From NCBI GenBank assembly GCA_030430205.1, contig JAUIGE010000010.1, positions 1-64,000 on the forward strand: a DNA stretch of 64,000 nucleotides. Reading direction: 5' to 3'. A program made the position numbers and the translations under genes. Below are positions 1 to 64,000 of the stretch, in pieces. Under the pieces are notes generated by a model. It searched no databases. It saw only the letters and a list, made by a program, of their open reading frames with translations, and had not been told where the DNA came from. This DNA is from Bacteroidia bacterium. GTDB lineage: Bacteria > Bacteroidota > Bacteroidia > J057. The stretch's first letter is position 1; each line of letters begins with the position of its first letter.

Positions 1-338
1 GCTACCTATGACAGCTCGGCTTTATCTCTATCCGCTAATGAAGTTAGCCTTTTTTCACTTCTTTTTAGCTTTTTAGGATGCCTCTGCAACATACGATGAC
101 AAACTACTTGAAACAAACTGATGATTTTTTTTTCGCTATTCCTAAAGCGTGCCGCCAGGCACAAAACCCCAAAAATGGAAGTCACTTCCAAAACCCAAAT
201 GATGGGAGGCATTTCCGAATGCCGACCGATCTCCCCAGGCGTGTCGCCTGCCAGCAGGTCGGCACTCGGAAGTGCCTCCAAAACTATTGAAAGTGAGAAA
301 AAACGAAGTTTTTATGGCAAGCGTCCATCGCCTCAGTC
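1..338. other. Intergenic leader region without a convincing gene
   Basis: No open frame here has a recognisable protein; a 91-residue frame on the minus strand is low-complexity and runs through the hairpins. The stretch holds several small inverted repeats: GTGCC/GGCAC at about 150-163, GGAAGT/ACTTCC at 177-189, CAGGCG/CGCCTG at 236-250, and the REP-like hairpins listed separately at 208-276. It lies downstream of the giant minus-strand repeat gene, so it is probably non-coding spacer that collected repeats. Confidence 0.6.
201..276. repeat. REP-like inverted hairpin pair (copy 1)
   Basis: Two hairpins face each other: 208-223 (arms GGCATT and AATGCC) and 261-276 (arms GGCACT and AGTGCC). 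Read on the same strand, both have a CGGA loop and follow GGTCGG. Bases 201-227 are identical to 60505-60531, so this belongs to the family that forms the arrays near 60.4-60.6 kb. The paired, opposite arrangement resembles bacterial interspersed mosaic elements. Confidence 0.75.
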
Positions 339-380
339 AAAAAAAAACTGGCTATGTCGCCCTAAAAGCAACATAGCCAG
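339..380 (-). terminator. Rho-independent terminator of the giant repeat-protein gene
   Basis: On the minus strand a perfect 10-bp stem (CTGGCTATGT with ACATAGCCAG, 348-357 and 371-380) is followed at once by a run of nine T (complement of the A-run at 339-347). It begins 26 bases after the stop codon at 406-408, which is the normal place for an intrinsic terminator of that gene. Confidence 0.9.
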
Positions 381-405
381 CATATTTTACCAAAAGGCTA
401 AAGCC

Positions 406-3400
406 TTATCGTATCAACGTAATCGTTCCGCTTCGCTCCACCTTCTTGCCATCATAGGTGATGGCGGTCATACCAAAGACGTAAACGCCTTCGGGCACGG
501 CGATCCCATTTTTCCTGCCATCCCACTTGAAGCCGGGATCAGAGGACTGGAAGACGATTTTGCCCCAACGGTCAAATATCTGGATGTCCAGCCGTTGGAA
601 TCCGCCATTGGGGATGTAGAAATAGTCGTTGATATCGTCGCTGTTGGGGGTGAAGGCGTTGGGCCAGAAAATGGCTGATTCCAGCACTTCTACGAAAGGA
701 ATTTCGATGGAGTCGGGGCAACCCACTTCATTGTCCACCCAAAGACTTGGCACAAAGATGCCGGGCTCAAAGTAGGTGTGCGTGGGCGTTTCCACGCTAT
801 CCATAGCGCCATCGCCAAAGTCCCAGCGGAACTTCGTCGCGCCTACACTCAGGTTGACAAAGGTGACACTGTCACCCGGAAATATCTCTCCGGGAACTGC
901 CTCAAAGAAGGCCCGAGGCCTTTCCTCTGCCACAAAGACCATGGAATAGAAGGTATCACTCGGACAGTTGTCCCCATCAAAAACCAATGCCCAATAGGTC
1001 GTTGGCACCTTCGGATCAACCGTGATGGTATAGCTCGTTTGACCGGTTGACCAAAGACTGCGCACGCCTCCCTGCACCATGAGGTCTGTCAATTCATATT
1101 TACAAATGCTGTCAGTCAACGTACCCGTAATATCGGGTTTTGGAATAACCGTCACCTGAACAGAATCTCTGCTCACACAACCCGCACCATCGGTGCCTAC
1201 AACATAGTATTTGGTATTGACCAGCGGTGTGGCTCTGGGATTGGAGATGATCGGATTATTCAAAGTAATCCCTGGAGACCACAGGTAATTGAGCGCGCCG
1301 CTCACACGGAGAGAAGCCGAAAAGCCTTCGCAAATGGTCGTATCCGGGCTGGTAATCAGCACAGGGAGCTGATTGACCGTAACCAATACGGAGTCAATAT
1401 TGCTACAGCCGCGGGCATCTATGACGCTCACATAGTAGCGCGTGGTCAGATCGGGCGCAGCCACAGGATTGGCGATATCGGTAGCGGAAAGGCCCGCCGC
1501 AGGCGTCCAGAGAAAGGAGATCCCCCCTGTAGCGCCCAGTTGAACATCATCGCCGAAACAGATGACTTCATCCACCCCTGCCTCTGCCATCGGCAACGGC
1601 TTGACAAGGACTGTCACGGAATCCCGTGCAGAACAGCCTTTATCGTCGGTGACGGTCACATAAAAAGTAGTCGTATCGGCAGGGCCTGCCATAGGATCAG
1701 CAATCGTCAGATTGCTGAGGGATGGATCCGCGTCCCAGAGGTAGCTTGTGCCACCGCTTGCCATCAGTTGGGTGCTGTCTTCGAAACAGATTTCGACATC
1801 TGCACCCGCATCAGCTGGCGGCAAAGGATTCACCGCAATGGTGACCGAATCTACCTCCTGACAGCCAAAGACATCTGTCACCGTCAACATATAGGTGGTG
1901 GTCGTCGGGGGAAACGCAAGAGGATTGACAATGCTGTCATCCGTCAGACTTGCGCCATTGTTCCATGCAAAGGCAAGAGGATTGGTGCCCGTAGAGGCTC
2001 CGGCATCCAGTTGGATACTATCACCAAAACAAATTTCATCATTCATCCCTGCTTCGGGAACCGGTAAAGGATGTATATCTATCGTAACAGAATCAATATT
2101 CACACAACCCAATATATCTCCAACCAGCAAATAATAGGTGGTGGTATCTAGCGGAGTAGCAATCGGATTGGGGCCAAATAATACATCCAGCGTTGAATCG
2201 GGACGCCAGATATAGGTAAGGCCACCACTGGCTGTCAATTGCATAGAACCGCCCAAACAGACAACGGTATCAGGACCAGCATCTGCTGGCGGCAACTGAT
2301 ATACATCCACCAGGATGGAATCACGATTCACGCAGCCATTGCTGTCTACCACCGTCACATAGAAAGTAGTTGTATCAACAGGATTTGCCACAGGATTGGC
2401 AATCAGTGGATCGCTCAAAGCAGGATCAAAATCCCAGGTATAAAAGAGGCCGCCTGTGGCCATCATTTGCAAAGGAATTCCAATACAAATACCGGTATCT
2501 GCCCCTGCATCTGCCATCGGCAGAGGATTGACCACTACACGCATGGTGTCCATATCCTGACAGCCATTGAGGTCTGTTACAGTGAGGATATAATCCGTTG
2601 TGGTCTGCGGAGCAGCGACAGGATTGGCGATGCTATCGTCAGAAAGCGTCAATGGATTGTTCCAGCTAAAGATCACCGAACCAGACCCATTGAGCGTAGT
2701 GCTTTGGAAAATACAAATGGTATCATCTATGCCGGCATTGGCCGTCGGCAGGGGATGCACGATCACTTCCACTGAATCCCGCCAGCTACAGCCATTGGCA
2801 CCCGTCACCGTCACATAATAGGTGGTGGTATCTACAGGTGTTGCAATAGGATTATCAATATTCAAAGCACTCAAAGTCGTATCTGCATCCCAAAGGTAGG
2901 AGACCCCTCCAGCTGCTTGCAATTGGGTGGAAAGCCCCAGACAGACGCTGGTATCGGGTCCTGCATCAGCAAGCGGCGCAGGCAGCACCGTCACATAAGC
3001 ATTCGCAGTATCTGAACACCCACTGGGGTCCAGCACCGTCACGATAAAGCGTGTACTGGTATCAGGCCTCGCCATGGTGCTATCAAGCAAAGGATAGCTT
3101 AAAGAAGCCGCCGGTGCCCAGCTATATCCAATGCCGCCACTGGCCGTCAGCAGGATCGAATCATCGAAACAGATAGTCCCACCCGGATCAGCCATGGCAT
3201 ACATGGTTGAGATGGTCATCGAGTCAATATTGCGACAGCCGTTTATATCCGTAGCCAACACATAATAGGTGGTGGTATCGGTAGGCGTAGCTATAGGATT
3301 GGCTATATTCGGATTGCTCAAACTGCCTCCCGGAAACCAGATATAGCTGATGCCACCCGTTGCATTGATCTGAAGGCCGGGTTCGCCACATTTGGTGGTA

Positions 3401-6400
3401 TCGGGACCCGCATCTACGATGGGCAGAGGATTGACAGTGATGATAACCGAATCCCGGAGAGAACAGCTATTGGTATCCGTGACCGTGACATAAAAAGTGC
3501 TCGTCACATTGGGGAAAGCCTGGACAGTAGCCATATTGGTCGCGCTGAGGAAGGGAGAAGGATCCCATTGGTATATACTTCCTCCCGTTGCCACCAGAGT
3601 CGTTGTATCAAAGATACAAATCGGGCGATCCATGTCTGCATCCGCCAAAGGCAGCGGATTGACAAATACCGTCACGGTATCGGTGTCCTCACAGCCATTC
3701 ATATCTGTAACCAACACGACATAGGTCGTGGTGAAACGTGGCGAAGCTTTGGGGTTGGCTACATTGGTAGCCGAAAGGCCCATGGCTGGCAGCCAGGAAT
3801 ATAATACGCCACCCCTTGCCCGCAATTGCGCGCTGTCGCTAAAACAAATGGTGGTATCTTCTCCCGCCTGCGGGTTGATCACATTTACCACCACACTGGC
3901 TGTATCAAAACAGCCCCATACAGCTGTAACCGTCGCTGTATAGCGGGTTGTTGTATCTATGTCGACAACCGGCATGGCCGAGTTCGGATTGCTCAATCCC
4001 GTAATGGGCGACCAACTGACGGAGACGCCTCCGCTGGCTGAAATCGGCACGACAGTGCCCGGACAGGCAAAGGTATCATTGCTCGCCGATACTATCGGCA
4101 GGAGACGCACCTCGATTCCGATGGAATCATTGTTCACACAGCCATTGGAATCTACCACTGTGACATAGTACCAGCTGGAATCTACCAGATTGGCTGTCAA
4201 GTTAAAAGGAGTAGCAATCGGATTGGGAATATTGAGCGCGCTCAATGTCGTATCCGACCGCCAGCTATAGATGGAGCCGCCGGTGGCTGTCAATTGAGTT
4301 CCTCCACCTGTACATACATAGGCATTGGGATTCAATATGGTGATCGTTGGAAGCGGATTGACTACCACACGGACAGTATCTGTGTCAAAACAGCCACTTG
4401 TGTCCTGGACAGTTACCACATAATCTTTTGTTGTAGTAGGAAAAACAATGGGATCGGGCACATTCAGGCCCACCAGGTCCGGCTCGGGATTCCAGCTATA
4501 GCCGATGCCTCCCCCCGCACTCAATTGGGTTGTATCTCCAATACAAATGGCCTGATCGGCCCCTGCATCCGCATGCATTACCCGCACAATTATTGAATCG
4601 CCACTGGCACACTGATTTCCATCTACCCCTATTACATAGTAGGTCGTGGAAGAATCCGGGTTGGCGATAGGATTGGCAATATTGGCATTATTGAGGCCTG
4701 TGGTTGGGAACCAAAAATAGTTCAATCCTCCGCTGGCGCTGATCTGTACGCCCACATTTCCACATTTGGCGGTATCATTGGCCGCGGTGATGACCGGTCT
4801 GGCATTGACCGTCACGGTGACGGAATCCATGCTGATACAGCCATTGATATCCGTTACGGTCACATAATAAGTCGTTGTTGCCAACGGATTGACCATGGGG
4901 TTGGGCACATTGTTCATCAGAAGAGAGGGGTCTGCATTCCATTGGTACATGCTTCCGATTCCTCCAAAAGCCCTGATTGTGATGGTATCAAAAATACACA
5001 TCGGTGTATCGGGGCTCATGGTGATGACAGGCAAAGGATTGACCAGGACAGTCACTGTATCTGTGTCTACACAGCCGTTGTTGTCGGTGATCGTCACGAC
5101 AAAGTCTGTGCTGGCATTGGGTGCGGCATTTGTATTGGCCGCATTGGCGTTGGCGACTGAAGCTGCTGGTAGCCAGCTATAAGTGACACCGCCTGTGGCG
5201 GTGAGGGCAGTCGAATCAAAATTACAGATGGTAGCATCTGTCCCTGAGCTGATCTCCATGGTCGTCACACGTACCGCAGCTGTATTTACACAGGAATTGG
5301 CATCTGTGACAGTCACTGTATAAAGCGTTGTATCATCTGGCGAAGCATCGGGATTTGCAACATTGGGATCGCTCAGACCACTTGCCGGGCTCCAAACATA
5401 TCCTGTACCACCAGAGGCAAGCAAGCCAACAGGAATACCTGGGCAATAATGGGTATCAGGCGTGATGTTGATGACGGGCAGGTTATTGACCACCACAGTC
5501 ACACTGAGGGACTGGGTACAGTTATTCGCATCGGTATAAGTCACCGTATAGGTGGTGGTGGTATCAGGACTTGCCATCGGATTGGCAATATTGGGATTGC
5601 TGAGGCCCGCAGCAGGGGACCAGCTATAGGTAACCGGTGCCGTAGCCGAGGCGGTCAATTGTATGCTGTCAAAAATACATATCACCGGCGCCACAGGCAG
5701 CAAGTCTACCATGGGCAGAGGATTCACCGTTACGGTGACAGTATCATAAACCGTCCTTTGATTTCTACAGATATTGGTATCCCTCGCTGCCATAATCAGC
5801 AGAAATGTCTGTCCGGCATCATTACAGCCCGGTGTCCAATTCACCGTGCCGGTTACATCTCTGGGCCCCTGGGGCGTCACGACCAGGGCGGTACCGGTAG
5901 GAGCAGAAGAGGAAAATACCATCAGAGAATCCAGCGGATCTATTTCTCTGGCGGTTAAGTTATAATTGATCGCCTGATTGGGATTGACAGCTATGCTGTC
6001 TCCATTTCCTCCCAATCCACTATGATTGATCGTTGGAATGGCAGCCCCGCTGATAATCACCCAAACCGTATCAAAAGCCTGGTTGAAACCAAAACAGTCA
6101 GAAAGGTTATTTCCCCCAACAATAAAGGGCAGCGTATCTCCGGCATAGTTACAGCCTGCAAACCAGCAGATTTCCCCTACAACGGAATCCTGATCTGGAT
6201 TGGCTGTAGTGGTATTGATGGTGGCTAAAGGCTGAGGGAGGGAGTTTCCTACACCAAAAATGGCACTTGCGGGAAAAAGAATAAGCGAGTCTCCAATAGT
6301 AGATGCATAGAGGGAAAACGGATAACACATAGAATCCCGGGGATTCAGGTAAATGGTATCATTACTTGTGTTGGGCAATCCACTGATATTGGAGGTATTC

Positions 6401-7338
6401 ATGGGCGGTTGCCCCTGGTTGATACAGTTGATTACTGTGATCTGAAAGTCCCTTTTATTCGAATTGATTTTTACCCCATTTCGATATTCATCTACACAAA
6501 GGGCAAAAACGAATGTGCCCAGCGCCGAGGGCGTAATATTGAGCTGCCCGGAAAAGCGATCCAGGCTAAACATATTGTTACCAAATGGATTGGTGGCGGT
6601 ATAGGGGTTTGCGAAATTCAGCAGGTTATAAGGAGGGGGCCCCATGGGGTTTGTACCTACTGCCAGGGCAGGAGGAGGGTTAAAGTTGGAAACTCCCTGC
6701 CCATTGCCATTCAATCCTGAATAAGGCGGGCATACGGAATATACGAGCGAATCGCCATCTACATCCGTTGCTGAATGGTCAAAGTTAAATGCCTCATTGG
6801 CACAGAGAAACTGTGGTGGGAGGTTATTAAAAGTCGCCATGGTATTACATGAAGAGCCGATTTCATCGGTACCGGGTATATGAGCTGTAACACTCATCCC
6901 CTGATTATTGGGGATATTGGTACTGATGTTATTGCGGCAACACCGTGCCCATCCCACATTGTATCCACCAACTCGGGGAGGCAAAGACACTGTCCCGACA
7001 TAGTCGGCATACTCCACACAAAGTGTATAGGGTTGATTCGTACAAGCCGACCAGTTGGGAGGCACGATCTGGGGTTGATTGGCAGGAAGGGCAATGTTCA
7101 ATACCGTCTGAGTCTGACCGGTCGAACCTCTAAAAATAAAAATTGGCACAGGATTATCAAATTGTGCTCCTCCACCTGCACAATCGCGGTACAATCGCAA
7201 GCGTATCTCATAGGTATGGAGAATAGGATTCAGACAGGTATAGCTAAGGTCAGCGCCTACAATGTGCGCAGCTTGTGTCGGAATACTAATTGATAAAGTG
7301 GCTAAAAAAAGAAAAATAGAAAGTATACGATTCTTCAT
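406..7338 (-). CDS. Giant secreted PKD-like repeat adhesin with gliding-associated (type B) C-terminal sorting domain
   Basis: A 2310-residue exported protein. It begins with a signal peptide (MKNRILSIFLFLATLSISIPTQA). About 510 non-repetitive residues follow. Between roughly residues 536 and 2086 I count 21 units of about 74 residues, each with a PLPxADAGPDTxIC-like start, an SGGxxYxW core and a TTTYxVTVTDxNGC end. Next comes a canonical PKD domain (RWDFGDG) and then a C-terminal module beginning FWPNAFTPNSDDINDYF, which is the gliding motility-associated C-terminal domain used for T9SS export. A surface adhesin or matrix protein is likely, but no binding partner can be read. The paired Cys in each unit may form disulfides. 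A strong terminator follows at 339-380. Confidence 0.93.
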   Translation of the reverse strand: MKNRILSIFLFLATLSISIPTQAAHIVGADLSYTCLNPILHTYEIRLRLYRDCAGGGAQFDNPVPIFIFRGSTGQTQTVLNIALPANQPQIVPPNWSACTNQPYTLCVEYADYVGTVSLPPRVGGYNVGWARCCRNNISTNIPNNQGMSVTAHIPGTDEIGSSCNTMATFNNLPPQFLCANEAFNFDHSATDVDGDSLVYSVCPPYSGLNGNGQGVSNFNPPPALAVGTNPMGPPPYNLLNFANPYTATNPFGNNMFSLDRFSGQLNITPSALGTFVFALCVDEYRNGVKINSNKRDFQITVINCINQGQPPMNTSNISGLPNTSNDTIYLNPRDSMCYPFSLYASTIGDSLILFPASAIFGVGNSLPQPLATINTTTANPDQDSVVGEICWFAGCNYAGDTLPFIVGGNNLSDCFGFNQAFDTVWVIISGAAIPTINHSGLGGNGDSIAVNPNQAINYNLTAREIDPLDSLMVFSSSAPTGTALVVTPQGPRDVTGTVNWTPGCNDAGQTFLLIMAARDTNICRNQRTVYDTVTVTVNPLPMVDLLPVAPVICIFDSIQLTASATAPVTYSWSPAAGLSNPNIANPMASPDTTTTYTVTYTDANNCTQSLSVTVVVNNLPVINITPDTHYCPGIPVGLLASGGTGYVWSPASGLSDPNVANPDASPDDTTLYTVTVTDANSCVNTAAVRVTTMEISSGTDATICNFDSTALTATGGVTYSWLPAASVANANAANTNAAPNASTDFVVTITDNNGCVDTDTVTVLVNPLPVITMSPDTPMCIFDTITIRAFGGIGSMYQWNADPSLLMNNVPNPMVNPLATTTYYVTVTDINGCISMDSVTVTVNARPVITAANDTAKCGNVGVQISASGGLNYFWFPTTGLNNANIANPIANPDSSTTYYVIGVDGNQCASGDSIIVRVMHADAGADQAICIGDTTQLSAGGGIGYSWNPEPDLVGLNVPDPIVFPTTTKDYVVTVQDTSGCFDTDTVRVVVNPLPTITILNPNAYVCTGGGTQLTATGGSIYSWRSDTTLSALNIPNPIATPFNLTANLVDSSWYYVTVVDSNGCVNNDSIGIEVRLLPIVSASNDTFACPGTVVPISASGGVSVSWSPITGLSNPNSAMPVVDIDTTTRYTATVTAVWGCFDTASVVVNVINPQAGEDTTICFSDSAQLRARGGVLYSWLPAMGLSATNVANPKASPRFTTTYVVLVTDMNGCEDTDTVTVFVNPLPLADADMDRPICIFDTTTLVATGGSIYQWDPSPFLSATNMATVQAFPNVTSTFYVTVTDTNSCSLRDSVIITVNPLPIVDAGPDTTKCGEPGLQINATGGISYIWFPGGSLSNPNIANPIATPTDTTTYYVLATDINGCRNIDSMTISTMYAMADPGGTICFDDSILLTASGGIGYSWAPAASLSYPLLDSTMARPDTSTRFIVTVLDPSGCSDTANAYVTVLPAPLADAGPDTSVCLGLSTQLQAAGGVSYLWDADTTLSALNIDNPIATPVDTTTYYVTVTGANGCSWRDSVEVIVHPLPTANAGIDDTICIFQSTTLNGSGSVIFSWNNPLTLSDDSIANPVAAPQTTTDYILTVTDLNGCQDMDTMRVVVNPLPMADAGADTGICIGIPLQMMATGGLFYTWDFDPALSDPLIANPVANPVDTTTFYVTVVDSNGCVNRDSILVDVYQLPPADAGPDTVVCLGGSMQLTASGGLTYIWRPDSTLDVLFGPNPIATPLDTTTYYLLVGDILGCVNIDSVTIDIHPLPVPEAGMNDEICFGDSIQLDAGASTGTNPLAFAWNNGASLTDDSIVNPLAFPPTTTTYMLTVTDVFGCQEVDSVTIAVNPLPPADAGADVEICFEDSTQLMASGGTSYLWDADPSLSNLTIADPMAGPADTTTFYVTVTDDKGCSARDSVTVLVKPLPMAEAGVDEVICFGDDVQLGATGGISFLWTPAAGLSATDIANPVAAPDLTTRYYVSVIDARGCSNIDSVLVTVNQLPVLITSPDTTICEGFSASLRVSGALNYLWSPGITLNNPIISNPRATPLVNTKYYVVGTDGAGCVSRDSVQVTVIPKPDITGTLTDSICKYELTDLMVQGGVRSLWSTGQTSYTITVDPKVPTTYWALVFDGDNCPSDTFYSMVFVAEERPRAFFEAVPGEIFPGDSVTFVNLSVGATKFRWDFGDGAMDSVETPTHTYFEPGIFVPSLWVDNEVGCPDSIEIPFVEVLESAIFWPNAFTPNSDDINDYFYIPNGGFQRLDIQIFDRWGKIVFQSSDPGFKWDGRKNGIAVPEGVYVFGMTAITYDGKKVERSGTITLIR

Positions 7339-7512
7339 TGTGCAGCTAATTGGAAAGAAGTAATCAAATAAGATTTTCCATATAAAATGAAAAAACAGCT
7401 CGTAAAATAAGTAAAATTTTGGCGCCTACGGTATTTGGTGTGCGTCTCGTGGTATTAACTTCCCCCGATTAACGATTTTCTCTATCTCAATGGTATAAAC
7501 GGGGACAGTTCT

Positions 7513-7554
7513 GGGTTTCGGGTTTCGGGTTTCGGGTTTCGGGTTTCGGGTTTC
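7513..7554. repeat. Heptanucleotide GGGTTTC tandem tract
   Basis: Six perfect head-to-tail copies of GGGTTTC lie in the 227-base gap between the AlbA_2-domain gene and the giant repeat gene, just after the stop of the former (minus strand). The same heptamer recurs at 16112-16210. The rest of this gap shows nothing clear. Confidence 0.9.
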
Positions 7555-7565
7555 GACTCCCCACT

Positions 7566-8216
7566 TCACGCTGTGAAGGAATCCTCCGCCAGGGTAAAAT
7601 AATCTTCCGCCTCCGTCGGATGGATTTTGAGCAGGCCTGCTCGCACAAGCGTCACCAGCAAACCAGAAGCCCGGCGCTTAGGCAGCCGAAGCTGTTTTTG
7701 GGTGTCCTGCACTGTGGTGCGGGTCACGACTTCGACATACTGAAGGAGCCTGCGCTCCACTTCGCCAAATTCAAATCGTACCCCATTGCTGCGTTTTTCG
7801 AAGCGCATCAAAGTGGTCATTTCGCGGCTGGCCTGCACGCACATATCGCGTACCCGTACATAAGCGCGTTTTTTTCCCTCCTCAAGTACGAAGTAGGGCT
7901 TATTCAAGCCTTCTTCGATCTCAAAGACCAGAACGGCCCGGTTTGAAGTCACGGGAACCCGAGAAAGCTTTAGCTGAATGTCCGGATAAATGTATTTGCG
8001 GACCGTTTCCATCAGCAGATATTCATCTCCTTCCGGCTCTTTTGTTCCAAAAATACCCCCATCATCCTCCACCCCAAGCAGCAGGGTCCCCCCTTCACTA
8101 TTGGCAAAAGCGACAAATTCTCGAATTATTTTCTCGGGATGATTAGCCTTTCGCTTAAATTCCAGTCTCTGGTGCTCCCCTTCCTGTACCAGACGTTTGA
8201 GTGCTTGCATGTCCAT
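7566..8216 (-). CDS. AlbA_2 (Schlafen AAA_4-type) domain DNA-binding protein
   Basis: The N-terminal half carries the AlbA_2 pattern: LEFKRK near residue 17, AFANSEGGTLLLGVEDDG at about 36-53, then a VRVRDM strand. This fold is known from transcription regulators and Schlafen-like proteins that bind nucleic acid or ATP. The C-terminal part (RLLQYVEVV...LPKRRASGLLVTLVRAGLL) looks like a winged helix. I start at the ATG at 8216 (216 residues), because a longer reading to 8324 adds a cysteine-rich, unrelated 36-residue head. It stands alone, divergent from the operon at 8333. Targets are unknown. Confidence 0.8.
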   Translation of the reverse strand: MDMQALKRLVQEGEHQRLEFKRKANHPEKIIREFVAFANSEGGTLLLGVEDDGGIFGTKEPEGDEYLLMETVRKYIYPDIQLKLSRVPVTSNRAVLVFEIEEGLNKPYFVLEEGKKRAYVRVRDMCVQASREMTTLMRFEKRSNGVRFEFGEVERRLLQYVEVVTRTTVQDTQKQLRLPKRRASGLLVTLVRAGLLKIHPTEAEDYFTLAEDSFTA

Positions 8217-8332
8217 GGTGGAGTAAAAGTAAAGAAAAATGCATATTGGGCAAACTGAAAAATAGCGATAGAGTGAGCGCAAGTTTTCTCCTGAAAGCGC
8301 ATCTAATGGAAACATAAGGAGCAATAAACACT

Positions 8333-8647
8333 ATGGAACAAAAAGACCCTCAAAAAATCCTTGAATCCCTCGATTCCTGGGAGCCTATCAAAGCTTCCCC
8401 TTACTTCTCAACCCGCCTCATGGCGCGTTGGGAGCGGGAGCAGGAGGCCGCGTCCCGGCCCCTATGGCAGCTTTGGTGGAAGCCAGCTTTGCTGCTGGCC
8501 GTAACCGCCATCAATTTATTCCTGATTTTTGGCTCTCCCTTTCCCTCCCATACCGGCACCAGCCAGGATCAGGGATTAAAGGCCCTCATGCAGGAGTACC
8601 AACTTCAAAAAAGCCAATCAGATGACATAAATCTCTACAATTTATGA
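8333..8647 (+). CDS. Small single-pass membrane protein of an ECF sigma operon, possible anti-sigma factor
   Basis: 104 residues. The cytoplasmic head has SLDSWEPIKASPYFSTRLMAR, close to the SLDGIxRAxPxPFLxTRxxAR pattern common in small Bacteroidota proteins encoded beside ECF sigma genes. One membrane segment follows at about residues 50-68. The stop overlaps the next start by four bases (ATGA), so translation is coupled to the Spy-like gene. An AAGGAGC-like ribosome site is visible at about 8316. A regulatory role for the sigma factor at 9188 is an inference from the pattern and neighbours. Confidence 0.7.
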   Translation: MEQKDPQKILESLDSWEPIKASPYFSTRLMARWEREQEAASRPLWQLWWKPALLLAVTAINLFLIFGSPFPSHTGTSQDQGLKALMQEYQLQKSQSDDINLYNL

Positions 8648-9153
8648 GTTACTTCAATACAGCCCGCAGGATGAATGCCCTGGTGGTAGTGTTGCTTGTG
8701 GTCAATATTATTTCCATCAGCGCACTTTGGCTGGCAAAAAATGAAAAAAGGTCCGGGCCGCCTCTGAGGCCTAAAAATGGCGAACTTTTCCTGAAGGAAG
8801 CATTAGGCCTTTCCCCCTCACAACTTGAAGAAATCAAGCTTTTGCGGGAAAATCATTTTCAGGAAATGCAAGCCCTGCGCAAAGCCAGTGATGGGAGCAG
8901 GCGAAAAATGTTCGAAGAAATCAAAGCTGTTAAACCTGACTCCCTTTTGTTAGTCAAATATGCGGAGCAGATTGGTAGCGCCCAGGCAGCCATAGAAAAG
9001 CAAACGATTCATCATTTCATAGACATCAAGTCGGTCCTGGAGCCGGAGCAGCTTGTTAAGTTCAATCGAACTCTGGAGCGCCTGCTGCCGCCGCCACCGC
9101 CACCACCTGGTGGGCCTGACAGGCCCGAAAGAAAGCCTCCACCTGGCCATTAG
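8644..9153 (+). CDS. Spy/CpxP-like periplasmic stress protein with membrane anchor
   Basis: 169 residues: an N-terminal membrane anchor at about 11-30, then a helical domain with the Spy/CpxP-like feature LGLSPSQLEEIKLLRENH and charged helices (about 48-140), ending in a proline-rich tail containing eight consecutive prolines. Members of this heavy-metal-resistance/Spy superfamily act as envelope chaperones or sensors. It overlaps the preceding gene by four bases and is 34 bases before the ECF sigma gene, so the three probably form one envelope-stress operon. Confidence 0.75.
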   Translation: MSYFNTARRMNALVVVLLVVNIISISALWLAKNEKRSGPPLRPKNGELFLKEALGLSPSQLEEIKLLRENHFQEMQALRKASDGSRRKMFEEIKAVKPDSLLLVKYAEQIGSAQAAIEKQTIHHFIDIKSVLEPEQLVKFNRTLERLLPPPPPPPGGPDRPERKPPPGH

Positions 9154-9187
9154 TCCCCTCGCTTTTCTATAAAAACCGATTTTCCAC

Positions 9188-9760
9188 ATGCCACTTCCCC
9201 TCAGCATACAGGCTTTACAGGACGGAAACAAAGATGCCTTTCGCCAGCTGGTCGAAACCTATAAGGACCAGGTGGTGAATACCTGCTATGGCTTTGTGCA
9301 AAAGCGGGAAGATGCTGAAGATCTGGCCCAGGAGGTTTTCCTGGAGGTTTTTCGATCCGTGGGCAAGTTTCGCGAAGGGGCGCAACTCTCCACCTGGCTC
9401 TACCGCATCGCGGTCAATAAATCCCTCGAATTTATTCGATTCCACAAGCGCAAAAAGCGCTTTGGCTGGAAACAGTCGCTCAGCGACATGACAGAGGCGG
9501 AAGAACCCGCCAGCCTATCAGATCACCCAGGCCTGAGCCTGGAGCAGCAGGAAAGTGCCCGCATTTTGATGAGCAAAATTGCCCTTTTACCCGAAAACCA
9601 GCGCATCGCTTTCACCCTCAGCAAGATCGAAGATTTGCCCTATAAGGAAATCGCACAGATCATGAATATCAGCCTTTCGTCTGTAGAATCCCTGATGCAT
9701 CGCGCCAAAAAAGGCCTGCAAAAGCAGCTTGAAAACATGTACAGGCAATCTGAAATTTGA
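9188..9760 (+). CDS. ECF-family RNA polymerase sigma factor
   Basis: 190 residues, the usual size of ECF sigma factors. Region 2 is seen at about residues 20-80 (DAEDLAQEVFLEVFRSVGKF followed by STWLYRIAVNKSLEFIR). Region 4 is at about 130-180 (LPENQRIAFTLSKIEDLPYKEIA then SLSSVESLMHRAKKGL, a helix-turn-helix). It is the last gene of the 8333-9760 operon. Sigma genes usually lead such operons, so the reversed order is notable. It probably directs an envelope-stress regulon. Confidence 0.93.
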   Translation: MPLPLSIQALQDGNKDAFRQLVETYKDQVVNTCYGFVQKREDAEDLAQEVFLEVFRSVGKFREGAQLSTWLYRIAVNKSLEFIRFHKRKKRFGWKQSLSDMTEAEEPASLSDHPGLSLEQQESARILMSKIALLPENQRIAFTLSKIEDLPYKEIAQIMNISLSSVESLMHRAKKGLQKQLENMYRQSEI

Positions 9761-10051
9761 GCGAATCACCCTTCTTTCATTCAATAAACGAATAAAACCA
9801 TTTGGCCTCTTTTTAGGATGCTGTATTTTTTCCGAAAGAAAATAACCGAATTGACAGTTTACACACAGCCTCCCACCAAACCCCTAACACACTGACAGTC
9901 ATTACCTTATGACATTTTCATGCTTTGGCTATTTATTTTAGCTCCAAAACCTTTCAGCCAGCTGGTGTTTTAGTACGATATTTGCTCTCAAAAAGGACAG
10001 ATCAATTTTCCGGCGTACATTTAGCTTAGGTAATTACGGATAGATAAAATC

Positions 10052-13000
10052 ATGAAAATTTCCCCCTTGCTTTTTCAAGCCGGTCTTTGGCTTGCCTGTA
10101 TTGCTTTATTGTTTTGTGCACACTTCTCCCCTCCTTCTTCTACGCCTCCCACTGAAGCGAATAAAATTTCTAAACGGGACAGGATGGACCTGGCAATGAA
10201 ACAGGAAGTTGAAATGACCCGGGACCCCGCGCTGGGCTATGTGCCGAGGGAGCGTTTGCTTCAGACACAAGCTTATACAAAACGCCTGCAACAGGCCAAC
10301 AGCCGGGCGGCGCTTTTGGGTGTCCAATGGACAGAGATGGGTCCCAAAAATGTAGGAGGACGCACCCGCGCCATCCTGGTAGACCCCAATGACCTCACAC
10401 AAAAAAGTGTCTTTGCAGCAGGGGTTGCCGGTGGTTTATGGAAAACCACAGATATCACGGTAAGCGCCCCCAACTGGCAGGTGGTAGATGATTTTTTCAG
10501 CAATCTTGCGATCACCTGCATTGCCGTTTCTCCCGCCAATCCCCAAATCATGTATTTTGGTACAGGAGAGGGTTATTACAACCTGGACGCAGTACGTGGC
10601 CAGGGGCTCTGGAAAAGTACTGATGGCGGACAAAGCTGGATCCACCTGAGCAGCACCGATTATAGCAATTTCAACTACTGCCAACGCCTGGCTGTCACGC
10701 CTTCAGGCGCTGTATTGGTAGCTACGATGTCTGGCCTCTACAGATCTGCAGACGGAGGAAATAGCTGGGTGAAAGTGCTGGGAGGAAATGGCGTTTCCAA
10801 TACCCTTTATGATATCGAAATCGCTGCAAATGGCGATGTATATGTGGCTCCCTTTGGGAGTGTGCACCGCTCAACGGATGATGGCCTGACTTATTCAGCT
10901 CTGGCAGCTTTGCCGATCACAGCCGAGCGTATCGAGCTCGCCTGTGCGCCTTCCAATGCCAATTATATCTACCTGCTTGCAGAAGCAGGAAACCAGGCCT
11001 CCGGCATTTTGCTTTCTACCAACCAGGGCGCCTCCTGGCAGCTACGCAATGAACCCAGTGATGCCGATCCGGGCATACCGACGGCCGACTTTTGTCGGTC
11101 TCAGGCCTGGTACAACCTCGCTATAGCGGTAGATCCCAATGATGAAAATGTGCTGATGGTGGGAGGCATTGACCTGTTTAAAAGCGATGATGGCGGACTG
11201 AATTGGACGCAAATTTCCCATTGGTATGGGGGCTTTGGCTTCCAGGATGTGCATGCTGACCAGCATTATATCTTATATGAACCCGGCAATTCTGCCGTAG
11301 CCTACTTTGGCAATGATGGCGGCATTTACCGCACAGCCAACGCAAATACAAACAGTCCAACCATTTCCAGCAAAGAAAACAACTACCGGACGGCCCAATT
11401 TTATGCCTGTGCCATGCATCCCGATTTGGGGTCCTACTATTTCCTGGCCGGTGCCCAGGACAATGGCAGCCACCGTTTTACAGACAATGCCCTGAATAAT
11501 ACCACAGAAGTTACCGGAGGCGATGGCGCCTTTTGCCATATTGACCAGACGCAGCCTCTCTTTCAGTTTACTTCTTATGTCTACAACAATTTTCGCCGCT
11601 CTACCAATGGCGGCAACAGCTTTGTTTCCATAAGTGGCGGAAATACAGGCCGCTTCATCAATCCTTCGGATTATGACAATGATGCCCATTTGATGTATTC
11701 AGCCCACAATAGCGGCTCCTATCTGCGCTGGGACAATCCGCAGAGCGGCAACAGCTTCACAGCCATCAATGGCGGTTTTGGCGGACGGGTTTCCACCATT
11801 ATTTGTGATCCTCATACAAGCAATCGCGTGTACTTCGGCATAGACAATGGTCGGGTATACCGCGTGGACAATGCGCATAGCGCATCGCCGGTGATCACCC
11901 AGATCAACAATTTGTCCGGCATGCCGCTTGCCTATATCTCCTGCATCGCCATTGCCGATGGCAATGCCGACCACTTGCTGGTCACCTACGCCAACTGGGG
12001 CGTCAACTCGGTCTGGGAGACCACCAATGGTGGGGCCACCTGGCAATCCGTCGAAGGCAATTTGCCTGATATGCCTGTGCGATGGGCGATTTTCAACCCA
12101 CACAATGAAGACCAGGCGCTGCTGGCGACAGAAGTAGGCGTTTGGTCTACCGATGACCTCAGCGCATATACCACGCAGTGGGGGCCCAGCAATAATGGTC
12201 TGGCAAACTGCCGGGTAGATATGCTTCAGACGCGGGCGTCTGACCATCTGGTGATAGCCGCCACGCATGGGCGCGGGCTTTTTGCCAGTGATGTCTTTAT
12301 GGGCGCTTCTGCGGCATTTGACGCTGACAGGCGGGTGACTTATATAGGGAAAACCGTAAAATTTATCAATCAGTCCACCCAGGCTAGCAGTTGGTACTGG
12401 GACTTTGGAGATGGCCAGTATTCCCGCCAGGAAAGCCCATCTCACACCTACAGCACTGCTGGCAAATACCAGGTGAGCCTGACGATCAATAATGGCGCAG
12501 ATGTTTTAGTCAAAAATGGTTTTATTCACATTGTCCCCAACAAAGGGGGAGATTATAGCCTCCAGGCAGGAGGAGACCTGGAAAGCAATCCCCTTGATTT
12601 TGCGACGGAAAACCTTTCCGGCACAGCCTGGGAACTGGGGGAGTCTTCCTATCCGGGCAAAGACGGCACCGCCAGCGGCAACAATGCCTTTGTCACCTCC
12701 ATCAGCAGCCCCTATCTCGATAATAGCGAATCGTATTTATACACCCCTGAGTTTGACCTCAGTCAGTCAGGAAACTACCTACTGCGCTTCAAGGGCCGTT
12801 TTTTTACAGAAACGGGCTATGACGGTTTTCGGGTAGAATACACCACCGACCAGGGGGATAGCTGGAGGAATCTGGGCACGGTAGCCCCAGCCTGGTACAA
12901 TTTTTCCAACTTCAATTGGGCTTCCTCCTTTCCTTATTCAGAACCCTTTTTCACAGGAAACTTCGGCTCCGCTTTTGCCAATTTTTTCTACGACCTTTCT

Positions 13001-13639
13001 ACCCTTGTCAATATCTCCCATGTGGGCTTTCGCTTTGCATTCAAATCGGACAATTCTGTCGCCGCTGCGGGCGTAGCCATCGATGACATAGAGTTGGACG
13101 GCATGGCCTTCCCGGTAGAGTTGATTGACTTTACAGGAGACTGGCGCGGACAGATCGCGGCCCTGGAGTGGCGTACCGCCAGCGAGCAGCAAAATGACGG
13201 CTTTCAACTTCAAAGAAGCGTAGATGGTAGCTTTTTTACCGATGTCGCTTTTGTGGAAAGCAAAGGCAATACATCCGCAGGCCACAGTTATCACTATGAT
13301 GACCTTTCTCCCGGTACCCAGCTGGTCACCTATTATCGCCTCAAGCAATATGATCTGGATGGCTCCTTTACCTTCCTTCCGACCATCCAACTCAGCCGGA
13401 CTGAACTGCCGTCACAGGTCGAATTATATCCCAATCCCATCCGCAATGCGGTATTTCTGCAAACATCCCGGGAGGGAAGCCTCCTGATCCGCAACCTGCT
13501 CGGGCAGGTCATGTTGGAGCAGCACATCAGACCCGGCGAAAACCGCCTCGACCTCTCCGGACTGGATGCTGGCATTTACCTGCTCACCATCATGGAAGGG
13601 GACGAACTGATCTTCGGCAGAAAGATTACAAAAATTTAA
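10052..13639 (+). CDS. Secreted BNR/sortilin-type beta-propeller protein with PKD domain and T9SS type A sorting domain
   Basis: 1195 residues with an N-terminal signal peptide (to about residue 24). Many Asp-box/BNR blades are visible, for example GLWKTTD, GLWKSTDGGQSW, GLYRSADGGNSW, TTNGGATW and GVWSTDD, spread over about residues 90-750. A PKD domain follows (SSWYWDFGDGQYS, about 785), then a beta-sandwich region and a final type A sorting domain (ELYPNPIRNAVFL ... DLSGLDAGIYLLTI). Cell-surface or secreted; no catalytic residues can be assigned, so binding or glycan processing both remain possible. It has its own 291-base upstream spacer. Confidence 0.88.
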   Translation: MKISPLLFQAGLWLACIALLFCAHFSPPSSTPPTEANKISKRDRMDLAMKQEVEMTRDPALGYVPRERLLQTQAYTKRLQQANSRAALLGVQWTEMGPKNVGGRTRAILVDPNDLTQKSVFAAGVAGGLWKTTDITVSAPNWQVVDDFFSNLAITCIAVSPANPQIMYFGTGEGYYNLDAVRGQGLWKSTDGGQSWIHLSSTDYSNFNYCQRLAVTPSGAVLVATMSGLYRSADGGNSWVKVLGGNGVSNTLYDIEIAANGDVYVAPFGSVHRSTDDGLTYSALAALPITAERIELACAPSNANYIYLLAEAGNQASGILLSTNQGASWQLRNEPSDADPGIPTADFCRSQAWYNLAIAVDPNDENVLMVGGIDLFKSDDGGLNWTQISHWYGGFGFQDVHADQHYILYEPGNSAVAYFGNDGGIYRTANANTNSPTISSKENNYRTAQFYACAMHPDLGSYYFLAGAQDNGSHRFTDNALNNTTEVTGGDGAFCHIDQTQPLFQFTSYVYNNFRRSTNGGNSFVSISGGNTGRFINPSDYDNDAHLMYSAHNSGSYLRWDNPQSGNSFTAINGGFGGRVSTIICDPHTSNRVYFGIDNGRVYRVDNAHSASPVITQINNLSGMPLAYISCIAIADGNADHLLVTYANWGVNSVWETTNGGATWQSVEGNLPDMPVRWAIFNPHNEDQALLATEVGVWSTDDLSAYTTQWGPSNNGLANCRVDMLQTRASDHLVIAATHGRGLFASDVFMGASAAFDADRRVTYIGKTVKFINQSTQASSWYWDFGDGQYSRQESPSHTYSTAGKYQVSLTINNGADVLVKNGFIHIVPNKGGDYSLQAGGDLESNPLDFATENLSGTAWELGESSYPGKDGTASGNNAFVTSISSPYLDNSESYLYTPEFDLSQSGNYLLRFKGRFFTETGYDGFRVEYTTDQGDSWRNLGTVAPAWYNFSNFNWASSFPYSEPFFTGNFGSAFANFFYDLSTLVNISHVGFRFAFKSDNSVAAAGVAIDDIELDGMAFPVELIDFTGDWRGQIAALEWRTASEQQNDGFQLQRSVDGSFFTDVAFVESKGNTSAGHSYHYDDLSPGTQLVTYYRLKQYDLDGSFTFLPTIQLSRTELPSQVELYPNPIRNAVFLQTSREGSLLIRNLLGQVMLEQHIRPGENRLDLSGLDAGIYLLTIMEGDELIFGRKITKI

Positions 13640-13723
13640 TTTGCGCTAAGCCCTTAATTTTCAATACTTGCAGCGTGAAAAGCTGGGGCTTACTCATTTA
13701 TGCCCTGAAAATTCGAAACATAC

Positions 13724-15244
13724 ATGTTTACACAAGAAGATAAGATTCAGATCGAGCAAAGAGGCAGTGCGCTGCCTGTAGTTGAGCAGCAAATCAAAAA
13801 CTTTGAAACAGGTTTTCCTTTTGCAAATGTGGTAAAAGCAGCCACCGTGGGCGATGGCCTCATCCGTCTTTCAGAGAAAGAAGCGGACGAAATGGTGGCG
13901 CACTATGAGATGGTGAGTAAAGTGCTGAAAGTACTGAAATTTGTGCCTGCCTCCGGCGCGGCCAGCCGCATGTTCAAATCGCTTTTTTCCTATAAAACAA
14001 AACTCGAAACAGGCACGGCAGAAGCTCCCAAGGGAGATATGCACGATTTTTTTGATTGCCTGCCGGAATTTGCCTTTTACCAGGATCTTGCTGAAAGCAT
14101 GGGTGGGATGGCTGTATTGGAAAAAGCGGAAGAGGAAAAGGATTACCTCAAAATCCTGGATTATGTGCTGACGGAAAAAGGCCTCAACTACGGCCAATTG
14201 CCCAAAGGCCTGCTGGCCTTTCACAAATATGAGGAAGGCGCACGCACGCCTTTTGAAGAGCACCTCGTAGAGGGTGCAAATTATTGCAAAGATGGAGACG
14301 GCAAGGTTCCCTTGCATTTCACCATCTCCCCGGAGCACAGACATGCATTTGTCAAATTGCTCAACCGAATCATAGAAGGCTATGCCGCGCAGTTTCAGGC
14401 GACTTTTGAGATCGGTTTTTCGGAGCAAAAACCTGCGACAGACACCATCGCGGTGGATATGAAAAACCAGCCTTTCCGCGAAGCGGATGGCAGCCTGCTC
14501 TTCCGCCCGGCAGGCCATGGCGCCCTGATCGAAAACCTCAACGACATCGAAGCCGATGTCATCTTCATCAAAAACATCGACAATGTCGTACCGGATCGCA
14601 TCAAAGGCGAGACCTATCGCTATAAAAAAGCCCTTGCGGGCTTGCTGCTTTCCTACCAGCAAAAGATATTTCAACATATCAAAGACCTGTCTAAAACCGA
14701 TGATGCGAAATGGGTAAAAGAGGTAGAGCAGTTTTTGGAAAAAGAGCTTTGTGTGCTGCCTCCGGCGGCCTATGCGCAGCTGAGCCTGCTGAAGAAAGTT
14801 TCTTATTTGTTGGGGAAATTGCTGCGTCCTCTGCGCGTATGCGGCATGGTCAAAAATGAAGGAGAGCCGGGCGGTGGGCCCTTTTGGGCCACAAATAGCG
14901 ATGGGACGGTGTCCCTCCAGGTGATCGAAAGCGCCCAATTTGATGAAAATAATCCTGCCCAGATGGGCATCATGAAAGATTCAACCCACTTCAATCCCGT
15001 GGATTTGATATGCGCACCATACAAGCAGGACGGAGAAAAATATAACCTCCTTGAATATACGGATCCGCAGGCGGGCTTCATCGCCTACAAGTCCAGCGAT
15101 GGACGCGACCTGAAAGCACAGGAGCTTCCCGGACTCTGGAATGGCGCCATGGCCAACTGGAATACTTTGTTTGTCGAAGTTCCAATTATTACCTTTAATC
15201 CGGTGAAAACGGTGAATGACCTCTTGCGGGCCAATCACCAATAA
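13724..15244 (+). CDS. DUF4301 family cytoplasmic protein
   Basis: 506 residues without signal peptide or membrane segments. The N-terminus (FANVVKAATVGDGLIRLSE, then VPASGAASRMFKSLF) and the centre (FRPAGHGALIENLNDIEADV, IKNIDNVVPD) match the DUF4301 family, which is largely confined to Bacteroidota. The SGAASRMFK and HGALIENLN segments resemble the nucleotide- and sugar-binding parts of sugar nucleotidyltransferases, so a nucleotide-sugar related activity is possible but unproven. It is followed at 22 bases by a lipoprotein gene and may share its transcript. Confidence 0.85.
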   Translation: MFTQEDKIQIEQRGSALPVVEQQIKNFETGFPFANVVKAATVGDGLIRLSEKEADEMVAHYEMVSKVLKVLKFVPASGAASRMFKSLFSYKTKLETGTAEAPKGDMHDFFDCLPEFAFYQDLAESMGGMAVLEKAEEEKDYLKILDYVLTEKGLNYGQLPKGLLAFHKYEEGARTPFEEHLVEGANYCKDGDGKVPLHFTISPEHRHAFVKLLNRIIEGYAAQFQATFEIGFSEQKPATDTIAVDMKNQPFREADGSLLFRPAGHGALIENLNDIEADVIFIKNIDNVVPDRIKGETYRYKKALAGLLLSYQQKIFQHIKDLSKTDDAKWVKEVEQFLEKELCVLPPAAYAQLSLLKKVSYLLGKLLRPLRVCGMVKNEGEPGGGPFWATNSDGTVSLQVIESAQFDENNPAQMGIMKDSTHFNPVDLICAPYKQDGEKYNLLEYTDPQAGFIAYKSSDGRDLKAQELPGLWNGAMANWNTLFVEVPIITFNPVKTVNDLLRANHQ

Positions 15245-15266
15245 AAATTAACCTATTTACTTTTTT

Positions 15267-16097
15267 ATGAAAAATATTACCACTTATTCACTAATGCTGG
15301 CGATGGCCTTTTTCCTGATGGGCTGTCCCGCTAACCAGGCTGAAGAGCAGGAGGCAGATGCCGAAATGACCGAGGGAATGGACCAGGAGCTGAAAGCAGA
15401 TGTCTTTCCAGCGACCAAGGGTGGCATCACCCTGACCCCTCTAACCAACTCTCCTGCTTATGCAGATGCTTCTCTGAGCCTCGCTCCGATTGAGATGAGC
15501 GAAACAGGCGAAGGCGTCTTCGACTTCACCGTCACCAATTATATGCTCGGAGAGCAGACTTCTGACGCCGCCACCAAAGGCCTGGCAAACTCCGCCAAAG
15601 GCCAGCACATCCACCTGATCATCAATAACGGGCCCTATTTCGCCAAATACGAACCCAGCTTCAGCCATCCGCTGGAAGAAGGCAACAACGTTATTTTGGC
15701 ATTTCTCGCCCGTTCTTATCATGAAAGCGTGAAAAATGACAATTCGTATGTGTTGATGCAGACAGCTACAGGCGAGGACGCCCTCGATCTGAACGGACCC
15801 AATATGTTCTACAGCCGCCCCAAAGGAACCTATTCAGGCAAAGGCAATGTGGAAAGCGTATTGCTCGACTTTTTCCTCGTCAATACCGACCTCGCGCCCG
15901 ACGGCAACAGGGTCCGCGCCACCATCAACGGCAATGAATTTATCATAGACAAATGGACGCCTTACGTCATGACAGGCCTGCCCATGGGCGAGAATTCTGT
16001 CAAGCTGGAACTCCTCAACTGGGGAGGCACGCTGCTCCAGAGTCAATTCAACCCTGTTGAAAGGACATTCACGCTGGAAGCGGACGAAGCGCAGTAG
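15267..16097 (+). CDS. Lipoprotein of unknown function
   Basis: 276 residues. The leader ends in a lipobox (FLMGC, Cys at about residue 20), so the mature protein is predicted to be lipid-anchored. An acidic, low-complexity linker (about 25-45) leads to a soluble domain containing GQHIHLIINNGPYFAKYEP and LLDFFLVNTDLAPDGNRVR. The GQHIHLIINNGPY part recalls small beta-sandwich domains of copper-binding or phosphopeptide-like lipoproteins, but I cannot name a family. It is 22 bases after the DUF4301 gene and upstream of pyrD, from which a heptamer-rich hairpin tract separates it. Confidence 0.75.
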   Translation: MKNITTYSLMLAMAFFLMGCPANQAEEQEADAEMTEGMDQELKADVFPATKGGITLTPLTNSPAYADASLSLAPIEMSETGEGVFDFTVTNYMLGEQTSDAATKGLANSAKGQHIHLIINNGPYFAKYEPSFSHPLEEGNNVILAFLARSYHESVKNDNSYVLMQTATGEDALDLNGPNMFYSRPKGTYSGKGNVESVLLDFFLVNTDLAPDGNRVRATINGNEFIIDKWTPYVMTGLPMGENSVKLELLNWGGTLLQSQFNPVERTFTLEADEAQ

Positions 16098-16111
16098 CGA
16101 AAACTTGTTTC

Positions 16112-16210
16112 GAGTTTTTGGGTTTCGGGTTTCGCATCTTTTGGTTTCGGGTAACCCGAAACTCAAAACCCGAAACCCGAAACCCGGAACCCGAAACTCA
16201 AAACCCGAAC
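16112..16210. repeat. Inverted GGGTTTC/GAAACCC heptamer tract
   Basis: Several degenerate GGGTTTC units on the left (about 16118-16152) are followed by the complementary GAAACCC/CAAAACC units on the right (about 16154-16210), so the whole tract can fold into one long hairpin. It lies between the lipoprotein stop and the pyrD start. There is no T-run, so terminator function is uncertain. Confidence 0.8.
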
Positions 16211-16225
16211 CCCCAATCTTCCCCC

Positions 16226-17251
16226 ATGTACAAACTCCTCATCCGTCCCCTCCTCTTCCTCATCGACCCCGAGCGGGTGCACCACCTCAGCTTTACCTTC
16301 TTAAAACTTATATTGGGATTTAAGCCCCTGGCGCGGCTGATAGGCACATTTTTCACCTACCAACATCCGTCGCTGGAAAGGGAGTTATTTGGGCTTCATT
16401 TCAAAAATCCGGTAGGCCTGGCGGCGGGATTTGACAAAGATGCGAAGCTGGTGGACAAATGGGGCTACCTGGGATTTGGCTTCGTGGAAGTTGGGACCGT
16501 CACACCCCGCCCGCAGGCGGGCAATCCCAAAAAGCGCCTTTTTCGCCTGCCCAAAGACAAAGCCCTCATCAACCGCATGGGCTTCAACAATGGAGGGGTT
16601 GAAGTGGTAGCGGAGCGCCTTCGAAAGATGAAAAAAGGAGACCTCATCGTCGGGGCCAACATCGGCAAAAACAAAGATACGCCCAACGAAAAGGCGACCG
16701 AGGATTATGTTATCTGCTTCGAAAAGCTATTTGAATATGTAGATTATTTTGTGGTGAACGTCAGTTCCCCCAATACGCCCGGCCTGCGCGAGCTACAGGA
16801 GAAAGGGCCACTCACCCAGCTCCTCCTGAGCCTTCAGGATATCAACCAGGCGAAGCCTGAACCCAAACCCTTATTGCTCAAAGTCGCACCCGATCTGACA
16901 GATTCTCAACTCGATGACATCATCGAAGTATGCGCCACGGCCCGTCTCGACGGTCTGATCCTCAACAACACCACCATCGCCCGCGAGCCGCTGGCAACCG
17001 TAGCTTCCAAAGTGGAAGCCATCGGCAATGGCGGACTGAGTGGCGGCCCGCTGACTGCGCGTGCGCAGGAAGTCACCAGCTATGTAGCTGAGAGAAGCCC
17101 GGAGCTGCCGTTGATCGGCGTGGGAGGGATCATGCGGCCGCAGGATGCGGCGGAGCGGTTGGAAGCGGGAGCTTCATTGGTGCAGGTCTACACGGGTTTT
17201 GTGTATGAGGGGCCCGGCTTTGCCGGGCGGATTTGTCGGGGATTGGTGTAA
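16226..17251 (+). CDS. pyrD: Quinone-dependent dihydroorotate dehydrogenase (class 2)
   Basis: Oxidises dihydroorotate to orotate in pyrimidine synthesis, passing electrons to membrane quinone through FMN. The short amphipathic N-terminus (MYKLLIRPLLFLIDPERVHH) is the class 2 membrane-association region. FMN and substrate motifs are present: GLAAGFDKD (about 60), NVSSPNTPGLRELQ with the catalytic serine (about 175), LLKVAPDL, NNTTI, GGLSGGPL and the C-terminal GVGGI...GASLVQVYTGFVYEGPG. I start at the ATG at 16226 (341 residues); an in-frame extension to 16118 only translates the heptamer tract. Confidence 0.96.
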   Translation: MYKLLIRPLLFLIDPERVHHLSFTFLKLILGFKPLARLIGTFFTYQHPSLERELFGLHFKNPVGLAAGFDKDAKLVDKWGYLGFGFVEVGTVTPRPQAGNPKKRLFRLPKDKALINRMGFNNGGVEVVAERLRKMKKGDLIVGANIGKNKDTPNEKATEDYVICFEKLFEYVDYFVVNVSSPNTPGLRELQEKGPLTQLLLSLQDINQAKPEPKPLLLKVAPDLTDSQLDDIIEVCATARLDGLILNNTTIAREPLATVASKVEAIGNGGLSGGPLTARAQEVTSYVAERSPELPLIGVGGIMRPQDAAERLEAGASLVQVYTGFVYEGPGFAGRICRGLV

Positions 17252-17254
17252 CCC

Positions 17255-17319
17255 TCCCCTACTCCAAAATCGTCACCTTCCGCACCACCTTCTGGTGGAT
17301 CGTCTCTACCACCGCCTCA
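17255..17319. repeat. 65-bp direct repeat, left copy
   Basis: Identical over 65 bases to 18122-18186. The right copy is the authentic 3' end (about 20 codons plus stop) of the minus-strand gene at 18126-19763, so the left copy is an orphan duplicate of that gene end. The two copies bracket the XRE-nucleotidyltransferase gene and the truncated HEPN gene, like a long target duplication. Confidence 0.95.
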
Positions 17320-17419
17320 ATACAAAAAACACCCAACAAAGATTATTCTCCGTAAAAAAAGATGCTCCTCACACCCAACAAAAAGTAATAAAAACTATAT
17401 CTTTAAATAAAAATCAGCC

Positions 17420-18028
17420 ATGCAATCACAAACTTTCGGTGAAAAAATAAAGGAGTTAAGGCTGACCTCAAACTACACCCTAAAGTTTGTGGGGGAAGCA
17501 ATCGCCTACAGCCCAAGAATTTTAAGCAAAATAGAGAAGAATGAAAAAAGGGCTCCTGAAAACATCATCGAACCTTTATCGAAATTATATCAAGTCCCTT
17601 ATAAAGAATTGGCCGTCAAATATTTAAGTGAGGAGTTGTATTACCAAATTCGTTCTTCAGAATACGCAGAGGAAGTGCTGAGGGAGGTGGAGAAAAGACT
17701 TAAAAAAGAAGGGAAAGGAACGCAAAAGGAGGTAAGCAGAGAGGTAATTCTTGAATCCATTAAAACTTACTTTATTGATAAACCCGTTGAAAAAGCATGG
17801 GTATTTGGGTCTTTTGCCAGAAAAAAGACCATCAGTAAAGATAGTGATATAGACATCCTGGTCGCTTTCAAGAAGCCCAATAAAATTTCATTATTTGACC
17901 TCATTCAAATGAAAGAAGAACTCTCTTCGAAAACAGGCAGGGAAATAGATTTAGTAGAAGAGGGTCAGGAGCTTAAATCATTCAAAAACACAATTAATCA
18001 GGAAAGAGTACTCGTTTATGCCAGCTAA
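17420..18028 (+). CDS. XRE helix-turn-helix fused to MNT-type minimal nucleotidyltransferase (antitoxin-like)
   Basis: 202 residues. Residues about 5-65 form an XRE-type DNA-binding domain (GEKIKELRLTSNYTLKFVGE...SPRILSKIEKNEKRAP). After a charged linker, residues about 105-200 are a minimal nucleotidyltransferase with GSFARKKTISKDSDIDILV, the GSx10-13DxD signature, and a later EIDLVEE acidic site. MNT proteins act as antitoxins that AMPylate a partner HEPN toxin; here the DNA-binding domain is fused, so the protein may autoregulate. The next gene overlaps by 11 bases and is the start of such a HEPN toxin, but it is truncated. The region is AT-richer than pyrD. Confidence 0.85.
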   Translation: MQSQTFGEKIKELRLTSNYTLKFVGEAIAYSPRILSKIEKNEKRAPENIIEPLSKLYQVPYKELAVKYLSEELYYQIRSSEYAEEVLREVEKRLKKEGKGTQKEVSREVILESIKTYFIDKPVEKAWVFGSFARKKTISKDSDIDILVAFKKPNKISLFDLIQMKEELSSKTGREIDLVEEGQELKSFKNTINQERVLVYAS

Positions 18029-18122
18029 ACCAACAGATCTCGAAAGAGTGGGCCATATGGTTGAAAGCATCAACAAAATATTTTCATATACCAAAGACCT
18101 GGGGTATGAAGAGTTCTTGAAT
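18018..18122 (+). pseudogene. Truncated HEPN (DUF86-like) toxin gene fragment
   Basis: Only the first 35 residues remain. They match the N-terminal helix of DUF86 HEPN toxins (RVGHMVESINKIFSYTKDLG followed by YEEFLN). The frame then runs directly into the right 65-bp repeat and continues as meaningless antisense of the next gene to 18422. The catalytic RxxxxH motif of HEPN RNases is missing, so no toxin can be made. The start overlaps the end of the antitoxin gene, as in intact MNT-HEPN pairs. Confidence 0.75.
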
Positions 18123-18186
18123 CCCCTACTCCAAAATCGTCACCTTCCGCACCACCTTCTGGTGGATCGTCTCTACCACCGCCTCA
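18122..18186. repeat. 65-bp direct repeat, right copy
   Basis: Perfect copy of 17255-17319, offset 867 bases. It overlaps the last codons of the minus-strand gene ending at 18126, so the gene stays intact while the upstream-facing junction cuts the HEPN gene. Confidence 0.95.
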
Positions 18187-19763
18187 TAGGCTCCCGGAGG
18201 GATTCCCTCCAGCGTCACGGCACGTTTATGCGTGCCGGCTTCCACATAGCCACCTTCGGTGCGGTACACATCGCCTTTGATGTCGCGCAGGACAAAACTC
18301 ACAAACTCCCTTTGGGGCAAGTCAAATTCGACGGTCACATACTCATTCAGAAAAATGGCAGTTTGCGGAAAACTGATTCTTCCGGCTTTTGCCTGGTTTC
18401 TGATGGTTTCCTCCACCAATAAAGGCGCAATCTGTGTATGAGATTCCTGAGGTTTTACCTCCGCTATGGGTTCCTGAGGTTTTGCCTCGGCTATGGGTTC
18501 CTGCTTTGCTTCTACTGCTTGTTCTACAGTTTGCTGCTCCGCTTCAATCAACTCCTGGTTCGCCTTGGAAATCAACTCATAGATTTCTTCTTCGCTGACC
18601 TTGGATTTTTGCAGGGCGAGTTGAGAGGGTAATTCGGCATGAGGAGGCAAAAGCTCTGCTTTTTCATTGGGGGCAGTGGTTTTTTCTATGGAAATAGCCA
18701 GTTTTTCCGGCTGAATATCAACCTTTTCTGCTTCAGCAATTTTCACTTCTTCCACACGCGCCAATTGCTCCTGCTTAAAAGCATCAATCAAATCCTGATT
18801 GGCTTCTGCCAGCAAGTCTTCGATTTCTGTCTGGCTGACAAGTGGAGGGCGTTTGCCGATACGGCGGGGGTAGCGTGCTGTTGGTAGCCCAAGTGCCGAC
18901 ACTTCGTTTTTCAGTGAAACCTGATCCAAATCCGCCATCAACCATTTGGTCTGTATTTCCGCTTTTCTGTCAACGACAAGCTCAGGATCATCGGCAGCAG
19001 TGGTATCGGCAGCCATGGCGATGAGCTGGTCCATATCGAGCGTAGTCTCTCGCAGCGCTGCCAAAGGCAGCGGAGGGATGGGTGGTGTTTTCAGGACCGT
19101 AGGTCCAAAACCTCGCGGCGTTTTGGCGCCGCCATAGAGCCACAATACCAGCCTGAGCAATTCGTCGCGGGAGCGCTCCGGCTTGAGCAACTTAGGCGGC
19201 TCCTCCACTTTGGGAGCGGCAGCCAGCGGGGTAGCTTCCCGCAAAAAAGGGGTAGACAAGTCTTCCCCCGACACATCTGTCTCCTGCCAGCTGCCATCTT
19301 CGGGCTTATCGCCAAAAGGGCGATTCATGGTGATCAGCTTGCGAAAGCCTTGTTCACCTGTTTCAAACTGAAAACTAACAGGTATAAAAGTCTTTCCCTT
19401 TTCATCTTTTATGCCATCTGAGAGCTCAACTGTGTACAAAGTATTGGCAGCCAACATGCCATAGGGCTCCAGGATAAGGCTGTTGAGGGAATTGCTCAGG
19501 GTCAGGAAAATGGGGATCAACTCCCCGGGATTGTCGCTGGGATACAATTTGACATGATCTGTATTGACGGTGCGGAAATCAAGGTCGCCATTGGGCAGCT
19601 TAAGTTTGAGGGAAATGAATGCATTGCGCAGTATATCTTTCGACCCTTCATGCGGGAAAGAACCTTCCAAGGAAGGCCTGTTTTGGGCTTGTATAGATGT
19701 CAGTGACATCCCTATCACAAGCCAGCAAACGACAAGGCGAAAAATTTTCCAGAGCAAGTACAT
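18126..19763 (-). CDS. Exported protein with SbsA-type Ig-like domain and probable T9SS C-terminal domain
   Basis: 545 residues with a signal peptide ending near residue 26 (SLTSIQAQ). Residues about 32-135 resemble a Big_5/SbsA Ig-like domain (FPHEGSKDILRNAFISLKL ... NTLYTVELSDGIKDEKGK). The middle is charged, Pro/Glu/Lys-rich and partly repetitive (PIAEAKPQE and PIAEVKPQE; two IxxLIxxANQxLI helices). The last 75 residues (VTVEFDLPQREFVSFVLRD ... LEGIPPGAYEAVVET) look like a type A sorting domain. Surface location is inferred. Its final 65 bases are duplicated at 17255-17319. Confidence 0.75.
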   Translation of the reverse strand: MYLLWKIFRLVVCWLVIGMSLTSIQAQNRPSLEGSFPHEGSKDILRNAFISLKLKLPNGDLDFRTVNTDHVKLYPSDNPGELIPIFLTLSNSLNSLILEPYGMLAANTLYTVELSDGIKDEKGKTFIPVSFQFETGEQGFRKLITMNRPFGDKPEDGSWQETDVSGEDLSTPFLREATPLAAAPKVEEPPKLLKPERSRDELLRLVLWLYGGAKTPRGFGPTVLKTPPIPPLPLAALRETTLDMDQLIAMAADTTAADDPELVVDRKAEIQTKWLMADLDQVSLKNEVSALGLPTARYPRRIGKRPPLVSQTEIEDLLAEANQDLIDAFKQEQLARVEEVKIAEAEKVDIQPEKLAISIEKTTAPNEKAELLPPHAELPSQLALQKSKVSEEEIYELISKANQELIEAEQQTVEQAVEAKQEPIAEAKPQEPIAEVKPQESHTQIAPLLVEETIRNQAKAGRISFPQTAIFLNEYVTVEFDLPQREFVSFVLRDIKGDVYRTEGGYVEAGTHKRAVTLEGIPPGAYEAVVETIHQKVVRKVTILE

Positions 19764-19831
19764 GATAGCAGAAATTCAGAAAGCAAAATAAAGAAAAAGA
19801 TGCTTGTACGAAAAACATGCCAATCCTCTCA

Positions 19832-20296
19832 TCAGCTAATAATCTTCTTAATCTTCTCTTTCAGAATACCGCTGCCAAGCAGGTCGTAAGAGGACTTGAC
19901 GAAGCTGCGGGCGACGTCAAGGATATCCTTTTCGCCGGCCCAATTGCGGCGGAGGATCGCCACATTGGCGGTGTTGATTAGGCCATGGATCACATAAATG
20001 GAGAGAGCCAGATCGTCGGCATAAGCCGCCGGGCCGAATATGCCTTCGGGAAAGAAGTCCAACGGACTGATAAAATAGGTGATGGCAGCACCTACTTTGG
20101 CTTTTTCGCCCTTGTTGACGTCCTTATCTGCCATCAGCCGAAGCAACAGATGAAAGACATCCGGCACCATCAACAGGTACTCAGCCGCTGTATGCGATTT
20201 ACCGGCTTTGCTTTCCAGCCAGTCCCGCATTTCTTTTCTGACTTTTTGATAAAAATCCTCCATAAGGCTATCAGTCGTCTGAATTGTAGAATTCAA
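19832..20296 (-). CDS. DUF1232 (YkvA-like) family protein
   Basis: 154 residues. The DUF1232 core is clear at about residues 60-110: VGAAITYFISPLDFFPEG and then AAYADDLALSIYVIHGL, the usual pattern of a hydrophobic hairpin with conserved SPLD and DD residues. The family is probably membrane-associated and its function is unknown. It reads away from the repeat-rich region at 20.3-21.0 kb and stands alone. Confidence 0.85.
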   Translation of the reverse strand: MNSTIQTTDSLMEDFYQKVRKEMRDWLESKAGKSHTAAEYLLMVPDVFHLLLRLMADKDVNKGEKAKVGAAITYFISPLDFFPEGIFGPAAYADDLALSIYVIHGLINTANVAILRRNWAGEKDILDVARSFVKSSYDLLGSGILKEKIKKIIS

Positions 20297-20355
20297 TATA
20301 GAGAAAAAGCGCGAAATCTGGAAATACCTTTATTTTCAAACTGATGGCAAAAAAA

Positions 20356-20485
20356 TTGCAACAGCATTATTTCCCGAAAATGCCATTTTCGACCATTTTC
20401 AACGATTTTCGTTGGGAGATGTAGGGACGGATTATAATCCGTCCCTACATCCAAATTGATTATCAATCAATTAAAACGATCCGGG
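20356..20485. repeat. 130-bp direct repeat, copy 1, with a 28-bp perfect palindrome
   Basis: Matches 20793-20922 over 130 bases with three substitutions and no gaps. It contains a perfect 28-base palindrome at 20421-20448 (arm GTAGGGACGGATTA) and a smaller one, TTGATT/AATCAA, near 20456-20470. There is no convincing coding frame in it. Confidence 0.95.
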
Positions 20486-20619
20486 GCCTCAAAAATAAAG
20501 TGCTATGCACTTTTCAGATTCTAATCACTTCATATGGCGCGGATTACCCACAAGCCCTCCCCGCAAGAGCCACTGAATCGAGTTTAGCGCAGGCTACATC
20601 CACGCCAGCTTTTCTTTGA

Positions 20620-20763
20620 ATGGTAGAACGCTATTTTCTGCTAGACGATAGTTTCCGCGAAGAGCGAAATATGTTGAGCCGCAAATTTGCCGCGCTGGAA
20701 CAGGAGAAAGGATTATATCCGATGGATGATGTGGCGGTGGTACGGCTGATGAAGGAACATTAG
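20620..20763 (+). CDS. Doubtful 47-residue ORF between the two 130-bp repeats
   Basis: A short frame from ATG 20620 (begins MVERYFLLDDSFREER, ends VAVVRLMKEH). It is charged, predicted helical and has no homologue I recognise. It could be a real small gene, or the degenerate tail of a gene that once lay between the repeats. No ribosome site or promoter stands out. The 134 bases before it (20486-20619) contain only an AAAGTGC/GCACTTT hairpin at 20498-20514. Confidence 0.3.
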   Translation: MVERYFLLDDSFREERNMLSRKFAALEQEKGLYPMDDVAVVRLMKEH

Positions 20764-20792
20764 GAAATATGGCTTTGCCTGCCCTATCAATT

Positions 20793-20922
20793 TTGCAACA
20801 GCATTATTTTCCGAAAATGCCATTTTCGACCATTTTCAACGATTTTCGTTGGGAGATGTGGGGACGGATTATAATCCGTCCCTACATCCCAATTGATTAT
20901 CAATCAATTAAAACGATCCGGG
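20793..20922. repeat. 130-bp direct repeat, copy 2
   Basis: Second copy of 20356-20485, offset by 437 bases. The 28-base palindrome here (20858-20885) has one mismatch, caused by one of the three substitutions. Together the copies make up over a third of the 741-base gap between the DUF1232 gene and the histidine kinase gene. Confidence 0.95.
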
Positions 20923-20958
20923 ATACCCGCTTTTCTCCAAAAGGATAAATGGAAGGGT

Positions 20959-20987
20959 TAGTTTGAGATTGAGTTTGAGTTTGAGTA
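20959..20987. repeat. GAGTTT hexamer tract
   Basis: Four to five units of GAGTTT (one degenerate) lie just downstream of the 3' end of the histidine kinase gene. A near-identical tract occurs at 54560-54583, again just after a gene end. Confidence 0.7.
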
Positions 20988-21037
20988 CAATGGCTATTTA
21001 CAGGTAAAGCCCGAATTTGGCTTCCTTATTCCTCTCC

Positions 21038-22369
21038 TCAAAACTCCAACTGAAAGCTACTCCCCTCCCCTTCAGCCGTTTGTAGGCTGATAGATCCCTT
21101 ATGCAACTGCATAATCTGTCGGCAAAGGCTCAACCCCACGCCGGAGCCATGCTCCTTGGTGGTGAAAAAAGGCACGAAGATATTGTCCGACACTTCGCGG
21201 CTGATGCCTGCGCCATTGTCGCGGATACGGATGAGGATGCGGCCGCTTTCATCCTGAAAGCTTGTCAATTCGATACGGGCCCTGGGGTGGTCTCTGACAG
21301 CATCTATGGCGTTGAGGATCAGGTTGATAAGCGCTTGCTCCAGCAGCTCGGGATCGCCATTCAGCTGAAGGCCAGGTTCATGCTTTTGCAGCAATTGAAT
21401 TTCATTTTCCTGCAACTGAACAGCCAGCAAAGTCGCGACGCGCTTACATAGCACTTCGGGTACAAGCTGCTCAAATTGGGGCTGATAGGATTGGGTGATG
21501 CTTTTGTAGGCTTTGACAAAATTGACCAGGCCGCTGCTGCGCTTTTCTATCGTCTGAAGCCCTTGCTTCAGGTCTTCGATATGCGAGGGCTGCATATCCT
21601 CTTCCAGCATATCCTGAATCACGCTGCTGAGCGTGGAAATGGGGATAACGGAGTTCATGATTTCGTGTGTGAGCACACGGATCAGCTTTTGCCATGCTTC
21701 TACTTCCTGCTGCTCCAGCTCATCCCGTATGTTCTGGAAGGAAACGAGTTTAAAAGACACCTCCAACAATTTGAATTCCGTGGCACGCACGGCAAGGGTC
21801 ATCTGCTCATTTATTTTGACCAACTCGCGCTGCCCTACCCGGAGGTGCTCGATGGTTTCAAATAATTCGGGCGAAAAGCTTTTCAGGGTTTGCAGCTGAT
21901 GCAGGTAGGGTTTGTGGAAAAGCTTTTGCGCAGCGCGGTTGAAAAGCATGACATCGCCATTTTTTTCAAAACAAAGCAAGGCGACTGCCACATGCTCCAC
22001 GACTGTTTGCAGGTATCGAAAGCTGCTTTCGCGCTCGCTGCGCAAATCCGTGAAAGCCCGGTTGAGCTCAGCCAAAACAGGCTGCAGGCTGTTGCTGGCG
22101 GTCTTCGCAGAAGTGAGGTAGGTATTGGAAAAGTCCTGCTGCGCAGCAGCGATGAGAAATTGCCGCAACTCACGGTAGCCTTTTTCCACAAAACGAATGA
22201 AAAAAACGGTCAGCGTCACCCAGGCCAGGCCCATCCAAAGCGCCACCAGCCAAAAGTAGGTTTCCATCGCGACATACACGGTGGCATAACCCATGCCGAG
22301 CAGCAGGATAAGCCGCAGGATGACTTGAAAGCGGAAATTTTTGTGGAAGGCAAGTTGGCTCATAGCCAA
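21038..22369 (-). CDS. Sensor histidine kinase, NtrY-like
   Basis: 443 residues. Two N-terminal membrane segments (about 14-34 and 38-58) with almost no periplasmic loop suggest that it senses within the membrane or through a partner. A HAMP-like linker leads to a PAS-like domain (about 115-215). The dimerisation helix carries RVLTHEIMNSVIPI with the phospho-acceptor at His235. The ATPase domain has N-box ALINLILNAIDA, G1 DNGAGI, F-box FVPFFTTK and G2 GSGVGLSLCRQIM. It lies 17 bases after an FtsX-type permease gene on the same strand and opposite an NtrC-type regulator, its likely partner. Confidence 0.93.
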   Translation of the reverse strand: MAMSQLAFHKNFRFQVILRLILLLGMGYATVYVAMETYFWLVALWMGLAWVTLTVFFIRFVEKGYRELRQFLIAAAQQDFSNTYLTSAKTASNSLQPVLAELNRAFTDLRSERESSFRYLQTVVEHVAVALLCFEKNGDVMLFNRAAQKLFHKPYLHQLQTLKSFSPELFETIEHLRVGQRELVKINEQMTLAVRATEFKLLEVSFKLVSFQNIRDELEQQEVEAWQKLIRVLTHEIMNSVIPISTLSSVIQDMLEEDMQPSHIEDLKQGLQTIEKRSSGLVNFVKAYKSITQSYQPQFEQLVPEVLCKRVATLLAVQLQENEIQLLQKHEPGLQLNGDPELLEQALINLILNAIDAVRDHPRARIELTSFQDESGRILIRIRDNGAGISREVSDNIFVPFFTTKEHGSGVGLSLCRQIMQLHKGSISLQTAEGEGSSFQLEF

Positions 22370-22386
22370 AATTGCATTTTTTTTCT

Positions 22387-24750
22387 TTATTCAGCCCGCA
22401 AACTATGCACCGGATTGCTGATCGCTGCCCGATAGGCCTGTATGCCTACTGTCAACCAGGCAATGCCCATCGCCAATACGGCAGCTATCACAAAAGTGCT
22501 GGCGCCCAGCTCTGTATGGAAGGCAAATTGCTCCAGCCAGTTTCTCAAAAAGTAAATAGAGACAGGCACGGAGAGCGCAAAGGCGATCACCACCAGCCAG
22601 GTAAATTCACGAGAAAGCAGCACGATCAGCTGGGAGACAGAAGCGCCCAGCACTTTGCGGATGCCCAGCTCCTTGGTACGGCGATCCGCCGTATAGGTCG
22701 CCAGGCCAAAGAGGCCGAGGCAGGAGATAAATATCGCGATCAGCGCGAAGTAGGCGGTCAATTTCGCCAGAGAAGCTTCGCTTTGGTATATGCGGTTATA
22801 GGCATCATCCATAAATTGATAGCTCAGCGGATAGCCTGGATTGAAGTTGGCGTACATCTCTTCGATGGCCTCAATGGATTCTTTCGTTTGATTCCCTTCC
22901 AGCCTCGCATAGAGAAAATCCGGCTCATTCTCTGTGATGCTGATCAGCACCGGATCTATGGTGGCATAGAGCGATGCCACATGAAAATCCTTGAGTACAC
23001 CCACGATTTTCCGCTTCCTTTGCCAATAATCCAACTCCACACCCAGCGGATTTTCCAGGCCCATGGCCCGCACTGCGGCTTCATTTGCCAATACCGACAA
23101 GGTATCCATGCCAAAATCCCGGCTGAAGGATCGTCCTTCCACGAGTTGTAATCCCAGCGTTTCGACCATATCCTGCTTGCCAGTGATGATCTGAATCAGG
23201 ATGCTCTCATCCGGACTTTTGCCGGGCCAATCCACACCGCTGGTCGAAGTGCCTACATTCAAAGGAAATTGATTCATGGCTGTCACACTGCTGACACCGG
23301 GCTGGCGCAGCAGCTCCTGTCTGAAAGATTCATAATCTTCCTTTGCTTTTCCTTCCAAATCAAAACAAAGCAGGTTTTCCTTTTCTATGCCGATATTTTT
23401 ATGCTGAATAAAACTGATTTGCTGGTAAACCGTGATGGTGCCGATCGTCAAAACGATGGAGATAAAAAATTGCAGGACGACCAATCCCTTGCGGATGTTG
23501 GCTGCGCCATAGTTGTGCTTGAGTTTGCCTTTGAGGATGTGTGTGATTTTGAAGGAGGAAAGGAAAAAGGCTGGATAAACGCCTGCCAGCAGCCCTACCA
23601 GCAGCGCAATGGCAAAAAATACAGGCAGATAGCTGCTGCTTAAATAGGATAATTGAATCTCTTTGAAAGTGATTTCATTGAAGATGGGCAGGAGCAATTG
23701 AACGAAGGAAATGGCCAGGAAAAAGGCCAAAACCGCCAGGAGAACTGATTCTCCCAAAAATTGCAGGATGAGCGCAGTCTTGCCTGCGCCCACGACTTTG
23801 CGGACGCCGATCTCGCGCATGCGCTTGCTTGACCTGGCCGTGGCCAGGTTCATGAAGTTGATCGCCGCGATCAACAGGATAAAAACAGCCACCAGCGAAA
23901 AGATGCGAATGTATTCGATCCGGCCTCCGACGATCTCTCCATTTTCATAATTGTTGTACAAATAGCGATCGGTGATCGGCTGGAGAAAAATGCGGTTGTC
24001 ACCGCTGTTGTGGTCATTGATGACCTGCACTATTTTTTTGTTTAACTCCTGATAATCAGTCCCTTTTACCAATCTCACTTGCATGCGCAAGCCATTGTTT
24101 CCCCATTCATGAACCCAATCATTAAAGGGGTAAAAATCTTCAATGGGCAATAGGTATTCAAAGTCAAGATTGGAATGCCTGCTTACATTTTCAAAAACAC
24201 CTGTCAAAGTCAGTTCCAGGCGGTTATTCAGGCTGATGGATTCTCCCAGGATGTTTTTCTGTTGCCAATCCGGACCAAAAAGCTTTTCGGCCATCGCCCG
24301 CGAGATAGCCACATGATTGGGCTCGGCAAGTACCTTACGGGCATCGCCCACAAGAAGGGGGTAGCTGAAATGTTCCAAAAAACGCGAATCTACATAACGC
24401 CCAGGCTCCCGAATTGCATTTTCCCCTTTGGTAAATACCTGTGTAAGCGTAAAGCTGTACAGCATGGCATGGGTGATCTCGGGAAATTCGGTTTCCAATA
24501 CTTCAGCCAGAGGCTTGGGGATAGCCGAGAAAGTGTAGACTTCCCCATTGGTGAAATAGGAATTGCGCATCACGGAAAACAGCTCATCCTTGTTTTCGTG
24601 AAATTGATCATAGCTCCTCTCATCCTGTATCCACAGGATGATCAGCAGGCTGCAAGTCAGCCCGACAGACAGACCCAAAATATTGATAAAAGAAAAAATG
24701 CGCTGACGGCGAAAATTGCGCAGGGCGGTGAGCAGGTAGTTTCTAAACAT
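22387..24750 (-). CDS. MacB/FtsX-family ABC transporter permease
   Basis: 787 residues. TM1 lies at about 20-42 (FSFINILGLSVGLTC), followed by a large periplasmic MacB-type domain. An FtsX permease domain (about 285-405, with ATARSSKRMREIGVRKVVGA) is repeated near the C-terminus (about 670-780, with TADRRTKELGIRKVLGAS), which is the two-half layout usual in Bacteroidota. No ATPase gene is adjacent. Proteins of this kind move substrates across or out of the envelope, or work as mechanotransmitters. It probably forms one transcript with the kinase at 21038, controlled by the divergent NtrC-type regulator. Confidence 0.92.
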   Translation of the reverse strand: MFRNYLLTALRNFRRQRIFSFINILGLSVGLTCSLLIILWIQDERSYDQFHENKDELFSVMRNSYFTNGEVYTFSAIPKPLAEVLETEFPEITHAMLYSFTLTQVFTKGENAIREPGRYVDSRFLEHFSYPLLVGDARKVLAEPNHVAISRAMAEKLFGPDWQQKNILGESISLNNRLELTLTGVFENVSRHSNLDFEYLLPIEDFYPFNDWVHEWGNNGLRMQVRLVKGTDYQELNKKIVQVINDHNSGDNRIFLQPITDRYLYNNYENGEIVGGRIEYIRIFSLVAVFILLIAAINFMNLATARSSKRMREIGVRKVVGAGKTALILQFLGESVLLAVLAFFLAISFVQLLLPIFNEITFKEIQLSYLSSSYLPVFFAIALLVGLLAGVYPAFFLSSFKITHILKGKLKHNYGAANIRKGLVVLQFFISIVLTIGTITVYQQISFIQHKNIGIEKENLLCFDLEGKAKEDYESFRQELLRQPGVSSVTAMNQFPLNVGTSTSGVDWPGKSPDESILIQIITGKQDMVETLGLQLVEGRSFSRDFGMDTLSVLANEAAVRAMGLENPLGVELDYWQRKRKIVGVLKDFHVASLYATIDPVLISITENEPDFLYARLEGNQTKESIEAIEEMYANFNPGYPLSYQFMDDAYNRIYQSEASLAKLTAYFALIAIFISCLGLFGLATYTADRRTKELGIRKVLGASVSQLIVLLSREFTWLVVIAFALSVPVSIYFLRNWLEQFAFHTELGASTFVIAAVLAMGIAWLTVGIQAYRAAISNPVHSLRAE

Positions 24751-24776
24751 ATTGGGATAGATTTAATCCAGATATC

Positions 24777-24834
24777 TTATCTCGTTTGTTAAACCAAACA
24801 GGTTTTGAAAACTCGTTTGGTTTAAACGAGATAA
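24777..24834. promoter_or_regulatory. Long inverted repeat in the permease/regulator divergent region
   Basis: The left arm (24777-24799) and right arm (24815-24834) pair over 20 bases with a 3-base bulge (TTATCTCGTTT...AAACCAAAC). The octamer ACGAGATA appears at 24826-24833 and 24836-24843 and inverted in the left arm. A second palindrome, ATAATCA/TGATTAT, lies at 24863-24878. The position, 27-84 bases before the permease ATG, suits an operator for the divergent regulator or a leader hairpin. Confidence 0.5.
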
Positions 24835-24983
24835 TACGAGATACAAAAAGCAGACCCAACAAATAATCAACTGATTATCAGACCAATATCTACAAATTTA
24901 CCAATCTTCTCATCCTCTAATCAAAAAAAATGTCTTATTTTGGCACAAATTACGTCTCAATCTGACACAAAAAAAGCTACCGC

Positions 24984-26339
24984 ATGTCACATATTCTCAT
25001 CGTTGATGATGACCAGGATGTCCTCTATACTGCCCGCCTGGCGCTGCGCTCTCATGTCAAAGACATCAAAACCGTGAGTGAGCCCCGGCTCATCCCCAAA
25101 TTGCTGGAAGAAAACACCTTCGATGTTATCCTCCTGGATATGAACTTTGGGCCGGGCCTGACGAGTGGCAAAGAAGGCATCGCCTGGCTCAAAAAAATCC
25201 TCAAACTGGACCCACAGGCCCATGTGGTGATGAACACCGCCTACGGCGATATCGCCCTGGCGGTAGACGCCATGAAGGAAGGCGCCATAGACTTCCTCGT
25301 CAAGCCCTGGACAAAGGAAAAGCTGATCGCCACGGTGCAGGCGGTCGCCCGCCTCAGCCAATCCCAGCGCGAAGTCGTGCGGCTGCGCAATACCCAACAG
25401 GCCCTTTCGGAGGAAATCGACAAGGCTTATCCTGAAATCATCAGTCGCTCTGCGGCCATGGAAAAGATTTTTTCCACCATCAGCAAAGTCGCTGCTACGG
25501 ATGCTGATGTCTTGATTTTGGGTGAAAATGGAACGGGCAAAGAGCTGGTAGCCAGGGCTATACACCAGCGATCCAAACGCAAAGCCGCTGCCTTTATCAA
25601 GGTAGACATGGGAGCGATCGTCGAAAATCTTTTCGAATCAGAGCTTTTCGGTCATGTGAAAGGCGCTTTCACCGACGCCCGCGACCACAGGACGGGCCGC
25701 TTCGAGGTCGCCAGCGGCGGCACGCTCTTTCTCGACGAGATCGGCAATATGCCGCTCCCCTCCCAGGCCAAACTGCTCACGGCCCTTCAGGGCCGGCAGG
25801 TCACCCGCGTGGGTTCCAACAAAGCCATCCCGGTAGACATACGTCTGCTCTGCGCCACCAACAAAGCCCTCTACGAGATGGTTGCAGGCGAAGCCTTTCG
25901 CCAGGACCTGCTCTACCGCATCAATACGGTGGAAATCCGGCTGCCTGCCTTGCGCGAGCGCAAGGATGACATCGAGCTGCTGGCATCACATTACCTCGAT
26001 CATTACTGCCAAAAGTATGAGAAAGACGGCCTCCGCCTCAACAAGCGCCTGATCAAAAAGCTGGAAAACTACGACTGGCCCGGCAATGTGCGCGAATTGC
26101 AGCACTGCATCGAGCGGGCTGTCATCCTTTCTGAAGGAAAAAACCTGGAGATCGCCGAGCTCGGCGCACCTGCCAAAAACCTCCCCTCCCCTCCCCCAAC
26201 CTTCAATGTCGAAGACATGGAGCGCAAAGCCATCATGCAGGCCATCAAAGAGGCCAATGGCAACCTGACTCAGGCAGCGAAGCTGCTGGGATTTGGTCGA
26301 TCAACGCTCTATCGGAAGATGGAGAAGTATGGACTTTGA
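24984..26339 (+). CDS. NtrC-family sigma-54-dependent response regulator
   Basis: 451 residues. A receiver domain (1-120, phospho-acceptor Asp52 in ILLDMNFG, with DD at 8-9 and the VKPW lysine) is followed by an AAA+ domain: Walker A GENGTGKE, Walker B GGTLFLDEIG, arginine finger region FRQDLLYRINTVEIRLPALR. A Fis-type helix-turn-helix ends the protein (GNLTQAAKLLGFGRSTLYRK). The sigma-54 contact loop reads GAFTDA, not the canonical GAFTGA. It is divergent from the permease-kinase pair, so the three make a probable envelope-sensing module. Confidence 0.94.
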   Translation: MSHILIVDDDQDVLYTARLALRSHVKDIKTVSEPRLIPKLLEENTFDVILLDMNFGPGLTSGKEGIAWLKKILKLDPQAHVVMNTAYGDIALAVDAMKEGAIDFLVKPWTKEKLIATVQAVARLSQSQREVVRLRNTQQALSEEIDKAYPEIISRSAAMEKIFSTISKVAATDADVLILGENGTGKELVARAIHQRSKRKAAAFIKVDMGAIVENLFESELFGHVKGAFTDARDHRTGRFEVASGGTLFLDEIGNMPLPSQAKLLTALQGRQVTRVGSNKAIPVDIRLLCATNKALYEMVAGEAFRQDLLYRINTVEIRLPALRERKDDIELLASHYLDHYCQKYEKDGLRLNKRLIKKLENYDWPGNVRELQHCIERAVILSEGKNLEIAELGAPAKNLPSPPPTFNVEDMERKAIMQAIKEANGNLTQAAKLLGFGRSTLYRKMEKYGL

Positions 26340-26435
26340 GGATGGGAGGATGGGAGGATTCGGAGATTAGAGGATTTGAGGATGTAATGCCATTTCCATC
26401 CTCTAATCTTCAAATCCTCTAATCTTCTAATTTTC
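26340..26435. repeat. Low-complexity inverted tract between convergent genes
   Basis: A purine-rich GGATGGGAGGATTC...AGATTAGAGGATTTGAGGATG run (26340-26384) is followed by its pyrimidine complement (26397-26430). The arms pair over about 20 bases with one extra 9-base unit in the right arm. The tract sits between the regulator stop and the helicase stop and could serve as a two-way terminator, although no long T-run follows. Confidence 0.6.
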
Positions 26436-27879
26436 TACTCTTCTTCCTGTCTTTCAGGAGTTTCTTCACCGCGCGGGCGCGGTTTTCCTGCTCATCGAGG
26501 GAGTACTTTCTGATCTTGAGGCTTTTGCCTTTGATCTGCAAGGCTTCTTTTGACTTGCTTAGGACATAGTATGCCTGGGTCGGGATGTCTACGATACTGT
26601 AGGTATCATAGATGGTGATGGTGCCGATATGATCGGCTTCGATGCCTGTCTGAGCGATGAGAAAGCCTACGATATCGCCTTTGCGAATTTTGTCTTTCTT
26701 GCCTCTGGACAAATGGCATTTTGCCCATTTTTCATCCTCAGCGACTTTGGTATTTTGCTGATTGGCGGGTTCAAAATCTATGTAATATGCCCCCAGATCA
26801 ATCTCTTTGTGGTATTTTTTGATGTAAACATCATCCACTGAAGAGCTGATAAAATTGTAGACATTTCCTTTGCGGCCTGCGCGACCGGTACGGCCTACTC
26901 TATGCAGGTAGTAGTCGTATTTTTTGGGAATGGCCAGGTTGATGACGTTGGGGAGGTCGAGTATGTCGAGGCCACGGGCCGCGAGATCTGTCGCTACCAG
27001 GAAGCGGATGTGTCCCTCCTTGAAGCGCGTCAAAATATTGGCGCGCTCCTGCTGCTCCAGCGAGCCGTAGTAGGACTCGGCCATATATCCGCAATTGCGG
27101 AGAAAGCCTGTAATCGTCTGCACTTCTTCGCGCCTGCCGCAAAAAACAAGGGCTGTCTTGATCTTTTGACTTTGAATCAAACCCGCCAGATAAGCTGTCA
27201 GCTTGCCGTCCTTTACCGCCACCTTGTGAAATTTGATGCTTCTCAGCATTTCCTTGGGGTGCAGGCGGATCACTTTTACGGGCTTAATCAATTCTTTCAT
27301 TTGAGCTTCCGCTTCTTCAGATATGGTAGCTGAGAAAAAGCAGATTTGAAGCCTTTTGCGCAGGTGCATGCGAAAGGCTTCGTAGTCTTTCTGGAAGCCG
27401 CCTTCCAGCAATTTGTCGCCTTCATCCATGATGAAATATTTGATGTCTTTCCAGAAGAAATCAAATTTGATCGTGGACATGATGTCTTTCAGTCTGCCCG
27501 GCACAGCCACAACGATCTGCGCGCCTGAGCGCACCGCCTTCTCCGACTCAGCCATGCTCACGCCTCCGTAGACGCCTGCGACCTTTAGGTCATCGCCTTC
27601 ATAATAACTCCTCAGCGCGTCGATTACCTGAATCGCGAGTTCGCGGGAAGGCGCCATGATCAGCGCCTGTGTATTCTTTTTTTGCAGATTGAGTTGCGAG
27701 ATCAGCGGCAGGCCGTAAGCGGCAGTCTTGCCCGTACCCGTAGGGGCTTCAACGATCAGGTTGAAATATTGGAGGAAAAAGGGAATCACCTTTTCCTGTA
27801 CTTTGGTAGGTTTTTCAAAGTCAAGTGCTGGCAGCGCAGCCAGAACCCGCGGCGAAAGTGCGTATTTTGAGAATTTCAT
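26419..27879 (-). CDS. DEAD-box family ATP-dependent RNA helicase with DbpA-type RNA-binding domain
   Basis: 486 residues from ATG 27879; a TTG two codons earlier is also possible. Helicase motifs in order: Q-motif (FEKPTKVQ), I (APTGTGKT), Ia (PSRELAI), II (MDEGDKL, so DEGD in place of DEAD), III (SAT), V (ATDLAARGLDI) and VI (HRVGRTGRAG). Residues about 405-475 match the DbpA RNA-binding domain (KGDIVGFLIAQTGIEADHIG), which suggests a role in ribosome assembly by targeting rRNA. A C-terminal basic tail ends the protein. It is divergent from the membrane protein at 27917, with only 37 bases between starts. Confidence 0.93.
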   Translation of the reverse strand: MKFSKYALSPRVLAALPALDFEKPTKVQEKVIPFFLQYFNLIVEAPTGTGKTAAYGLPLISQLNLQKKNTQALIMAPSRELAIQVIDALRSYYEGDDLKVAGVYGGVSMAESEKAVRSGAQIVVAVPGRLKDIMSTIKFDFFWKDIKYFIMDEGDKLLEGGFQKDYEAFRMHLRKRLQICFFSATISEEAEAQMKELIKPVKVIRLHPKEMLRSIKFHKVAVKDGKLTAYLAGLIQSQKIKTALVFCGRREEVQTITGFLRNCGYMAESYYGSLEQQERANILTRFKEGHIRFLVATDLAARGLDILDLPNVINLAIPKKYDYYLHRVGRTGRAGRKGNVYNFISSSVDDVYIKKYHKEIDLGAYYIDFEPANQQNTKVAEDEKWAKCHLSRGKKDKIRKGDIVGFLIAQTGIEADHIGTITIYDTYSIVDIPTQAYYVLSKSKEALQIKGKSLKIRKYSLDEQENRARAVKKLLKDRKKSRKLED

Positions 27880-27916
27880 ATACAAATTTAATTTTTCCCT
27901 ACTTTCGCATGAAATT

Positions 27917-29482
27917 ATGCGTGGGAAAACTTACATCCGGAAAAGTTGGCAAGATGGCACTTTTTTGTTTCTGGGCCTGATGTATAGCCTTTTATTATTG
28001 CGATGGGGCTTTGCCATCGGGCGTGGAGATCATATCGAAATCCTGCCTTATGCCCTTTGGCTGAATGATCCCAGCCTGTATCCCCGCGACCTATTTCTGC
28101 AAAGCATCGTGGACATTGTGCCCAATGAGCGCTGGACCATCGCACAGATGCTGGCCCTGTGGGGCAAACAATTGGAAACCGGCATTTTTGTTTTTCACCT
28201 GCTTTCTTCCCTGCTGCTGCTTGCAGGTATGGACCGCTTGCTGCGCCATTTGATTCAGGATAAATACCTTGCCTGGATGACGATGGGGCTGGTTCTCATC
28301 CCCTTTTATCTATGGAATCCCGGCGCCAATGAACTCTATGGCAGCACTTTCACCGCAGCTTCCCCCGCCAAAGCCCTGGGAATGTGGGCGCTTTATTGCT
28401 GGCTGACCCGCAAAAACTACCTGATGGTTATTTTGCTGGTTTTCAGCAGCTTGATCCACCCCTTGGTGGGTTTACAATTGGCGATGCTGATATTCGGCGT
28501 GGAGTTTTTGCTCAACTGGAAAAAGCTTTTTTCACACAAAAACACGCTGCTTTTCCCCTTCCTCCTCTATATGCTGACGGGCTTTCTGTATATCCTTTGG
28601 ATAAAAATCAGCTATGGACAAACAGAAGCCACCCAGCCGGCAAAAGATTTTTTTGAACAGATTTTTGCCTTTCGGAATGGGCATCACTATATGCCCTCTC
28701 AATACCCGCTCAAAACCTGGTTTATGGCCGGATTGTGCTGGATCATGGCCTATTGGCAATGGAAAGACAAGCGGATTCGCTTGTGGCTGGTCCTGCTACT
28801 GCTCGGCTGTATCGCCTATACGATAGGCGTGGAAGTGCTGCGCAATCCGACTGTGGCGGCTTTTCAGTGGTTTAAGGTGAGTGTTTGGCTGAAAGTCCTG
28901 GGGATAGGTGCCATGGCGAAGATGGTGGGGGAAAGCGTGGGAGAAAGATTGAGAATGGGAGTGGTGATGAGGTTTGAGAAACAATTGTTGTTTCTGGCTT
29001 TGACCGCCGCATTGGCGGTATTGTTTTTTGCGACTTCTTACCTTCCGTGGAAGGTGCCCTTTGATTTTGGCAGGCAAAAGCAGGCCGATAGCCTGATAGC
29101 CATTTGCCTGGAGGCAAAGGAAAAAACGCCCAAAGACGCTTTATTCATCCATCCGATGGAGATCGCAGCTTTTAGCTATTATGCAGAAAGAGCGGTTTAT
29201 ATCAGCTACAAAGCAAATTTGAAACAAAATGCAGGAGCCAAAATCTGGAGCGATCGGGTGAAGGAAATATATGGATTGGATTTTCGCAAAAGCTATTTGA
29301 ATAAAGAAGCAAGCGCCAGAGAGGCATTTATGGCCCTGGACGAACCTGCACTTCAGGCCTTAAGGACACATCATATTAGCCATATTTTAAGCTACCGATC
29401 CCATCTTTTACCCGCAGAATGGCTGCTCGTCCACAACCAGGATTGGGCTATTTATGAGATTCCTCCAATAAATTTTGAATAA
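27917..29482 (+). CDS. Polytopic membrane protein, possibly GT-C-like
   Basis: 521 residues with about ten to eleven hydrophobic segments. After TM1, an extracytoplasmic loop holds GRGDHIEILPYALWLNDP then SLYPRDLF; an acidic residue in that first loop is typical of GT-C glycosyltransferases and of DUF6798-type proteins. A soluble C-terminal tail (about 400-521) follows the last segment. I start at ATG 27917 because the upstream part of the open frame is antisense to the helicase. Substrate unknown. Its stop lies 64 bases before the M43 protease start. Confidence 0.7.
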   Translation: MRGKTYIRKSWQDGTFLFLGLMYSLLLLRWGFAIGRGDHIEILPYALWLNDPSLYPRDLFLQSIVDIVPNERWTIAQMLALWGKQLETGIFVFHLLSSLLLLAGMDRLLRHLIQDKYLAWMTMGLVLIPFYLWNPGANELYGSTFTAASPAKALGMWALYCWLTRKNYLMVILLVFSSLIHPLVGLQLAMLIFGVEFLLNWKKLFSHKNTLLFPFLLYMLTGFLYILWIKISYGQTEATQPAKDFFEQIFAFRNGHHYMPSQYPLKTWFMAGLCWIMAYWQWKDKRIRLWLVLLLLGCIAYTIGVEVLRNPTVAAFQWFKVSVWLKVLGIGAMAKMVGESVGERLRMGVVMRFEKQLLFLALTAALAVLFFATSYLPWKVPFDFGRQKQADSLIAICLEAKEKTPKDALFIHPMEIAAFSYYAERAVYISYKANLKQNAGAKIWSDRVKEIYGLDFRKSYLNKEASAREAFMALDEPALQALRTHHISHILSYRSHLLPAEWLLVHNQDWAIYEIPPINFE

Positions 29483-29546
29483 ACGTCCGCCTTTGGAATC
29501 AGAATTGCACTTACAGTACTTCAACGGTCAGACGAAAACAGTGAAC

Positions 29547-32500
29547 ATGAAGAAACAGCTACTCCTTTTTCTGGGCATTATGCCCTTTATGCTTTTTGCC
29601 CAGAAAACTCCCATTGGAACGCCCCAGACAGCTCCGCATCTCAAAAATAAAGTTAAATCTACCCAGGATATCATGGGTTTTAGCTGGCTTGAGGAGGGGA
29701 AATATGAGGAAAAACGCATAGGCACGACCCGCGTGCTGGTCCCACATCAGGCAGGCCAAAGCCTGCGAACCGCCGCATTTGGGCAGCCCTTGCTGCCCCG
29801 TCAGGCGCAGAATCAGCGCCAGTTACCGCTAAGCCCCAACGGCAAACTGCTTTCGCCGGAAGGCTACGAAGTGGACTTCGTCGTGCCGCGCAGCAACCTC
29901 CAGCATGGCGGCTGCCTGACGCCGGTTCCCGTCGTCAACTTCTCGGGAAGTTCCCGGGCCAACTGCCCGGTATCTGTGCCCTGCGACAGCGCCGTCAACC
30001 GCGATGCCGCCATCCCCATGCTGGGCGATCCCATCAAAAACTTCAAATTACGCTGGACAGTGGTAGGATCCACCGCGGGCAACTTTCCCATCAACCAGGC
30101 AGGCATAGACAGCCTGATGAGTGAGCTCAATGCGCATTATTCGCCCTGGCTTGTACAGTTTTGCACCGAAGGCGCACATTTTGTCACCAATGCCACCCTG
30201 GCAGATATAGAGCCATTTTCAGAAGACTTCAACCTCAAAACCACTTTGGGAGACAGCAGCCAGCAGCTGATCAACATTTATGTGGTTGAAAATATCCAGA
30301 TTGCAGGCACGCCTGCCAACCAGATCATCGCGGGCTACGCCAAATTTCCCTACGATGTAGGGGGTGGCACCGACATACAAGGCGGCATAGTGCTGAGTTC
30401 AGCCGGAACGCCCGCCGGTGTCTTTGCCCTGACCCATGAGATGGGTCATGTTTTTGGACTGGAGCACACCTTCCGGGGCGTGAGTGAAGTATCGAGCTGT
30501 ACAGCTTGTTATGAGTCCGTAACCTCCGCCAACGGCTCCTCTTCCAATGGCGATACCGAAGGCGATTGGTGCAGTGACACCAACCCGCATCCCGTCAAGA
30601 CGGGCCAGTGTTTTGATCCGATTGATCCCAACAATAGCTGTGACCTCTTCCCCTGGAACAATACGCCCCGCAACAACTTCATGTCCTACTCAGGCTGTAC
30701 CAACACCTTCACCAGCCAGCAGGCGGGACGCATGCACTGCATGATTGACTCCTATCTGGGCAGTTGGCTGGCCTATGGCAACAGTTTTTGCAACAGCCTG
30801 CCGCCTGTGGCGGATTTCAGGGGCACGCCTGTGCGCTATGTAGCGCCAGCCCATGTGACCTTTACAGACCTGTCAAGCACGGCTTTTCCTATTTCAACCT
30901 GGAACTGGAGTTTTGATATGGGAGCTGTAGGCGGTGTAAGCCCGGCCACTTTTTCCGGTCAGACACCACCCGTGGTAACTTATACCCTTCCAGGGCTTTA
31001 CACAGTAAAACTAGTCGTATCCAATGCCAATGGCGCGGACAGCGTCACCAAGATATCCTATATCGAGGTGCTCGCCTCCTCGACAGATTGTGATACACTG
31101 GACAGCCAGTGGCTGCTCCCTACCAATACGCCCTCCAGATTTACCTGGACCATGGCTCCTGCAAGTGGCTATGTAACGGGTGTACCCAATTTTTACAATT
31201 GGTCACAGACGGGCATTTATTCGCAGAATACCAACTGGTATGAGCGTTTTACGGCGCCGACGCCGGGAGCGAGTCAGGTGGGCGCTGTGCGCCTGGGGAT
31301 AGGCGGATTTGTGGATGCTGACAGCAGCATGGATATAGATGTCTATGTCTATGATGATGACGGCTTTGGTGCGCCTGACATCAATGCAGGGCCCGTTGGC
31401 GGGATCACCGGACTGGAAGTCTACCGTATAGGACTTCCCCAAACCTTTTTAACAGAAATTTGGCTCGTCTTTGATACCCTGGTTACGCCTGCTACCACCA
31501 ATTTCCATGTAGGGGTAGAGATGAATGGCTTTAACTCCACCGACCGTCTGATCCTTCAAAGTTCCACGATAGGAGAAGGCGAAGCTGATGCTTCCAATCA
31601 CTGTATGCCTACTTTTTACAATTATTTTTCAGATGATGGGATAGATTTTGACTTGCATATCGTGCCTATGCTCGGCGAGTGGCCTGCGATCTTCAATGCA
31701 ACAGGTTTTGGGCAAAGCTCCAGTTGTGATACAACTTTTGTCCTGCTGACAGACACGATTCTTTTCAACCAGACGATGGTAAATGCCTCTTTTGTACTGG
31801 ATGATGGGCGCAATATTTCGACAAATACAGTCTCGGATTTGGACACCTTATTTGTCCTGTTTACTGAGCCGGGGCCTGTCACAGGCTATGTAGCCACAGT
31901 CAATGAATGTGGAAGGGTGGACACCTTTAATTTTACCATCAGCTACCTTTTTAATGAGACACCGGATCCCGATTTTACGATTGCCCAGACCAATCCGGTC
32001 TGCATCAGTATACCTGGAGTGGATTTCACTGCTACGCCAGTTCCCTCCGCGTCCATTGCTACCTATAGCTGGGATTTTGGAGATGGAGGCTCAGCAGGGC
32101 CACTTGCCGGCAATACCGTCAACCATATCTATACCGTACCGGGCAATTACTATGTTAGCCTCACGGTGGAAGACACGCTGGGCTGTATCGGTACTGAGCA
32201 AAAGCTCAATTTTATCAATGCCGTGGATTGCTCAGTAGTAGCTCCCCAGGCGGGCTTTAGTTACTCGCCCCAATCGGCCTGCGCCTTGCAGGTGGTTAAT
32301 TTCACGGATACCAGTGTTGCCACTGCCAATCCTACTACCAGCTGGTTGTGGAGTTTTGGAGATGGCAGTTTTTCTACCCTTCAAAACCCTTCTCATACTT
32401 ACAACAGCACCGGCACCTTCACGGTGACGCTCACCGCAGGCAATGCAGGCGGGTCTACTTCTGCCAGCACGACTGTCACGGTGGGCAATTGCCCCTTTGC

Positions 32501-33041
32501 GACGGAGATAGTGCTGAGCGCCCAGACGCTGGGCGGAGACGTAGGCCTCTCCTGGGAGACGACTTCTACAGGCGAAGGCCTGGAGTTCTCGGTCGAGCGA
32601 TCGCTCGATGGAAGCATCTTTGAGCGCCTGGACATCCTGACCGGCGGAAGTTCCTTCCGCTACGCCTACTGGGACCCTGCTCCGGGCGTCAAACGCCTTT
32701 TTTACCGCCTGTATATTTTGGACGCCAATGGCGAATCCAGCTATTCCAATACCGTCGAAGTTATGTTCGACGAGTCTGATGCGCTGTGGGTATGGGTTTC
32801 ACCCAATCCTGTACAAAAACAGGAAAAGCTGATTGTTTCCAGTTACCTGGCTCATGCCGGTGGTATCCGCCTGATTTTACGCAATACGCTCGGGCAGGAA
32901 GTTCTGTACCAGGAGATTTCATCAGCCCAGGGCAAGCAGCGAAATCAACTATTGCTCAATGGTTTAGCTCCCGGCATTTACTACCTCGAAGCTATCACGG
33001 ACAAGGGAGAAAAACAGGTGGTGAAAATTGTGAAGAATTGA
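29547..33041 (+). CDS. Secreted M43 (cytophagalysin/pappalysin-type) metalloprotease with PKD domains and T9SS tail
   Basis: 1164 residues from ATG 29547, chosen because it begins a clear signal peptide (MKKQLLLFLGIMPFMLFAQ). The zinc site HEMGHVFGLEH (about residues 296-306) and the Met-turn NFMSYSGC (about 377) are those of family M43. Three PKD-like domains follow: WNWSFDMG (about 453), YSWDFGDGG (about 840) and WLWSFGDGS (about 935). A beta-sandwich region lies between the first and the last two. The end (VSPNPVQKQEKLIV ... LNGLAPGIYYLEAI) is a type A sorting domain. It is an extracellular or surface protease; its end is only six bases from the convergent LytTR regulator. Confidence 0.93.
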   Translation: MKKQLLLFLGIMPFMLFAQKTPIGTPQTAPHLKNKVKSTQDIMGFSWLEEGKYEEKRIGTTRVLVPHQAGQSLRTAAFGQPLLPRQAQNQRQLPLSPNGKLLSPEGYEVDFVVPRSNLQHGGCLTPVPVVNFSGSSRANCPVSVPCDSAVNRDAAIPMLGDPIKNFKLRWTVVGSTAGNFPINQAGIDSLMSELNAHYSPWLVQFCTEGAHFVTNATLADIEPFSEDFNLKTTLGDSSQQLINIYVVENIQIAGTPANQIIAGYAKFPYDVGGGTDIQGGIVLSSAGTPAGVFALTHEMGHVFGLEHTFRGVSEVSSCTACYESVTSANGSSSNGDTEGDWCSDTNPHPVKTGQCFDPIDPNNSCDLFPWNNTPRNNFMSYSGCTNTFTSQQAGRMHCMIDSYLGSWLAYGNSFCNSLPPVADFRGTPVRYVAPAHVTFTDLSSTAFPISTWNWSFDMGAVGGVSPATFSGQTPPVVTYTLPGLYTVKLVVSNANGADSVTKISYIEVLASSTDCDTLDSQWLLPTNTPSRFTWTMAPASGYVTGVPNFYNWSQTGIYSQNTNWYERFTAPTPGASQVGAVRLGIGGFVDADSSMDIDVYVYDDDGFGAPDINAGPVGGITGLEVYRIGLPQTFLTEIWLVFDTLVTPATTNFHVGVEMNGFNSTDRLILQSSTIGEGEADASNHCMPTFYNYFSDDGIDFDLHIVPMLGEWPAIFNATGFGQSSSCDTTFVLLTDTILFNQTMVNASFVLDDGRNISTNTVSDLDTLFVLFTEPGPVTGYVATVNECGRVDTFNFTISYLFNETPDPDFTIAQTNPVCISIPGVDFTATPVPSASIATYSWDFGDGGSAGPLAGNTVNHIYTVPGNYYVSLTVEDTLGCIGTEQKLNFINAVDCSVVAPQAGFSYSPQSACALQVVNFTDTSVATANPTTSWLWSFGDGSFSTLQNPSHTYNSTGTFTVTLTAGNAGGSTSASTTVTVGNCPFATEIVLSAQTLGGDVGLSWETTSTGEGLEFSVERSLDGSIFERLDILTGGSSFRYAYWDPAPGVKRLFYRLYILDANGESSYSNTVEVMFDESDALWVWVSPNPVQKQEKLIVSSYLAHAGGIRLILRNTLGQEVLYQEISSAQGKQRNQLLLNGLAPGIYYLEAITDKGEKQVVKIVKN

Positions 33042-33047
33042 ATCCTC

Positions 33048-33788
33048 TCATCCTCCCAATTTCCGCATCAGCTCATCCTTGCGGCTCTCAGCCACGGGCA
33101 GCTCTGTGCCATCGGCGAGGAAGAGGATGCCGCCTTTTTTGCGGCGCTTGTACTCGCGGATTTGGGCGAGGTTGATCAGGTGGGACTGATGGATGCGGAC
33201 GAAGCCATTTTCCCCTAAAAGCTCTTCATAGACTTTGAGGGTGCGCGAGATCGTGAGTTTTTTGTGGGTATCGAGGAAAAAGTGGGTGTAGTTGCGGTCC
33301 GCTTCACAGCGGATGATATTTTTGAGTTCGACGACTACAAAGCCCTCCAAAGTAGGCAGCACGATGCGGCCATATTGGGCATTGAGGGCATCTTTGAAGA
33401 TTTCAAGCTGCATGGCAGGCTTTTCTGCCTTGTGTTTTTCTGCCAGCCGCTCCACGGCTGCCTGCAATTCATCCACATCTACCGGCTTTTGCAGGTAGTC
33501 CAGGGCCGAAAATCGAATCGCCCGAATGGCGTATTCATTGTAGGCTGTAACGAAAATGATTTCGAAATCCACCGCATCCAGGGCCTGCAGGATGTCAAAT
33601 CCACTTCCTGGATTCAGGCGAATATCCAAAAACACCAGATCGGGTTCCTTCTCTTTGATCACAGCGATGCCGCTTTTGATGCTATCTGCTTCGCCGACTA
33701 TTTCTACTTCCGGGCAAAAGGCTTCGAGCAGGCCACGCAAGGTGATGCGGGCATTTTCTTCGTCGTCGATGAGGATGGTTTGGATCAT
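33048..33788 (-). CDS. LytTR-family response regulator
   Basis: 246 residues. The receiver domain has the acidic pair DDE (8-10), phospho-acceptor Asp55 (LVFLDIRL) and the KP of LQKPV. The C-terminal LytTR DNA-binding domain (about 140-246) shows RCEADRNYTHFFLDTHKK and FVRIHQSHLINLAQI. LytTR regulators bind short direct repeats upstream of target genes. It starts five bases after the propeller kinase and is clearly its partner. Confidence 0.95.
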   Translation of the reverse strand: MIQTILIDDEENARITLRGLLEAFCPEVEIVGEADSIKSGIAVIKEKEPDLVFLDIRLNPGSGFDILQALDAVDFEIIFVTAYNEYAIRAIRFSALDYLQKPVDVDELQAAVERLAEKHKAEKPAMQLEIFKDALNAQYGRIVLPTLEGFVVVELKNIIRCEADRNYTHFFLDTHKKLTISRTLKVYEELLGENGFVRIHQSHLINLAQIREYKRRKKGGILFLADGTELPVAESRKDELMRKLGG

Positions 33789-33793
33789 GTTCT

Positions 33794-36700
33794 TTATCCT
33801 ATTGGGATTTGCAATTCCACCTTGGTGCCCAAAGCCTTGCCCTGATCATCCTCCAAATCATGGATTTTGATACTCGCTTTTTGGCGCCCCTTGATGTTGA
33901 GACCTTGCAGCCGCTCACGTGCGAGGGCCATGCCCCGGGATTCGTGTTTCATGCTGGAACGTGCCTTGAGCTCTGCTGATTTTTTTCGGCCGATGCCATT
34001 GTCTTCGATATTGATCAGCAGATAGCTCGTCCGGTAATGAAAGCTCAGGATGATATGACCGGGTTTTTCGGCGGGCATCAGACCATGCCAGATGGCATTT
34101 TCGACATAAGGCTGTATCAGCATGGTAGGTATTTCCATGCTAAAGGGGTCGATTTCTTTGTCGATACGGATATCATAGGTGAAAGGAAAACGTACCCGCA
34201 ACTGTTCCAGGCTAAGGTAAAGCTCCAGGGTCTGCATCTCATCCTCGATGGTGATGGCGTTTTGGCGTGCCTGGTGCATCACGCGCCGGATGAGCTTGCC
34301 AAAGCGGGAGATATAGCGAATGGCTTGATTGTTTTCCTTTTCGATGAGAAAGCGCTGGATAGAGTTGAGTGAATTGAAGGTGAAATGGTGGTCAAACTGG
34401 GCCGCAAGGGCCTCCTGCTTGGCGAGGGCTGCCTTGTAGCGCAGCAGGGTGTTTTCGCGGCGGTTGAGCCGCCGGGTACGGATATAGACGAGCAGGCTGA
34501 GCAGAAAAAGGGCGGATCCAATTGTGAGAATTTTGAACCAGCTTTTTTGCACCAGCAAAGGGCGTATATGCAAATGGATTTGCCGGATGTCCGGAGCAGC
34601 GAAGCTGTTGGAATTGCTGGCCATGATTTCCAGGGTATAGCGCCCTGGTGAGAGGTCCGTATAGCGGGTGGTAGGAAGGCGCGTGGGCGCACTCCACTCC
34701 TCCTCAAAGCCCAGCAGGCGGTATTTATAGCGCGTTTCTCCTATGCGCGAAAAGTCAAAAGCGGAAAAGCTGAACTCCAGCACCTGGTTTTGGTCGAAGG
34801 AAAAGACAATGCTGTCCATGGCTTCCAGGGCCTTTTTTCGCTGAAAATCCTCTCCCGAAATGCGAAAAGAGGTCAGTCTGACCTCCAGCATAGGCTTCTT
34901 CGGCTCGGCAGGGATTTCCCATGGGCGAAAACAAACAAAGCCATTTCTGCCCCCAAAAAACATTTCCCCATCCTCCGCTTCAAAAAAAGCGCCTGAGTCA
35001 AACTCATTGCTCATCAGCCCATCTGCCTGGGTGAAGGAGTTGAAGCGCTCGGTGCGGGGATTAAAACGCGCAATGCCGTAGTCTGTACTCAACCAGAGCT
35101 GGTTTTGCCCATCTTCCAATATGCCATAGACATGGTTTCCCGGCAAGCCATGCACCTGGCCATAACGCCGGGAGCTTTTATTGATCGGATCAAAGCGGGC
35201 CAGTCCCCCGCCCCATAAACCCAGCCAGATTTGCCTTTTTTCATCTATATGCAGGTCAAAAACATTCATGCTCTCTGGATGCCCCTGCGCCTGAAATAAT
35301 TGCGTATGGAGGATGCTGTCGGTGCATACATCATGGAAAAAAAGACCCTGATTGCAGGCAATCCAAACATGGCAACTGTCCTGGAATTGAAAATCCCAGA
35401 TGTAAGGAAGGGTATTGGGAAGGGTATGGGACGGGAGCCGCTCAAAAGTTAGCTTTTGCTTTTGCCCTTCTTTCAGGAAGTACATACTTCTTCCTGCAAT
35501 CCACAGGCCACCTCCAGGCCCTTCATTTATCCGGCGGATGCTCCCATTCTGATCTGCCATTCTTTCAAAGGAAAAATCCCCCGGCTGAGGTGGAGAAAAG
35601 CGAATCAATTTATTGTTCAAACTGCCCACCCAAATGTTATTTTGCTGATCTTCATACAAAGACCTGATGGCCTGATCGGGCAATTCGTCTTTCATGTGCC
35701 GAATCAACTTGCGGCTTTTTGCATCAAAAATAAAAATCCCCTGGTTGGTTCCGGCCCAGATTTGGGCCCGGTTGCGGGTTTTGAGCAAGGCATAGACCGT
35801 CAGGCTGTTTTTATCCACCCCAAAACGGTGGTGATCAAATGCGTCAAAGCTTTGGCCTGGGCTCAGTTGGACGGCATTCAATCCGCCTCTTTCTGTGCCA
35901 ATCCAGACATTGGCTTGCCGGTCTTCATAGAGGCAATTGATTTCATTGGACGAAAGCGAACTGGAAACGACAGGGTCATGACGGACCAGTTGAATGCTGG
36001 CTTCCCCCGCAGCGCGGTGATACAGCCCCTCGGATGTGCCCATCCAGACGCCCCCCTTGCTGTCAGCCAGCAGAGCGGTAATCTTTTGTGTAGGCCAGCC
36101 CTCCTGCTTTTGTAATTTGCCCTGAGCATATACATACAATCCATCATTCGCTGCCATCCACATCTCTCCATCCGGGCCTTTGGCGAGGGTAAAAATTTTC
36201 TTTTCCCAAAGCTGCTCCAAGACAGGAAAAATCTCCTGTGGAGGATACACTTCCATGCTTTCGGGTTCAAACAAAATCAATTTTTTATCCCTGATAACCC
36301 ACCAATAACGGCCTGTATTGACTACTTTATTCATACTGATGGGCAAACCTTCCTGAAATCCGTTTTCTTCATCCTCCCGGTAAATGGCATTGTAGGGAGA
36401 AAAAAGCTGGTGGGAAGCCCACAGGCGGTTTTGCTTATCAAATTCGAGGGAGGTAAAGCGGGCGCCGCAGGGCATCCGAGCTTCACAATTTGCGAGGAAA
36501 GGCTCAAAACGATCTTTTGAACGGAGGTAGTGATCGAGGCCTGCTTCTGTTCCCACCCATAGCTCTCCCCGGCTATTTTCATTGATGGCATAAATGGTTC
36601 CATGGGTCAGGCTAAGGGGGTCCATGGCATCAAAGATGTAATTGCGGAAGCGATAGCCATCGTATCGGCTAAGGCCATTCCAGGTACCCAACCAGAGATA

Positions 36701-36847
36701 GCCGTAGCTATCCTGGTATATGGTATTGACGGCGATATGTGCAAGCCCATCTTCTGTACTGAAATGCCTGAAGCGGTAACCATCCTGCTGGCTGTAGGCC
36801 AGAGAGAAGAGGAGAATGAACAGTGTATGGAAGGAAAAGGCCTTCAT
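33794..36847 (-). CDS. Two-component propeller sensor with LytS-type histidine kinase
   Basis: 1017 residues. After a signal peptide, Reg_prop blades repeat over about residues 25-640 (GYLWLGTWNGLSRYDG, GELWVGTEAGLD, GGVWMGTSEGLY, ANVWIGTERGGL and others), forming one or two periplasmic propellers. A Y_Y_Y domain (about 660-755) and one membrane segment (about 765-785) follow. The kinase part is the His_kinase family: FDHHFTFNSLNSIQRF, with the phospho-acceptor near 820, in place of the commoner NPHFxFN, and the ATPase motif DNGIG. It lies in an operon with an exported protein upstream (four-base gap) and the LytTR regulator downstream (five-base gap). Confidence 0.94.
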   Translation of the reverse strand: MKAFSFHTLFILLFSLAYSQQDGYRFRHFSTEDGLAHIAVNTIYQDSYGYLWLGTWNGLSRYDGYRFRNYIFDAMDPLSLTHGTIYAINENSRGELWVGTEAGLDHYLRSKDRFEPFLANCEARMPCGARFTSLEFDKQNRLWASHQLFSPYNAIYREDEENGFQEGLPISMNKVVNTGRYWWVIRDKKLILFEPESMEVYPPQEIFPVLEQLWEKKIFTLAKGPDGEMWMAANDGLYVYAQGKLQKQEGWPTQKITALLADSKGGVWMGTSEGLYHRAAGEASIQLVRHDPVVSSSLSSNEINCLYEDRQANVWIGTERGGLNAVQLSPGQSFDAFDHHRFGVDKNSLTVYALLKTRNRAQIWAGTNQGIFIFDAKSRKLIRHMKDELPDQAIRSLYEDQQNNIWVGSLNNKLIRFSPPQPGDFSFERMADQNGSIRRINEGPGGGLWIAGRSMYFLKEGQKQKLTFERLPSHTLPNTLPYIWDFQFQDSCHVWIACNQGLFFHDVCTDSILHTQLFQAQGHPESMNVFDLHIDEKRQIWLGLWGGGLARFDPINKSSRRYGQVHGLPGNHVYGILEDGQNQLWLSTDYGIARFNPRTERFNSFTQADGLMSNEFDSGAFFEAEDGEMFFGGRNGFVCFRPWEIPAEPKKPMLEVRLTSFRISGEDFQRKKALEAMDSIVFSFDQNQVLEFSFSAFDFSRIGETRYKYRLLGFEEEWSAPTRLPTTRYTDLSPGRYTLEIMASNSNSFAAPDIRQIHLHIRPLLVQKSWFKILTIGSALFLLSLLVYIRTRRLNRRENTLLRYKAALAKQEALAAQFDHHFTFNSLNSIQRFLIEKENNQAIRYISRFGKLIRRVMHQARQNAITIEDEMQTLELYLSLEQLRVRFPFTYDIRIDKEIDPFSMEIPTMLIQPYVENAIWHGLMPAEKPGHIILSFHYRTSYLLINIEDNGIGRKKSAELKARSSMKHESRGMALARERLQGLNIKGRQKASIKIHDLEDDQGKALGTKVELQIPIG

Positions 36848-36850
36848 GGG

Positions 36851-38311
36851 TTATTTTTTCAGCAGTTTCTGGCTGCTGCGCATATTGCTGTGCTGGTCTT
36901 TTATGTTGACAAAATACAATCCCGCAGGCAATTTTGCTATATCCAGCTGGATTTCGCCGGTGTTGGAAATGCTTTGTATCAGGCTTTTGCCTTGTATGTC
37001 GAGCAAACGGATTTCATAGCTGTGGCCTGCCTGGGCATCCCACTTCAGGCGCACCTCATCGGTAGCGGGATTGGGATACAGGCGGGAGATGATTTCAGAA
37101 GCATCTGCTATGCCCACGGTGGTGTACATTTCGAGGGCATCAATCCATAGGGTGCTTCCATCCCCTCTTACTCCCTGAGAGGCAAAATGCTCCGGATCAC
37201 TTGCCTGGAAAACCAGGTGGAAACTGTCCGGAATCGTGGTGAAATCACTGTCTTCAAACCTTATTTCAAATTTTTCATAGCTGCTTGTCGGTGCCAAAGG
37301 AACGATGATCCCATGCACCGTATCCCGCTCGGCTGTGGCAGTATTGTAGTGGGTGAAAAGCAGGCCCACCATGGCGGTATCATTGCCTACAGCTTCATAT
37401 TTATAATAGCCTCCCAAAGCCATTTGAGGGCTTGTCATAGCAAATGGCTGCCCACCATCCTGCCCATCTATCTTATCCCATGTGCCCTCCCCCATAAATC
37501 CGAAGGTATCTGGCTCACAATTGCTGACAAAAGCGACCATCTCTATCCGGGCAGCATACATGCCCGAATAAGCGTCAGTTGATTTGCTGATCCCTACTGT
37601 ACTGCCAAATAGGCCCAGCGAAATATTGGGAGAAGCCCAGCCATCGGGATCTTCATAATGGAGCAAATTCACCTCATTGAAGCTGGGGTTGACAAATTGC
37701 TGGCTGCTGCCGGTAAAGGCGATGCTGTCGATCTCCATCCAGGAACCGACCCGAAGGTGATCCTTGTTGCCGGAAGAGATAACCATGGCCAATTGGTCAT
37801 AGGCAGGGGTACCTCCCGGCAAATTGAGGGCCCAGGCTTTGCGGATGTAATTGGGCTGCGACCCATTTAGGGGAAAGTATTTGACAGCAACAGGCATTTC
37901 ATTTGCCTTAAAAACCAGCACAATGCTTGCATTATCCGGTGAAGTGACATCATACTTGACCCAGGCGACCAGGGAGTCGGGGGTAGCGGAGAAAGGGATT
38001 CCGCCCAAAAAGCCCGTAGGGCAAAAAGCGCCCAGCACCAGTTCTCCCACAACTGTGTCGGTGCCGGCAATGTTGGTCGCCAGGTGGACAGCCTGCCCAA
38101 AAGGCGCAGGAACAGAGACCACATTGGGACTTCCTGTATAAAAGTAACTCGGTGTGTTGGAAGTGGTATAGCCTCCTTCCCATATATGGAAAAGGGTGTC
38201 CGCAGTCCAGTTTTCAAAATCTGCATTGGGAATCATATTCTGGGCCGGGAGAAGCTGGATGCTTATCCAACTGATCAGGAAAAGGTAGATTGAATTTTTC
38301 ATATTCTGCAT
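36851..38311 (-). CDS. Secreted protein with repeated carbohydrate-binding-like modules and T9SS type A tail
   Basis: 486 residues; the start may also be ATG 38302. A signal peptide ends in LLPAQ. Two similar beta-sandwich modules are suggested by repeated openings (IPNADFENWT at about 26 and VNPSFNEVNLLHYEDPDGW at about 215), like modules seen in polysaccharide-binding surface proteins. The end (LYPNPATDEVRLKW ... IAKLPAGLYFVNIKD) is a type A sorting domain. It is the first gene of the kinase-regulator operon, so its product may present ligand to the sensor or be made under its control. Confidence 0.8.
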   Translation of the reverse strand: MQNMKNSIYLFLISWISIQLLPAQNMIPNADFENWTADTLFHIWEGGYTTSNTPSYFYTGSPNVVSVPAPFGQAVHLATNIAGTDTVVGELVLGAFCPTGFLGGIPFSATPDSLVAWVKYDVTSPDNASIVLVFKANEMPVAVKYFPLNGSQPNYIRKAWALNLPGGTPAYDQLAMVISSGNKDHLRVGSWMEIDSIAFTGSSQQFVNPSFNEVNLLHYEDPDGWASPNISLGLFGSTVGISKSTDAYSGMYAARIEMVAFVSNCEPDTFGFMGEGTWDKIDGQDGGQPFAMTSPQMALGGYYKYEAVGNDTAMVGLLFTHYNTATAERDTVHGIIVPLAPTSSYEKFEIRFEDSDFTTIPDSFHLVFQASDPEHFASQGVRGDGSTLWIDALEMYTTVGIADASEIISRLYPNPATDEVRLKWDAQAGHSYEIRLLDIQGKSLIQSISNTGEIQLDIAKLPAGLYFVNIKDQHSNMRSSQKLLKK

Positions 38312-38608
38312 TTTTCCTCAAGAAGCAGGAATGCGCAGCTTTTCTCAAGAGGGAATGAGCAGTTGGGGTGATTGGGAGGATGCCTGGGGGGAAGAGTTTG
38401 CTGATTTGCTGATTAATGCCAGTAAGTTAAGGATGCATGGCATGTGGAAGGACGAATAATGAATAATAAACAAGGAAGTGAAAAGGGAAGAACTATTTTT
38501 GATGGTTGCCATAAATGGCCTTTTCCACTTTTTAATTCCCCTCGCTTCCTTAGCTGTGAATAAAAGCTTAGTTTAATAACATTGATTTGCAGATGGAAGA
38601 ACCAAAAA

Positions 38609-40105
38609 TCATTGTCCTTTGACAAATTTGCCCGTTTTCCATTGGCCTTTTTTACCTCGCAAATGATATATGTACAAACCCTGTGGAAGGGAACTTAAAC
38701 TGATTTGATGTTCACTTTCAGATGCCAGCTCACGGCTTATCAGGATCCTGGCATCCATAGAAAGGAGTTGAAAATCCAATTGTTGGGGATCATCCTGCTG
38801 GATGCGTAGTTGGTTGTCCTGGTAGGTGACATGAATGTCTCTTAATAAGTTTTTTTCCAGACCGACGGTGCAGGAGAGGCTGTCAAAATTGAGGTAGGTG
38901 CCCCAGCTTGTGCTGCCTTTTCTGTAATAGATGGGAAGGCGAAAGCTAGTAGGTGGAAAAGGATTGCGTCTACTTCCCCCAAAATGGTGCCCAATGCCTA
39001 CAAGACTGGAAAATCCGTACCCATCTATGGGCTCTATAAAACAGCTATCAACGGCAGAATAATACACATAAGCCGAAGGTATTCTATATCTTTTCCCAGC
39101 AAAAAAATGATTTTCTGAATAGTCATAAACATAGCCTTGAGGGTCTGGAATTAGAGGTAAGGGTGCTGGAATGGATAAATCTACAGTTAGATTAGTTGTA
39201 TCCTCCCAGCATCGTATAGTCTCTCTTCCTTCAGCATATTCAACGTCCCAAACCCGTCTTGCAATTTGATAGGTGACTTTTTGCCCTGCCTGGTTTTTGT
39301 TTTTGATTATTTGTTGGGTGAAACTTTGTCCCCAATAATCAGGGTCATTAAAGTACTTTGCTTCTATTTGGAAAGTGTCATTTACTTCATAGTTAAGGAT
39401 ATGCCTTTCCGCCAACGGATATTTCCCAACATCCGGATGTGTGGCCCCTATCTGATATAAAACCATACTTTTGTCGCCAGTGAAGAAGGTATCCAGGATG
39501 CCTCTGGGAAAACACTCAAAGCGTATTGTCTGAATGAGTCCATTGTCCTTTGCTAATTGTATCTCCGTCCCATTTAAGGAACTTTGCAGGCTATCTCCCA
39601 GAGAGTCAAGTAGTTGAAGGTGGAAATATTTTACCGAATCCCATCCGGAAAATACCTGTTTAAAAACAGTGCTATCATGTTTTGCAAAGATGCTTGAACT
39701 ATCAGGATAGGTGTAAACTCTCCAGCTAGCTCCTGGCTGACTATGAGTCCTGATGAGGATACTTTCCTGAAACTGATTCTGGAAAACATAGCTATGAGCA
39801 CTATCACAAAAGTAGCTGCCTTGCAACCAGGGATAGGCACGTCTGTCGCTAATAGGCCAAAGTAATCGAGGCAAAGGTTGCCACTGATCCAGACAATAAT
39901 ATGGCACCCTGAGCGGCTGAAAATACCGATTTCCTCCATTCACCCAACTACTATCTACCCTAAACCCCAGGGTTCCGACCTGTGCCTGATACGACTTATC
40001 CGATGCAAAAAGATAACTCCTGCCTTCCGCAAGTGGAGCATAGTCCTGAGCGATCATCTGAAAACTCAGTATCATGAGGATGAAAGAAGTAGTTATCTGT
40101 TTCAT
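38609..40105 (-). CDS. Secreted protein of unknown function with probable T9SS type A tail
   Basis: 498 residues with a signal peptide (MKQITTSFILMILSFQMIAQ). The body has no family I recognise; it is rich in Tyr, Trp and Ser, has few Cys and looks all-beta. The last 75 residues (DIHVTYQDNQLRIQQDDPQQ ... LSSLPQGLYIYHLRGKKGQW) have the shape of a type A sorting domain. A 297-base gap, in which I see no clear element, separates it from the operon downstream, so it is probably transcribed alone. Confidence 0.75.
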   Translation of the reverse strand: MKQITTSFILMILSFQMIAQDYAPLAEGRSYLFASDKSYQAQVGTLGFRVDSSWVNGGNRYFQPLRVPYYCLDQWQPLPRLLWPISDRRAYPWLQGSYFCDSAHSYVFQNQFQESILIRTHSQPGASWRVYTYPDSSSIFAKHDSTVFKQVFSGWDSVKYFHLQLLDSLGDSLQSSLNGTEIQLAKDNGLIQTIRFECFPRGILDTFFTGDKSMVLYQIGATHPDVGKYPLAERHILNYEVNDTFQIEAKYFNDPDYWGQSFTQQIIKNKNQAGQKVTYQIARRVWDVEYAEGRETIRCWEDTTNLTVDLSIPAPLPLIPDPQGYVYDYSENHFFAGKRYRIPSAYVYYSAVDSCFIEPIDGYGFSSLVGIGHHFGGSRRNPFPPTSFRLPIYYRKGSTSWGTYLNFDSLSCTVGLEKNLLRDIHVTYQDNQLRIQQDDPQQLDFQLLSMDARILISRELASESEHQISLSSLPQGLYIYHLRGKKGQWKTGKFVKGQ

Positions 40106-40138
40106 AATCGGGATTTGGGGTTTGGGGTTTAAGAGTTT

Positions 40139-40340
40139 GACGCTGATTTACACTGATTGTTATGATCTCTTATGTTATACTTAGGACCTGAAACCATATA
40201 GGCCATTTAAGGACATATAAGGCGAAAATGCGGTCATTCTTATATGTTCTGTATGCCCTTATATGGTTGTGCAAGCAGGACTTTCTATGCGGTTCAAAGT
40301 ATAACATCTTAAATCATAAAAATCTGCGTCGATCTGCGTC
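40139..40340. repeat. GACGCWGATTT inverted-repeat family, member A
   Basis: The left end (GACGCTGATTTACACTGATT, 40139-40158) and the right end (AAATCTGCGTC repeated, to 40340) are inverted relative to each other. The ends match those of the elements at 42881-43010 and 56629-56704. A smaller element with its own terminal inverted repeats sits inside (40172-40307). The right end touches the stop codon of the GT2 gene. A short GGGGTTT tract lies beside it at 40109-40130. Confidence 0.7.
40172..40307. repeat. 136-bp element with 11-bp terminal inverted repeats
   Basis: Perfect ends ATGTTATACTT (40172-40182) and AAGTATAACAT (40297-40307) enclose a second, imperfect inverted repeat (ACCATATAGG... 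with ...CCCTTATATGGT). There is no coding frame. The shape is that of a miniature inverted-repeat element. Confidence 0.6.
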
Positions 40341-41287
40341 TACTCCTCCTCATCCACATTCGTCTCACGAATGACATACAGCGGCCGATTCCGCACATTC
40401 GTGCTGATCCGGTTAATATATTCCCCAATGATGCCGATCGTAATCAGCTGTATGCCGCCGATAAAGAGGACGGAAAGGATAAGGGAAGTCCAACCGGGCT
40501 CGAAGTCTTTCCAGATTAGCCTGCTGACCAGGGCGTAGATCATCATGAGGAAGGCGATGCCAGAAACGGTGAAGCCTGCGATGGTGGCCAGCCTGAGCGG
40601 CAGGTTGGAGAAGCCGGTGATGCCGTCGAGGGCGAAGCGGATCATCTTGCGCAGGGTGTAGCCTGTCTCGCCGGTATGGCGGCTGTCGCGGTCGTACTCG
40701 ACAAAGGTTTGTCGAAAGCCGATCCAGGCGATCTGCCCGCGGATGTATTTGTTCTGCTCGGGCATTTTTTTCAATACCTCCGCCACCTTGCGGTCTATCA
40801 GGCGAAAATCGCCCGTGTCCAGGGGAATGTCCAGCGTCGTGATGCGCGCGAGGGTGCGGTAGAACATTTTGGCAGTGACCTTTTTGAAAAAGGTCTCCCC
40901 TTTCCGCTGCCTCCGCTTCGCGTAGACCACCTCAAAGCCTTCTTTGTACTTCACAAACATCTCCTGAATCAGCTCAGGAGGATCCTGCAGATCCGCATCT
41001 ATGATCACCAGGGCGTCGCCCCGGGCAGCGTCTATGCCCGCCGTGACGGCGATCTGGTGGCCGAAATTTCGGCTGAAGTCGAGGTACTTGACCTGCGCAT
41101 CTTTTTGCGCGAGCTCCATCACCAGGGCGAGTGAGTTGTCACGGCTGCCGTCATTGACGAAGAGCAGCTCATAGCTTTCGCCCAGCTTATGCATCACTTG
41201 CGTAAGGCGCTCATAGAGCACAGGGATATTGCCTTCTTCGTTGTATATGGGAATGATGATCGAGAGGGTCGGCATGTTGTTGCTCAC
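40340..41287 (-). CDS. GT2 polyprenyl-phosphate glycosyltransferase (GtrB/CsbB/DPM1-like)
   Basis: 315 residues from GTG 41287, or 311 from ATG 41275. The GT2 domain shows IIPIYNEEGNIPVLYERL, FVNDGSRDNS, NFGHQIAVTAGID and DADLQDPPELI; the C-terminus has two membrane segments (about 232-255 and 268-290). This layout is known for enzymes that move a sugar from a nucleotide donor to undecaprenyl phosphate. The GTG overlaps the upstream stop as GTGA, supporting coupled translation. It is a paralogue of the gene at 43140. Confidence 0.92.
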   Translation of the reverse strand: MSNNMPTLSIIIPIYNEEGNIPVLYERLTQVMHKLGESYELLFVNDGSRDNSLALVMELAQKDAQVKYLDFSRNFGHQIAVTAGIDAARGDALVIIDADLQDPPELIQEMFVKYKEGFEVVYAKRRQRKGETFFKKVTAKMFYRTLARITTLDIPLDTGDFRLIDRKVAEVLKKMPEQNKYIRGQIAWIGFRQTFVEYDRDSRHTGETGYTLRKMIRFALDGITGFSNLPLRLATIAGFTVSGIAFLMMIYALVSRLIWKDFEPGWTSLILSVLFIGGIQLITIGIIGEYINRISTNVRNRPLYVIRETNVDEEE

Positions 41288-42843
41288 TTAATAACTAATT
41301 TTTCATAAGGAATTACTTCCCAGTTTTCCACCGCTTTTGTCTCCGAACTAAAACTGATACCCACGGCCAGAACTTCCTTATCCTGTCCCAGATAGGGGGC
41401 TCCGTAGCGCTTATCGCGGATTTGATTTAAGTCCGTTTCTACGGTTTGGTCGAGTTTCAATTCCGCGATGAAAATGTATTTTTCATTTTGCAGGATGCAG
41501 TCTACCCGTCCGGCGGAGGTGCTTACCTCCGATTGGATAAAAAGCCCTACGGCATGAAAGGCGATATGCAGGATCGAATGGAAATATTTCTCCTGATGCT
41601 GAATAAAGATTTGGTAGGGAATACTGGCAAAAAGCGCATTGATCTGCTGGATAAAGGTATCCATATCCTTCACATCAAGGGCCAGTTTCATGCGGGCAAA
41701 AAGCAGTTGGGATTCCGTCGTCGTCGTATGGCGAAAAGCGCCCAGCAGATGGCGATACATCGCATCTTTCACCTCCAGATTGGGATAGCCCAGGGTATAG
41801 AGCCGCAATTCTTCGTTGACCTCTTTGATGGTCAGGTAGCCCGTTTGGAAGAGCAGAGAGGCAGTATCCTCACTGCCCAGCGTATAGCTTTCGAATAAAT
41901 CCGTGCCACCCATATAGTTTTCCAGCTCAAACTGGAAGCTGCGACGGAGCCGCTGCATCAGGAAAGTCGGCGTGCCGGTCTCCCACCAGAAATTGGAAAA
42001 ACGACCATGAAAAAACAGGTTCAGGATGGAAAAAGGATTGTACATGCGATGTGGGCCATCCCATGAATATCCGTTGTACCAGGTTTTAATTTTATCGAGA
42101 AGGGCAGTTTTCGGGAGCGAATATGCCTCTTCCAAATGCGCTATTTCGGGAGCAAATACGTCTTCCAATTCTGCCTGAGAATAGCCACAGATATCATCAA
42201 AATGCTGCGAAAGCGTTATATCATTCAGGTTATTCAAATCAGAAAAAATCGAAACCCTGCTAAACTTGGAGACGCCTGTGATGAAGAAGAAGCGAAGGTA
42301 AGGGTCCGAGTCTTTGAGGACGGAATAAAAACTTTTGAGGATAGCCCGATTCGTTTCGGCATGCACCTGATCGTCCATATAATCAACCAAAGGCTTATCA
42401 TATTCGTCGAGCAATAACACAACCTTGCCGTCACGCTCAGCCACACTTTTTATCAATTCCCGAAATTGTTGGTCAAAAGCATGTTCTTTCAGTTCTACAT
42501 GATGTTCACCAGCCAATTCCTCAATTCTTCGGGTCAGGGCAACATCCAGGCCCTGGGTTTTATACCCAATACTGCTAAAAGAAAGATGAATCACAGGATT
42601 CCGCTGCTCCCAATCCCATTGATCTTCGATCCATAGGCCTTTAAAAAGCGATTTTTCTCCCTGAAAAAGGTACTTCAGCGTAGATAAAAGAAGTGATTTT
42701 CCAAACCGTCTTGGGCGCGAAAGGAAATAATACTTCCCCTCACCTACCAAATTATTGATTTGACGGGTTTTGTCTACATATAAGTATCCTCCGTTACGGA
42801 TTTCCTGAAAATCCTGTAGCCCGATGGGGTATTTCCTTTTCAT
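41284..42843 (-). CDS. AAA-ATPase-like / PD-(D/E)XK nuclease family protein (DUF1703 type)
   Basis: 519 residues. The N-terminal AAA-ATPase-like domain has GLQDFQEIRNGGYLYVDKT, a Walker A-like RPRRFGKSLLLSTL (about 43-56) and Walker B VVLLLDEYDKPL (about 141-152). The C-terminal PDDEXK_9 domain has GRVDCIL followed by FIAELKL (about 463-480), the expected D...ExK nuclease site. This family is abundant and often multicopy in Bacteroidota; its role is unknown, and a defence or mobile-element function has been suggested. It ends in a four-base overlap with the GT2 gene, an unexpected partner. Confidence 0.93.
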   Translation of the reverse strand: MKRKYPIGLQDFQEIRNGGYLYVDKTRQINNLVGEGKYYFLSRPRRFGKSLLLSTLKYLFQGEKSLFKGLWIEDQWDWEQRNPVIHLSFSSIGYKTQGLDVALTRRIEELAGEHHVELKEHAFDQQFRELIKSVAERDGKVVLLLDEYDKPLVDYMDDQVHAETNRAILKSFYSVLKDSDPYLRFFFITGVSKFSRVSIFSDLNNLNDITLSQHFDDICGYSQAELEDVFAPEIAHLEEAYSLPKTALLDKIKTWYNGYSWDGPHRMYNPFSILNLFFHGRFSNFWWETGTPTFLMQRLRRSFQFELENYMGGTDLFESYTLGSEDTASLLFQTGYLTIKEVNEELRLYTLGYPNLEVKDAMYRHLLGAFRHTTTTESQLLFARMKLALDVKDMDTFIQQINALFASIPYQIFIQHQEKYFHSILHIAFHAVGLFIQSEVSTSAGRVDCILQNEKYIFIAELKLDQTVETDLNQIRDKRYGAPYLGQDKEVLAVGISFSSETKAVENWEVIPYEKLVIK

Positions 42844-42880
42844 TTGCTAAAAATACGAAAAAACTGCTGCTCCTGAAATG

Positions 42881-43010
42881 AAGAGTGGACGCAGATTTTC
42901 GCTGGTTATTATGATAAAATTAGGTTTGGAGCCTAATTGAGGTTAAAGGTTTATGATGGAGCCATTTCTTAAAACATAAAAAATCATAATAATCTGCGTT
43001 CATCTGCGTC
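42881..43010. repeat. GACGCWGATTT inverted-repeat family, member B
   Basis: It begins AAGAGTGGACGCAGATTTTC and ends AATCTGCGTTCATCTGCGTC. An internal AATTAGG/CCTAATT hairpin lies near 42918-42940. It fills nearly half of the 296-base gap between the PD-(D/E)XK gene and the second GT2 gene, which are divergent. Confidence 0.75.
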
Positions 43011-43139
43011 AAAATCTTCCCCACCCCCACTCAAGCAAATTCTGATCATTTCCCCAGATTGCCCAGGCGGAGCAAAATTACTAATTTGACCGCTGAATCA
43101 ACTTGCAAAGTTTAATTCCCGGAACAATCCTCCGAATCC

Positions 43140-44078
43140 ATGTGCAAATACTCTGTTGTCGTGCCGGCTTATAATGAAGAAGCGAATATCGGGCTGCTGT
43201 ATGAGCGGGTCAAAAAGGTTTTTGCTTCCCTGGGGGAAAGTTGGGAATTGATATTTGTCAACGACGGCAGCCGCGACCGTACGCTGGAGACCCTGCAAAA
43301 GCTCGCCCAAGGCGATCCCCATGTCAAATACCTCGACCTGAGCCGCAACTTCGGCCACCAGCCCGCCCTGACCGCAGGGCTTGAACACGCCAGCGGCCTG
43401 GCTGTTATCTCCCTGGACTGCGATCTGCAGGATCCGCCTGAGCTGATCCCGGATATGATCCAAAAATGGCGCGATGGCGCCGACATCGTCTACGCCCGCC
43501 GCACCAACTACCGCCGCGACAACTTCCTCAAGCGGCAGGGCTCCCGCCTCTACTACCGCATGCTCAGCAGGTTCACAGAGGTGGACATTCCGCGCAATGT
43601 AGGCGACTTCCGCCTGGTGGATAAGCGGGTACTCGCAGCCGTCAACGAGATGCGCGAAGGCTCGCGCTACCTGCGCGGCATGGTCGCCTGGACAGGCTTC
43701 AGCCACGATTTCGTGGACTACGAGCGGCCCGACCGCGAAGCGGGCGAGTCCCAGTACAGCCTGATGAAACTCATCAAGCTCGGCATGAGCGGCCTCTTCA
43801 ACTTCTCAAGCCTGCCCCTGCAGGTGGGATTTGTGCTGGGGATCTTCAGCATCCTCTTCGGCTTCATCTTTTTGGGATATATGAGCTGGGATGTGCTGGT
43901 GCGGAATTCAAAGTATGAATTTTTCAAATTCCTGGTCGTGGTGATGTTTATTTTTATGGGCTTCCTCTTTATGCTGATGTGGCTGCTCGGAGAGTATGTA
44001 GGCCGGATTTACAATGAAGTGCGAAAGCGACCTATTTATTTGGTGAAGGAGAAGGGGAATTTTGGGAAAAGGAGGTAG
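43140..44078 (+). CDS. GT2 polyprenyl-phosphate glycosyltransferase, second paralogue
   Basis: 312 residues. Same plan as the gene at 40340: VVPAYNEEANIGLLYERV, FVNDGSRDRTLETL, NFGHQPALTAGLE, DCDLQDPPELIPDM, then two C-terminal membrane segments (about 225-250 and 262-288) and the ending RIYNEVRKRPIYLVKE. Predicted to load undecaprenyl phosphate with a sugar on the cytoplasmic face. It is GC-rich (39 G/C in the 60 bases from 43321), unlike the genes that follow. Confidence 0.92.
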   Translation: MCKYSVVVPAYNEEANIGLLYERVKKVFASLGESWELIFVNDGSRDRTLETLQKLAQGDPHVKYLDLSRNFGHQPALTAGLEHASGLAVISLDCDLQDPPELIPDMIQKWRDGADIVYARRTNYRRDNFLKRQGSRLYYRMLSRFTEVDIPRNVGDFRLVDKRVLAAVNEMREGSRYLRGMVAWTGFSHDFVDYERPDREAGESQYSLMKLIKLGMSGLFNFSSLPLQVGFVLGIFSILFGFIFLGYMSWDVLVRNSKYEFFKFLVVVMFIFMGFLFMLMWLLGEYVGRIYNEVRKRPIYLVKEKGNFGKRR

Positions 44079-44088
44079 GTTTGGGGGT

Positions 44089-44814
44089 ATGAAGATACTC
44101 AATACAATAAATATTAATTCATTCCGAACTAGGATTGAACTTTGGAAATACCTAATTGATAAATCTGAAGCAAAAAAAATTGCAGAAATTGGGGTATATA
44201 AAGGAGCCTTTGCTGAAGAAATTTTAAGGGAATGCTCAAAAATAAACCAATATTACCTAATTGACCCATGGCGAAATCTGGAAAATTGGAACAAGCCGGC
44301 TAATAAAACAGATGATGTTTTTGAAACCTATTACCAGGAAGCACTCCGAAAAACTTCATTTGCCGCAGAAAAAAGAATCATCTTAAGAGGAAAAACGACA
44401 GAGGTTATTGATGAAATACCTTCTCAAACCTTGGATTTTGCATACATTGATGGAGACCATACACTAAAAGGAATTACAATTGATTTAATCACGATTTGGG
44501 ATAAAGTAAGCGAAAATGGGATACTCGCTGGGGATGATTTTTCTCCCTCTATTTGGCAGCATGATTTAAGATATGAACCGACCCTGATTTTCCCATTTGC
44601 CGTCTATTTTGCAGAAGCGATGGATGTAAAAATCTATGGCTTACCCTTTAACCAATTCTTAATTGCAAAAAGCGAAAAAGGGTTTGAATTCATTGATATG
44701 ACTCCTAAGAAATCATATCGTCATATTGAATTAAAATCTCAGTTTAAACCTGGAGTTAAAGAAAATTTAAAAACGCTTTTCAATAGACTCTATTTCTGGC
44801 GAAAGAAGTATTAA
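44089..44814 (+). CDS. Class I SAM-dependent methyltransferase
   Basis: 241 residues from ATG 44089, chosen because a good ribosome site (AAGGAGGT, about 44069-44076) precedes it. Motif I is IAEIGVYKGAFAEEIL (about 31-46); DFAYIDGDHTLKGI (about 117-130) is the acidic motif typical of Methyltransf_24-type enzymes, many of which modify sugars or small glycan precursors. It is the first clearly AT-rich gene of the cluster (15 G/C in the 60 bases from 44101). Confidence 0.85.
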   Translation: MKILNTININSFRTRIELWKYLIDKSEAKKIAEIGVYKGAFAEEILRECSKINQYYLIDPWRNLENWNKPANKTDDVFETYYQEALRKTSFAAEKRIILRGKTTEVIDEIPSQTLDFAYIDGDHTLKGITIDLITIWDKVSENGILAGDDFSPSIWQHDLRYEPTLIFPFAVYFAEAMDVKIYGLPFNQFLIAKSEKGFEFIDMTPKKSYRHIELKSQFKPGVKENLKTLFNRLYFWRKKY

Positions 44815-44848
44815 TCGTTTCCTTAAGATTTAAGTTCAAACATTCAGA

Positions 44849-46030
44849 ATGACAAAAAGCGTACCCCATATCCTCATTCTTAATTATGAATATCCTCCTT
44901 TAGGCGGGGGAGGGGGGGTAGTATCACGCCACCAAGCGGAAGGATTAGCAAGTAGTAAAAGATATAAAATAACTGTACTAACCGCTTGGTTTGAAGGAGA
45001 AGAAGAAATTGAAAATAAAAATGAGTTTCTTCGAATTGTACGCGTCAAGAGTAAGCGAAAGCATGTCCACCAATCCAACCCAGTGGAGATGATATCTTGG
45101 GTCTCAAAAGCATGGGAGTTTCTCAGGAATGACCCTACTGATTATGCGCTTTCCTTTGGTCACTTTTCCATCCCAAGTTCTATTCCAGCTAAGCGACTTT
45201 GGAAAGAGCGAGGTGTTCCCTACATCGTCATTTCTCATGGGCAGGACATCCCTTGGTTCTTCCCTAAGCAAATGTTGAAATATCATTTAGTCACCTATTT
45301 TTGGGTAAAAAGTATTATTAAACCTGCCAAGAATCTGGTCCTTCTCACAGAGAAGATGAAGAAAAATGCTGACCGCTTCATGGGTAAGCATAAGCACAAA
45401 AACCTGATTATCCCAAATGGATGTAATACGGACTTTTTCAAACCAGATTTTTCTAAGAAGAGTAAACAATTCAAGATCATTTTTGTAGGACGAATCGTGG
45501 CTCAAAAAGGGCCCTTGATTTTTATGAAAGCTATTAGGGAATTGATAAAAAGATTACCTGATGCTGATATCGAGGTCAAAGTAATTGGCGATGGCCCCAT
45601 GCGGAAGGACATGGAATCCTTCATAGAAAAATATCAGTTAGGTGAAATCATAAAAACTACCGGCTGGATCACAAAAGAAGAACTCTTAGTAGACTATCAG
45701 AGTGCTAGTCTACAATTAATTACTTCTTACGATGAGGCCATGTCTATTGCCGCATTAGAATCTCTGTCTACAGGCTTATTTGTCATCTCAACACCGGTAA
45801 GTGGGAGTACTGATTTAATTGAAACCGGTGACTCTGGAGACTTTTTTAGCTTTGGAAAGTGGAAAGAAGCAGCGGATAAAATGGAAGATTTCTATCACAA
45901 AAAATTTAAGAAGGGATGGCTAGTTGACCCCACAAAGTTAAAAGACTTTCGAAAACAGTACGATTGGAAACAAATAGTACATATGTATGAAAAGTTAATT
46001 TCCGACTCGCAAATAACAAAGAATAAATAG
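44849..46030 (+). CDS. GT4-family glycosyltransferase
   Basis: 393 residues with the GT-B fold pattern: glycine-rich N-terminal loop (GGGGGVVSRHQAEGLA), IIPNGCNTDFF at the domain junction, FVGRIVAQKGPL, then the donor-binding EAMSIAALE (EX7E) and PVSGSTDLIETG. Retaining transfer of a sugar from a nucleotide donor during assembly of the surface glycan is expected. It starts 34 bases after the methyltransferase stop in the same AT-rich block. Confidence 0.92.
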   Translation: MTKSVPHILILNYEYPPLGGGGGVVSRHQAEGLASSKRYKITVLTAWFEGEEEIENKNEFLRIVRVKSKRKHVHQSNPVEMISWVSKAWEFLRNDPTDYALSFGHFSIPSSIPAKRLWKERGVPYIVISHGQDIPWFFPKQMLKYHLVTYFWVKSIIKPAKNLVLLTEKMKKNADRFMGKHKHKNLIIPNGCNTDFFKPDFSKKSKQFKIIFVGRIVAQKGPLIFMKAIRELIKRLPDADIEVKVIGDGPMRKDMESFIEKYQLGEIIKTTGWITKEELLVDYQSASLQLITSYDEAMSIAALESLSTGLFVISTPVSGSTDLIETGDSGDFFSFGKWKEAADKMEDFYHKKFKKGWLVDPTKLKDFRKQYDWKQIVHMYEKLISDSQITKNK

Positions 46031-46031
46031 G

Positions 46032-46730
46032 ATGGGTGCCAATCATGAAAAAGTCTCTTTATTAGCTAAGCAGGTGTTCAGACAGGCTCCAGCACTCAGC
46101 ATGAAGGTGTACAAACATCTACCCGTAGCCAATCCCTATAAAAACCTTCATGATACACATCAGGCTATTTTCATTCATATCCCCAAATGCGCTGGAATAA
46201 GTATTTCTGAATGCTTGTTCAGCGAGCAAGTAGGACATTGGATGATCTGGAAATACCAAGCATATGATGCTATCAAGTACGGCAGCTATTTCAAGTTTTC
46301 ATTCGTCAGAAATCCGTGGGACCGCATTTTATCAGCTTATACCTTCATGAAAAAAGGAGGCATAAATTCTTATGACAAATTCTGGGGAGAAAAATACTTA
46401 AAAGGGCTTGATGATTTTGAACAATTTATCTTGGCACTAGAGAATAAGTCCTTTGCTAACAAAGTAAAGGGAAGCCTTCACTTTTTACCTCAAAGACTTT
46501 TTTTATTAAACCTTGAAAATAAAATTGATCTGGACTTTCTTGGTAGGTTTGAAAACTTGGAAAATGATTTTGAATTATTGAAGCAGGAATCGAACCTTCA
46601 AGGCGAATTACGCAAACTAAATAAGTCAAAACATCGAGTATATACCAGCTATTACACTACAAAAATGCAAAAGATTGTTGCTGACTTTTACCAGGAAGAT
46701 ATTGATACGTTTAAGTATTCTTTCGAATAG
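46032..46730 (+). CDS. Sulfotransferase family protein (Sulfotransfer_2 type)
   Basis: 232 residues. The PAPS 5'-phosphosulfate loop is seen in IFIHIPKCAGISISECLF (about 46-63) and the 3'-phosphate site in SFVRNPWDRILSAYTFM (about 94-110), as in enzymes that sulfate carbohydrates. A basic C-terminal region fits this. It starts one base after the GT4 stop, so the two are translationally linked. It predicts a sulfated sugar in the product of this cluster. Confidence 0.88.
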   Translation: MGANHEKVSLLAKQVFRQAPALSMKVYKHLPVANPYKNLHDTHQAIFIHIPKCAGISISECLFSEQVGHWMIWKYQAYDAIKYGSYFKFSFVRNPWDRILSAYTFMKKGGINSYDKFWGEKYLKGLDDFEQFILALENKSFANKVKGSLHFLPQRLFLLNLENKIDLDFLGRFENLENDFELLKQESNLQGELRKLNKSKHRVYTSYYTTKMQKIVADFYQEDIDTFKYSFE

Positions 46731-46817
46731 GAACTGGAATAAGACAACTATTTTTTAGCTGCAATCCTCTACTACAGAACCAAGCTCCTATCGTAGAGAA
46801 GCTCCTGCGATTTAACC

Positions 46818-48161
46818 ATGGACGATAAATCAATCAACAGAAATGTAGCATTTACTTCAATTGCCAGATTTATTTCTATGGTTCTAACATTCATCTATTC
46901 AGTTTTGATGGTTAGATTATTGGGGGTTGAGGGTAATGGCGTATTCAGCTTTTTGTATGTCAATGCAAACATCGGTGTCTTAATATTTGGAATGAACGTT
47001 CGTAGCGCCATGGTTTACTATTTGGCCAAAGGTGACTTTCCTCGAGAAAAAATTGCAGGATTTGTCTTTTTAGTTTTAAGCTTCGCTATGATAATTGTAG
47101 CAATAATTGGAGGCGCCCTTTTTTCAACTCATAGTCCTGCTTTAGCCATAATATTACCCAAAGGATTTCAAGGGATTTTTTTTCTTTGCTATTTTCTTTT
47201 AAGTTTTTTTGCTCAAGCAATAATTCAGTTTTGTAGTGCATATGCCGTTGGGAATTTGCTTTACAGAATATTTAACCAATACACAGTGGTAAGTGCCATA
47301 GCCAAGGTGCTACTGATTGGTTTGTTTTATGCTGGATCAATTATAGGTTTCTGGGAAAAAAACCTTTACAGTTTATTTGTTTTATTTTTAGGAATTGAAA
47401 TCTTATTTGCAGCCATTTTTTTGATTATACTTCAGCTTCGCCAAGCTTTTAAACTCAGTTTTCAGTTTTCATATTCCGATTTTATTAAACCATTCCTTAT
47501 TTATTCAATCAAGGGATGGACCATGGATCTGCTAAGCTTTTTTACCAATCGATTCTTTAATTGGGTAGTCACTCTATATCAAGGCCTGAAATCTCTCAGT
47601 TTCATTGCATTAGCAATCAGTTTGCTTAATAATGTCGAACTCTTTTTTTATCCAATATATCAGGCATTAAAGCCCTATCTAATAAAACTTGATAAAGCTG
47701 AGGGAGAGCAACGGTTTTTATTTTACTTTCGGTTAACCAATACCATTGCTATTATTTTTAGTGTGGGGGCATTATTACTAAGTGACTTTTTTCTCCCTCT
47801 TATATTCGGGGAAGAATTTCAGGATGCAGTAGTCATTACACAAATCATTTTTTTCAGCATGCCTTTTCTAACGATACGAGGGATGGGGAGAATGTATGCC
47901 TCTGCTCATAATCTTCATCAGTTTATGGTAATAGCTGAAGCCATAGGTTTTGGTGTAACAGTCGTGGGAGACCTTATTTTTATCCCAAGTTACGGAATCA
48001 TTGGAGCTAGTTGGGTTATGTTAGCGGCTTATTTACTTACGGGGAGTTTTGTAGGTTTTTTTCTTGTCAAAAGAATGCAAGTTCCTGTTTTAGGTAATCT
48101 AATATTAAAAGCAAGTGACCTAAAAGCAATTAGGAATTATCTGAATGACAAAAAAAGTTGA
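46818..48161 (+). CDS. Wzx-like polysaccharide flippase (MOP superfamily)
   Basis: 447 residues with about twelve to fourteen membrane segments. The N-terminal RNVAFTSIARFISMVLTF and RLLGVEGNGVFSFLYVNAN are characteristic of oligosaccharide flippases, and the C-terminal half repeats the pattern (GIIGASWVMLAAYLLTG). It should move the lipid-linked repeat unit across the inner membrane. It lies between the two sulfotransferase genes, six bases before the second. Confidence 0.9.
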   Translation: MDDKSINRNVAFTSIARFISMVLTFIYSVLMVRLLGVEGNGVFSFLYVNANIGVLIFGMNVRSAMVYYLAKGDFPREKIAGFVFLVLSFAMIIVAIIGGALFSTHSPALAIILPKGFQGIFFLCYFLLSFFAQAIIQFCSAYAVGNLLYRIFNQYTVVSAIAKVLLIGLFYAGSIIGFWEKNLYSLFVLFLGIEILFAAIFLIILQLRQAFKLSFQFSYSDFIKPFLIYSIKGWTMDLLSFFTNRFFNWVVTLYQGLKSLSFIALAISLLNNVELFFYPIYQALKPYLIKLDKAEGEQRFLFYFRLTNTIAIIFSVGALLLSDFFLPLIFGEEFQDAVVITQIIFFSMPFLTIRGMGRMYASAHNLHQFMVIAEAIGFGVTVVGDLIFIPSYGIIGASWVMLAAYLLTGSFVGFFLVKRMQVPVLGNLILKASDLKAIRNYLNDKKS

Positions 48162-48167
48162 ATTAAT

Positions 48168-49040
48168 ATGATATTACGTATCCTAAAAATAACAACATGG
48201 ACGATCCTCTTATGGGGTAAATCTTTAATCCGGAATATCAAGTTTAGCTTCTCTAAGAAAGACAAGGTTTTCAATCCTGTTTTCCTTATCGGCTGTGGTC
48301 GGTCTGGAACAACTATTTTGGGAACTACCCTGGGGCAACATGTGGAAATCACTTATTTGAATGAAAGAAGAGATATTTGGCATACAGCTTTTCCTGAATT
48401 AGATATTTGGTCCGGCATCCCAATAAAGCCCAGATTTCAAGTAGGCTCAGAAGATATTTCTCCAAAGAAAAAGCAGAAATTAAGAAGTCTTTTTTTCAAA
48501 GAACAAACGATTGACAAGGGCAATATTTTACTTGAAAAACTTCCCATTAATACTTTTCGACTAGAATTTATCGAGGCAATCTTTCCAGAAGCCAAATATA
48601 TATACCTATATCGTAATGGATTAGAGGTAGCTCAATCTATAGCTGTATATTCAGAAAAAGGAGAATGGTTTGCTGCTGGAGAGGAGAGGTGGAATACGTT
48701 TTCAAAATTAGCAGAACTCAAAAACATCTCAATTCGTGGAAACAGTTACTTGGAAAAGGGGCTGTCAGAGTGGCGACTTTCCACTGAATATGCCGAAGAT
48801 TTTTTCCAAAAGATTGCTGCTGATCGTTTTTTCAAACTGTCTTACCAAGACTTTTTGAATGATCCACAAGTTCAAGTTAAGCAACTCTATTCTTTTCTTG
48901 GTATTTCGTTTGAAGATTCTTTTGTACAAAAAATCACCAAGGGGATATCTCGACGCAGTAGTTTGCAAATTGCAATTACTCCTGCTCTAAGAGATATTGG
49001 GGGAGAAACATTAATCAAGTCAATTGAAAATAGCTTGTAA
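48168..49040 (+). CDS. Sulfotransferase family protein (Sulfotransfer_3 type)
   Basis: 290 residues. The 5'-phosphosulfate loop IGCGRSGTTILGTTLGQH (about 41-58) and the 3'-phosphate motif YLYRNGLEVAQSIAVYSE (about 143-160) are clear. An N-terminal hydrophobic stretch may tie it to the membrane. It is only distantly like the sulfotransferase at 46032, so two different sulfation steps are likely. Confidence 0.88.
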   Translation: MILRILKITTWTILLWGKSLIRNIKFSFSKKDKVFNPVFLIGCGRSGTTILGTTLGQHVEITYLNERRDIWHTAFPELDIWSGIPIKPRFQVGSEDISPKKKQKLRSLFFKEQTIDKGNILLEKLPINTFRLEFIEAIFPEAKYIYLYRNGLEVAQSIAVYSEKGEWFAAGEERWNTFSKLAELKNISIRGNSYLEKGLSEWRLSTEYAEDFFQKIAADRFFKLSYQDFLNDPQVQVKQLYSFLGISFEDSFVQKITKGISRRSSLQIAITPALRDIGGETLIKSIENSL

Positions 49041-49167
49041 AAGGCATTCCTATGATTGGTACACTTGCTCAAACTTACAACTGAATACAATTAGTTTACA
49101 CATCATTATGGGTACATTTGTTTTTTGGAAAAAGAGGTTCGATTTTTACTAAAAATACCATTCTCCA

Positions 49168-50166
49168 ATGAGTCTGTTTTCTGTTTCGGTAATTATACCG
49201 GTCTATAATGCAATAGCCTTTTTAGAGGAAGCTGTGGAGTCTGCATTAGCTCAGGAAGAGACAGAGGAGGTTCTCTTGATCGAAGATGGCTCTCAAGATG
49301 ACTCCCTCAGTTTATGTATAAAGCTTGCACAGAAATACCCAAAAGTGTTTTGTTATCATCATCCTAATCGTCAAAATCTAGGGATTGGAGCTTCCAGAAA
49401 TCTTGGAATTGAGAAAGCAAAGACCCCTTACTTGGCGTTTTTAGATGCTGATGATTATTTTCTAGCAAATAGATTCAAAAAAGCAAAAGAGGTTTTTTTA
49501 CAACATGCCGATGCAGATGCTGTGTATAGCGCATTGATTAACAAATTTGAACGAGAAGAACTTAAGATAGCCTGGGAAGCGAAGGGGCACCCTCACATTC
49601 ACACCATGTCACATGCAATTCCTCCAACCGAGTTATTTCAAGCCATAGTGGAAAAGAGAAATGGCCACTTTTTACCTTCCAGTGTAATCATTAAAAAGGA
49701 AACCTTTGATAAAGTAGGCGGCTTTCCTACCATTATGAAGGTTTTTGCAGAAGACATACATATGTTTTTAAGAATTTCTGCAATCGGAAACTTTTATGCA
49801 GGTGAAATCCAAAAGCCCTTAGGAGTACATAGAGTTCATGGAACCAATCTAATGCTTGAAGATAACGAGCAAAACTTTCTTGTAAATACTCGCGTGAATG
49901 AGGATATTCTCGAATGGCTTGTGGATATGAAAGTTGATGATGAAAAAGGTAAACTGCTACTCCTTAGGTGCATCATCGACTTTGGGAAATATCACCTTAC
50001 CTTTTCTCCAAAAGGAGAAAAAAGGAAACTTCTTGCTGCAAAAATAAAGGAACTTTATACAAAATATCCTCAATTCATTAGTTTAAAGACTCGGATAATG
50101 GCCCGGGTGGTATATTTTGGGCTATTCCCCTTTGTAAGAAAAATTGTAATGCTTTTCTCAAAATAA
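49168..50166 (+). CDS. GT2-family glycosyltransferase
   Basis: 332 residues of GT-A type: SVIIPVYNAIAFLEEAVESA, IEDGSQDDS, GIGASRNLGIEKA and the metal-binding AFLDADDYFL (about 90), then EDIHMFLRIS, which contains the catalytic acidic region. There is no membrane segment of note except a hydrophobic C-terminal patch. It adds one sugar of the repeat unit; donor and acceptor are unknown. The 127-base gap before it is AT-rich, without clear signals. Confidence 0.9.
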   Translation: MSLFSVSVIIPVYNAIAFLEEAVESALAQEETEEVLLIEDGSQDDSLSLCIKLAQKYPKVFCYHHPNRQNLGIGASRNLGIEKAKTPYLAFLDADDYFLANRFKKAKEVFLQHADADAVYSALINKFEREELKIAWEAKGHPHIHTMSHAIPPTELFQAIVEKRNGHFLPSSVIIKKETFDKVGGFPTIMKVFAEDIHMFLRISAIGNFYAGEIQKPLGVHRVHGTNLMLEDNEQNFLVNTRVNEDILEWLVDMKVDDEKGKLLLLRCIIDFGKYHLTFSPKGEKRKLLAAKIKELYTKYPQFISLKTRIMARVVYFGLFPFVRKIVMLFSK

Positions 50167-50177
50167 TATCAACTCTG

Positions 50178-50987
50178 ATGACTAAGAATGAATCCGAACT
50201 ACCCTTAGTATCTATTCTTATTCCTTCTTACCAACAAAAGGCATTTCTCAAGGAGGCAATTGAAAGTGCACTTGCTCAATCTTACCCAAACCTTGAAATT
50301 ATCGTGAGTGATGATGGCTCTACAGACGGATCAGTTGAATTAATCCAATCCTATGAGCAGAAATACCCCAATATCATACGAGGGCTATTCGAAGAACAAA
50401 ATATCGGAACTATTGGCAACTTCAATAAATTAAACGCTGAAGGAAGAGGGAAGTATAAGTGTAGACTAGATGGGGATGATCTCATGGCCCCAAACAATAT
50501 TTCTACCCAAGTAGCAATTCTCGAGGCCAATCCACAGCTTATTGGCACATACCACAATTTAGAATTGTTTGAATCTGATTCAGGAAAAAAAATCTGTAAC
50601 TTTATTAATAGAAAAAGACCCGCTAGAAAAGGGACTATCCAGAATGTAATCAAATATGGCTGCTTCTTCCCGGGCGCTTTTACCCTTTTAAGAAGGGAAG
50701 CATTAGCTGGAAGAAAAAATTCAACAAAAGCAAAAGTTGTCTCAGATTATCTCTTCATGACAGATGTACTTGCACATGGAGGTGAAATAGGATATATAGA
50801 TCAAATCCTAGGCAGGTACCGGATTCACGAAAATAATATTACGGGCAGTCGAATACGGTTAATAAAACACACGATTTGGGCTGTTGGAATTATTGCCATA
50901 AAGTACCCAAAATATACTTTCTTATGTATATATCGGATATTTGACGCTGCCAGAGCGGTAATCACCAAACGAAATACTTGGATTTAA
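50178..50987 (+). CDS. GT2-family glycosyltransferase
   Basis: 269 residues: SILIPSYQQKAFLKEAIESA, VSDDGSTDGS, NIGTIGNFNKL and RLDGDDLMAPN (about 90-100). It starts 11 bases after the previous GT2 gene and is the last of the AT-rich run. The end faces the convergent YfhO-type gene with 33 bases between the stops. Specificity cannot be read. Confidence 0.9.
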   Translation: MTKNESELPLVSILIPSYQQKAFLKEAIESALAQSYPNLEIIVSDDGSTDGSVELIQSYEQKYPNIIRGLFEEQNIGTIGNFNKLNAEGRGKYKCRLDGDDLMAPNNISTQVAILEANPQLIGTYHNLELFESDSGKKICNFINRKRPARKGTIQNVIKYGCFFPGAFTLLRREALAGRKNSTKAKVVSDYLFMTDVLAHGGEIGYIDQILGRYRIHENNITGSRIRLIKHTIWAVGIIAIKYPKYTFLCIYRIFDAARAVITKRNTWI

Positions 50988-51020
50988 AACCCTATAACGG
51001 AACGATTCAGTCAAGTATCT

Positions 51021-53507
51021 TTATTCTCCTATATTGTCTTTTTTTTTATACCAAAAGATCAGCCCAATAAACAGAGCTAGTCCTATCATTGATACGGAAA
51101 TAAGTAGAGGCATATTTGACCTCCCATGCTTCATCTCCACATCATGCTCCCCCTTAGGCACCATCCCTCCCATAAAGCCCACATTCACCCGCAACAACTC
51201 CACCTCTTCCCCATCCACATACATAGACCATCCATTATCAAAAGGAATGCTGAAAAAGAGTAACTTTTCCCGATCCATATTCACCTTCCCACTCAAATGA
51301 TCATGATGAAATTCCGTCATTTGGAATGCTCCTTGTTTCCTTTCCTGTATATAGCCCTGCAAAGCGGGGTAGGTAAACTGTCCTGGATCTATCAGTTGGG
51401 CATTAAAGGCGGATAGCGAAGAAAGTTGGCTCGCAACTTCATCCGGGATGACTGCTGCCTGTACCAGGCTTATGTCTTTTTTGTTTCTGTCAAGCTCCCG
51501 GAATGCACTTTCTGTCACAAACTGATCATAGGTGAAGCCAAAGGGTATGAAGTAAGGGTTTTCAAATATTCTGACATTTTCCACTGCGCCCCACTGGGAG
51601 TAACCTCTTTGGGTTAAATCAGAACCGTTGTCTTCTCTCAGAATGTATTTTACACTTGCTACATACTGGAGTATAGGCCGATCTCTTAAGCCCTGTATCC
51701 ATTTTGTTTTAGCAACATTCCCTGCTTCCATCATATCCGTTGCTACCAGAAAATCAAGGTAACTCTGTTTGTTGATGGATCGGTAAGTAGGCGTACTGAA
51801 GAATCCCTGAACCATGGCATCATTGAGGCTGTAATGGATGGCGGGACTGGATGCAAAGTCTTTTTGTATCCGGTAAAAGCCGGGGTCTTTTTCTTTGATT
51901 TGTTTAAGCGCATCAACACTGCTATCCCCATATAATGCGCCGGCTTTGTACTCAGACTTGGTTATCGGGTCTCTATCATGGGTGACATGGTGATTAAATG
52001 TGGCGAGTTCAACAACGACTATTACCATTAACAACCCAAGGCCTACAAATTTAAATTTTGGTCTACTCATCACAAATAGGCTTGCAGCACTGGCTATCAG
52101 AAAGACATTGGCAGCCATTTGCAGGCCTTCATTCACGCGACCGTCATCGAAATAGGGATAGTTTAGCAAAACCAAACAGCCTATTAAACTCAATAACAAA
52201 GTTGGAAGATGTACCTTCCCTGATTTCTCGATAGCATTTAGCCCATAAAGCGCCACAAATAAGAAGATCAAAGAGGCATGTAAACAAAAGGAGCGAAAAT
52301 GGTCCGTAACAAAAAGGAAGTAGGCATATCTAAAGAAGGGGAAAATACAGATCATCAGCCAAAATGCCAATAACCCGCCAAAGAGAGCCTTATGCCATTT
52401 TTTTGCATGGTAAAAAGCCTGTGGAATCAGGAGAAGAGAGACTAGCCCCACATAATAAAAGGGAGATTCCAGATAATTGCGGTAGCCCTTAAAATCTTTG
52501 GCACCACCCAGCATATCTGTGGCAAAAGTCCTAAGGATAGACGTTACATTGACAAGGTAGGAATTCAGTGCAAAAACGGGGGTCTCCGTGGTTTGTGCCA
52601 CCTTGGAGGCTTCTCCAGAGATTCGGGAACTGCCCAGCATATTCATCAGGGTCTGGCCAAAAAAGTAGGAAGCGATTGTCACACCCAAAGCGCTCAAAGC
52701 ACCAATTTTCAGCCAGAAAAGAATCAGACCTTTCCAGTTCCAGCCGTTTTCCAATACATACCTAAAGAAAGAATAGACGATCAGGAAAAAACCAAAAGTG
52801 ACTAGCCTGGGTCCTGCCAGGAAGTAGATGGCGATAGGGAGCACGATGGGGTTATTCTTTTTCAGGAGAAGCTCAGTCCCCCACAGCATCAAAGGTGCTG
52901 CAAAGATTAATCCATTATAGGAGTACCAGCTATGGACTCCCATGACATAACCAGAGAAAACATAGAGGATTGAACCTAATATGACAACGTATTTACTAAA
53001 GCCAACCGTTTTTAGGTATTGGAAACAAAACAGGCCTGCAATTCCAAGATACGCGACAGATGTCCATATCATAGTATAGGGAAGGGCTTTTTTCCCTGCT
53101 AACAGATTGATCCAATAGAAAGGATTGATGCTGAACCAGGTTCCCATATTGTTACCCATCCCTTGCCTAAAACTCCAGGAAGTAAAACCTTCTTCTTTAA
53201 ACAAATCGTGCCGCTGAACCACAGTAGGAAACACATCATTCACCGTATCACTCCCAATATCCTTAAACAAATACAAATACTCCCCAAACAGATAATCTCC
53301 AAAGACGATCAGGCTCAGCAGGAGCATCAGGCCCAGGGCCACCCAATTGGCTCGGGGGTAGATATATTTTTCAAAAAAATCGCCGTAGAGCGGTTCTATT
53401 TCCGATGTTGGCGCTTTTTGCTTTTGGCTTTTTACCGCTTTGGAGGAAGGAGATGCCTTTTGGCGTTTAGGGGTGGATTTACGCTTTGGAGGTTGCTTCT
53501 TTGCCAT
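51021..53507 (-). CDS. YfhO-family polytopic membrane protein (GT-C type)
   Basis: 828 residues from ATG 53507; the frame opens upstream to 53606, but the head from there has no support. A lysine-rich cytoplasmic N-terminus (about 1-50) precedes about twelve membrane segments. DIGSDTVNDVFPTV in the first outer loop holds the acidic residues expected of GT-C enzymes, and the long C-terminal beta domain (about 540-800, with SIPFDNGWSMYVDGEEVEL) is typical of YfhO. In Firmicutes YfhO works with a CsbB-type GT2 to decorate a surface polymer. Two such GT2 genes lie in this locus. Confidence 0.9.
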   Translation of the reverse strand: MAKKQPPKRKSTPKRQKASPSSKAVKSQKQKAPTSEIEPLYGDFFEKYIYPRANWVALGLMLLLSLIVFGDYLFGEYLYLFKDIGSDTVNDVFPTVVQRHDLFKEEGFTSWSFRQGMGNNMGTWFSINPFYWINLLAGKKALPYTMIWTSVAYLGIAGLFCFQYLKTVGFSKYVVILGSILYVFSGYVMGVHSWYSYNGLIFAAPLMLWGTELLLKKNNPIVLPIAIYFLAGPRLVTFGFFLIVYSFFRYVLENGWNWKGLILFWLKIGALSALGVTIASYFFGQTLMNMLGSSRISGEASKVAQTTETPVFALNSYLVNVTSILRTFATDMLGGAKDFKGYRNYLESPFYYVGLVSLLLIPQAFYHAKKWHKALFGGLLAFWLMICIFPFFRYAYFLFVTDHFRSFCLHASLIFLFVALYGLNAIEKSGKVHLPTLLLSLIGCLVLLNYPYFDDGRVNEGLQMAANVFLIASAASLFVMSRPKFKFVGLGLLMVIVVVELATFNHHVTHDRDPITKSEYKAGALYGDSSVDALKQIKEKDPGFYRIQKDFASSPAIHYSLNDAMVQGFFSTPTYRSINKQSYLDFLVATDMMEAGNVAKTKWIQGLRDRPILQYVASVKYILREDNGSDLTQRGYSQWGAVENVRIFENPYFIPFGFTYDQFVTESAFRELDRNKKDISLVQAAVIPDEVASQLSSLSAFNAQLIDPGQFTYPALQGYIQERKQGAFQMTEFHHDHLSGKVNMDREKLLFFSIPFDNGWSMYVDGEEVELLRVNVGFMGGMVPKGEHDVEMKHGRSNMPLLISVSMIGLALFIGLIFWYKKKDNIGE

Positions 53508-53618
53508 GGGAAAATTTGAAAATTCAGGAGTTTTTGTTCTGCTTCCCAAAGTTAACACACATATTGCACACTCCAACAAAAACCGCCAAATTGCTGCCAC
53601 TCTCAATCACATCTCAAC

Positions 53619-54551
53619 ATGTTACGAACCATCATCCTTCTGCTCGCCACCCTGATCGTCCTGCCTTTTGTCGCTTTTACGGCTGACGCCTCTCCGGGCG
53701 AGGCCCAGTGGGCTGCGCTCAAAACGCTGGGCATGATGATGCTGGTGGTGTCGGTGGCGACTTTCCTGATCAGCGAACTCAGCAAAAACTACAGCCAAAC
53801 GGACAAATTGTGGAGCATCATGCCCATCGTTTACAGTTGGTTTGTGGCGATGCATTCGGGTTGGAATGAGCGGGTGCTGCTGATGGCGGTGCTGGTAACG
53901 GTCTGGGGCGTCAGGTTGACGCTCAACTTCGCGCGGCGCGGTGGCTATAGCTGGATCCCCTGGAAAGGGGAGGAAGACTACCGCTGGGCGGTCTTGCAGG
54001 CGATGCCTTTGTTTAGCAAAAAATGGCGTTTTACGCTCTTTAACCTCTTTTTTATTTCCTTTTATCAGCAGGCGCTGATCCTGATGTTTACGCTGCCGAT
54101 CGTGGCAGCCTGGCAGGGGGGCGACACGCCCCTGGGCTGGCTGGACTATCTCGCAGCAGCTTTGCTGCTGGGCATGGTGGCGATCGAGACGATCGCAGAC
54201 AACCAGCAATACAGCTGGCAGTCCGAAAAGCACCGCCGCAAAGCGGCGGGAGAAGCTTTGGGCGAATACGCCCAGGGATTTCGCTCCTCAGGCCTCTGGG
54301 GCCTGGTGCGCCACCCCAATTACGCCGCCGAGCAAGGCACCTGGATTGCCTTCTACCTCTTCAGCGTAGCGGCCACAGGCCGCTGGCTCAATTGGTCGAT
54401 CATCGGCATGATCCTGCTGATCCTGCTCTTCCTCGGAAGCTCCGACTTCAGCGAGAAAATCAGCGCCGGGAAGTATCCCGCTTATAAGGATTATCAAAAG
54501 CGGGTGCCGCGCTTTTTGCCGATTAAATGGGGGAAAAAGCCGGAGGCTTAG
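53619..54551 (+). CDS. DUF1295 / steroid 5-alpha-reductase-like membrane protein
   Basis: 310 residues with about eight membrane segments. The conserved DUF1295 features are present: RLTLNFARRGGYSWIPWKGE (about 90-110), WSFQ-like and GLWGLVRHPNYAAEQGTW near residues 226-243, which in the ICMT/steroid reductase superfamily binds the cofactor. Substrate is unknown, probably a lipid or isoprenoid. It is divergent from the YfhO gene, with 111 bases between starts. Confidence 0.88.
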   Translation: MLRTIILLLATLIVLPFVAFTADASPGEAQWAALKTLGMMMLVVSVATFLISELSKNYSQTDKLWSIMPIVYSWFVAMHSGWNERVLLMAVLVTVWGVRLTLNFARRGGYSWIPWKGEEDYRWAVLQAMPLFSKKWRFTLFNLFFISFYQQALILMFTLPIVAAWQGGDTPLGWLDYLAAALLLGMVAIETIADNQQYSWQSEKHRRKAAGEALGEYAQGFRSSGLWGLVRHPNYAAEQGTWIAFYLFSVAATGRWLNWSIIGMILLILLFLGSSDFSEKISAGKYPAYKDYQKRVPRFLPIKWGKKPEA

Positions 54552-54559
54552 GGATGGAT

Positions 54560-54583
54560 TAGTTTGAGTTTGAGTTTGAGTTC
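54560..54583. repeat. GAGTTT hexamer tract
   Basis: Three to four GAGTTT units in the 42-base gap between two convergent genes, very similar to the tract at 20959-20987. Confidence 0.7.
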
Positions 54584-54593
54584 AGGTACAAGA

Positions 54594-55091
54594 CTAATTT
54601 GGCACCTTCACCAGGCGATCCGCCCGCGTCTGCTCCCCTTTATTGCCATAATCCAGCAAGCCATGGATCAGCAGGAAAGTGGCATCGCCCGGCACTTTGT
54701 ATATGAAGTTGTAGCGGATGCTTAGGCCCGGATATAAACGGGTGTAGACATCCTCTACAGAGGGCAGCCAGGAGCCTTCTTTGAGTACATGCTTGATGTC
54801 TATCTGACCACCGAATTTTTCGTTTTCGGCCAGTTTATCTCCTGTCTTCAGGTATTTGAGGTCAAATTCCAGGTTGGTCATTTTGTGGGGAACATTGCCT
54901 TTGTTTTCCATCAGGCCGAGGACTTCGACCAGCCACTCATCGCCTTGTTTGCCCACAAAATTGACATCTACCGAAAACTCGATGCGGGGGTGAGCCTCGC
55001 GGTGAACGACAAATTTCCAAAAGGCCCAGCCTCCACCGACGGAAATACCGAGAATGGTGAGGATGGATTCGATGAGGTTGAGGATGTCCAT
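54594..55091 (-). CDS. Small membrane-anchored protein of unknown function
   Basis: 165 residues. One N-terminal membrane segment (about 7-28, ESILTILGISVGGGWAFWKF) followed by a soluble beta-rich domain (RIEFSVDVNFVGKQG, VLGLMENKGNVPHKMTNLEF). The pattern of an anchored domain whose strands compare a value with neighbours is common in conserved hypothetical proteins, and I cannot name the family. It starts ten bases after the MFS gene and is probably cotranscribed with it. Confidence 0.7.
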   Translation of the reverse strand: MDILNLIESILTILGISVGGGWAFWKFVVHREAHPRIEFSVDVNFVGKQGDEWLVEVLGLMENKGNVPHKMTNLEFDLKYLKTGDKLAENEKFGGQIDIKHVLKEGSWLPSVEDVYTRLYPGLSIRYNFIYKVPGDATFLLIHGLLDYGNKGEQTRADRLVKVPN

Positions 55092-55101
55092 ACAGCAAAA
55101 G

Positions 55102-56121
55102 TTAAATGGAAGGTTGAATTTTTCGGATGCCTACGAAGATAGCACTTAGCAGGATGAGTGCTGCAATAATTGCGTTGGAATCCATGATCAGGCGCAGGGG
55201 CGTCATGAAAAAGAGGCCTCCCAGGACGATGGACAGGCCAAAGGCCCAGGCGACTCCCATGGCGGGATTCAGCCGAAAACGGCGGATGAGGAGCCGCGCC
55301 GTGGGCGGCAGGGTAGATTGCAGGAGAAAAACGCCTGCCAGGAGCGCCCATAGGCTATTTTTAAAAATAGTCAAAAGGGGCAGGCTGAGCATCAACGCCC
55401 AGAGGGTGTAGCGCCTCAGGCCGATTTTATCGGCCAGAAAGCCGCCCGCCAGTTTGCCCGACATGGCGGCAATGCCGATCATAAAAAGCACTTCGTGCTG
55501 GTTTTCGTGCAGGTATTGAAAGCTGTTCCAGACAGCAGACCGGAAGCTGATCACTGTCAGCAACAGGATCATCAGGAGATCGTGGTTTTCCAGCTGATGG
55601 CTGTCTGCGGAAGCCTGCATCTTAGGCAGGCCACTGGAGTAGCTCAGGCTGCGTGAAAGCAGCAACAACAGCAGCGCCAAAGCGCCGCAATATATGCCGA
55701 CAGGCATCTCTGCCACGGCAAAGTAGCCGCCCAGCACCAGGCCCAATATGCCCGGAGAAGCAAAAATCCCCAGCTCACGCGCTTTTTCGCTGCCGTTTTG
55801 GCTCTCATTTCCGCCTACGACGTGGATGATCGCCGAGGCGATACCTATCGCCAATATGGCGAGGCGGTAGTCAAGAGCGAATGTCAGCAAAGCTGCAATA
55901 TGCAGCAGATAGGCTGCTGTCAGCAGCTGCCGGGGGTGATACCGCTGGCGGATCAGCGCCGCCACAGGCAATTGCCCTCCAAAGGCGAGCAGGTTATAGA
56001 TGAGCACACTCATCCCCAGATCGAGCTCGGAGAGCTCAAAGCGGAAAAGACTGGCCAGCAGGTAGCCTGCGATGCAGTCATTCAGCCCGTGGCCTGAAGC
56101 GAGAAGGATGAGTTTTTTCAT
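55102..56121 (-). CDS. Major facilitator superfamily-like transporter
   Basis: 339 residues from ATG 56121; the open frame continues upstream only through the palindromic element at 56156-56430. About ten to eleven membrane segments are visible, with GHGLNDCIAGYLLASLF at the start and an MFS-like loop KLAGGFLADKIGLRRYTLW (about 236-254). It is short for an MFS protein (usually around 400), possibly lacking one or two helices. Substrate unknown. Confidence 0.75.
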   Translation of the reverse strand: MKKLILLASGHGLNDCIAGYLLASLFRFELSELDLGMSVLIYNLLAFGGQLPVAALIRQRYHPRQLLTAAYLLHIAALLTFALDYRLAILAIGIASAIIHVVGGNESQNGSEKARELGIFASPGILGLVLGGYFAVAEMPVGIYCGALALLLLLLSRSLSYSSGLPKMQASADSHQLENHDLLMILLLTVISFRSAVWNSFQYLHENQHEVLFMIGIAAMSGKLAGGFLADKIGLRRYTLWALMLSLPLLTIFKNSLWALLAGVFLLQSTLPPTARLLIRRFRLNPAMGVAWAFGLSIVLGGLFFMTPLRLIMDSNAIIAALILLSAIFVGIRKIQPSI

Positions 56122-56155
56122 CCTATGAAAATAGGGATTTTTTAAATTGGGTTTC

Positions 56156-56430
56156 TTCAGTACAGGACAATTTTTCAGGCAAGCCTCCAAAAGTCCCGAA
56201 GGGACGCTATATGCAGCATGGGGCGAAGCCCCATGAAGGTGAACGACTCCCATAGAAGTCCTGAAAGGACGACATATCTTAAAACGCCATACCCAATATA
56301 TCGCCCTTTCAGGGCTTTAATGCCTGGTCTTAATCGAATGATCGGGCTTTGCCCGATCCTGGAATATGACGTCCCTTCGGGACTTTTGGGGTGTTCATCA
56401 TTCATAGGTTTCATTTTTTGTCCTGTACTT
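56156..56430. mobile_element. MITE-like element with six nested hairpins, copy 1
   Basis: Terminal inverted repeats GTACAGGACAA (56160-56170) and TTGTCCTGTAC (56418-56428) are flanked by the direct repeat AATTGGGTTTC (56145-56155 and 56431-56441). Inside lie six hairpins at 56193-56205, 56217-56235, 56258-56270, 56303-56315, 56341-56357 and 56371-56383. The first pairs with the sixth, the second with the fifth and the third with the fourth as larger inverted repeats. The same order of six hairpins recurs at 63538-63717. No gene is encoded; with member C of another family it accounts for most of the 668-base gap. Confidence 0.8.
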
Positions 56431-56628
56431 AATTGGGTTTCATGTTCTTGAATGGAAGAGTGCTGTATATCATATTGTCGTTTTTGAACAATCTGGAAGT
56501 GCATTGCCTTCATGTCCTGGAGCGGAAAGGCGATCCGGGCTCTCCAAAACACAAGCGCAAGGCGCTTTATTTCACAATTTATTATTTAATCAACCCTTAG
56601 GACGACAATTTGGGATACACCTAAAATA

Positions 56629-56704
56629 AAGAGTGGACGCAGATTTTCGTTCTAGCTCAAACATAGTCTTATCATAAAAATCAGCCTTATCAGCGTCCAC
56701 TCTT
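56629..56704. repeat. GACGCWGATTT inverted-repeat family, member C
   Basis: Perfect 12-base ends AAGAGTGGACGC (56629-56640) and GCGTCCACTCTT (56693-56704). The left end is nearly identical to that of member B. It lies 85 bases before the flavoprotein gene at 56790. Confidence 0.75.
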
Positions 56705-56789
56705 CATCTCCTCCAAATGAGCCCCAGGCTTGCAACTTCCCCCCACTTTGCCTTACTTCATTTTTTCAAAAAAATCAACCCTCCTCCTC

Positions 56790-58424
56790 ATGAAACATCA
56801 GACCGACATATTGATCATTGGTGGCGGTTTGGCCGGTATCACGGCCGCTATGGAGCTGCTGGCCTCGGGCAAGCGTGTCACCATCGTGGATCGGGATAGC
56901 GAAGCCAACTTCGGCGGCCTGGCCAAATGGGCCTTTGGCGGGATGTTTTTTGTCAATACCAAACACCAGCGCAAGCGAGGCATCAGGGACAGCACGGAGC
57001 TGGCGATGAAGGATTGGTTCAGCTTTGCGGAGTTTGAAGAAGACGAGGTCTGGGGTAAAAAATGGGCTGAGCAATACATCCACATGAGCACCCCTCATGC
57101 CTATGAATGGCTGAAAGCCAAAGGCTTAGGCTTTTTCCCTGTCATCAACTGGGTGGAGCGCGGGCTGTTTCAACCCGGCAATTCCGTGCCGCGCTTTCAC
57201 ATGGTATGGGGCACGGGCTGGGAATTGACTTATAAGCTCATTGGTCAGCTAAAAGCCCATCCACAGGCGCAAAAACTCAACTTGCTGTTTGGGCATAGGG
57301 TGGATGAAATCATCAGTGAAAATCAACTTATTAAAGGCGTCAGGGGCAAGCTGGAAGCAGATGGAAAGCCTTTTGAAATAGCAGCGGAAGTGCTGGTCGT
57401 AGCCACAGGCGGCATCAATGGCAGCATTGAGCGGGTCAAAAAAAACTGGGATACAAAATCCTTTGGCACGCCTCCCGAAACCATCCTCAATGGCGCACAT
57501 CCCTTCGCCATCGGCGACCTGCATGATGCCTGCGAAGCCATCAACGGCCATGTCGTCAACCTGGAAAAGCAATGGAATTATGCCGCCGGCATACGCCATC
57601 ATACGCCCCGCAAAAAGGATCACGGCTTAAGCCTTGTCCCTTGCAAATCAGCCCTTTGGCTGAATTACGAAGGCAAACGCATGGGGCCTGTGCCCCTGAT
57701 CACCGCCTATGACACGCGCTACCTGGTGGAGCGCATCTGCCAGGAACCCGTCAAGTACAGTTGGCAATTGCTCAACCGGAAGATCGCCTACAAGGAATTC
57801 GCCATTTCAGGCTCTGAGTCCAATCCGCTCTTTCGCGATAAAAAGTTTCTGCCTTTTATCTACCAAACGCTGGTGACAGGCAACCAAAAGCTGGTCAGTG
57901 ATGTCATTGATCGCTGCGAAGATGTAGTCGTGGCTTATTCCATGGAGGAATTGGTGGAAAGAATGAATGAACTCACAGGCGAAGGCCATGTCAAACTCGA
58001 AAATATGCAGGAAGCCGTCGGCTTATATGATGCCGAGATAGATCGAGGCCCTCAATTCTTTAATGACGAGCAGCTCAAACGCATCGCACACGCCCGCGAG
58101 TATAGCGGCGATCGCACGCGCACCTGCAAGTTCCAGAAGATCAACGATCCCAAAGCAATGCCTCTGATCGCTATCCGCGAATTTATCCTTTCCCGCAAGA
58201 GCCTGGGCGGCATACAGACCGACCTGGATTGCCGCGTGCTTACGCGCCCTGACGCCTCCGGCAGGCAGGAGGCCATAGAGGGGCTGTATGCCATCGGTGA
58301 AGCCGCAGGCTTTGGAGGCGGCGGCATGCACGGCAGGCGCTCATTGGAAGGCACCTTCCTCGGGGGTTGCGTCATCACAGGCCGCGTAGCGGCCAGGGCC
58401 ATTTTGGGACAAAAACTTATGTGA
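56790..58424 (+). CDS. FAD-binding dehydrogenase (COG3573 / 3-ketosteroid dehydrogenase-like)
   Basis: 544 residues from ATG 56790, the start just before the FAD loop. The dinucleotide site is ILIIGGGLAGITAAMELL followed by VTIVDRD. The C-terminal flavin cap reads GLYAIGEAAGFGGGGMHGRR then SLEGTFLGGCVITGR, typical of the fumarate reductase/KSTD flavoprotein superfamily. The family is annotated as predicted oxidoreductase and the substrate is not known. It leads a run of three plus-strand genes with a monooxygenase-like flavoprotein 54 bases downstream. Confidence 0.9.
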   Translation: MKHQTDILIIGGGLAGITAAMELLASGKRVTIVDRDSEANFGGLAKWAFGGMFFVNTKHQRKRGIRDSTELAMKDWFSFAEFEEDEVWGKKWAEQYIHMSTPHAYEWLKAKGLGFFPVINWVERGLFQPGNSVPRFHMVWGTGWELTYKLIGQLKAHPQAQKLNLLFGHRVDEIISENQLIKGVRGKLEADGKPFEIAAEVLVVATGGINGSIERVKKNWDTKSFGTPPETILNGAHPFAIGDLHDACEAINGHVVNLEKQWNYAAGIRHHTPRKKDHGLSLVPCKSALWLNYEGKRMGPVPLITAYDTRYLVERICQEPVKYSWQLLNRKIAYKEFAISGSESNPLFRDKKFLPFIYQTLVTGNQKLVSDVIDRCEDVVVAYSMEELVERMNELTGEGHVKLENMQEAVGLYDAEIDRGPQFFNDEQLKRIAHAREYSGDRTRTCKFQKINDPKAMPLIAIREFILSRKSLGGIQTDLDCRVLTRPDASGRQEAIEGLYAIGEAAGFGGGGMHGRRSLEGTFLGGCVITGRVAARAILGQKLM

Positions 58425-58478
58425 GGCAAAAAGTAACTATACCCCCTGAAAAGCGACAAGTAAAAGGAATCACAATTC

Positions 58479-59618
58479 ATGCAAAGAACAAACATACAAA
58501 ACCTCATTATAGGCGCAGGTCCGGCAGGACTGGCCGTCGCGGGTCGCTTGCAGCAGCAAAGCATCCCTTTCGAGATCGTCGAAAAAACAGATAAGATCGC
58601 CTGGTCATGGCACAACCATTACGACCGGCTGCTGCTGCACACCGTCAAGCAATTTTCGCATTTGCCGGGCATGCAATTTCCGGAAGAATACCCGCTTTAC
58701 GTCCCCAAAGACGAGCTGGCGCGCTATTATGAAAATTATGCGAAGCGCTTTAAAATCCATCCCCACTTCAACTCTGCCGTTACTTCCGTCAAAAAGGAAA
58801 ATGACAAATGGGCTGTCGATACAGAGGATGGCAGGCATTTTCTGGCCGATCATGTGGTCATCGCCTCTGGTGTCAACCGCGTACCTTTCTCCCCCAGCTG
58901 GCCTGGCCAGGATGCCTTTACTGGTGCTATTTCGCATAGCCGCGATTATAAAAATCCATCGCCTTTTGCAGGCAAAAAGGTTTTGGTCATCGGTATGGGA
59001 AATACCGGCGCTGAGCTTGCTCTGGACCTGGCCGAGCAGGGCATAGATGTCTCTGTCTCGGTAAGGAGCCCGGTCACGGTGGTGCCCCGCGATGTAGGCG
59101 GTCGCCCGGTACAGGTCACAGCCAAAAAACTGGAAAAGTTGCCCTTTGGGCTGGGAGATTGGCTGGGAACCCAGGTGCGAAAAATCGTCATCGGCAATTT
59201 GTCAAAATACGGCCTCCCCATGTCCAACGTACATCCAGCCGTACAACTCCGCCAAACAGGCAAAACGCCTGTCATAGACCTGGGCACCGTCGCCATGATC
59301 AAACAAGGCAAGATCAAAATCCTGCCGGATGTCAAAAGCTTCCAGGCCTCCGGCCTCACCTTTGTCAATGGCCAAAGCCATGATTTCGATGCCGTCATCC
59401 TCGCCACGGGCTACCGGGCGCAACTCCACGACTTCGTCGAGAACATAGATAGCCTCCTGGATACCTACCAGGTGCCCAAAGCGCCTGTGGCGCAGGGGGA
59501 CCACCGGGGACTCTACTTTGTCGGCTTCGACAACTATAAGCTGGGAGGGATTTTGGGAACAATCTATTCCGATTCGGGCATTGTGGTGGATGATATTGCT
59601 AATAGGACTTATCGGTAA
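58479..59618 (+). CDS. Flavin-containing monooxygenase-like NAD(P)/FAD oxidoreductase
   Basis: 379 residues. FAD loop LIIGAGPAGLAVAGRL (about 9-24), the FMO/BVMO-type motif FTGAISHSRDYK (about 147-158), a second nucleotide loop VLVIGMGNTGAELALDLA (about 169-186) for NADPH, and the terminal ATGYR. It resembles YUCCA-type and small FMO enzymes that oxygenate nitrogen, sulfur or ketones. It is compact, without a long C-terminal extension. It is three bases from the next gene. Confidence 0.9.
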   Translation: MQRTNIQNLIIGAGPAGLAVAGRLQQQSIPFEIVEKTDKIAWSWHNHYDRLLLHTVKQFSHLPGMQFPEEYPLYVPKDELARYYENYAKRFKIHPHFNSAVTSVKKENDKWAVDTEDGRHFLADHVVIASGVNRVPFSPSWPGQDAFTGAISHSRDYKNPSPFAGKKVLVIGMGNTGAELALDLAEQGIDVSVSVRSPVTVVPRDVGGRPVQVTAKKLEKLPFGLGDWLGTQVRKIVIGNLSKYGLPMSNVHPAVQLRQTGKTPVIDLGTVAMIKQGKIKILPDVKSFQASGLTFVNGQSHDFDAVILATGYRAQLHDFVENIDSLLDTYQVPKAPVAQGDHRGLYFVGFDNYKLGGILGTIYSDSGIVVDDIANRTYR

Positions 59619-59621
59619 TGC

Positions 59622-60311
59622 ATGCCAGACAAAAAACCCGCTTTCAAACGCCCCTCCAAAAAACACCAGCCCAAAGGGCTGGAAATCATCTATGAAGACC
59701 ACGATCTGATCGTGGTAAATAAGGCCCAGGGCCTCCTGACAGTCTCCACAGAGCGCGAAAAGGAAAAAACCGCTTTTTTCCTCCTCAACGACTACGTCAA
59801 AAAAGGAAACTCCAAATCCCGCAACAGGGTATTTATTGTCCATCGCCTGGATCGGGAGACTTCCGGTCTGCTGGTTTTTGCAAAAAACGAAGAGACCAAA
59901 TACTACCTGCAGGATGCCTGGCCATCATTTAGCAAAACATATATAGCCCTTGTTGAGGGGAAATTGGCAGAAAAAGAAGGTATCATCACTTCGTATTTGG
60001 CAGAAAACAAAGCGCATCGCGTCTATTCTGTCCATGATCCGGAAAAAGGCAGATTTTCCAAAACTGGCTATAAGGTCCTCAGGGAATTTCGGAATAGCAG
60101 CTTGCTCGAAATCACCCTTTTTACGGGTCGTAAAAACCAGATCCGCGTGCATTTCGCTGAAATGGGACATCCCGTAGTCGGAGATAAAATGTATGGGAAT
60201 AAAGCAGAAAAAGGGAAAAAGAGGCTTGCCTTGCATGCTTTGTCGCTAAGGCTTGTTCATCCACTGAACATGAAAGAGATGCTTTTTGAGACGGTAGCTC
60301 CGAAATTTTAG
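59622..60311 (+). CDS. RluA-family pseudouridine synthase
   Basis: 229 residues. The catalytic motif HRLDRETSGLLVFAKN (about 70-85) contains the nucleophilic Asp; IYEDHDLIVVNKAQGLL and GRKNQIRVHFAEMGHPVVGD are the other conserved RluA blocks. There is no S4 domain. It isomerises uridine in rRNA or tRNA; the site cannot be told from sequence. It begins three bases after the monooxygenase stop. Confidence 0.93.
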   Translation: MPDKKPAFKRPSKKHQPKGLEIIYEDHDLIVVNKAQGLLTVSTEREKEKTAFFLLNDYVKKGNSKSRNRVFIVHRLDRETSGLLVFAKNEETKYYLQDAWPSFSKTYIALVEGKLAEKEGIITSYLAENKAHRVYSVHDPEKGRFSKTGYKVLREFRNSSLLEITLFTGRKNQIRVHFAEMGHPVVGDKMYGNKAEKGKKRLALHALSLRLVHPLNMKEMLFETVAPKF

Positions 60312-60360
60312 CGGATAAAAACCATCCATGCCCAGGCTTTCAGCCTGCTGAGTTCGGTCG

Positions 60361-60585
60361 GCAGTAGGAACTGCGGGAGTTCGGTCGGCAGTAGGAACTG
60401 CGGGAGTTCGGTCGGAACTGCCTCCCAGCTATTTAGATGATGGTCGTCAAAAACGACCAGAAACTACAATTGACTCCACATGAGCCGAAGGCTCCAATCC
60501 CAACGATGGGAGGCATTTCCGAATGCCGACCTAATTCCCCGGCATTTCCGAATGCCGACCGAACTCCCCGGCATTTCCGAATGCC
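60361..60585. repeat. REP-like tandem arrays in opposite orientation (copy 2)
   Basis: Array 1 has two exact 27-base units (60361-60387, 60388-60414) plus a deleted third, each with a GCAGT/ACTGC hairpin. Array 2 has three 29-base units starting at 60512, 60541 and 60570, each with a GGCATT/AATGCC hairpin. Reversed, array 2 shares GGGAGTTCGGTCGGCA with array 1, so the arrays are inverted copies of one family. Between them lie a TGGTCGT/ACGACCA hairpin (60441-60459) and GAGCC/GGCTC (60482-60494). The rest of the gap, to 60829, is AT-rich upstream region of the porin gene with no clear gene. Confidence 0.85.
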
Positions 60586-60829
60586 GACCCAGCCCTCAAT
60601 ATTTCTTCAATGTTAAGAAATATGGCACCCTTGCCATCCTATCTGGAGAAGAGAAAAATTTCATTTTTCACATAAAAAACTGATTTACAGCCAATTGTCG
60701 TTTTTTCTATAAAAAACCCTGCTTAACAATCCCTTTAAACGAATTAACCATTAATTAACATGAGAGCAATCTTAACTTCAATTTACGCTGCGTTCTTGCG
60801 GGCATAATTTGAAGATCTTAATTATTGTT

Positions 60830-62044
60830 ATGACAAGATTTATTTACAGCAGCATTTCTTTCACTTTCTTCCTTCTGGTTTTGGTGCTTTCTTCAGTCGC
60901 CCAAAGCAATGATCAGGGAAGCGTTGGGGGAAAATTTGGGAAGGGATTACAATTTACCACAGCAGACGAAAGCCTGCACCTCAAATTTGAGGCGCGTTTC
61001 CAGACCCTTTTCGAAGGAAATTATGATCTGAATGCAACAGAAGATGCTTTTCTCACAGACTTCAGCATCCGCCGTGCCCGCCTGAAATTTTCAGGCTATA
61101 CTTTCAATCCAGGTATTGAATACAAAATCGAGCTGGGATTGAGTAATAGAGACCTCCAGGTCACTGGCAAGGATTCAGACTATACCAATATGATACTGGA
61201 CGCATACCTCAAATTCAAAATAGCCAGAAACCTCAAACTCAGGGTGGGCCAGTTCAAAATGCCTGGCAACCGGGAGCGCGTGGTATCATCCGGCAGTCTG
61301 CAGTTGGTAGATCGCTCGATCGTCAACAGCAGGTTTAACCTGGATCGCGATGCGGGTATCATGCTGGAGCATAAGATGGTCATCAACAAAGCCGTCATCA
61401 AGGAGCAATTTGCCATCTCTACCGGCGAAGGTCGCAACCGCCTCGGCAACGATAATGGCCTGATGTATGGAGGCCGCGTTGAATTTCTGCCTATGGGAGA
61501 GTTTGCAAGCAAAGGCGATTATGTGATGTCTGCCATTGAGAGAGAAGCAAGCCCTAAGCTAGCCCTTGGCTTTTCCGCTTCCTATAATGACAATGCCCAG
61601 CGCAGCCGCGGGCAGGGAGGTTCTTACCTCTATGAGACAAGAGATCTTGTCACACTCAATGCCGATTTGATGTTTAAATGGCAGGGCCTGTCTGTATATG
61701 GAGAGTTCGGAGAGCGCATGACAGACTCACCTGTCACAACCAATACAGAAGGTACTGATACCGAATATGTTTATGCCGGACGGGGTTACAATGCCCAGGC
61801 GGGTTATATGTTCAAAAATAACTGGGAGGTTGCTGCGCGTTATTCTACGCTTCAGCCCAATGAGAAAATCGCCTCCTTTACCGATCCCCGCACCGATTAT
61901 ACCATCGGTGTATCCAAATTTATCGTGGGTCACAACCTGAAAATACAGGCTGACCTGACTTATTCTGAAACTAATCCTTTGGTGGTCACACGTACCGCAT
62001 CCAACAATATGGTGATGCGCATCACGACAAACCTAAACTTCTAA
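60830..62044 (+). CDS. Phosphate-selective porin O/P-family outer-membrane protein
   Basis: 404 residues from ATG 60830; a TTG seven codons earlier is in frame but precedes the signal peptide. The signal peptide ends VLSSVAQ. The mature protein is a beta-barrel of the OprO/OprP family: FSIRRARLKFSGYTFNPG and YKIELGLSN (about 75-105), RVGQFKMPGNRERVVSSG, and alternating strands to the end NNMVMRITTNLNF with a terminal Phe. It passes anions, typically phosphate, and is three bases from a Na/Pi symporter gene. Confidence 0.92.
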   Translation: MTRFIYSSISFTFFLLVLVLSSVAQSNDQGSVGGKFGKGLQFTTADESLHLKFEARFQTLFEGNYDLNATEDAFLTDFSIRRARLKFSGYTFNPGIEYKIELGLSNRDLQVTGKDSDYTNMILDAYLKFKIARNLKLRVGQFKMPGNRERVVSSGSLQLVDRSIVNSRFNLDRDAGIMLEHKMVINKAVIKEQFAISTGEGRNRLGNDNGLMYGGRVEFLPMGEFASKGDYVMSAIEREASPKLALGFSASYNDNAQRSRGQGGSYLYETRDLVTLNADLMFKWQGLSVYGEFGERMTDSPVTTNTEGTDTEYVYAGRGYNAQAGYMFKNNWEVAARYSTLQPNEKIASFTDPRTDYTIGVSKFIVGHNLKIQADLTYSETNPLVVTRTASNNMVMRITTNLNF

Positions 62045-62047
62045 ACC

Positions 62048-63382
62048 ATGCAAAACGCACATACCTCTATAGAGGCAAATCCAAAAAATCCAAAATCCTT
62101 TGCACAGAAGGCAAGCGAAGTCTTGCTCCTGCTCGGGATCATCTACGTCTTCCTGGTTTCTCTTGAACTCATGGGAGCTTCTTTCAAGCTTTTCGGAAAA
62201 GACTTTGCTGAGAGCCTCGTGGCCTCTACCAGCAATCCATTTATTGGCCTGTTTATCGGAATCCTGGCCACAGCGATCATCCAAAGCTCATCTACTACGA
62301 CTTCGATAGTGGTAGCCATCGTGGCATCTGGTGCCTATGGGGCCGGAGCAGGTCCTGAGACCATCTCTCTGGCAGTTTTTATCATCATGGGCGCCAATAT
62401 CGGCACCTCTGTGACGAGTACCATTGTCTCTCTGGGACATATCAGAAAGCGGGAAGAATTTCAGCGGGCAATCGCAGGAGCTACCGTACATGATTTTTTT
62501 AACATCATCACCGTGATCCTCCTTTTCCCATTGGAGTTGATGTTTGGCATCCTCAGCAAGCCAGCAGCTTACCTGGCCAACCTGCTTTTCGTAGGAGGTG
62601 GATCAGGCGGTTTTCTGGATGCCATGAAGTTTGTTAAACATTCGGTTAAGCCTGCATCCAGCGGGATCATTGATGGGACAGAAGCCATCTTTGGTGCCGG
62701 TACAGTCATCGTACCGATTGTTACCACCCTGGTAGCTTTTGCTATCCTGTTTTTTGCCCTGAATGGCCTGACATGGAGCCTCAAGCGCCTGCTGATCGGA
62801 AAGATCCAGCACAAAGTGGATAAAATCCTTTTTGGCAGCACCCTGAAAGCCCTCGGTTGGGGTACCGGTATCACAACCCTCGTACAGTCCAGCTCTGTCA
62901 CTACATCGCTGACCGTGCCGCTTGTAGCTACCGGAAAGGTTTCTCTGGAAAAGGTTTTCCCCTTCCTCATGGGTGCCAATATAGGTACTACCACGACTGC
63001 TTTGATTGCGGCCATCGTCAGTACCACTGCTGCTAACCCCATCGCCGGCCTGGCGATCGCCTTCTGCCACCTACTCTTCAACCTGATCGGCGTTTTTGTG
63101 ATCTATCCTATCCCTCAGATCAGAAAAATTCCTATCAACCTGGCATCAGGTCTGGGAAGACTTACTACCAAAAACAGGCTGTACGGAATCGGATATGTGG
63201 TTACCACCTTCTTTATCCTTCCTTTTATCCTGATCCTGGGCACACAAGGCTTTAACTCTGACTCTGAGAAAAGCGTAGATGCCGCAGCAAAGGAAGCCCC
63301 AGCCAAAACAGAAATCATCAAGGCACAATCCGCCATTGAAGATCCCCTAAAAGAGGAGAATACAACGGTCCTGACTTTTTAA
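62048..63382 (+). CDS. Na/Pi cotransporter family protein (NptA-like)
   Basis: 444 residues with about nine to ten membrane segments. The duplicated signature QSSSTTTSIV (about 78) and QSSSVTTSLTVP (about 285) with the two GANIGTxxT motifs is diagnostic of the type II Na-dependent phosphate transporter family. The PhoU-like C-terminal domain of some homologues is absent; a short charged tail follows instead. It forms a two-gene phosphate-uptake unit with the porin and is followed by a strong terminator. Confidence 0.94.
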   Translation: MQNAHTSIEANPKNPKSFAQKASEVLLLLGIIYVFLVSLELMGASFKLFGKDFAESLVASTSNPFIGLFIGILATAIIQSSSTTTSIVVAIVASGAYGAGAGPETISLAVFIIMGANIGTSVTSTIVSLGHIRKREEFQRAIAGATVHDFFNIITVILLFPLELMFGILSKPAAYLANLLFVGGGSGGFLDAMKFVKHSVKPASSGIIDGTEAIFGAGTVIVPIVTTLVAFAILFFALNGLTWSLKRLLIGKIQHKVDKILFGSTLKALGWGTGITTLVQSSSVTTSLTVPLVATGKVSLEKVFPFLMGANIGTTTTALIAAIVSTTAANPIAGLAIAFCHLLFNLIGVFVIYPIPQIRKIPINLASGLGRLTTKNRLYGIGYVVTTFFILPFILILGTQGFNSDSEKSVDAAAKEAPAKTEIIKAQSAIEDPLKEENTTVLTF

Positions 63383-63417
63383 TCAGAGCTGAATTCCATT
63401 CTCTTTTCATACAAAAT

Positions 63418-63453
63418 CCCCTCTTCAGCAGTGAAGAGGGGATTTTTGCTTTT
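63418..63453 (+). terminator. Rho-independent terminator of the phosphate-uptake operon
   Basis: A perfect 10-bp stem (CCCCTCTTCA with TGAAGAGGGG, loop GCAG, 63418-63441) followed by ATTTTTGCTTTT. It lies 36 bases after the NptA-like stop codon. Confidence 0.93.
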
Positions 63454-63537
63454 AAGTAAAGCTTTAAAAATAAGGTTTCGATTTTCTGCACGCTTTATCG
63501 GCAAGAATGAAAACCACTTTTTTTAGCAGTTCCCAAA

Positions 63538-63717
63538 GCCCCAAAGGGGCGACAGATATCAACACAGGGCAACGCCCTGTGACAAAAAGGTCCCGCATAG
63601 TAGCCCTGCAAGGGCGACATAGCTAATACTTCGCCCTTGCAGGGCTCTCACGATTTATCGGGGGGCTGACTACCATAGGGCTTTGCCCTATGTTGATATA
63701 TATCGCCCCTTCGGGGC
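63538..63717. repeat. Six-hairpin nested palindromic element, copy 2
   Basis: Hairpins at 63538-63550, 63563-63581, 63603-63615, 63633-63645, 63674-63692 and 63705-63717 follow the same order and have the same loops as the element at 56193-56383, but with different, still complementary, stem bases. The outer hairpins again pair with each other as larger inverted repeats. It takes up half of the 398-base gap; the rest holds the operon terminator and nothing else I can see. Confidence 0.85.
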
Positions 63718-63780
63718 TTTTTTGCCGTATTTCCATGCTTAACTCGAAAGGTTAATTTTTTATCATTACTAAGCCATTCC

Positions 63781-64000
63781 CTATCCAATAAATTGGAGGA
63801 GATAGCCGAGCCCCGCTCCGCCAATCACAATGAAAGCGCTATTCACTTTTTTGAAGCCAAAAACCATGATCAGGCTGGCAATGGCAATGACAATCGTTCG
63901 CCAATCGGTCAGGCTATCTTTTCCCATTTCCACACATACCGCCACGATCACAGCCACAGCTGCCACATTCACAGCATCCAAAAAGGCTGAAATGATTTTG
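63781..64000 (-). CDS. Chromate transporter (ChrA family), C-terminal end
   Basis: Open to the window edge, so only about 72 C-terminal residues are seen. They read ISAFLDAVNVAAVAVIVAVC, then DWRTIVIAIASLIMVF and NSAFIVIGGAGLGYLLQ: the last membrane segments of ChrA-type transporters, where FLDGVNVA and the KxNSAxxxxGGAxxG ending are usual. An internal ATG at 63981 is not the true start. Confidence 0.75.
   Translation of the reverse strand, partial: KIISAFLDAVNVAAVAVIVAVCVEMGKDSLTDWRTIVIAIASLIMVFGFKKVNSAFIVIGGAGLGYLLQFIG

Follow-up and report, generated by a model that had tools for sequence, protein, structure and literature searches.

The window analysed here, a 64,000-nucleotide stretch of a 181-kb contig from a Bacteroidia bacterium, contains a group of glycan genes that begins with two divergent GT2 glycosyltransferase genes. 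The left one (40340..41287, minus strand; PF00535) encodes a GtrB/PgfS-like polyprenyl-phosphate sugar synthase with a membrane C-terminus and forms the left outer frame of the locus; its product is 77% identical to a protein at the same locus in a congener (genome G001). PgfS was its top NCBIfam match (E-value of 5 × 10−87), yet under the cut-off. The right one (43140..44078, plus strand; PF00535; 72% identity to the congener) is also GtrB/PgfS-like and belongs to the conserved frame. Its residues 3-304 match PDB structures of the GtrB protein sll0501 (E-value of 1 × 10−75). A GtrB-type GT2 with a membrane C-terminus is thus present, the helices having been read from the sequence by eye. Between the two lies an AAA-ATPase_like/PDDEXK_9 gene (41284..42843, minus strand; PF09820 and PF08011). 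It is missing from this place in the congener, where the GT2 pair is about 50 bp apart, and relatives of it are present elsewhere in that genome.

Seven genes follow on the plus strand, and their families at 44089-50987 are those given in the initial annotation. A Methyltransf_24 methyltransferase (44089..44814; PF13578; GC 0.337) sits between the frame GT2 and a GT4 glycosyltransferase (44849..46030; PF13439/PF00534), which is 77% identical to a protein at the same congener locus. The variable part then comprises a Sulfotransfer_2 family sulfotransferase (46032..46730; PF03567, E-value of 1 × 10−16), a MOP-type, Wzx-like flippase (46818..48161; 28% identity over 443 aa to a congener protein), a Sulfotransfer_3/1 family sulfotransferase (48168..49040; PF13469, E-value of 1 × 10−26) and a GT2 glycosyltransferase (49168..50166; PF00535, E-value of 1 × 10−27) whose matches in the congener locus are to the frame GT2s only, and partial. 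The last gene of the run is a TuaG/EpsE-like GT2 (50178..50987; PF00535, E-value of 3 × 10−27), for which the NCBIfam TuaG/EpsE match is under the cut-off. The Sulfotransfer_3/1 protein weakly matches a polyketide-synthase sulfotransferase domain, the CurM sulfotransferase and tyrosylprotein sulfotransferases. Same-strand gaps within 43140-50987 measure 10, 34, 1, 87, 6, 127 and 11 bp (n = 7), and the whole interval, headed by the frame GT2, is probably one operon. Facing it, a YfhO/PgfM-like membrane glycosyltransferase (51021..53534, minus strand; PF09586, E-value of 9 × 10−55) forms the right outer frame, with a 40% identical protein at the same place in the congener. The YfhO and Sulfotransfer_2 proteins had no match among solved structures. 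The genome has a full-length APS kinase and therefore a gene for the final step in making PAPS.

The flippase has no Pfam match of its own. Its congener counterpart matches PF13440, and in an alignment of seven members five match PF01943 and five match PF13440. When 60 genomes were searched, 17 contained a match, the query genome included, and the congener was the best among the 16 others. An AlphaFold model built from a two-sequence alignment reached a mean pLDDT of 49.5, which is inadequate for a fold search; the protein is therefore identified by sequence.

The AT-rich run proposed for this region is real: positions 43,905-51,117 have a GC content of 0.365, against 0.478 in a sample of the genome. 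None of 281 sampled 7-kb segments of the same genome was as low as 0.37. This sample omitted three of 24 own-genome stretches, one because it overlaps the window (L046) and two because they had been picked for sulfotransferase content (L055 and L065). L065 contains a run of four genes at GC 0.32-0.33; AT-rich runs therefore occur elsewhere in the genome. Among 274 genes sampled from the same genome, the six cassette genes apart from the GT4 (GC content of 0.337-0.379) rank no higher than the 1.8th percentile. The GT4 itself, at 0.390, lies at the 2.6th percentile of this sample (2.9th for GC3), and the YfhO gene, at the 15th percentile for GC, is not extreme. For codon bias, six of the seven block genes reach the 94th percentile or higher among genes of similar length, the Sulfotransfer_2 gene being at 72.5. 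The frame GT2 pair are codon outliers too (Karlin percentiles of 95.8 and 90.1), so odd codon use is not peculiar to the middle.

The edges of the run are less simple. A sharp left boundary at the methyltransferase start had been described from counts that we reproduced: the 60-base segments beginning at 43321 and 44101 contain 39 and 15 G/C, respectively. The best change point by likelihood is not the methyltransferase start but position 43,904, within the conserved frame GT2 gene. That gene has a GC3 of 0.744, the 99.6th percentile of sampled own genes, against 0.414 for its congener counterpart, and GC reaches 0.617 over 43262-43904. Because the earlier reference bases lie in the GC-rich peak of this outlier gene, the left contrast was inflated, and the sharp boundary is partly an artefact of the comparison. 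Gene conversion between the frame GT2 genes, considered as a cause of the high GC3, is rejected on the identities: counterparts are 72-77% identical across genomes, whereas the two GT2 types share 41-43% between genomes and 42% inside the window. On the right there is a step at 51,117, near the proposed end at about 51.0 kb, but the rise is stepwise and continues from 0.365 to 0.439 at that point and to 0.532 at 53,635, beyond YfhO. The edge of an AT-rich island can thus be made sharper when the gene beside it is unusually rich in GC.

The congener, a distant relative and the only one used for the replacement comparison (n = 1), has the same order of genes: reverse GT2, forward GT2, GT4, variable part, flippase and YfhO. 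Identities along the locus are 77% (reverse GT2), 72% (forward GT2), 77% (GT4), 28% (flippase) and 40% (YfhO). Six other single genes of the window, compared by a DNA search of the congener that excluded the multi-copy AAA-ATPase gene (54-72%), are 43-67% identical. By Pfam, the congener middle encodes another GT4-type protein, Sulfotransfer_1 and Sulfotransfer_2 proteins, together with a 592-aa membrane protein that had no Pfam match in its first 509 of 592 residues. The PF03567 proteins of the two cassettes did not match each other significantly (E-value of 0.13), and the other sulfotransferase pair shares 24% identity (E-value of 1 × 10−4). The sulfotransferases, the extra glycosyltransferases and the 592-aa protein are not counterparts. 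Since synonymous sites are saturated and a single congener was compared, replacement and fast divergence are indistinguishable for the flippase and YfhO.

Both middles are AT-rich, with GC contents of 0.31-0.36 and 0.34-0.38 in the two species, so low GC is no proof of import. Orthologous cassettes of the same composition at the same locus had been named as evidence against a swap; the congener cassette has the same low GC, whereas its genes are mostly non-orthologous. The swapped-cassette claim itself holds in that the congener middle differs between the same outer genes, but not for the GT4. As conserved as the frame GT2s and at the same place in the congener, the GT4 is part of the fixed frame although it is inside the AT-rich run, and the run is therefore not one swapped block. 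A glycan cassette that is AT-rich throughout can thus include an unswapped gene. The GT2-GT4 adjacency recurs at two other loci (L070 and L073); in L070, a GT4 of 54% identity lies beside a GT2 of 61%. In a wider sample of the phylum, with four candidates scored per genome in the rows listed, at least one of 395 genomes, the window's own, had a GT4 match at E ≤ 10−80.

The initial annotation expected conserved flanks, and here it fails: the immediate neighbourhoods differ from the congener, and the frame consists of the locus's own outer genes. Only 10 of 133 ORFs of at least 120 aa, in a comparison covering nearly all of the 181-kb contig, matched the 89-kb congener contig that carries the locus (C56), and five of these are the locus itself. 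To the left of the GT2 pair, DNA at 26.4-40 kb has its matches mainly in congener contigs C93 and C24, and DNA right of YfhO matches C111, C66 and C38. A partial exception lies at 21-26 kb, about 14 kb left of the frame: a group of histidine kinase, FtsX-like and response regulator genes that also occurs on the congener contig, at 32-54% identity and in a different order. No tRNA was found in the window, and Pfam named no transposase or integrase among 25 scanned window proteins. No repeats convincingly flank the cassette, although many weak two-copy families occur. The only Rfam match in the window is at 63.7 kb.

The methyltransferase is probably the clearest foreign gene of the locus, its distribution pointing to lateral insertion between the frame GT2 and GT4. 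At E ≤ 10−15, it matched five of 395 genomes, its own included, and did not turn up in the congener or in the other genomes listed from the same family and order (20). Relatives with 53-57% identity occur in three genomes from two other families of the class. The loci of four relatives have other contexts, and the only other block gene found there is a relative of the Sulfotransfer_2 gene (31-34%), in two of the four. Plasmids yielded only three distant matches (25-32%). A methyltransferase and a sulfotransferase that travel together and modify glycans would be a second, smaller novelty.

We consider the region likely to be a surface-glycan locus of the replacement-island type, whose variable middle was replaced and extended by lateral transfer. 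Replacement is supported because the congener has the same frame around mostly different genes. That the block 44089-50987 is instead a single recent import from an AT-rich donor, as initially read, would fit its uniformly low GC and the codon bias of six of its seven genes. We regard this as very unlikely given the conserved GT4 within the block, a change point upstream of it and methyltransferase relatives in other contexts. An assembly chimera with misjoined AT-rich DNA is conceivable in a draft of 80 contigs, but the run is internal to a 181-kb contig, its GT4 pairs with a GT2 elsewhere, and the congener locus matches it in layout and in low GC, making a misjoin extremely improbable.

An inherited locus, AT-rich because codon selection is weak or mutation locally follows its own regime, with old divergence and a few gains and losses separating it from the congener, has a small but real chance of being correct. 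It would account for two AT-rich middles, the low GC3 of the seemingly inherited GT4 and flippases at the same locus, the congener's being the best match among the other genomes searched. Elsewhere in the genome, stretches with sulfotransferases likewise contain many genes of below-average GC. The inherited-locus reading fits poorly with a methyltransferase that did not turn up in the other listed genomes of the family and order, with middle genes that are not counterparts, and with a YfhO gene of unremarkable GC. We give a slim chance to a further idea, that low GC is tied to the place and not to a donor. Genes between the GT2/GT4 and YfhO frame, the inherited GT4 included, would be kept or driven AT-rich, while the GT2 gene 10 bp away would be pushed to the GC-rich end. 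If true, one probable operon would contain two opposite codon regimes, perhaps a strongly expressed frame and a silenced, exchangeable middle.

Under the replacement reading, a fixed frame of the divergent GtrB/PgfS-like GT2 pair, the GT4 and the convergent YfhO would enclose a species-variable middle. Cytoplasmic GT4 and GT2 enzymes may assemble a short polyprenyl-linked glycan, in an order we infer. The methyltransferase and two PAPS-dependent sulfotransferases would modify it, and the MOP flippase would move it to the outer side. There, the polyprenyl-phosphate sugar synthase and YfhO might add a sugar or link the glycan to a presumed acceptor. The product is probably a sulfated, methylated glycan. 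Pfam named no polymerase, export protein, co-polymerase or initiating transferase among 25 proteins from 26.4-63.4 kb, a set that excludes the ORFs at 29475-33041 and 56175-56552, so the pathway is incomplete at this locus. The middle was most likely swapped by recombination between closer relatives with a common frame, a putative mechanism.

Bacteria swapping outer-coat genes is already well known. Replacement flexible genomic islands, as outlined by Lopez-Perez et al. (2014, PMC4033161), distinguish strains of one species and have SNP peaks at their borders. As in that account, different clusters of similar function for exposed glycans occupy the same place here, in the window and one congener, and clear marks of illegitimate recombination are lacking. 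Unlike in those islands, the two genomes are distantly related congeners, and the chromosome on either side is largely not conserved, with the partial exception at 21-26 kb. By title, nothing close was found on low-GC polysaccharide islands of Bacteroidota, and in one survey of titles on sulfated bacterial polysaccharides we noticed none naming a Bacteroidota producer. The xss cluster for synechan, the sulfated exopolysaccharide of Synechocystis, is described as having Wzy and a co-polymerase (PMC8205485). Two sulfotransferases of different subfamilies, several glycosyltransferases and a flippase are common to both loci; unlike xss, no Wzy, co-polymerase or export protein was named among the scanned window proteins, and the frame has GtrB/YfhO-type genes.

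The frame itself resembles the three-component CsbB-GtcA-YfhO glycosylation system (PMC7389260) and PgfS-PgfM1/M2 of Streptococcus mutans (PMC5856776), which are described as glycosylating teichoic acids or surface proteins. Both hallmarks, a GtrB/PgfS-type GT2 with membrane helices and a YfhO-family membrane enzyme, are present. Equivalence to the S. mutans Pgf proteins is not indicated by NCBIfam: PgfS scored 291.9 and 240.5 bits against a cut-off of 500, and PgfM1 and PgfM2, aligned to the C-terminal part of the YfhO sequence only, scored 44.6 and 40.4 bits, far under cut-offs of 1500 and 1400. Unlike in the systems as described, the pair in the window encloses a cassette of several glycan genes, and no protein of the GtcA type was named. 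To these, the window adds a Bacteroidota locus in which two sulfotransferases of different subfamilies lie beside GtrB-like and YfhO genes.

In the single congener genome compared (G001), the same locus lies on an 89-kb contig (C56) and shares five genes with the window, in identical order and direction (tblastn): the frame genes GT2rev (40340-41287, minus strand; 77% identity) and GT2fwd (43140-44078, plus strand; 72%), GT4 (44849-46030, plus strand; 77%), the flippase (46818-48161; 28%) and the convergent YfhO gene (51021-53534, minus strand; 40%). Six other window genes, found elsewhere in G001 by a DNA search that favours conserved genes and counted without a multi-copy AAA-ATPase gene, are 43, 53, 54, 64, 66 and 67% identical. 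By these identities, the GT2 and GT4 frame genes match or exceed those six in conservation, and the flippase and YfhO fall below them.

Between GT4 and the flippase, G001 encodes a 592-aa membrane protein (no Pfam match in its first 509 residues), a GT4-type protein, a Sulfotransfer_1 protein and a Sulfotransfer_2 protein (the latter three by Pfam), as well as about 1.4 kb in which no ORF exceeds 145 aa. None of these genes is a clear counterpart of a middle gene of the window (methyltransferase, 44089-44814; Sulfotransfer_2, 46032-46730; Sulfotransfer_3/1, 48168-49040; two GT2 genes, 49168-50166 and 50178-50987). The Sulfotransfer_2 proteins of the two loci match at E = 0.13 and the other sulfotransferase pair at 24% identity (E = 1e-4). 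The best G001 relative of the window Sulfotransfer_2 (37%) is on another contig, C14; two of 22 order genomes match this protein, its own included. Two successive minus-strand ORFs of 145 and 81 aa in the G001 middle (C56:71435-72267; 1435-2267 of the fetched stretch L048) resemble, by eye, pieces of a decayed methyltransferase gene, and the longer has no Pfam match. The initial annotation had proposed a swapped, serotype-like cassette between conserved flanks. This reading survives with a smaller variable part and different bounds, namely the methyltransferase plus 46,032-50,987, as GT4, inside the AT-rich run, belongs to the frame.

The conserved part is chiefly the locus's own frame, and the neighbourhood differs for the most part. 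Outside the locus, window positions 26.4-43.0 kb match mainly G001 contigs C93 and C24, and 44.0-64.0 kb mainly C111, C66 and C38 (DNA search). When nearly all of the window's own 181-kb contig was compared with the entire 89-kb G001 contig, 10 of 133 ORFs matched at E ≤ 1e-15, five of them in the locus itself. Three of the five non-locus matches form a group of kinase-like, FtsX-like and regulator genes (window 21.0-26.3 kb, 21038-26339), which matches G001 at 49.6-55.2 kb with 32, 33 and 54% identity in a different order. In G001 the group lies roughly 10 kb to the left of the GT2 pair; the window copy, some 14 kb left of the frame, may be a remnant of a shared neighbourhood. The divergent GT2 genes, 50 bp apart in G001, are separated in the window by an AAA-ATPase_like/PDDEXK_9 gene (41284-42843). 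G001 carries several relatives of this gene at scattered positions (54-72%, some of them partial). Downstream of GT2rev is a 78-bp palindrome (40191-40268), present, among the matches listed, in dozens of copies in G001 and several in the window's own genome, and in none of four other family genomes. It is flanked at 40139-40188 and 40291-40340 by a different repeat, 'CTGCGTC', with many own-genome copies among the matches listed. The window also encodes a Por_Secre_tail protein, which together with the named relatives of GT4 indicates Bacteroidota, and, at 63674-63718, an Acido-Lenti-1 RNA (RF01687; 44.3 bits, gathering score 37).

The AT-rich run itself is real, mostly correctly described and ordinary in kind. 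Likelihood segmentation of the whole window gave a segment of GC 0.365 at 43,905-51,117, stepping rightward to 0.439 up to 53,635 (YfhO) and 0.532 beyond. The genome is a 7.24-Mb draft in 80 contigs, the window being the first 64 kb of the 181-kb C71; its background in 281 overlapping 7-kb windows (407,513 bases, 21 of 24 fetched stretches) has a mean GC of 0.478 (s.d. 0.024, minimum 0.406). All seven cassette genes are at or below the 2.6th GC percentile of 274 sampled own-genome genes, and six are at or above the 94th percentile for codon bias among genes of similar length, the Sulfotransfer_2 gene reaching only 72.5. The GC-rich frame GT2 pair are likewise codon outliers (95.8 and 90.1). 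One of the three stretches omitted from the background, L065, has four consecutive genes at GC 0.32-0.33 (1029-5104; C75:13029-17104), so the cassette, though extreme, is not the only such run in its genome.

A sharp left edge had been placed at the methyltransferase start. A recount agrees with the 39 and 15 G/C in the two 60-base stretches behind it, and the GC drop holds, but the change point is at 43,904, inside GT2fwd, and the contrast was taken against a GC3-outlier gene: the comparison stretch (43321-43380) is the GC-rich part of GT2fwd directly upstream of the cassette. GC3 of GT2fwd is 0.744 (99.6th percentile of the sample), against 0.414 in its G001 counterpart. Equally extreme are GT2rev (0.762) and a DUF1295 gene (53619-54551; 0.758); all three genes rank with the highest of the genome sample and lie around the AT-rich run. 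The final three 40-codon blocks of GT2fwd have GC3 values declining from 0.90 through 0.65 to 0.56; in the second of them, where the protein, judged by eye, turns to membrane helices, codon positions 1 and 2 reach a GC as low as 0.28. As only 10 bp separate GT2fwd from the methyltransferase, the 'boundary' falls inside one probable operon. The five variable genes of G001 also have low GC (0.31-0.36, against a sample average of 0.455). Because it is common to both versions of the locus, low GC is not proof of import. Identical codons occur at 37-39% of conserved residues in the GT2 and GT4 genes of the two genomes; synonymous sites are therefore saturated, the congeners are distant and a recent event is not datable.

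The frame is old, with a patchy distribution. GT4 was found in two of 13 family genomes at E ≤ 1e-40 (the window's own and G001) and in at least one of 395 phylum genomes, its own, at E ≤ 1e-80. A named collection yielded seven GT4 relatives, including the G001 contig; in two of the remaining six, GT2 is directly upstream of GT4 (L070, GT2 61% and GT4 54%; L073, 44% and 40%), so this adjacency occurs beyond the genus. In the other four, some of them short contigs, no GT2 matched directly upstream. In the window, the methyltransferase splits the two genes apart. At E ≤ 1e-15 the methyltransferase has matches in five of 395 relatives, its own genome among them. Three of the others, from two families of the class other than its own, are 53-57% identical and the fourth 32%; none of the remaining listed genomes of its family and order (G001-G020) matches at this threshold. 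All four foreign loci have a Pfam sulfotransferase nearby. In L156 (8395-9906) and L157 (8402-9913), from one genus of another family, the methyltransferase overlaps a convergent Sulfotransfer_2-family gene among neighbours that resemble, by eye, housekeeping genes, with no obvious glycan cluster; the sulfotransferase is 2.2 kb away in L159 and 2.4 kb away in L158, where a PF03567 member also lies at 6.7 kb. With two of the four being near-copies and the L158 region glycan-like, this nearness is a lead only.

GT2fwd is similar to Synechocystis GtrB (E = 1e-75), and the best NCBIfam model for both frame GT2s is PgfS, with scores well under its cut-off. YfhO-family proteins are described as partners of such GT2s in three-component teichoic acid glycosylation (PMC7389260), and the Pgf proteins of S. 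mutans as modifying surface proteins (PMC5856776). The cassette brings a further two GT2s to this frame, along with a methyltransferase, two sulfotransferases and a flippase-like protein. Among seven aligned flippase-like proteins, PF01943 and PF13440 were each found in five, and the window's own matches neither. A full-length APS kinase is encoded in the genome. Since none of the 25 window proteins scanned (26.4-63.4 kb) was assigned to a family of polymerases, co-polymerases, export proteins or initiating transferases, we consider a short lipid-linked sulfated glycan a likelier product than that of a full capsule locus.

Sulfated capsules of marine bacteria are the subject of an existing literature. 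Like the window locus, the synechan cluster, as described in PMC8205485, has two sulfotransferases, each from a different subfamily, alongside glycosyltransferases and a flippase. Replacement islands for exposed glycans are an established kind according to PMC4033161, and the window locus is a further member of it, with a GtrB/YfhO frame.
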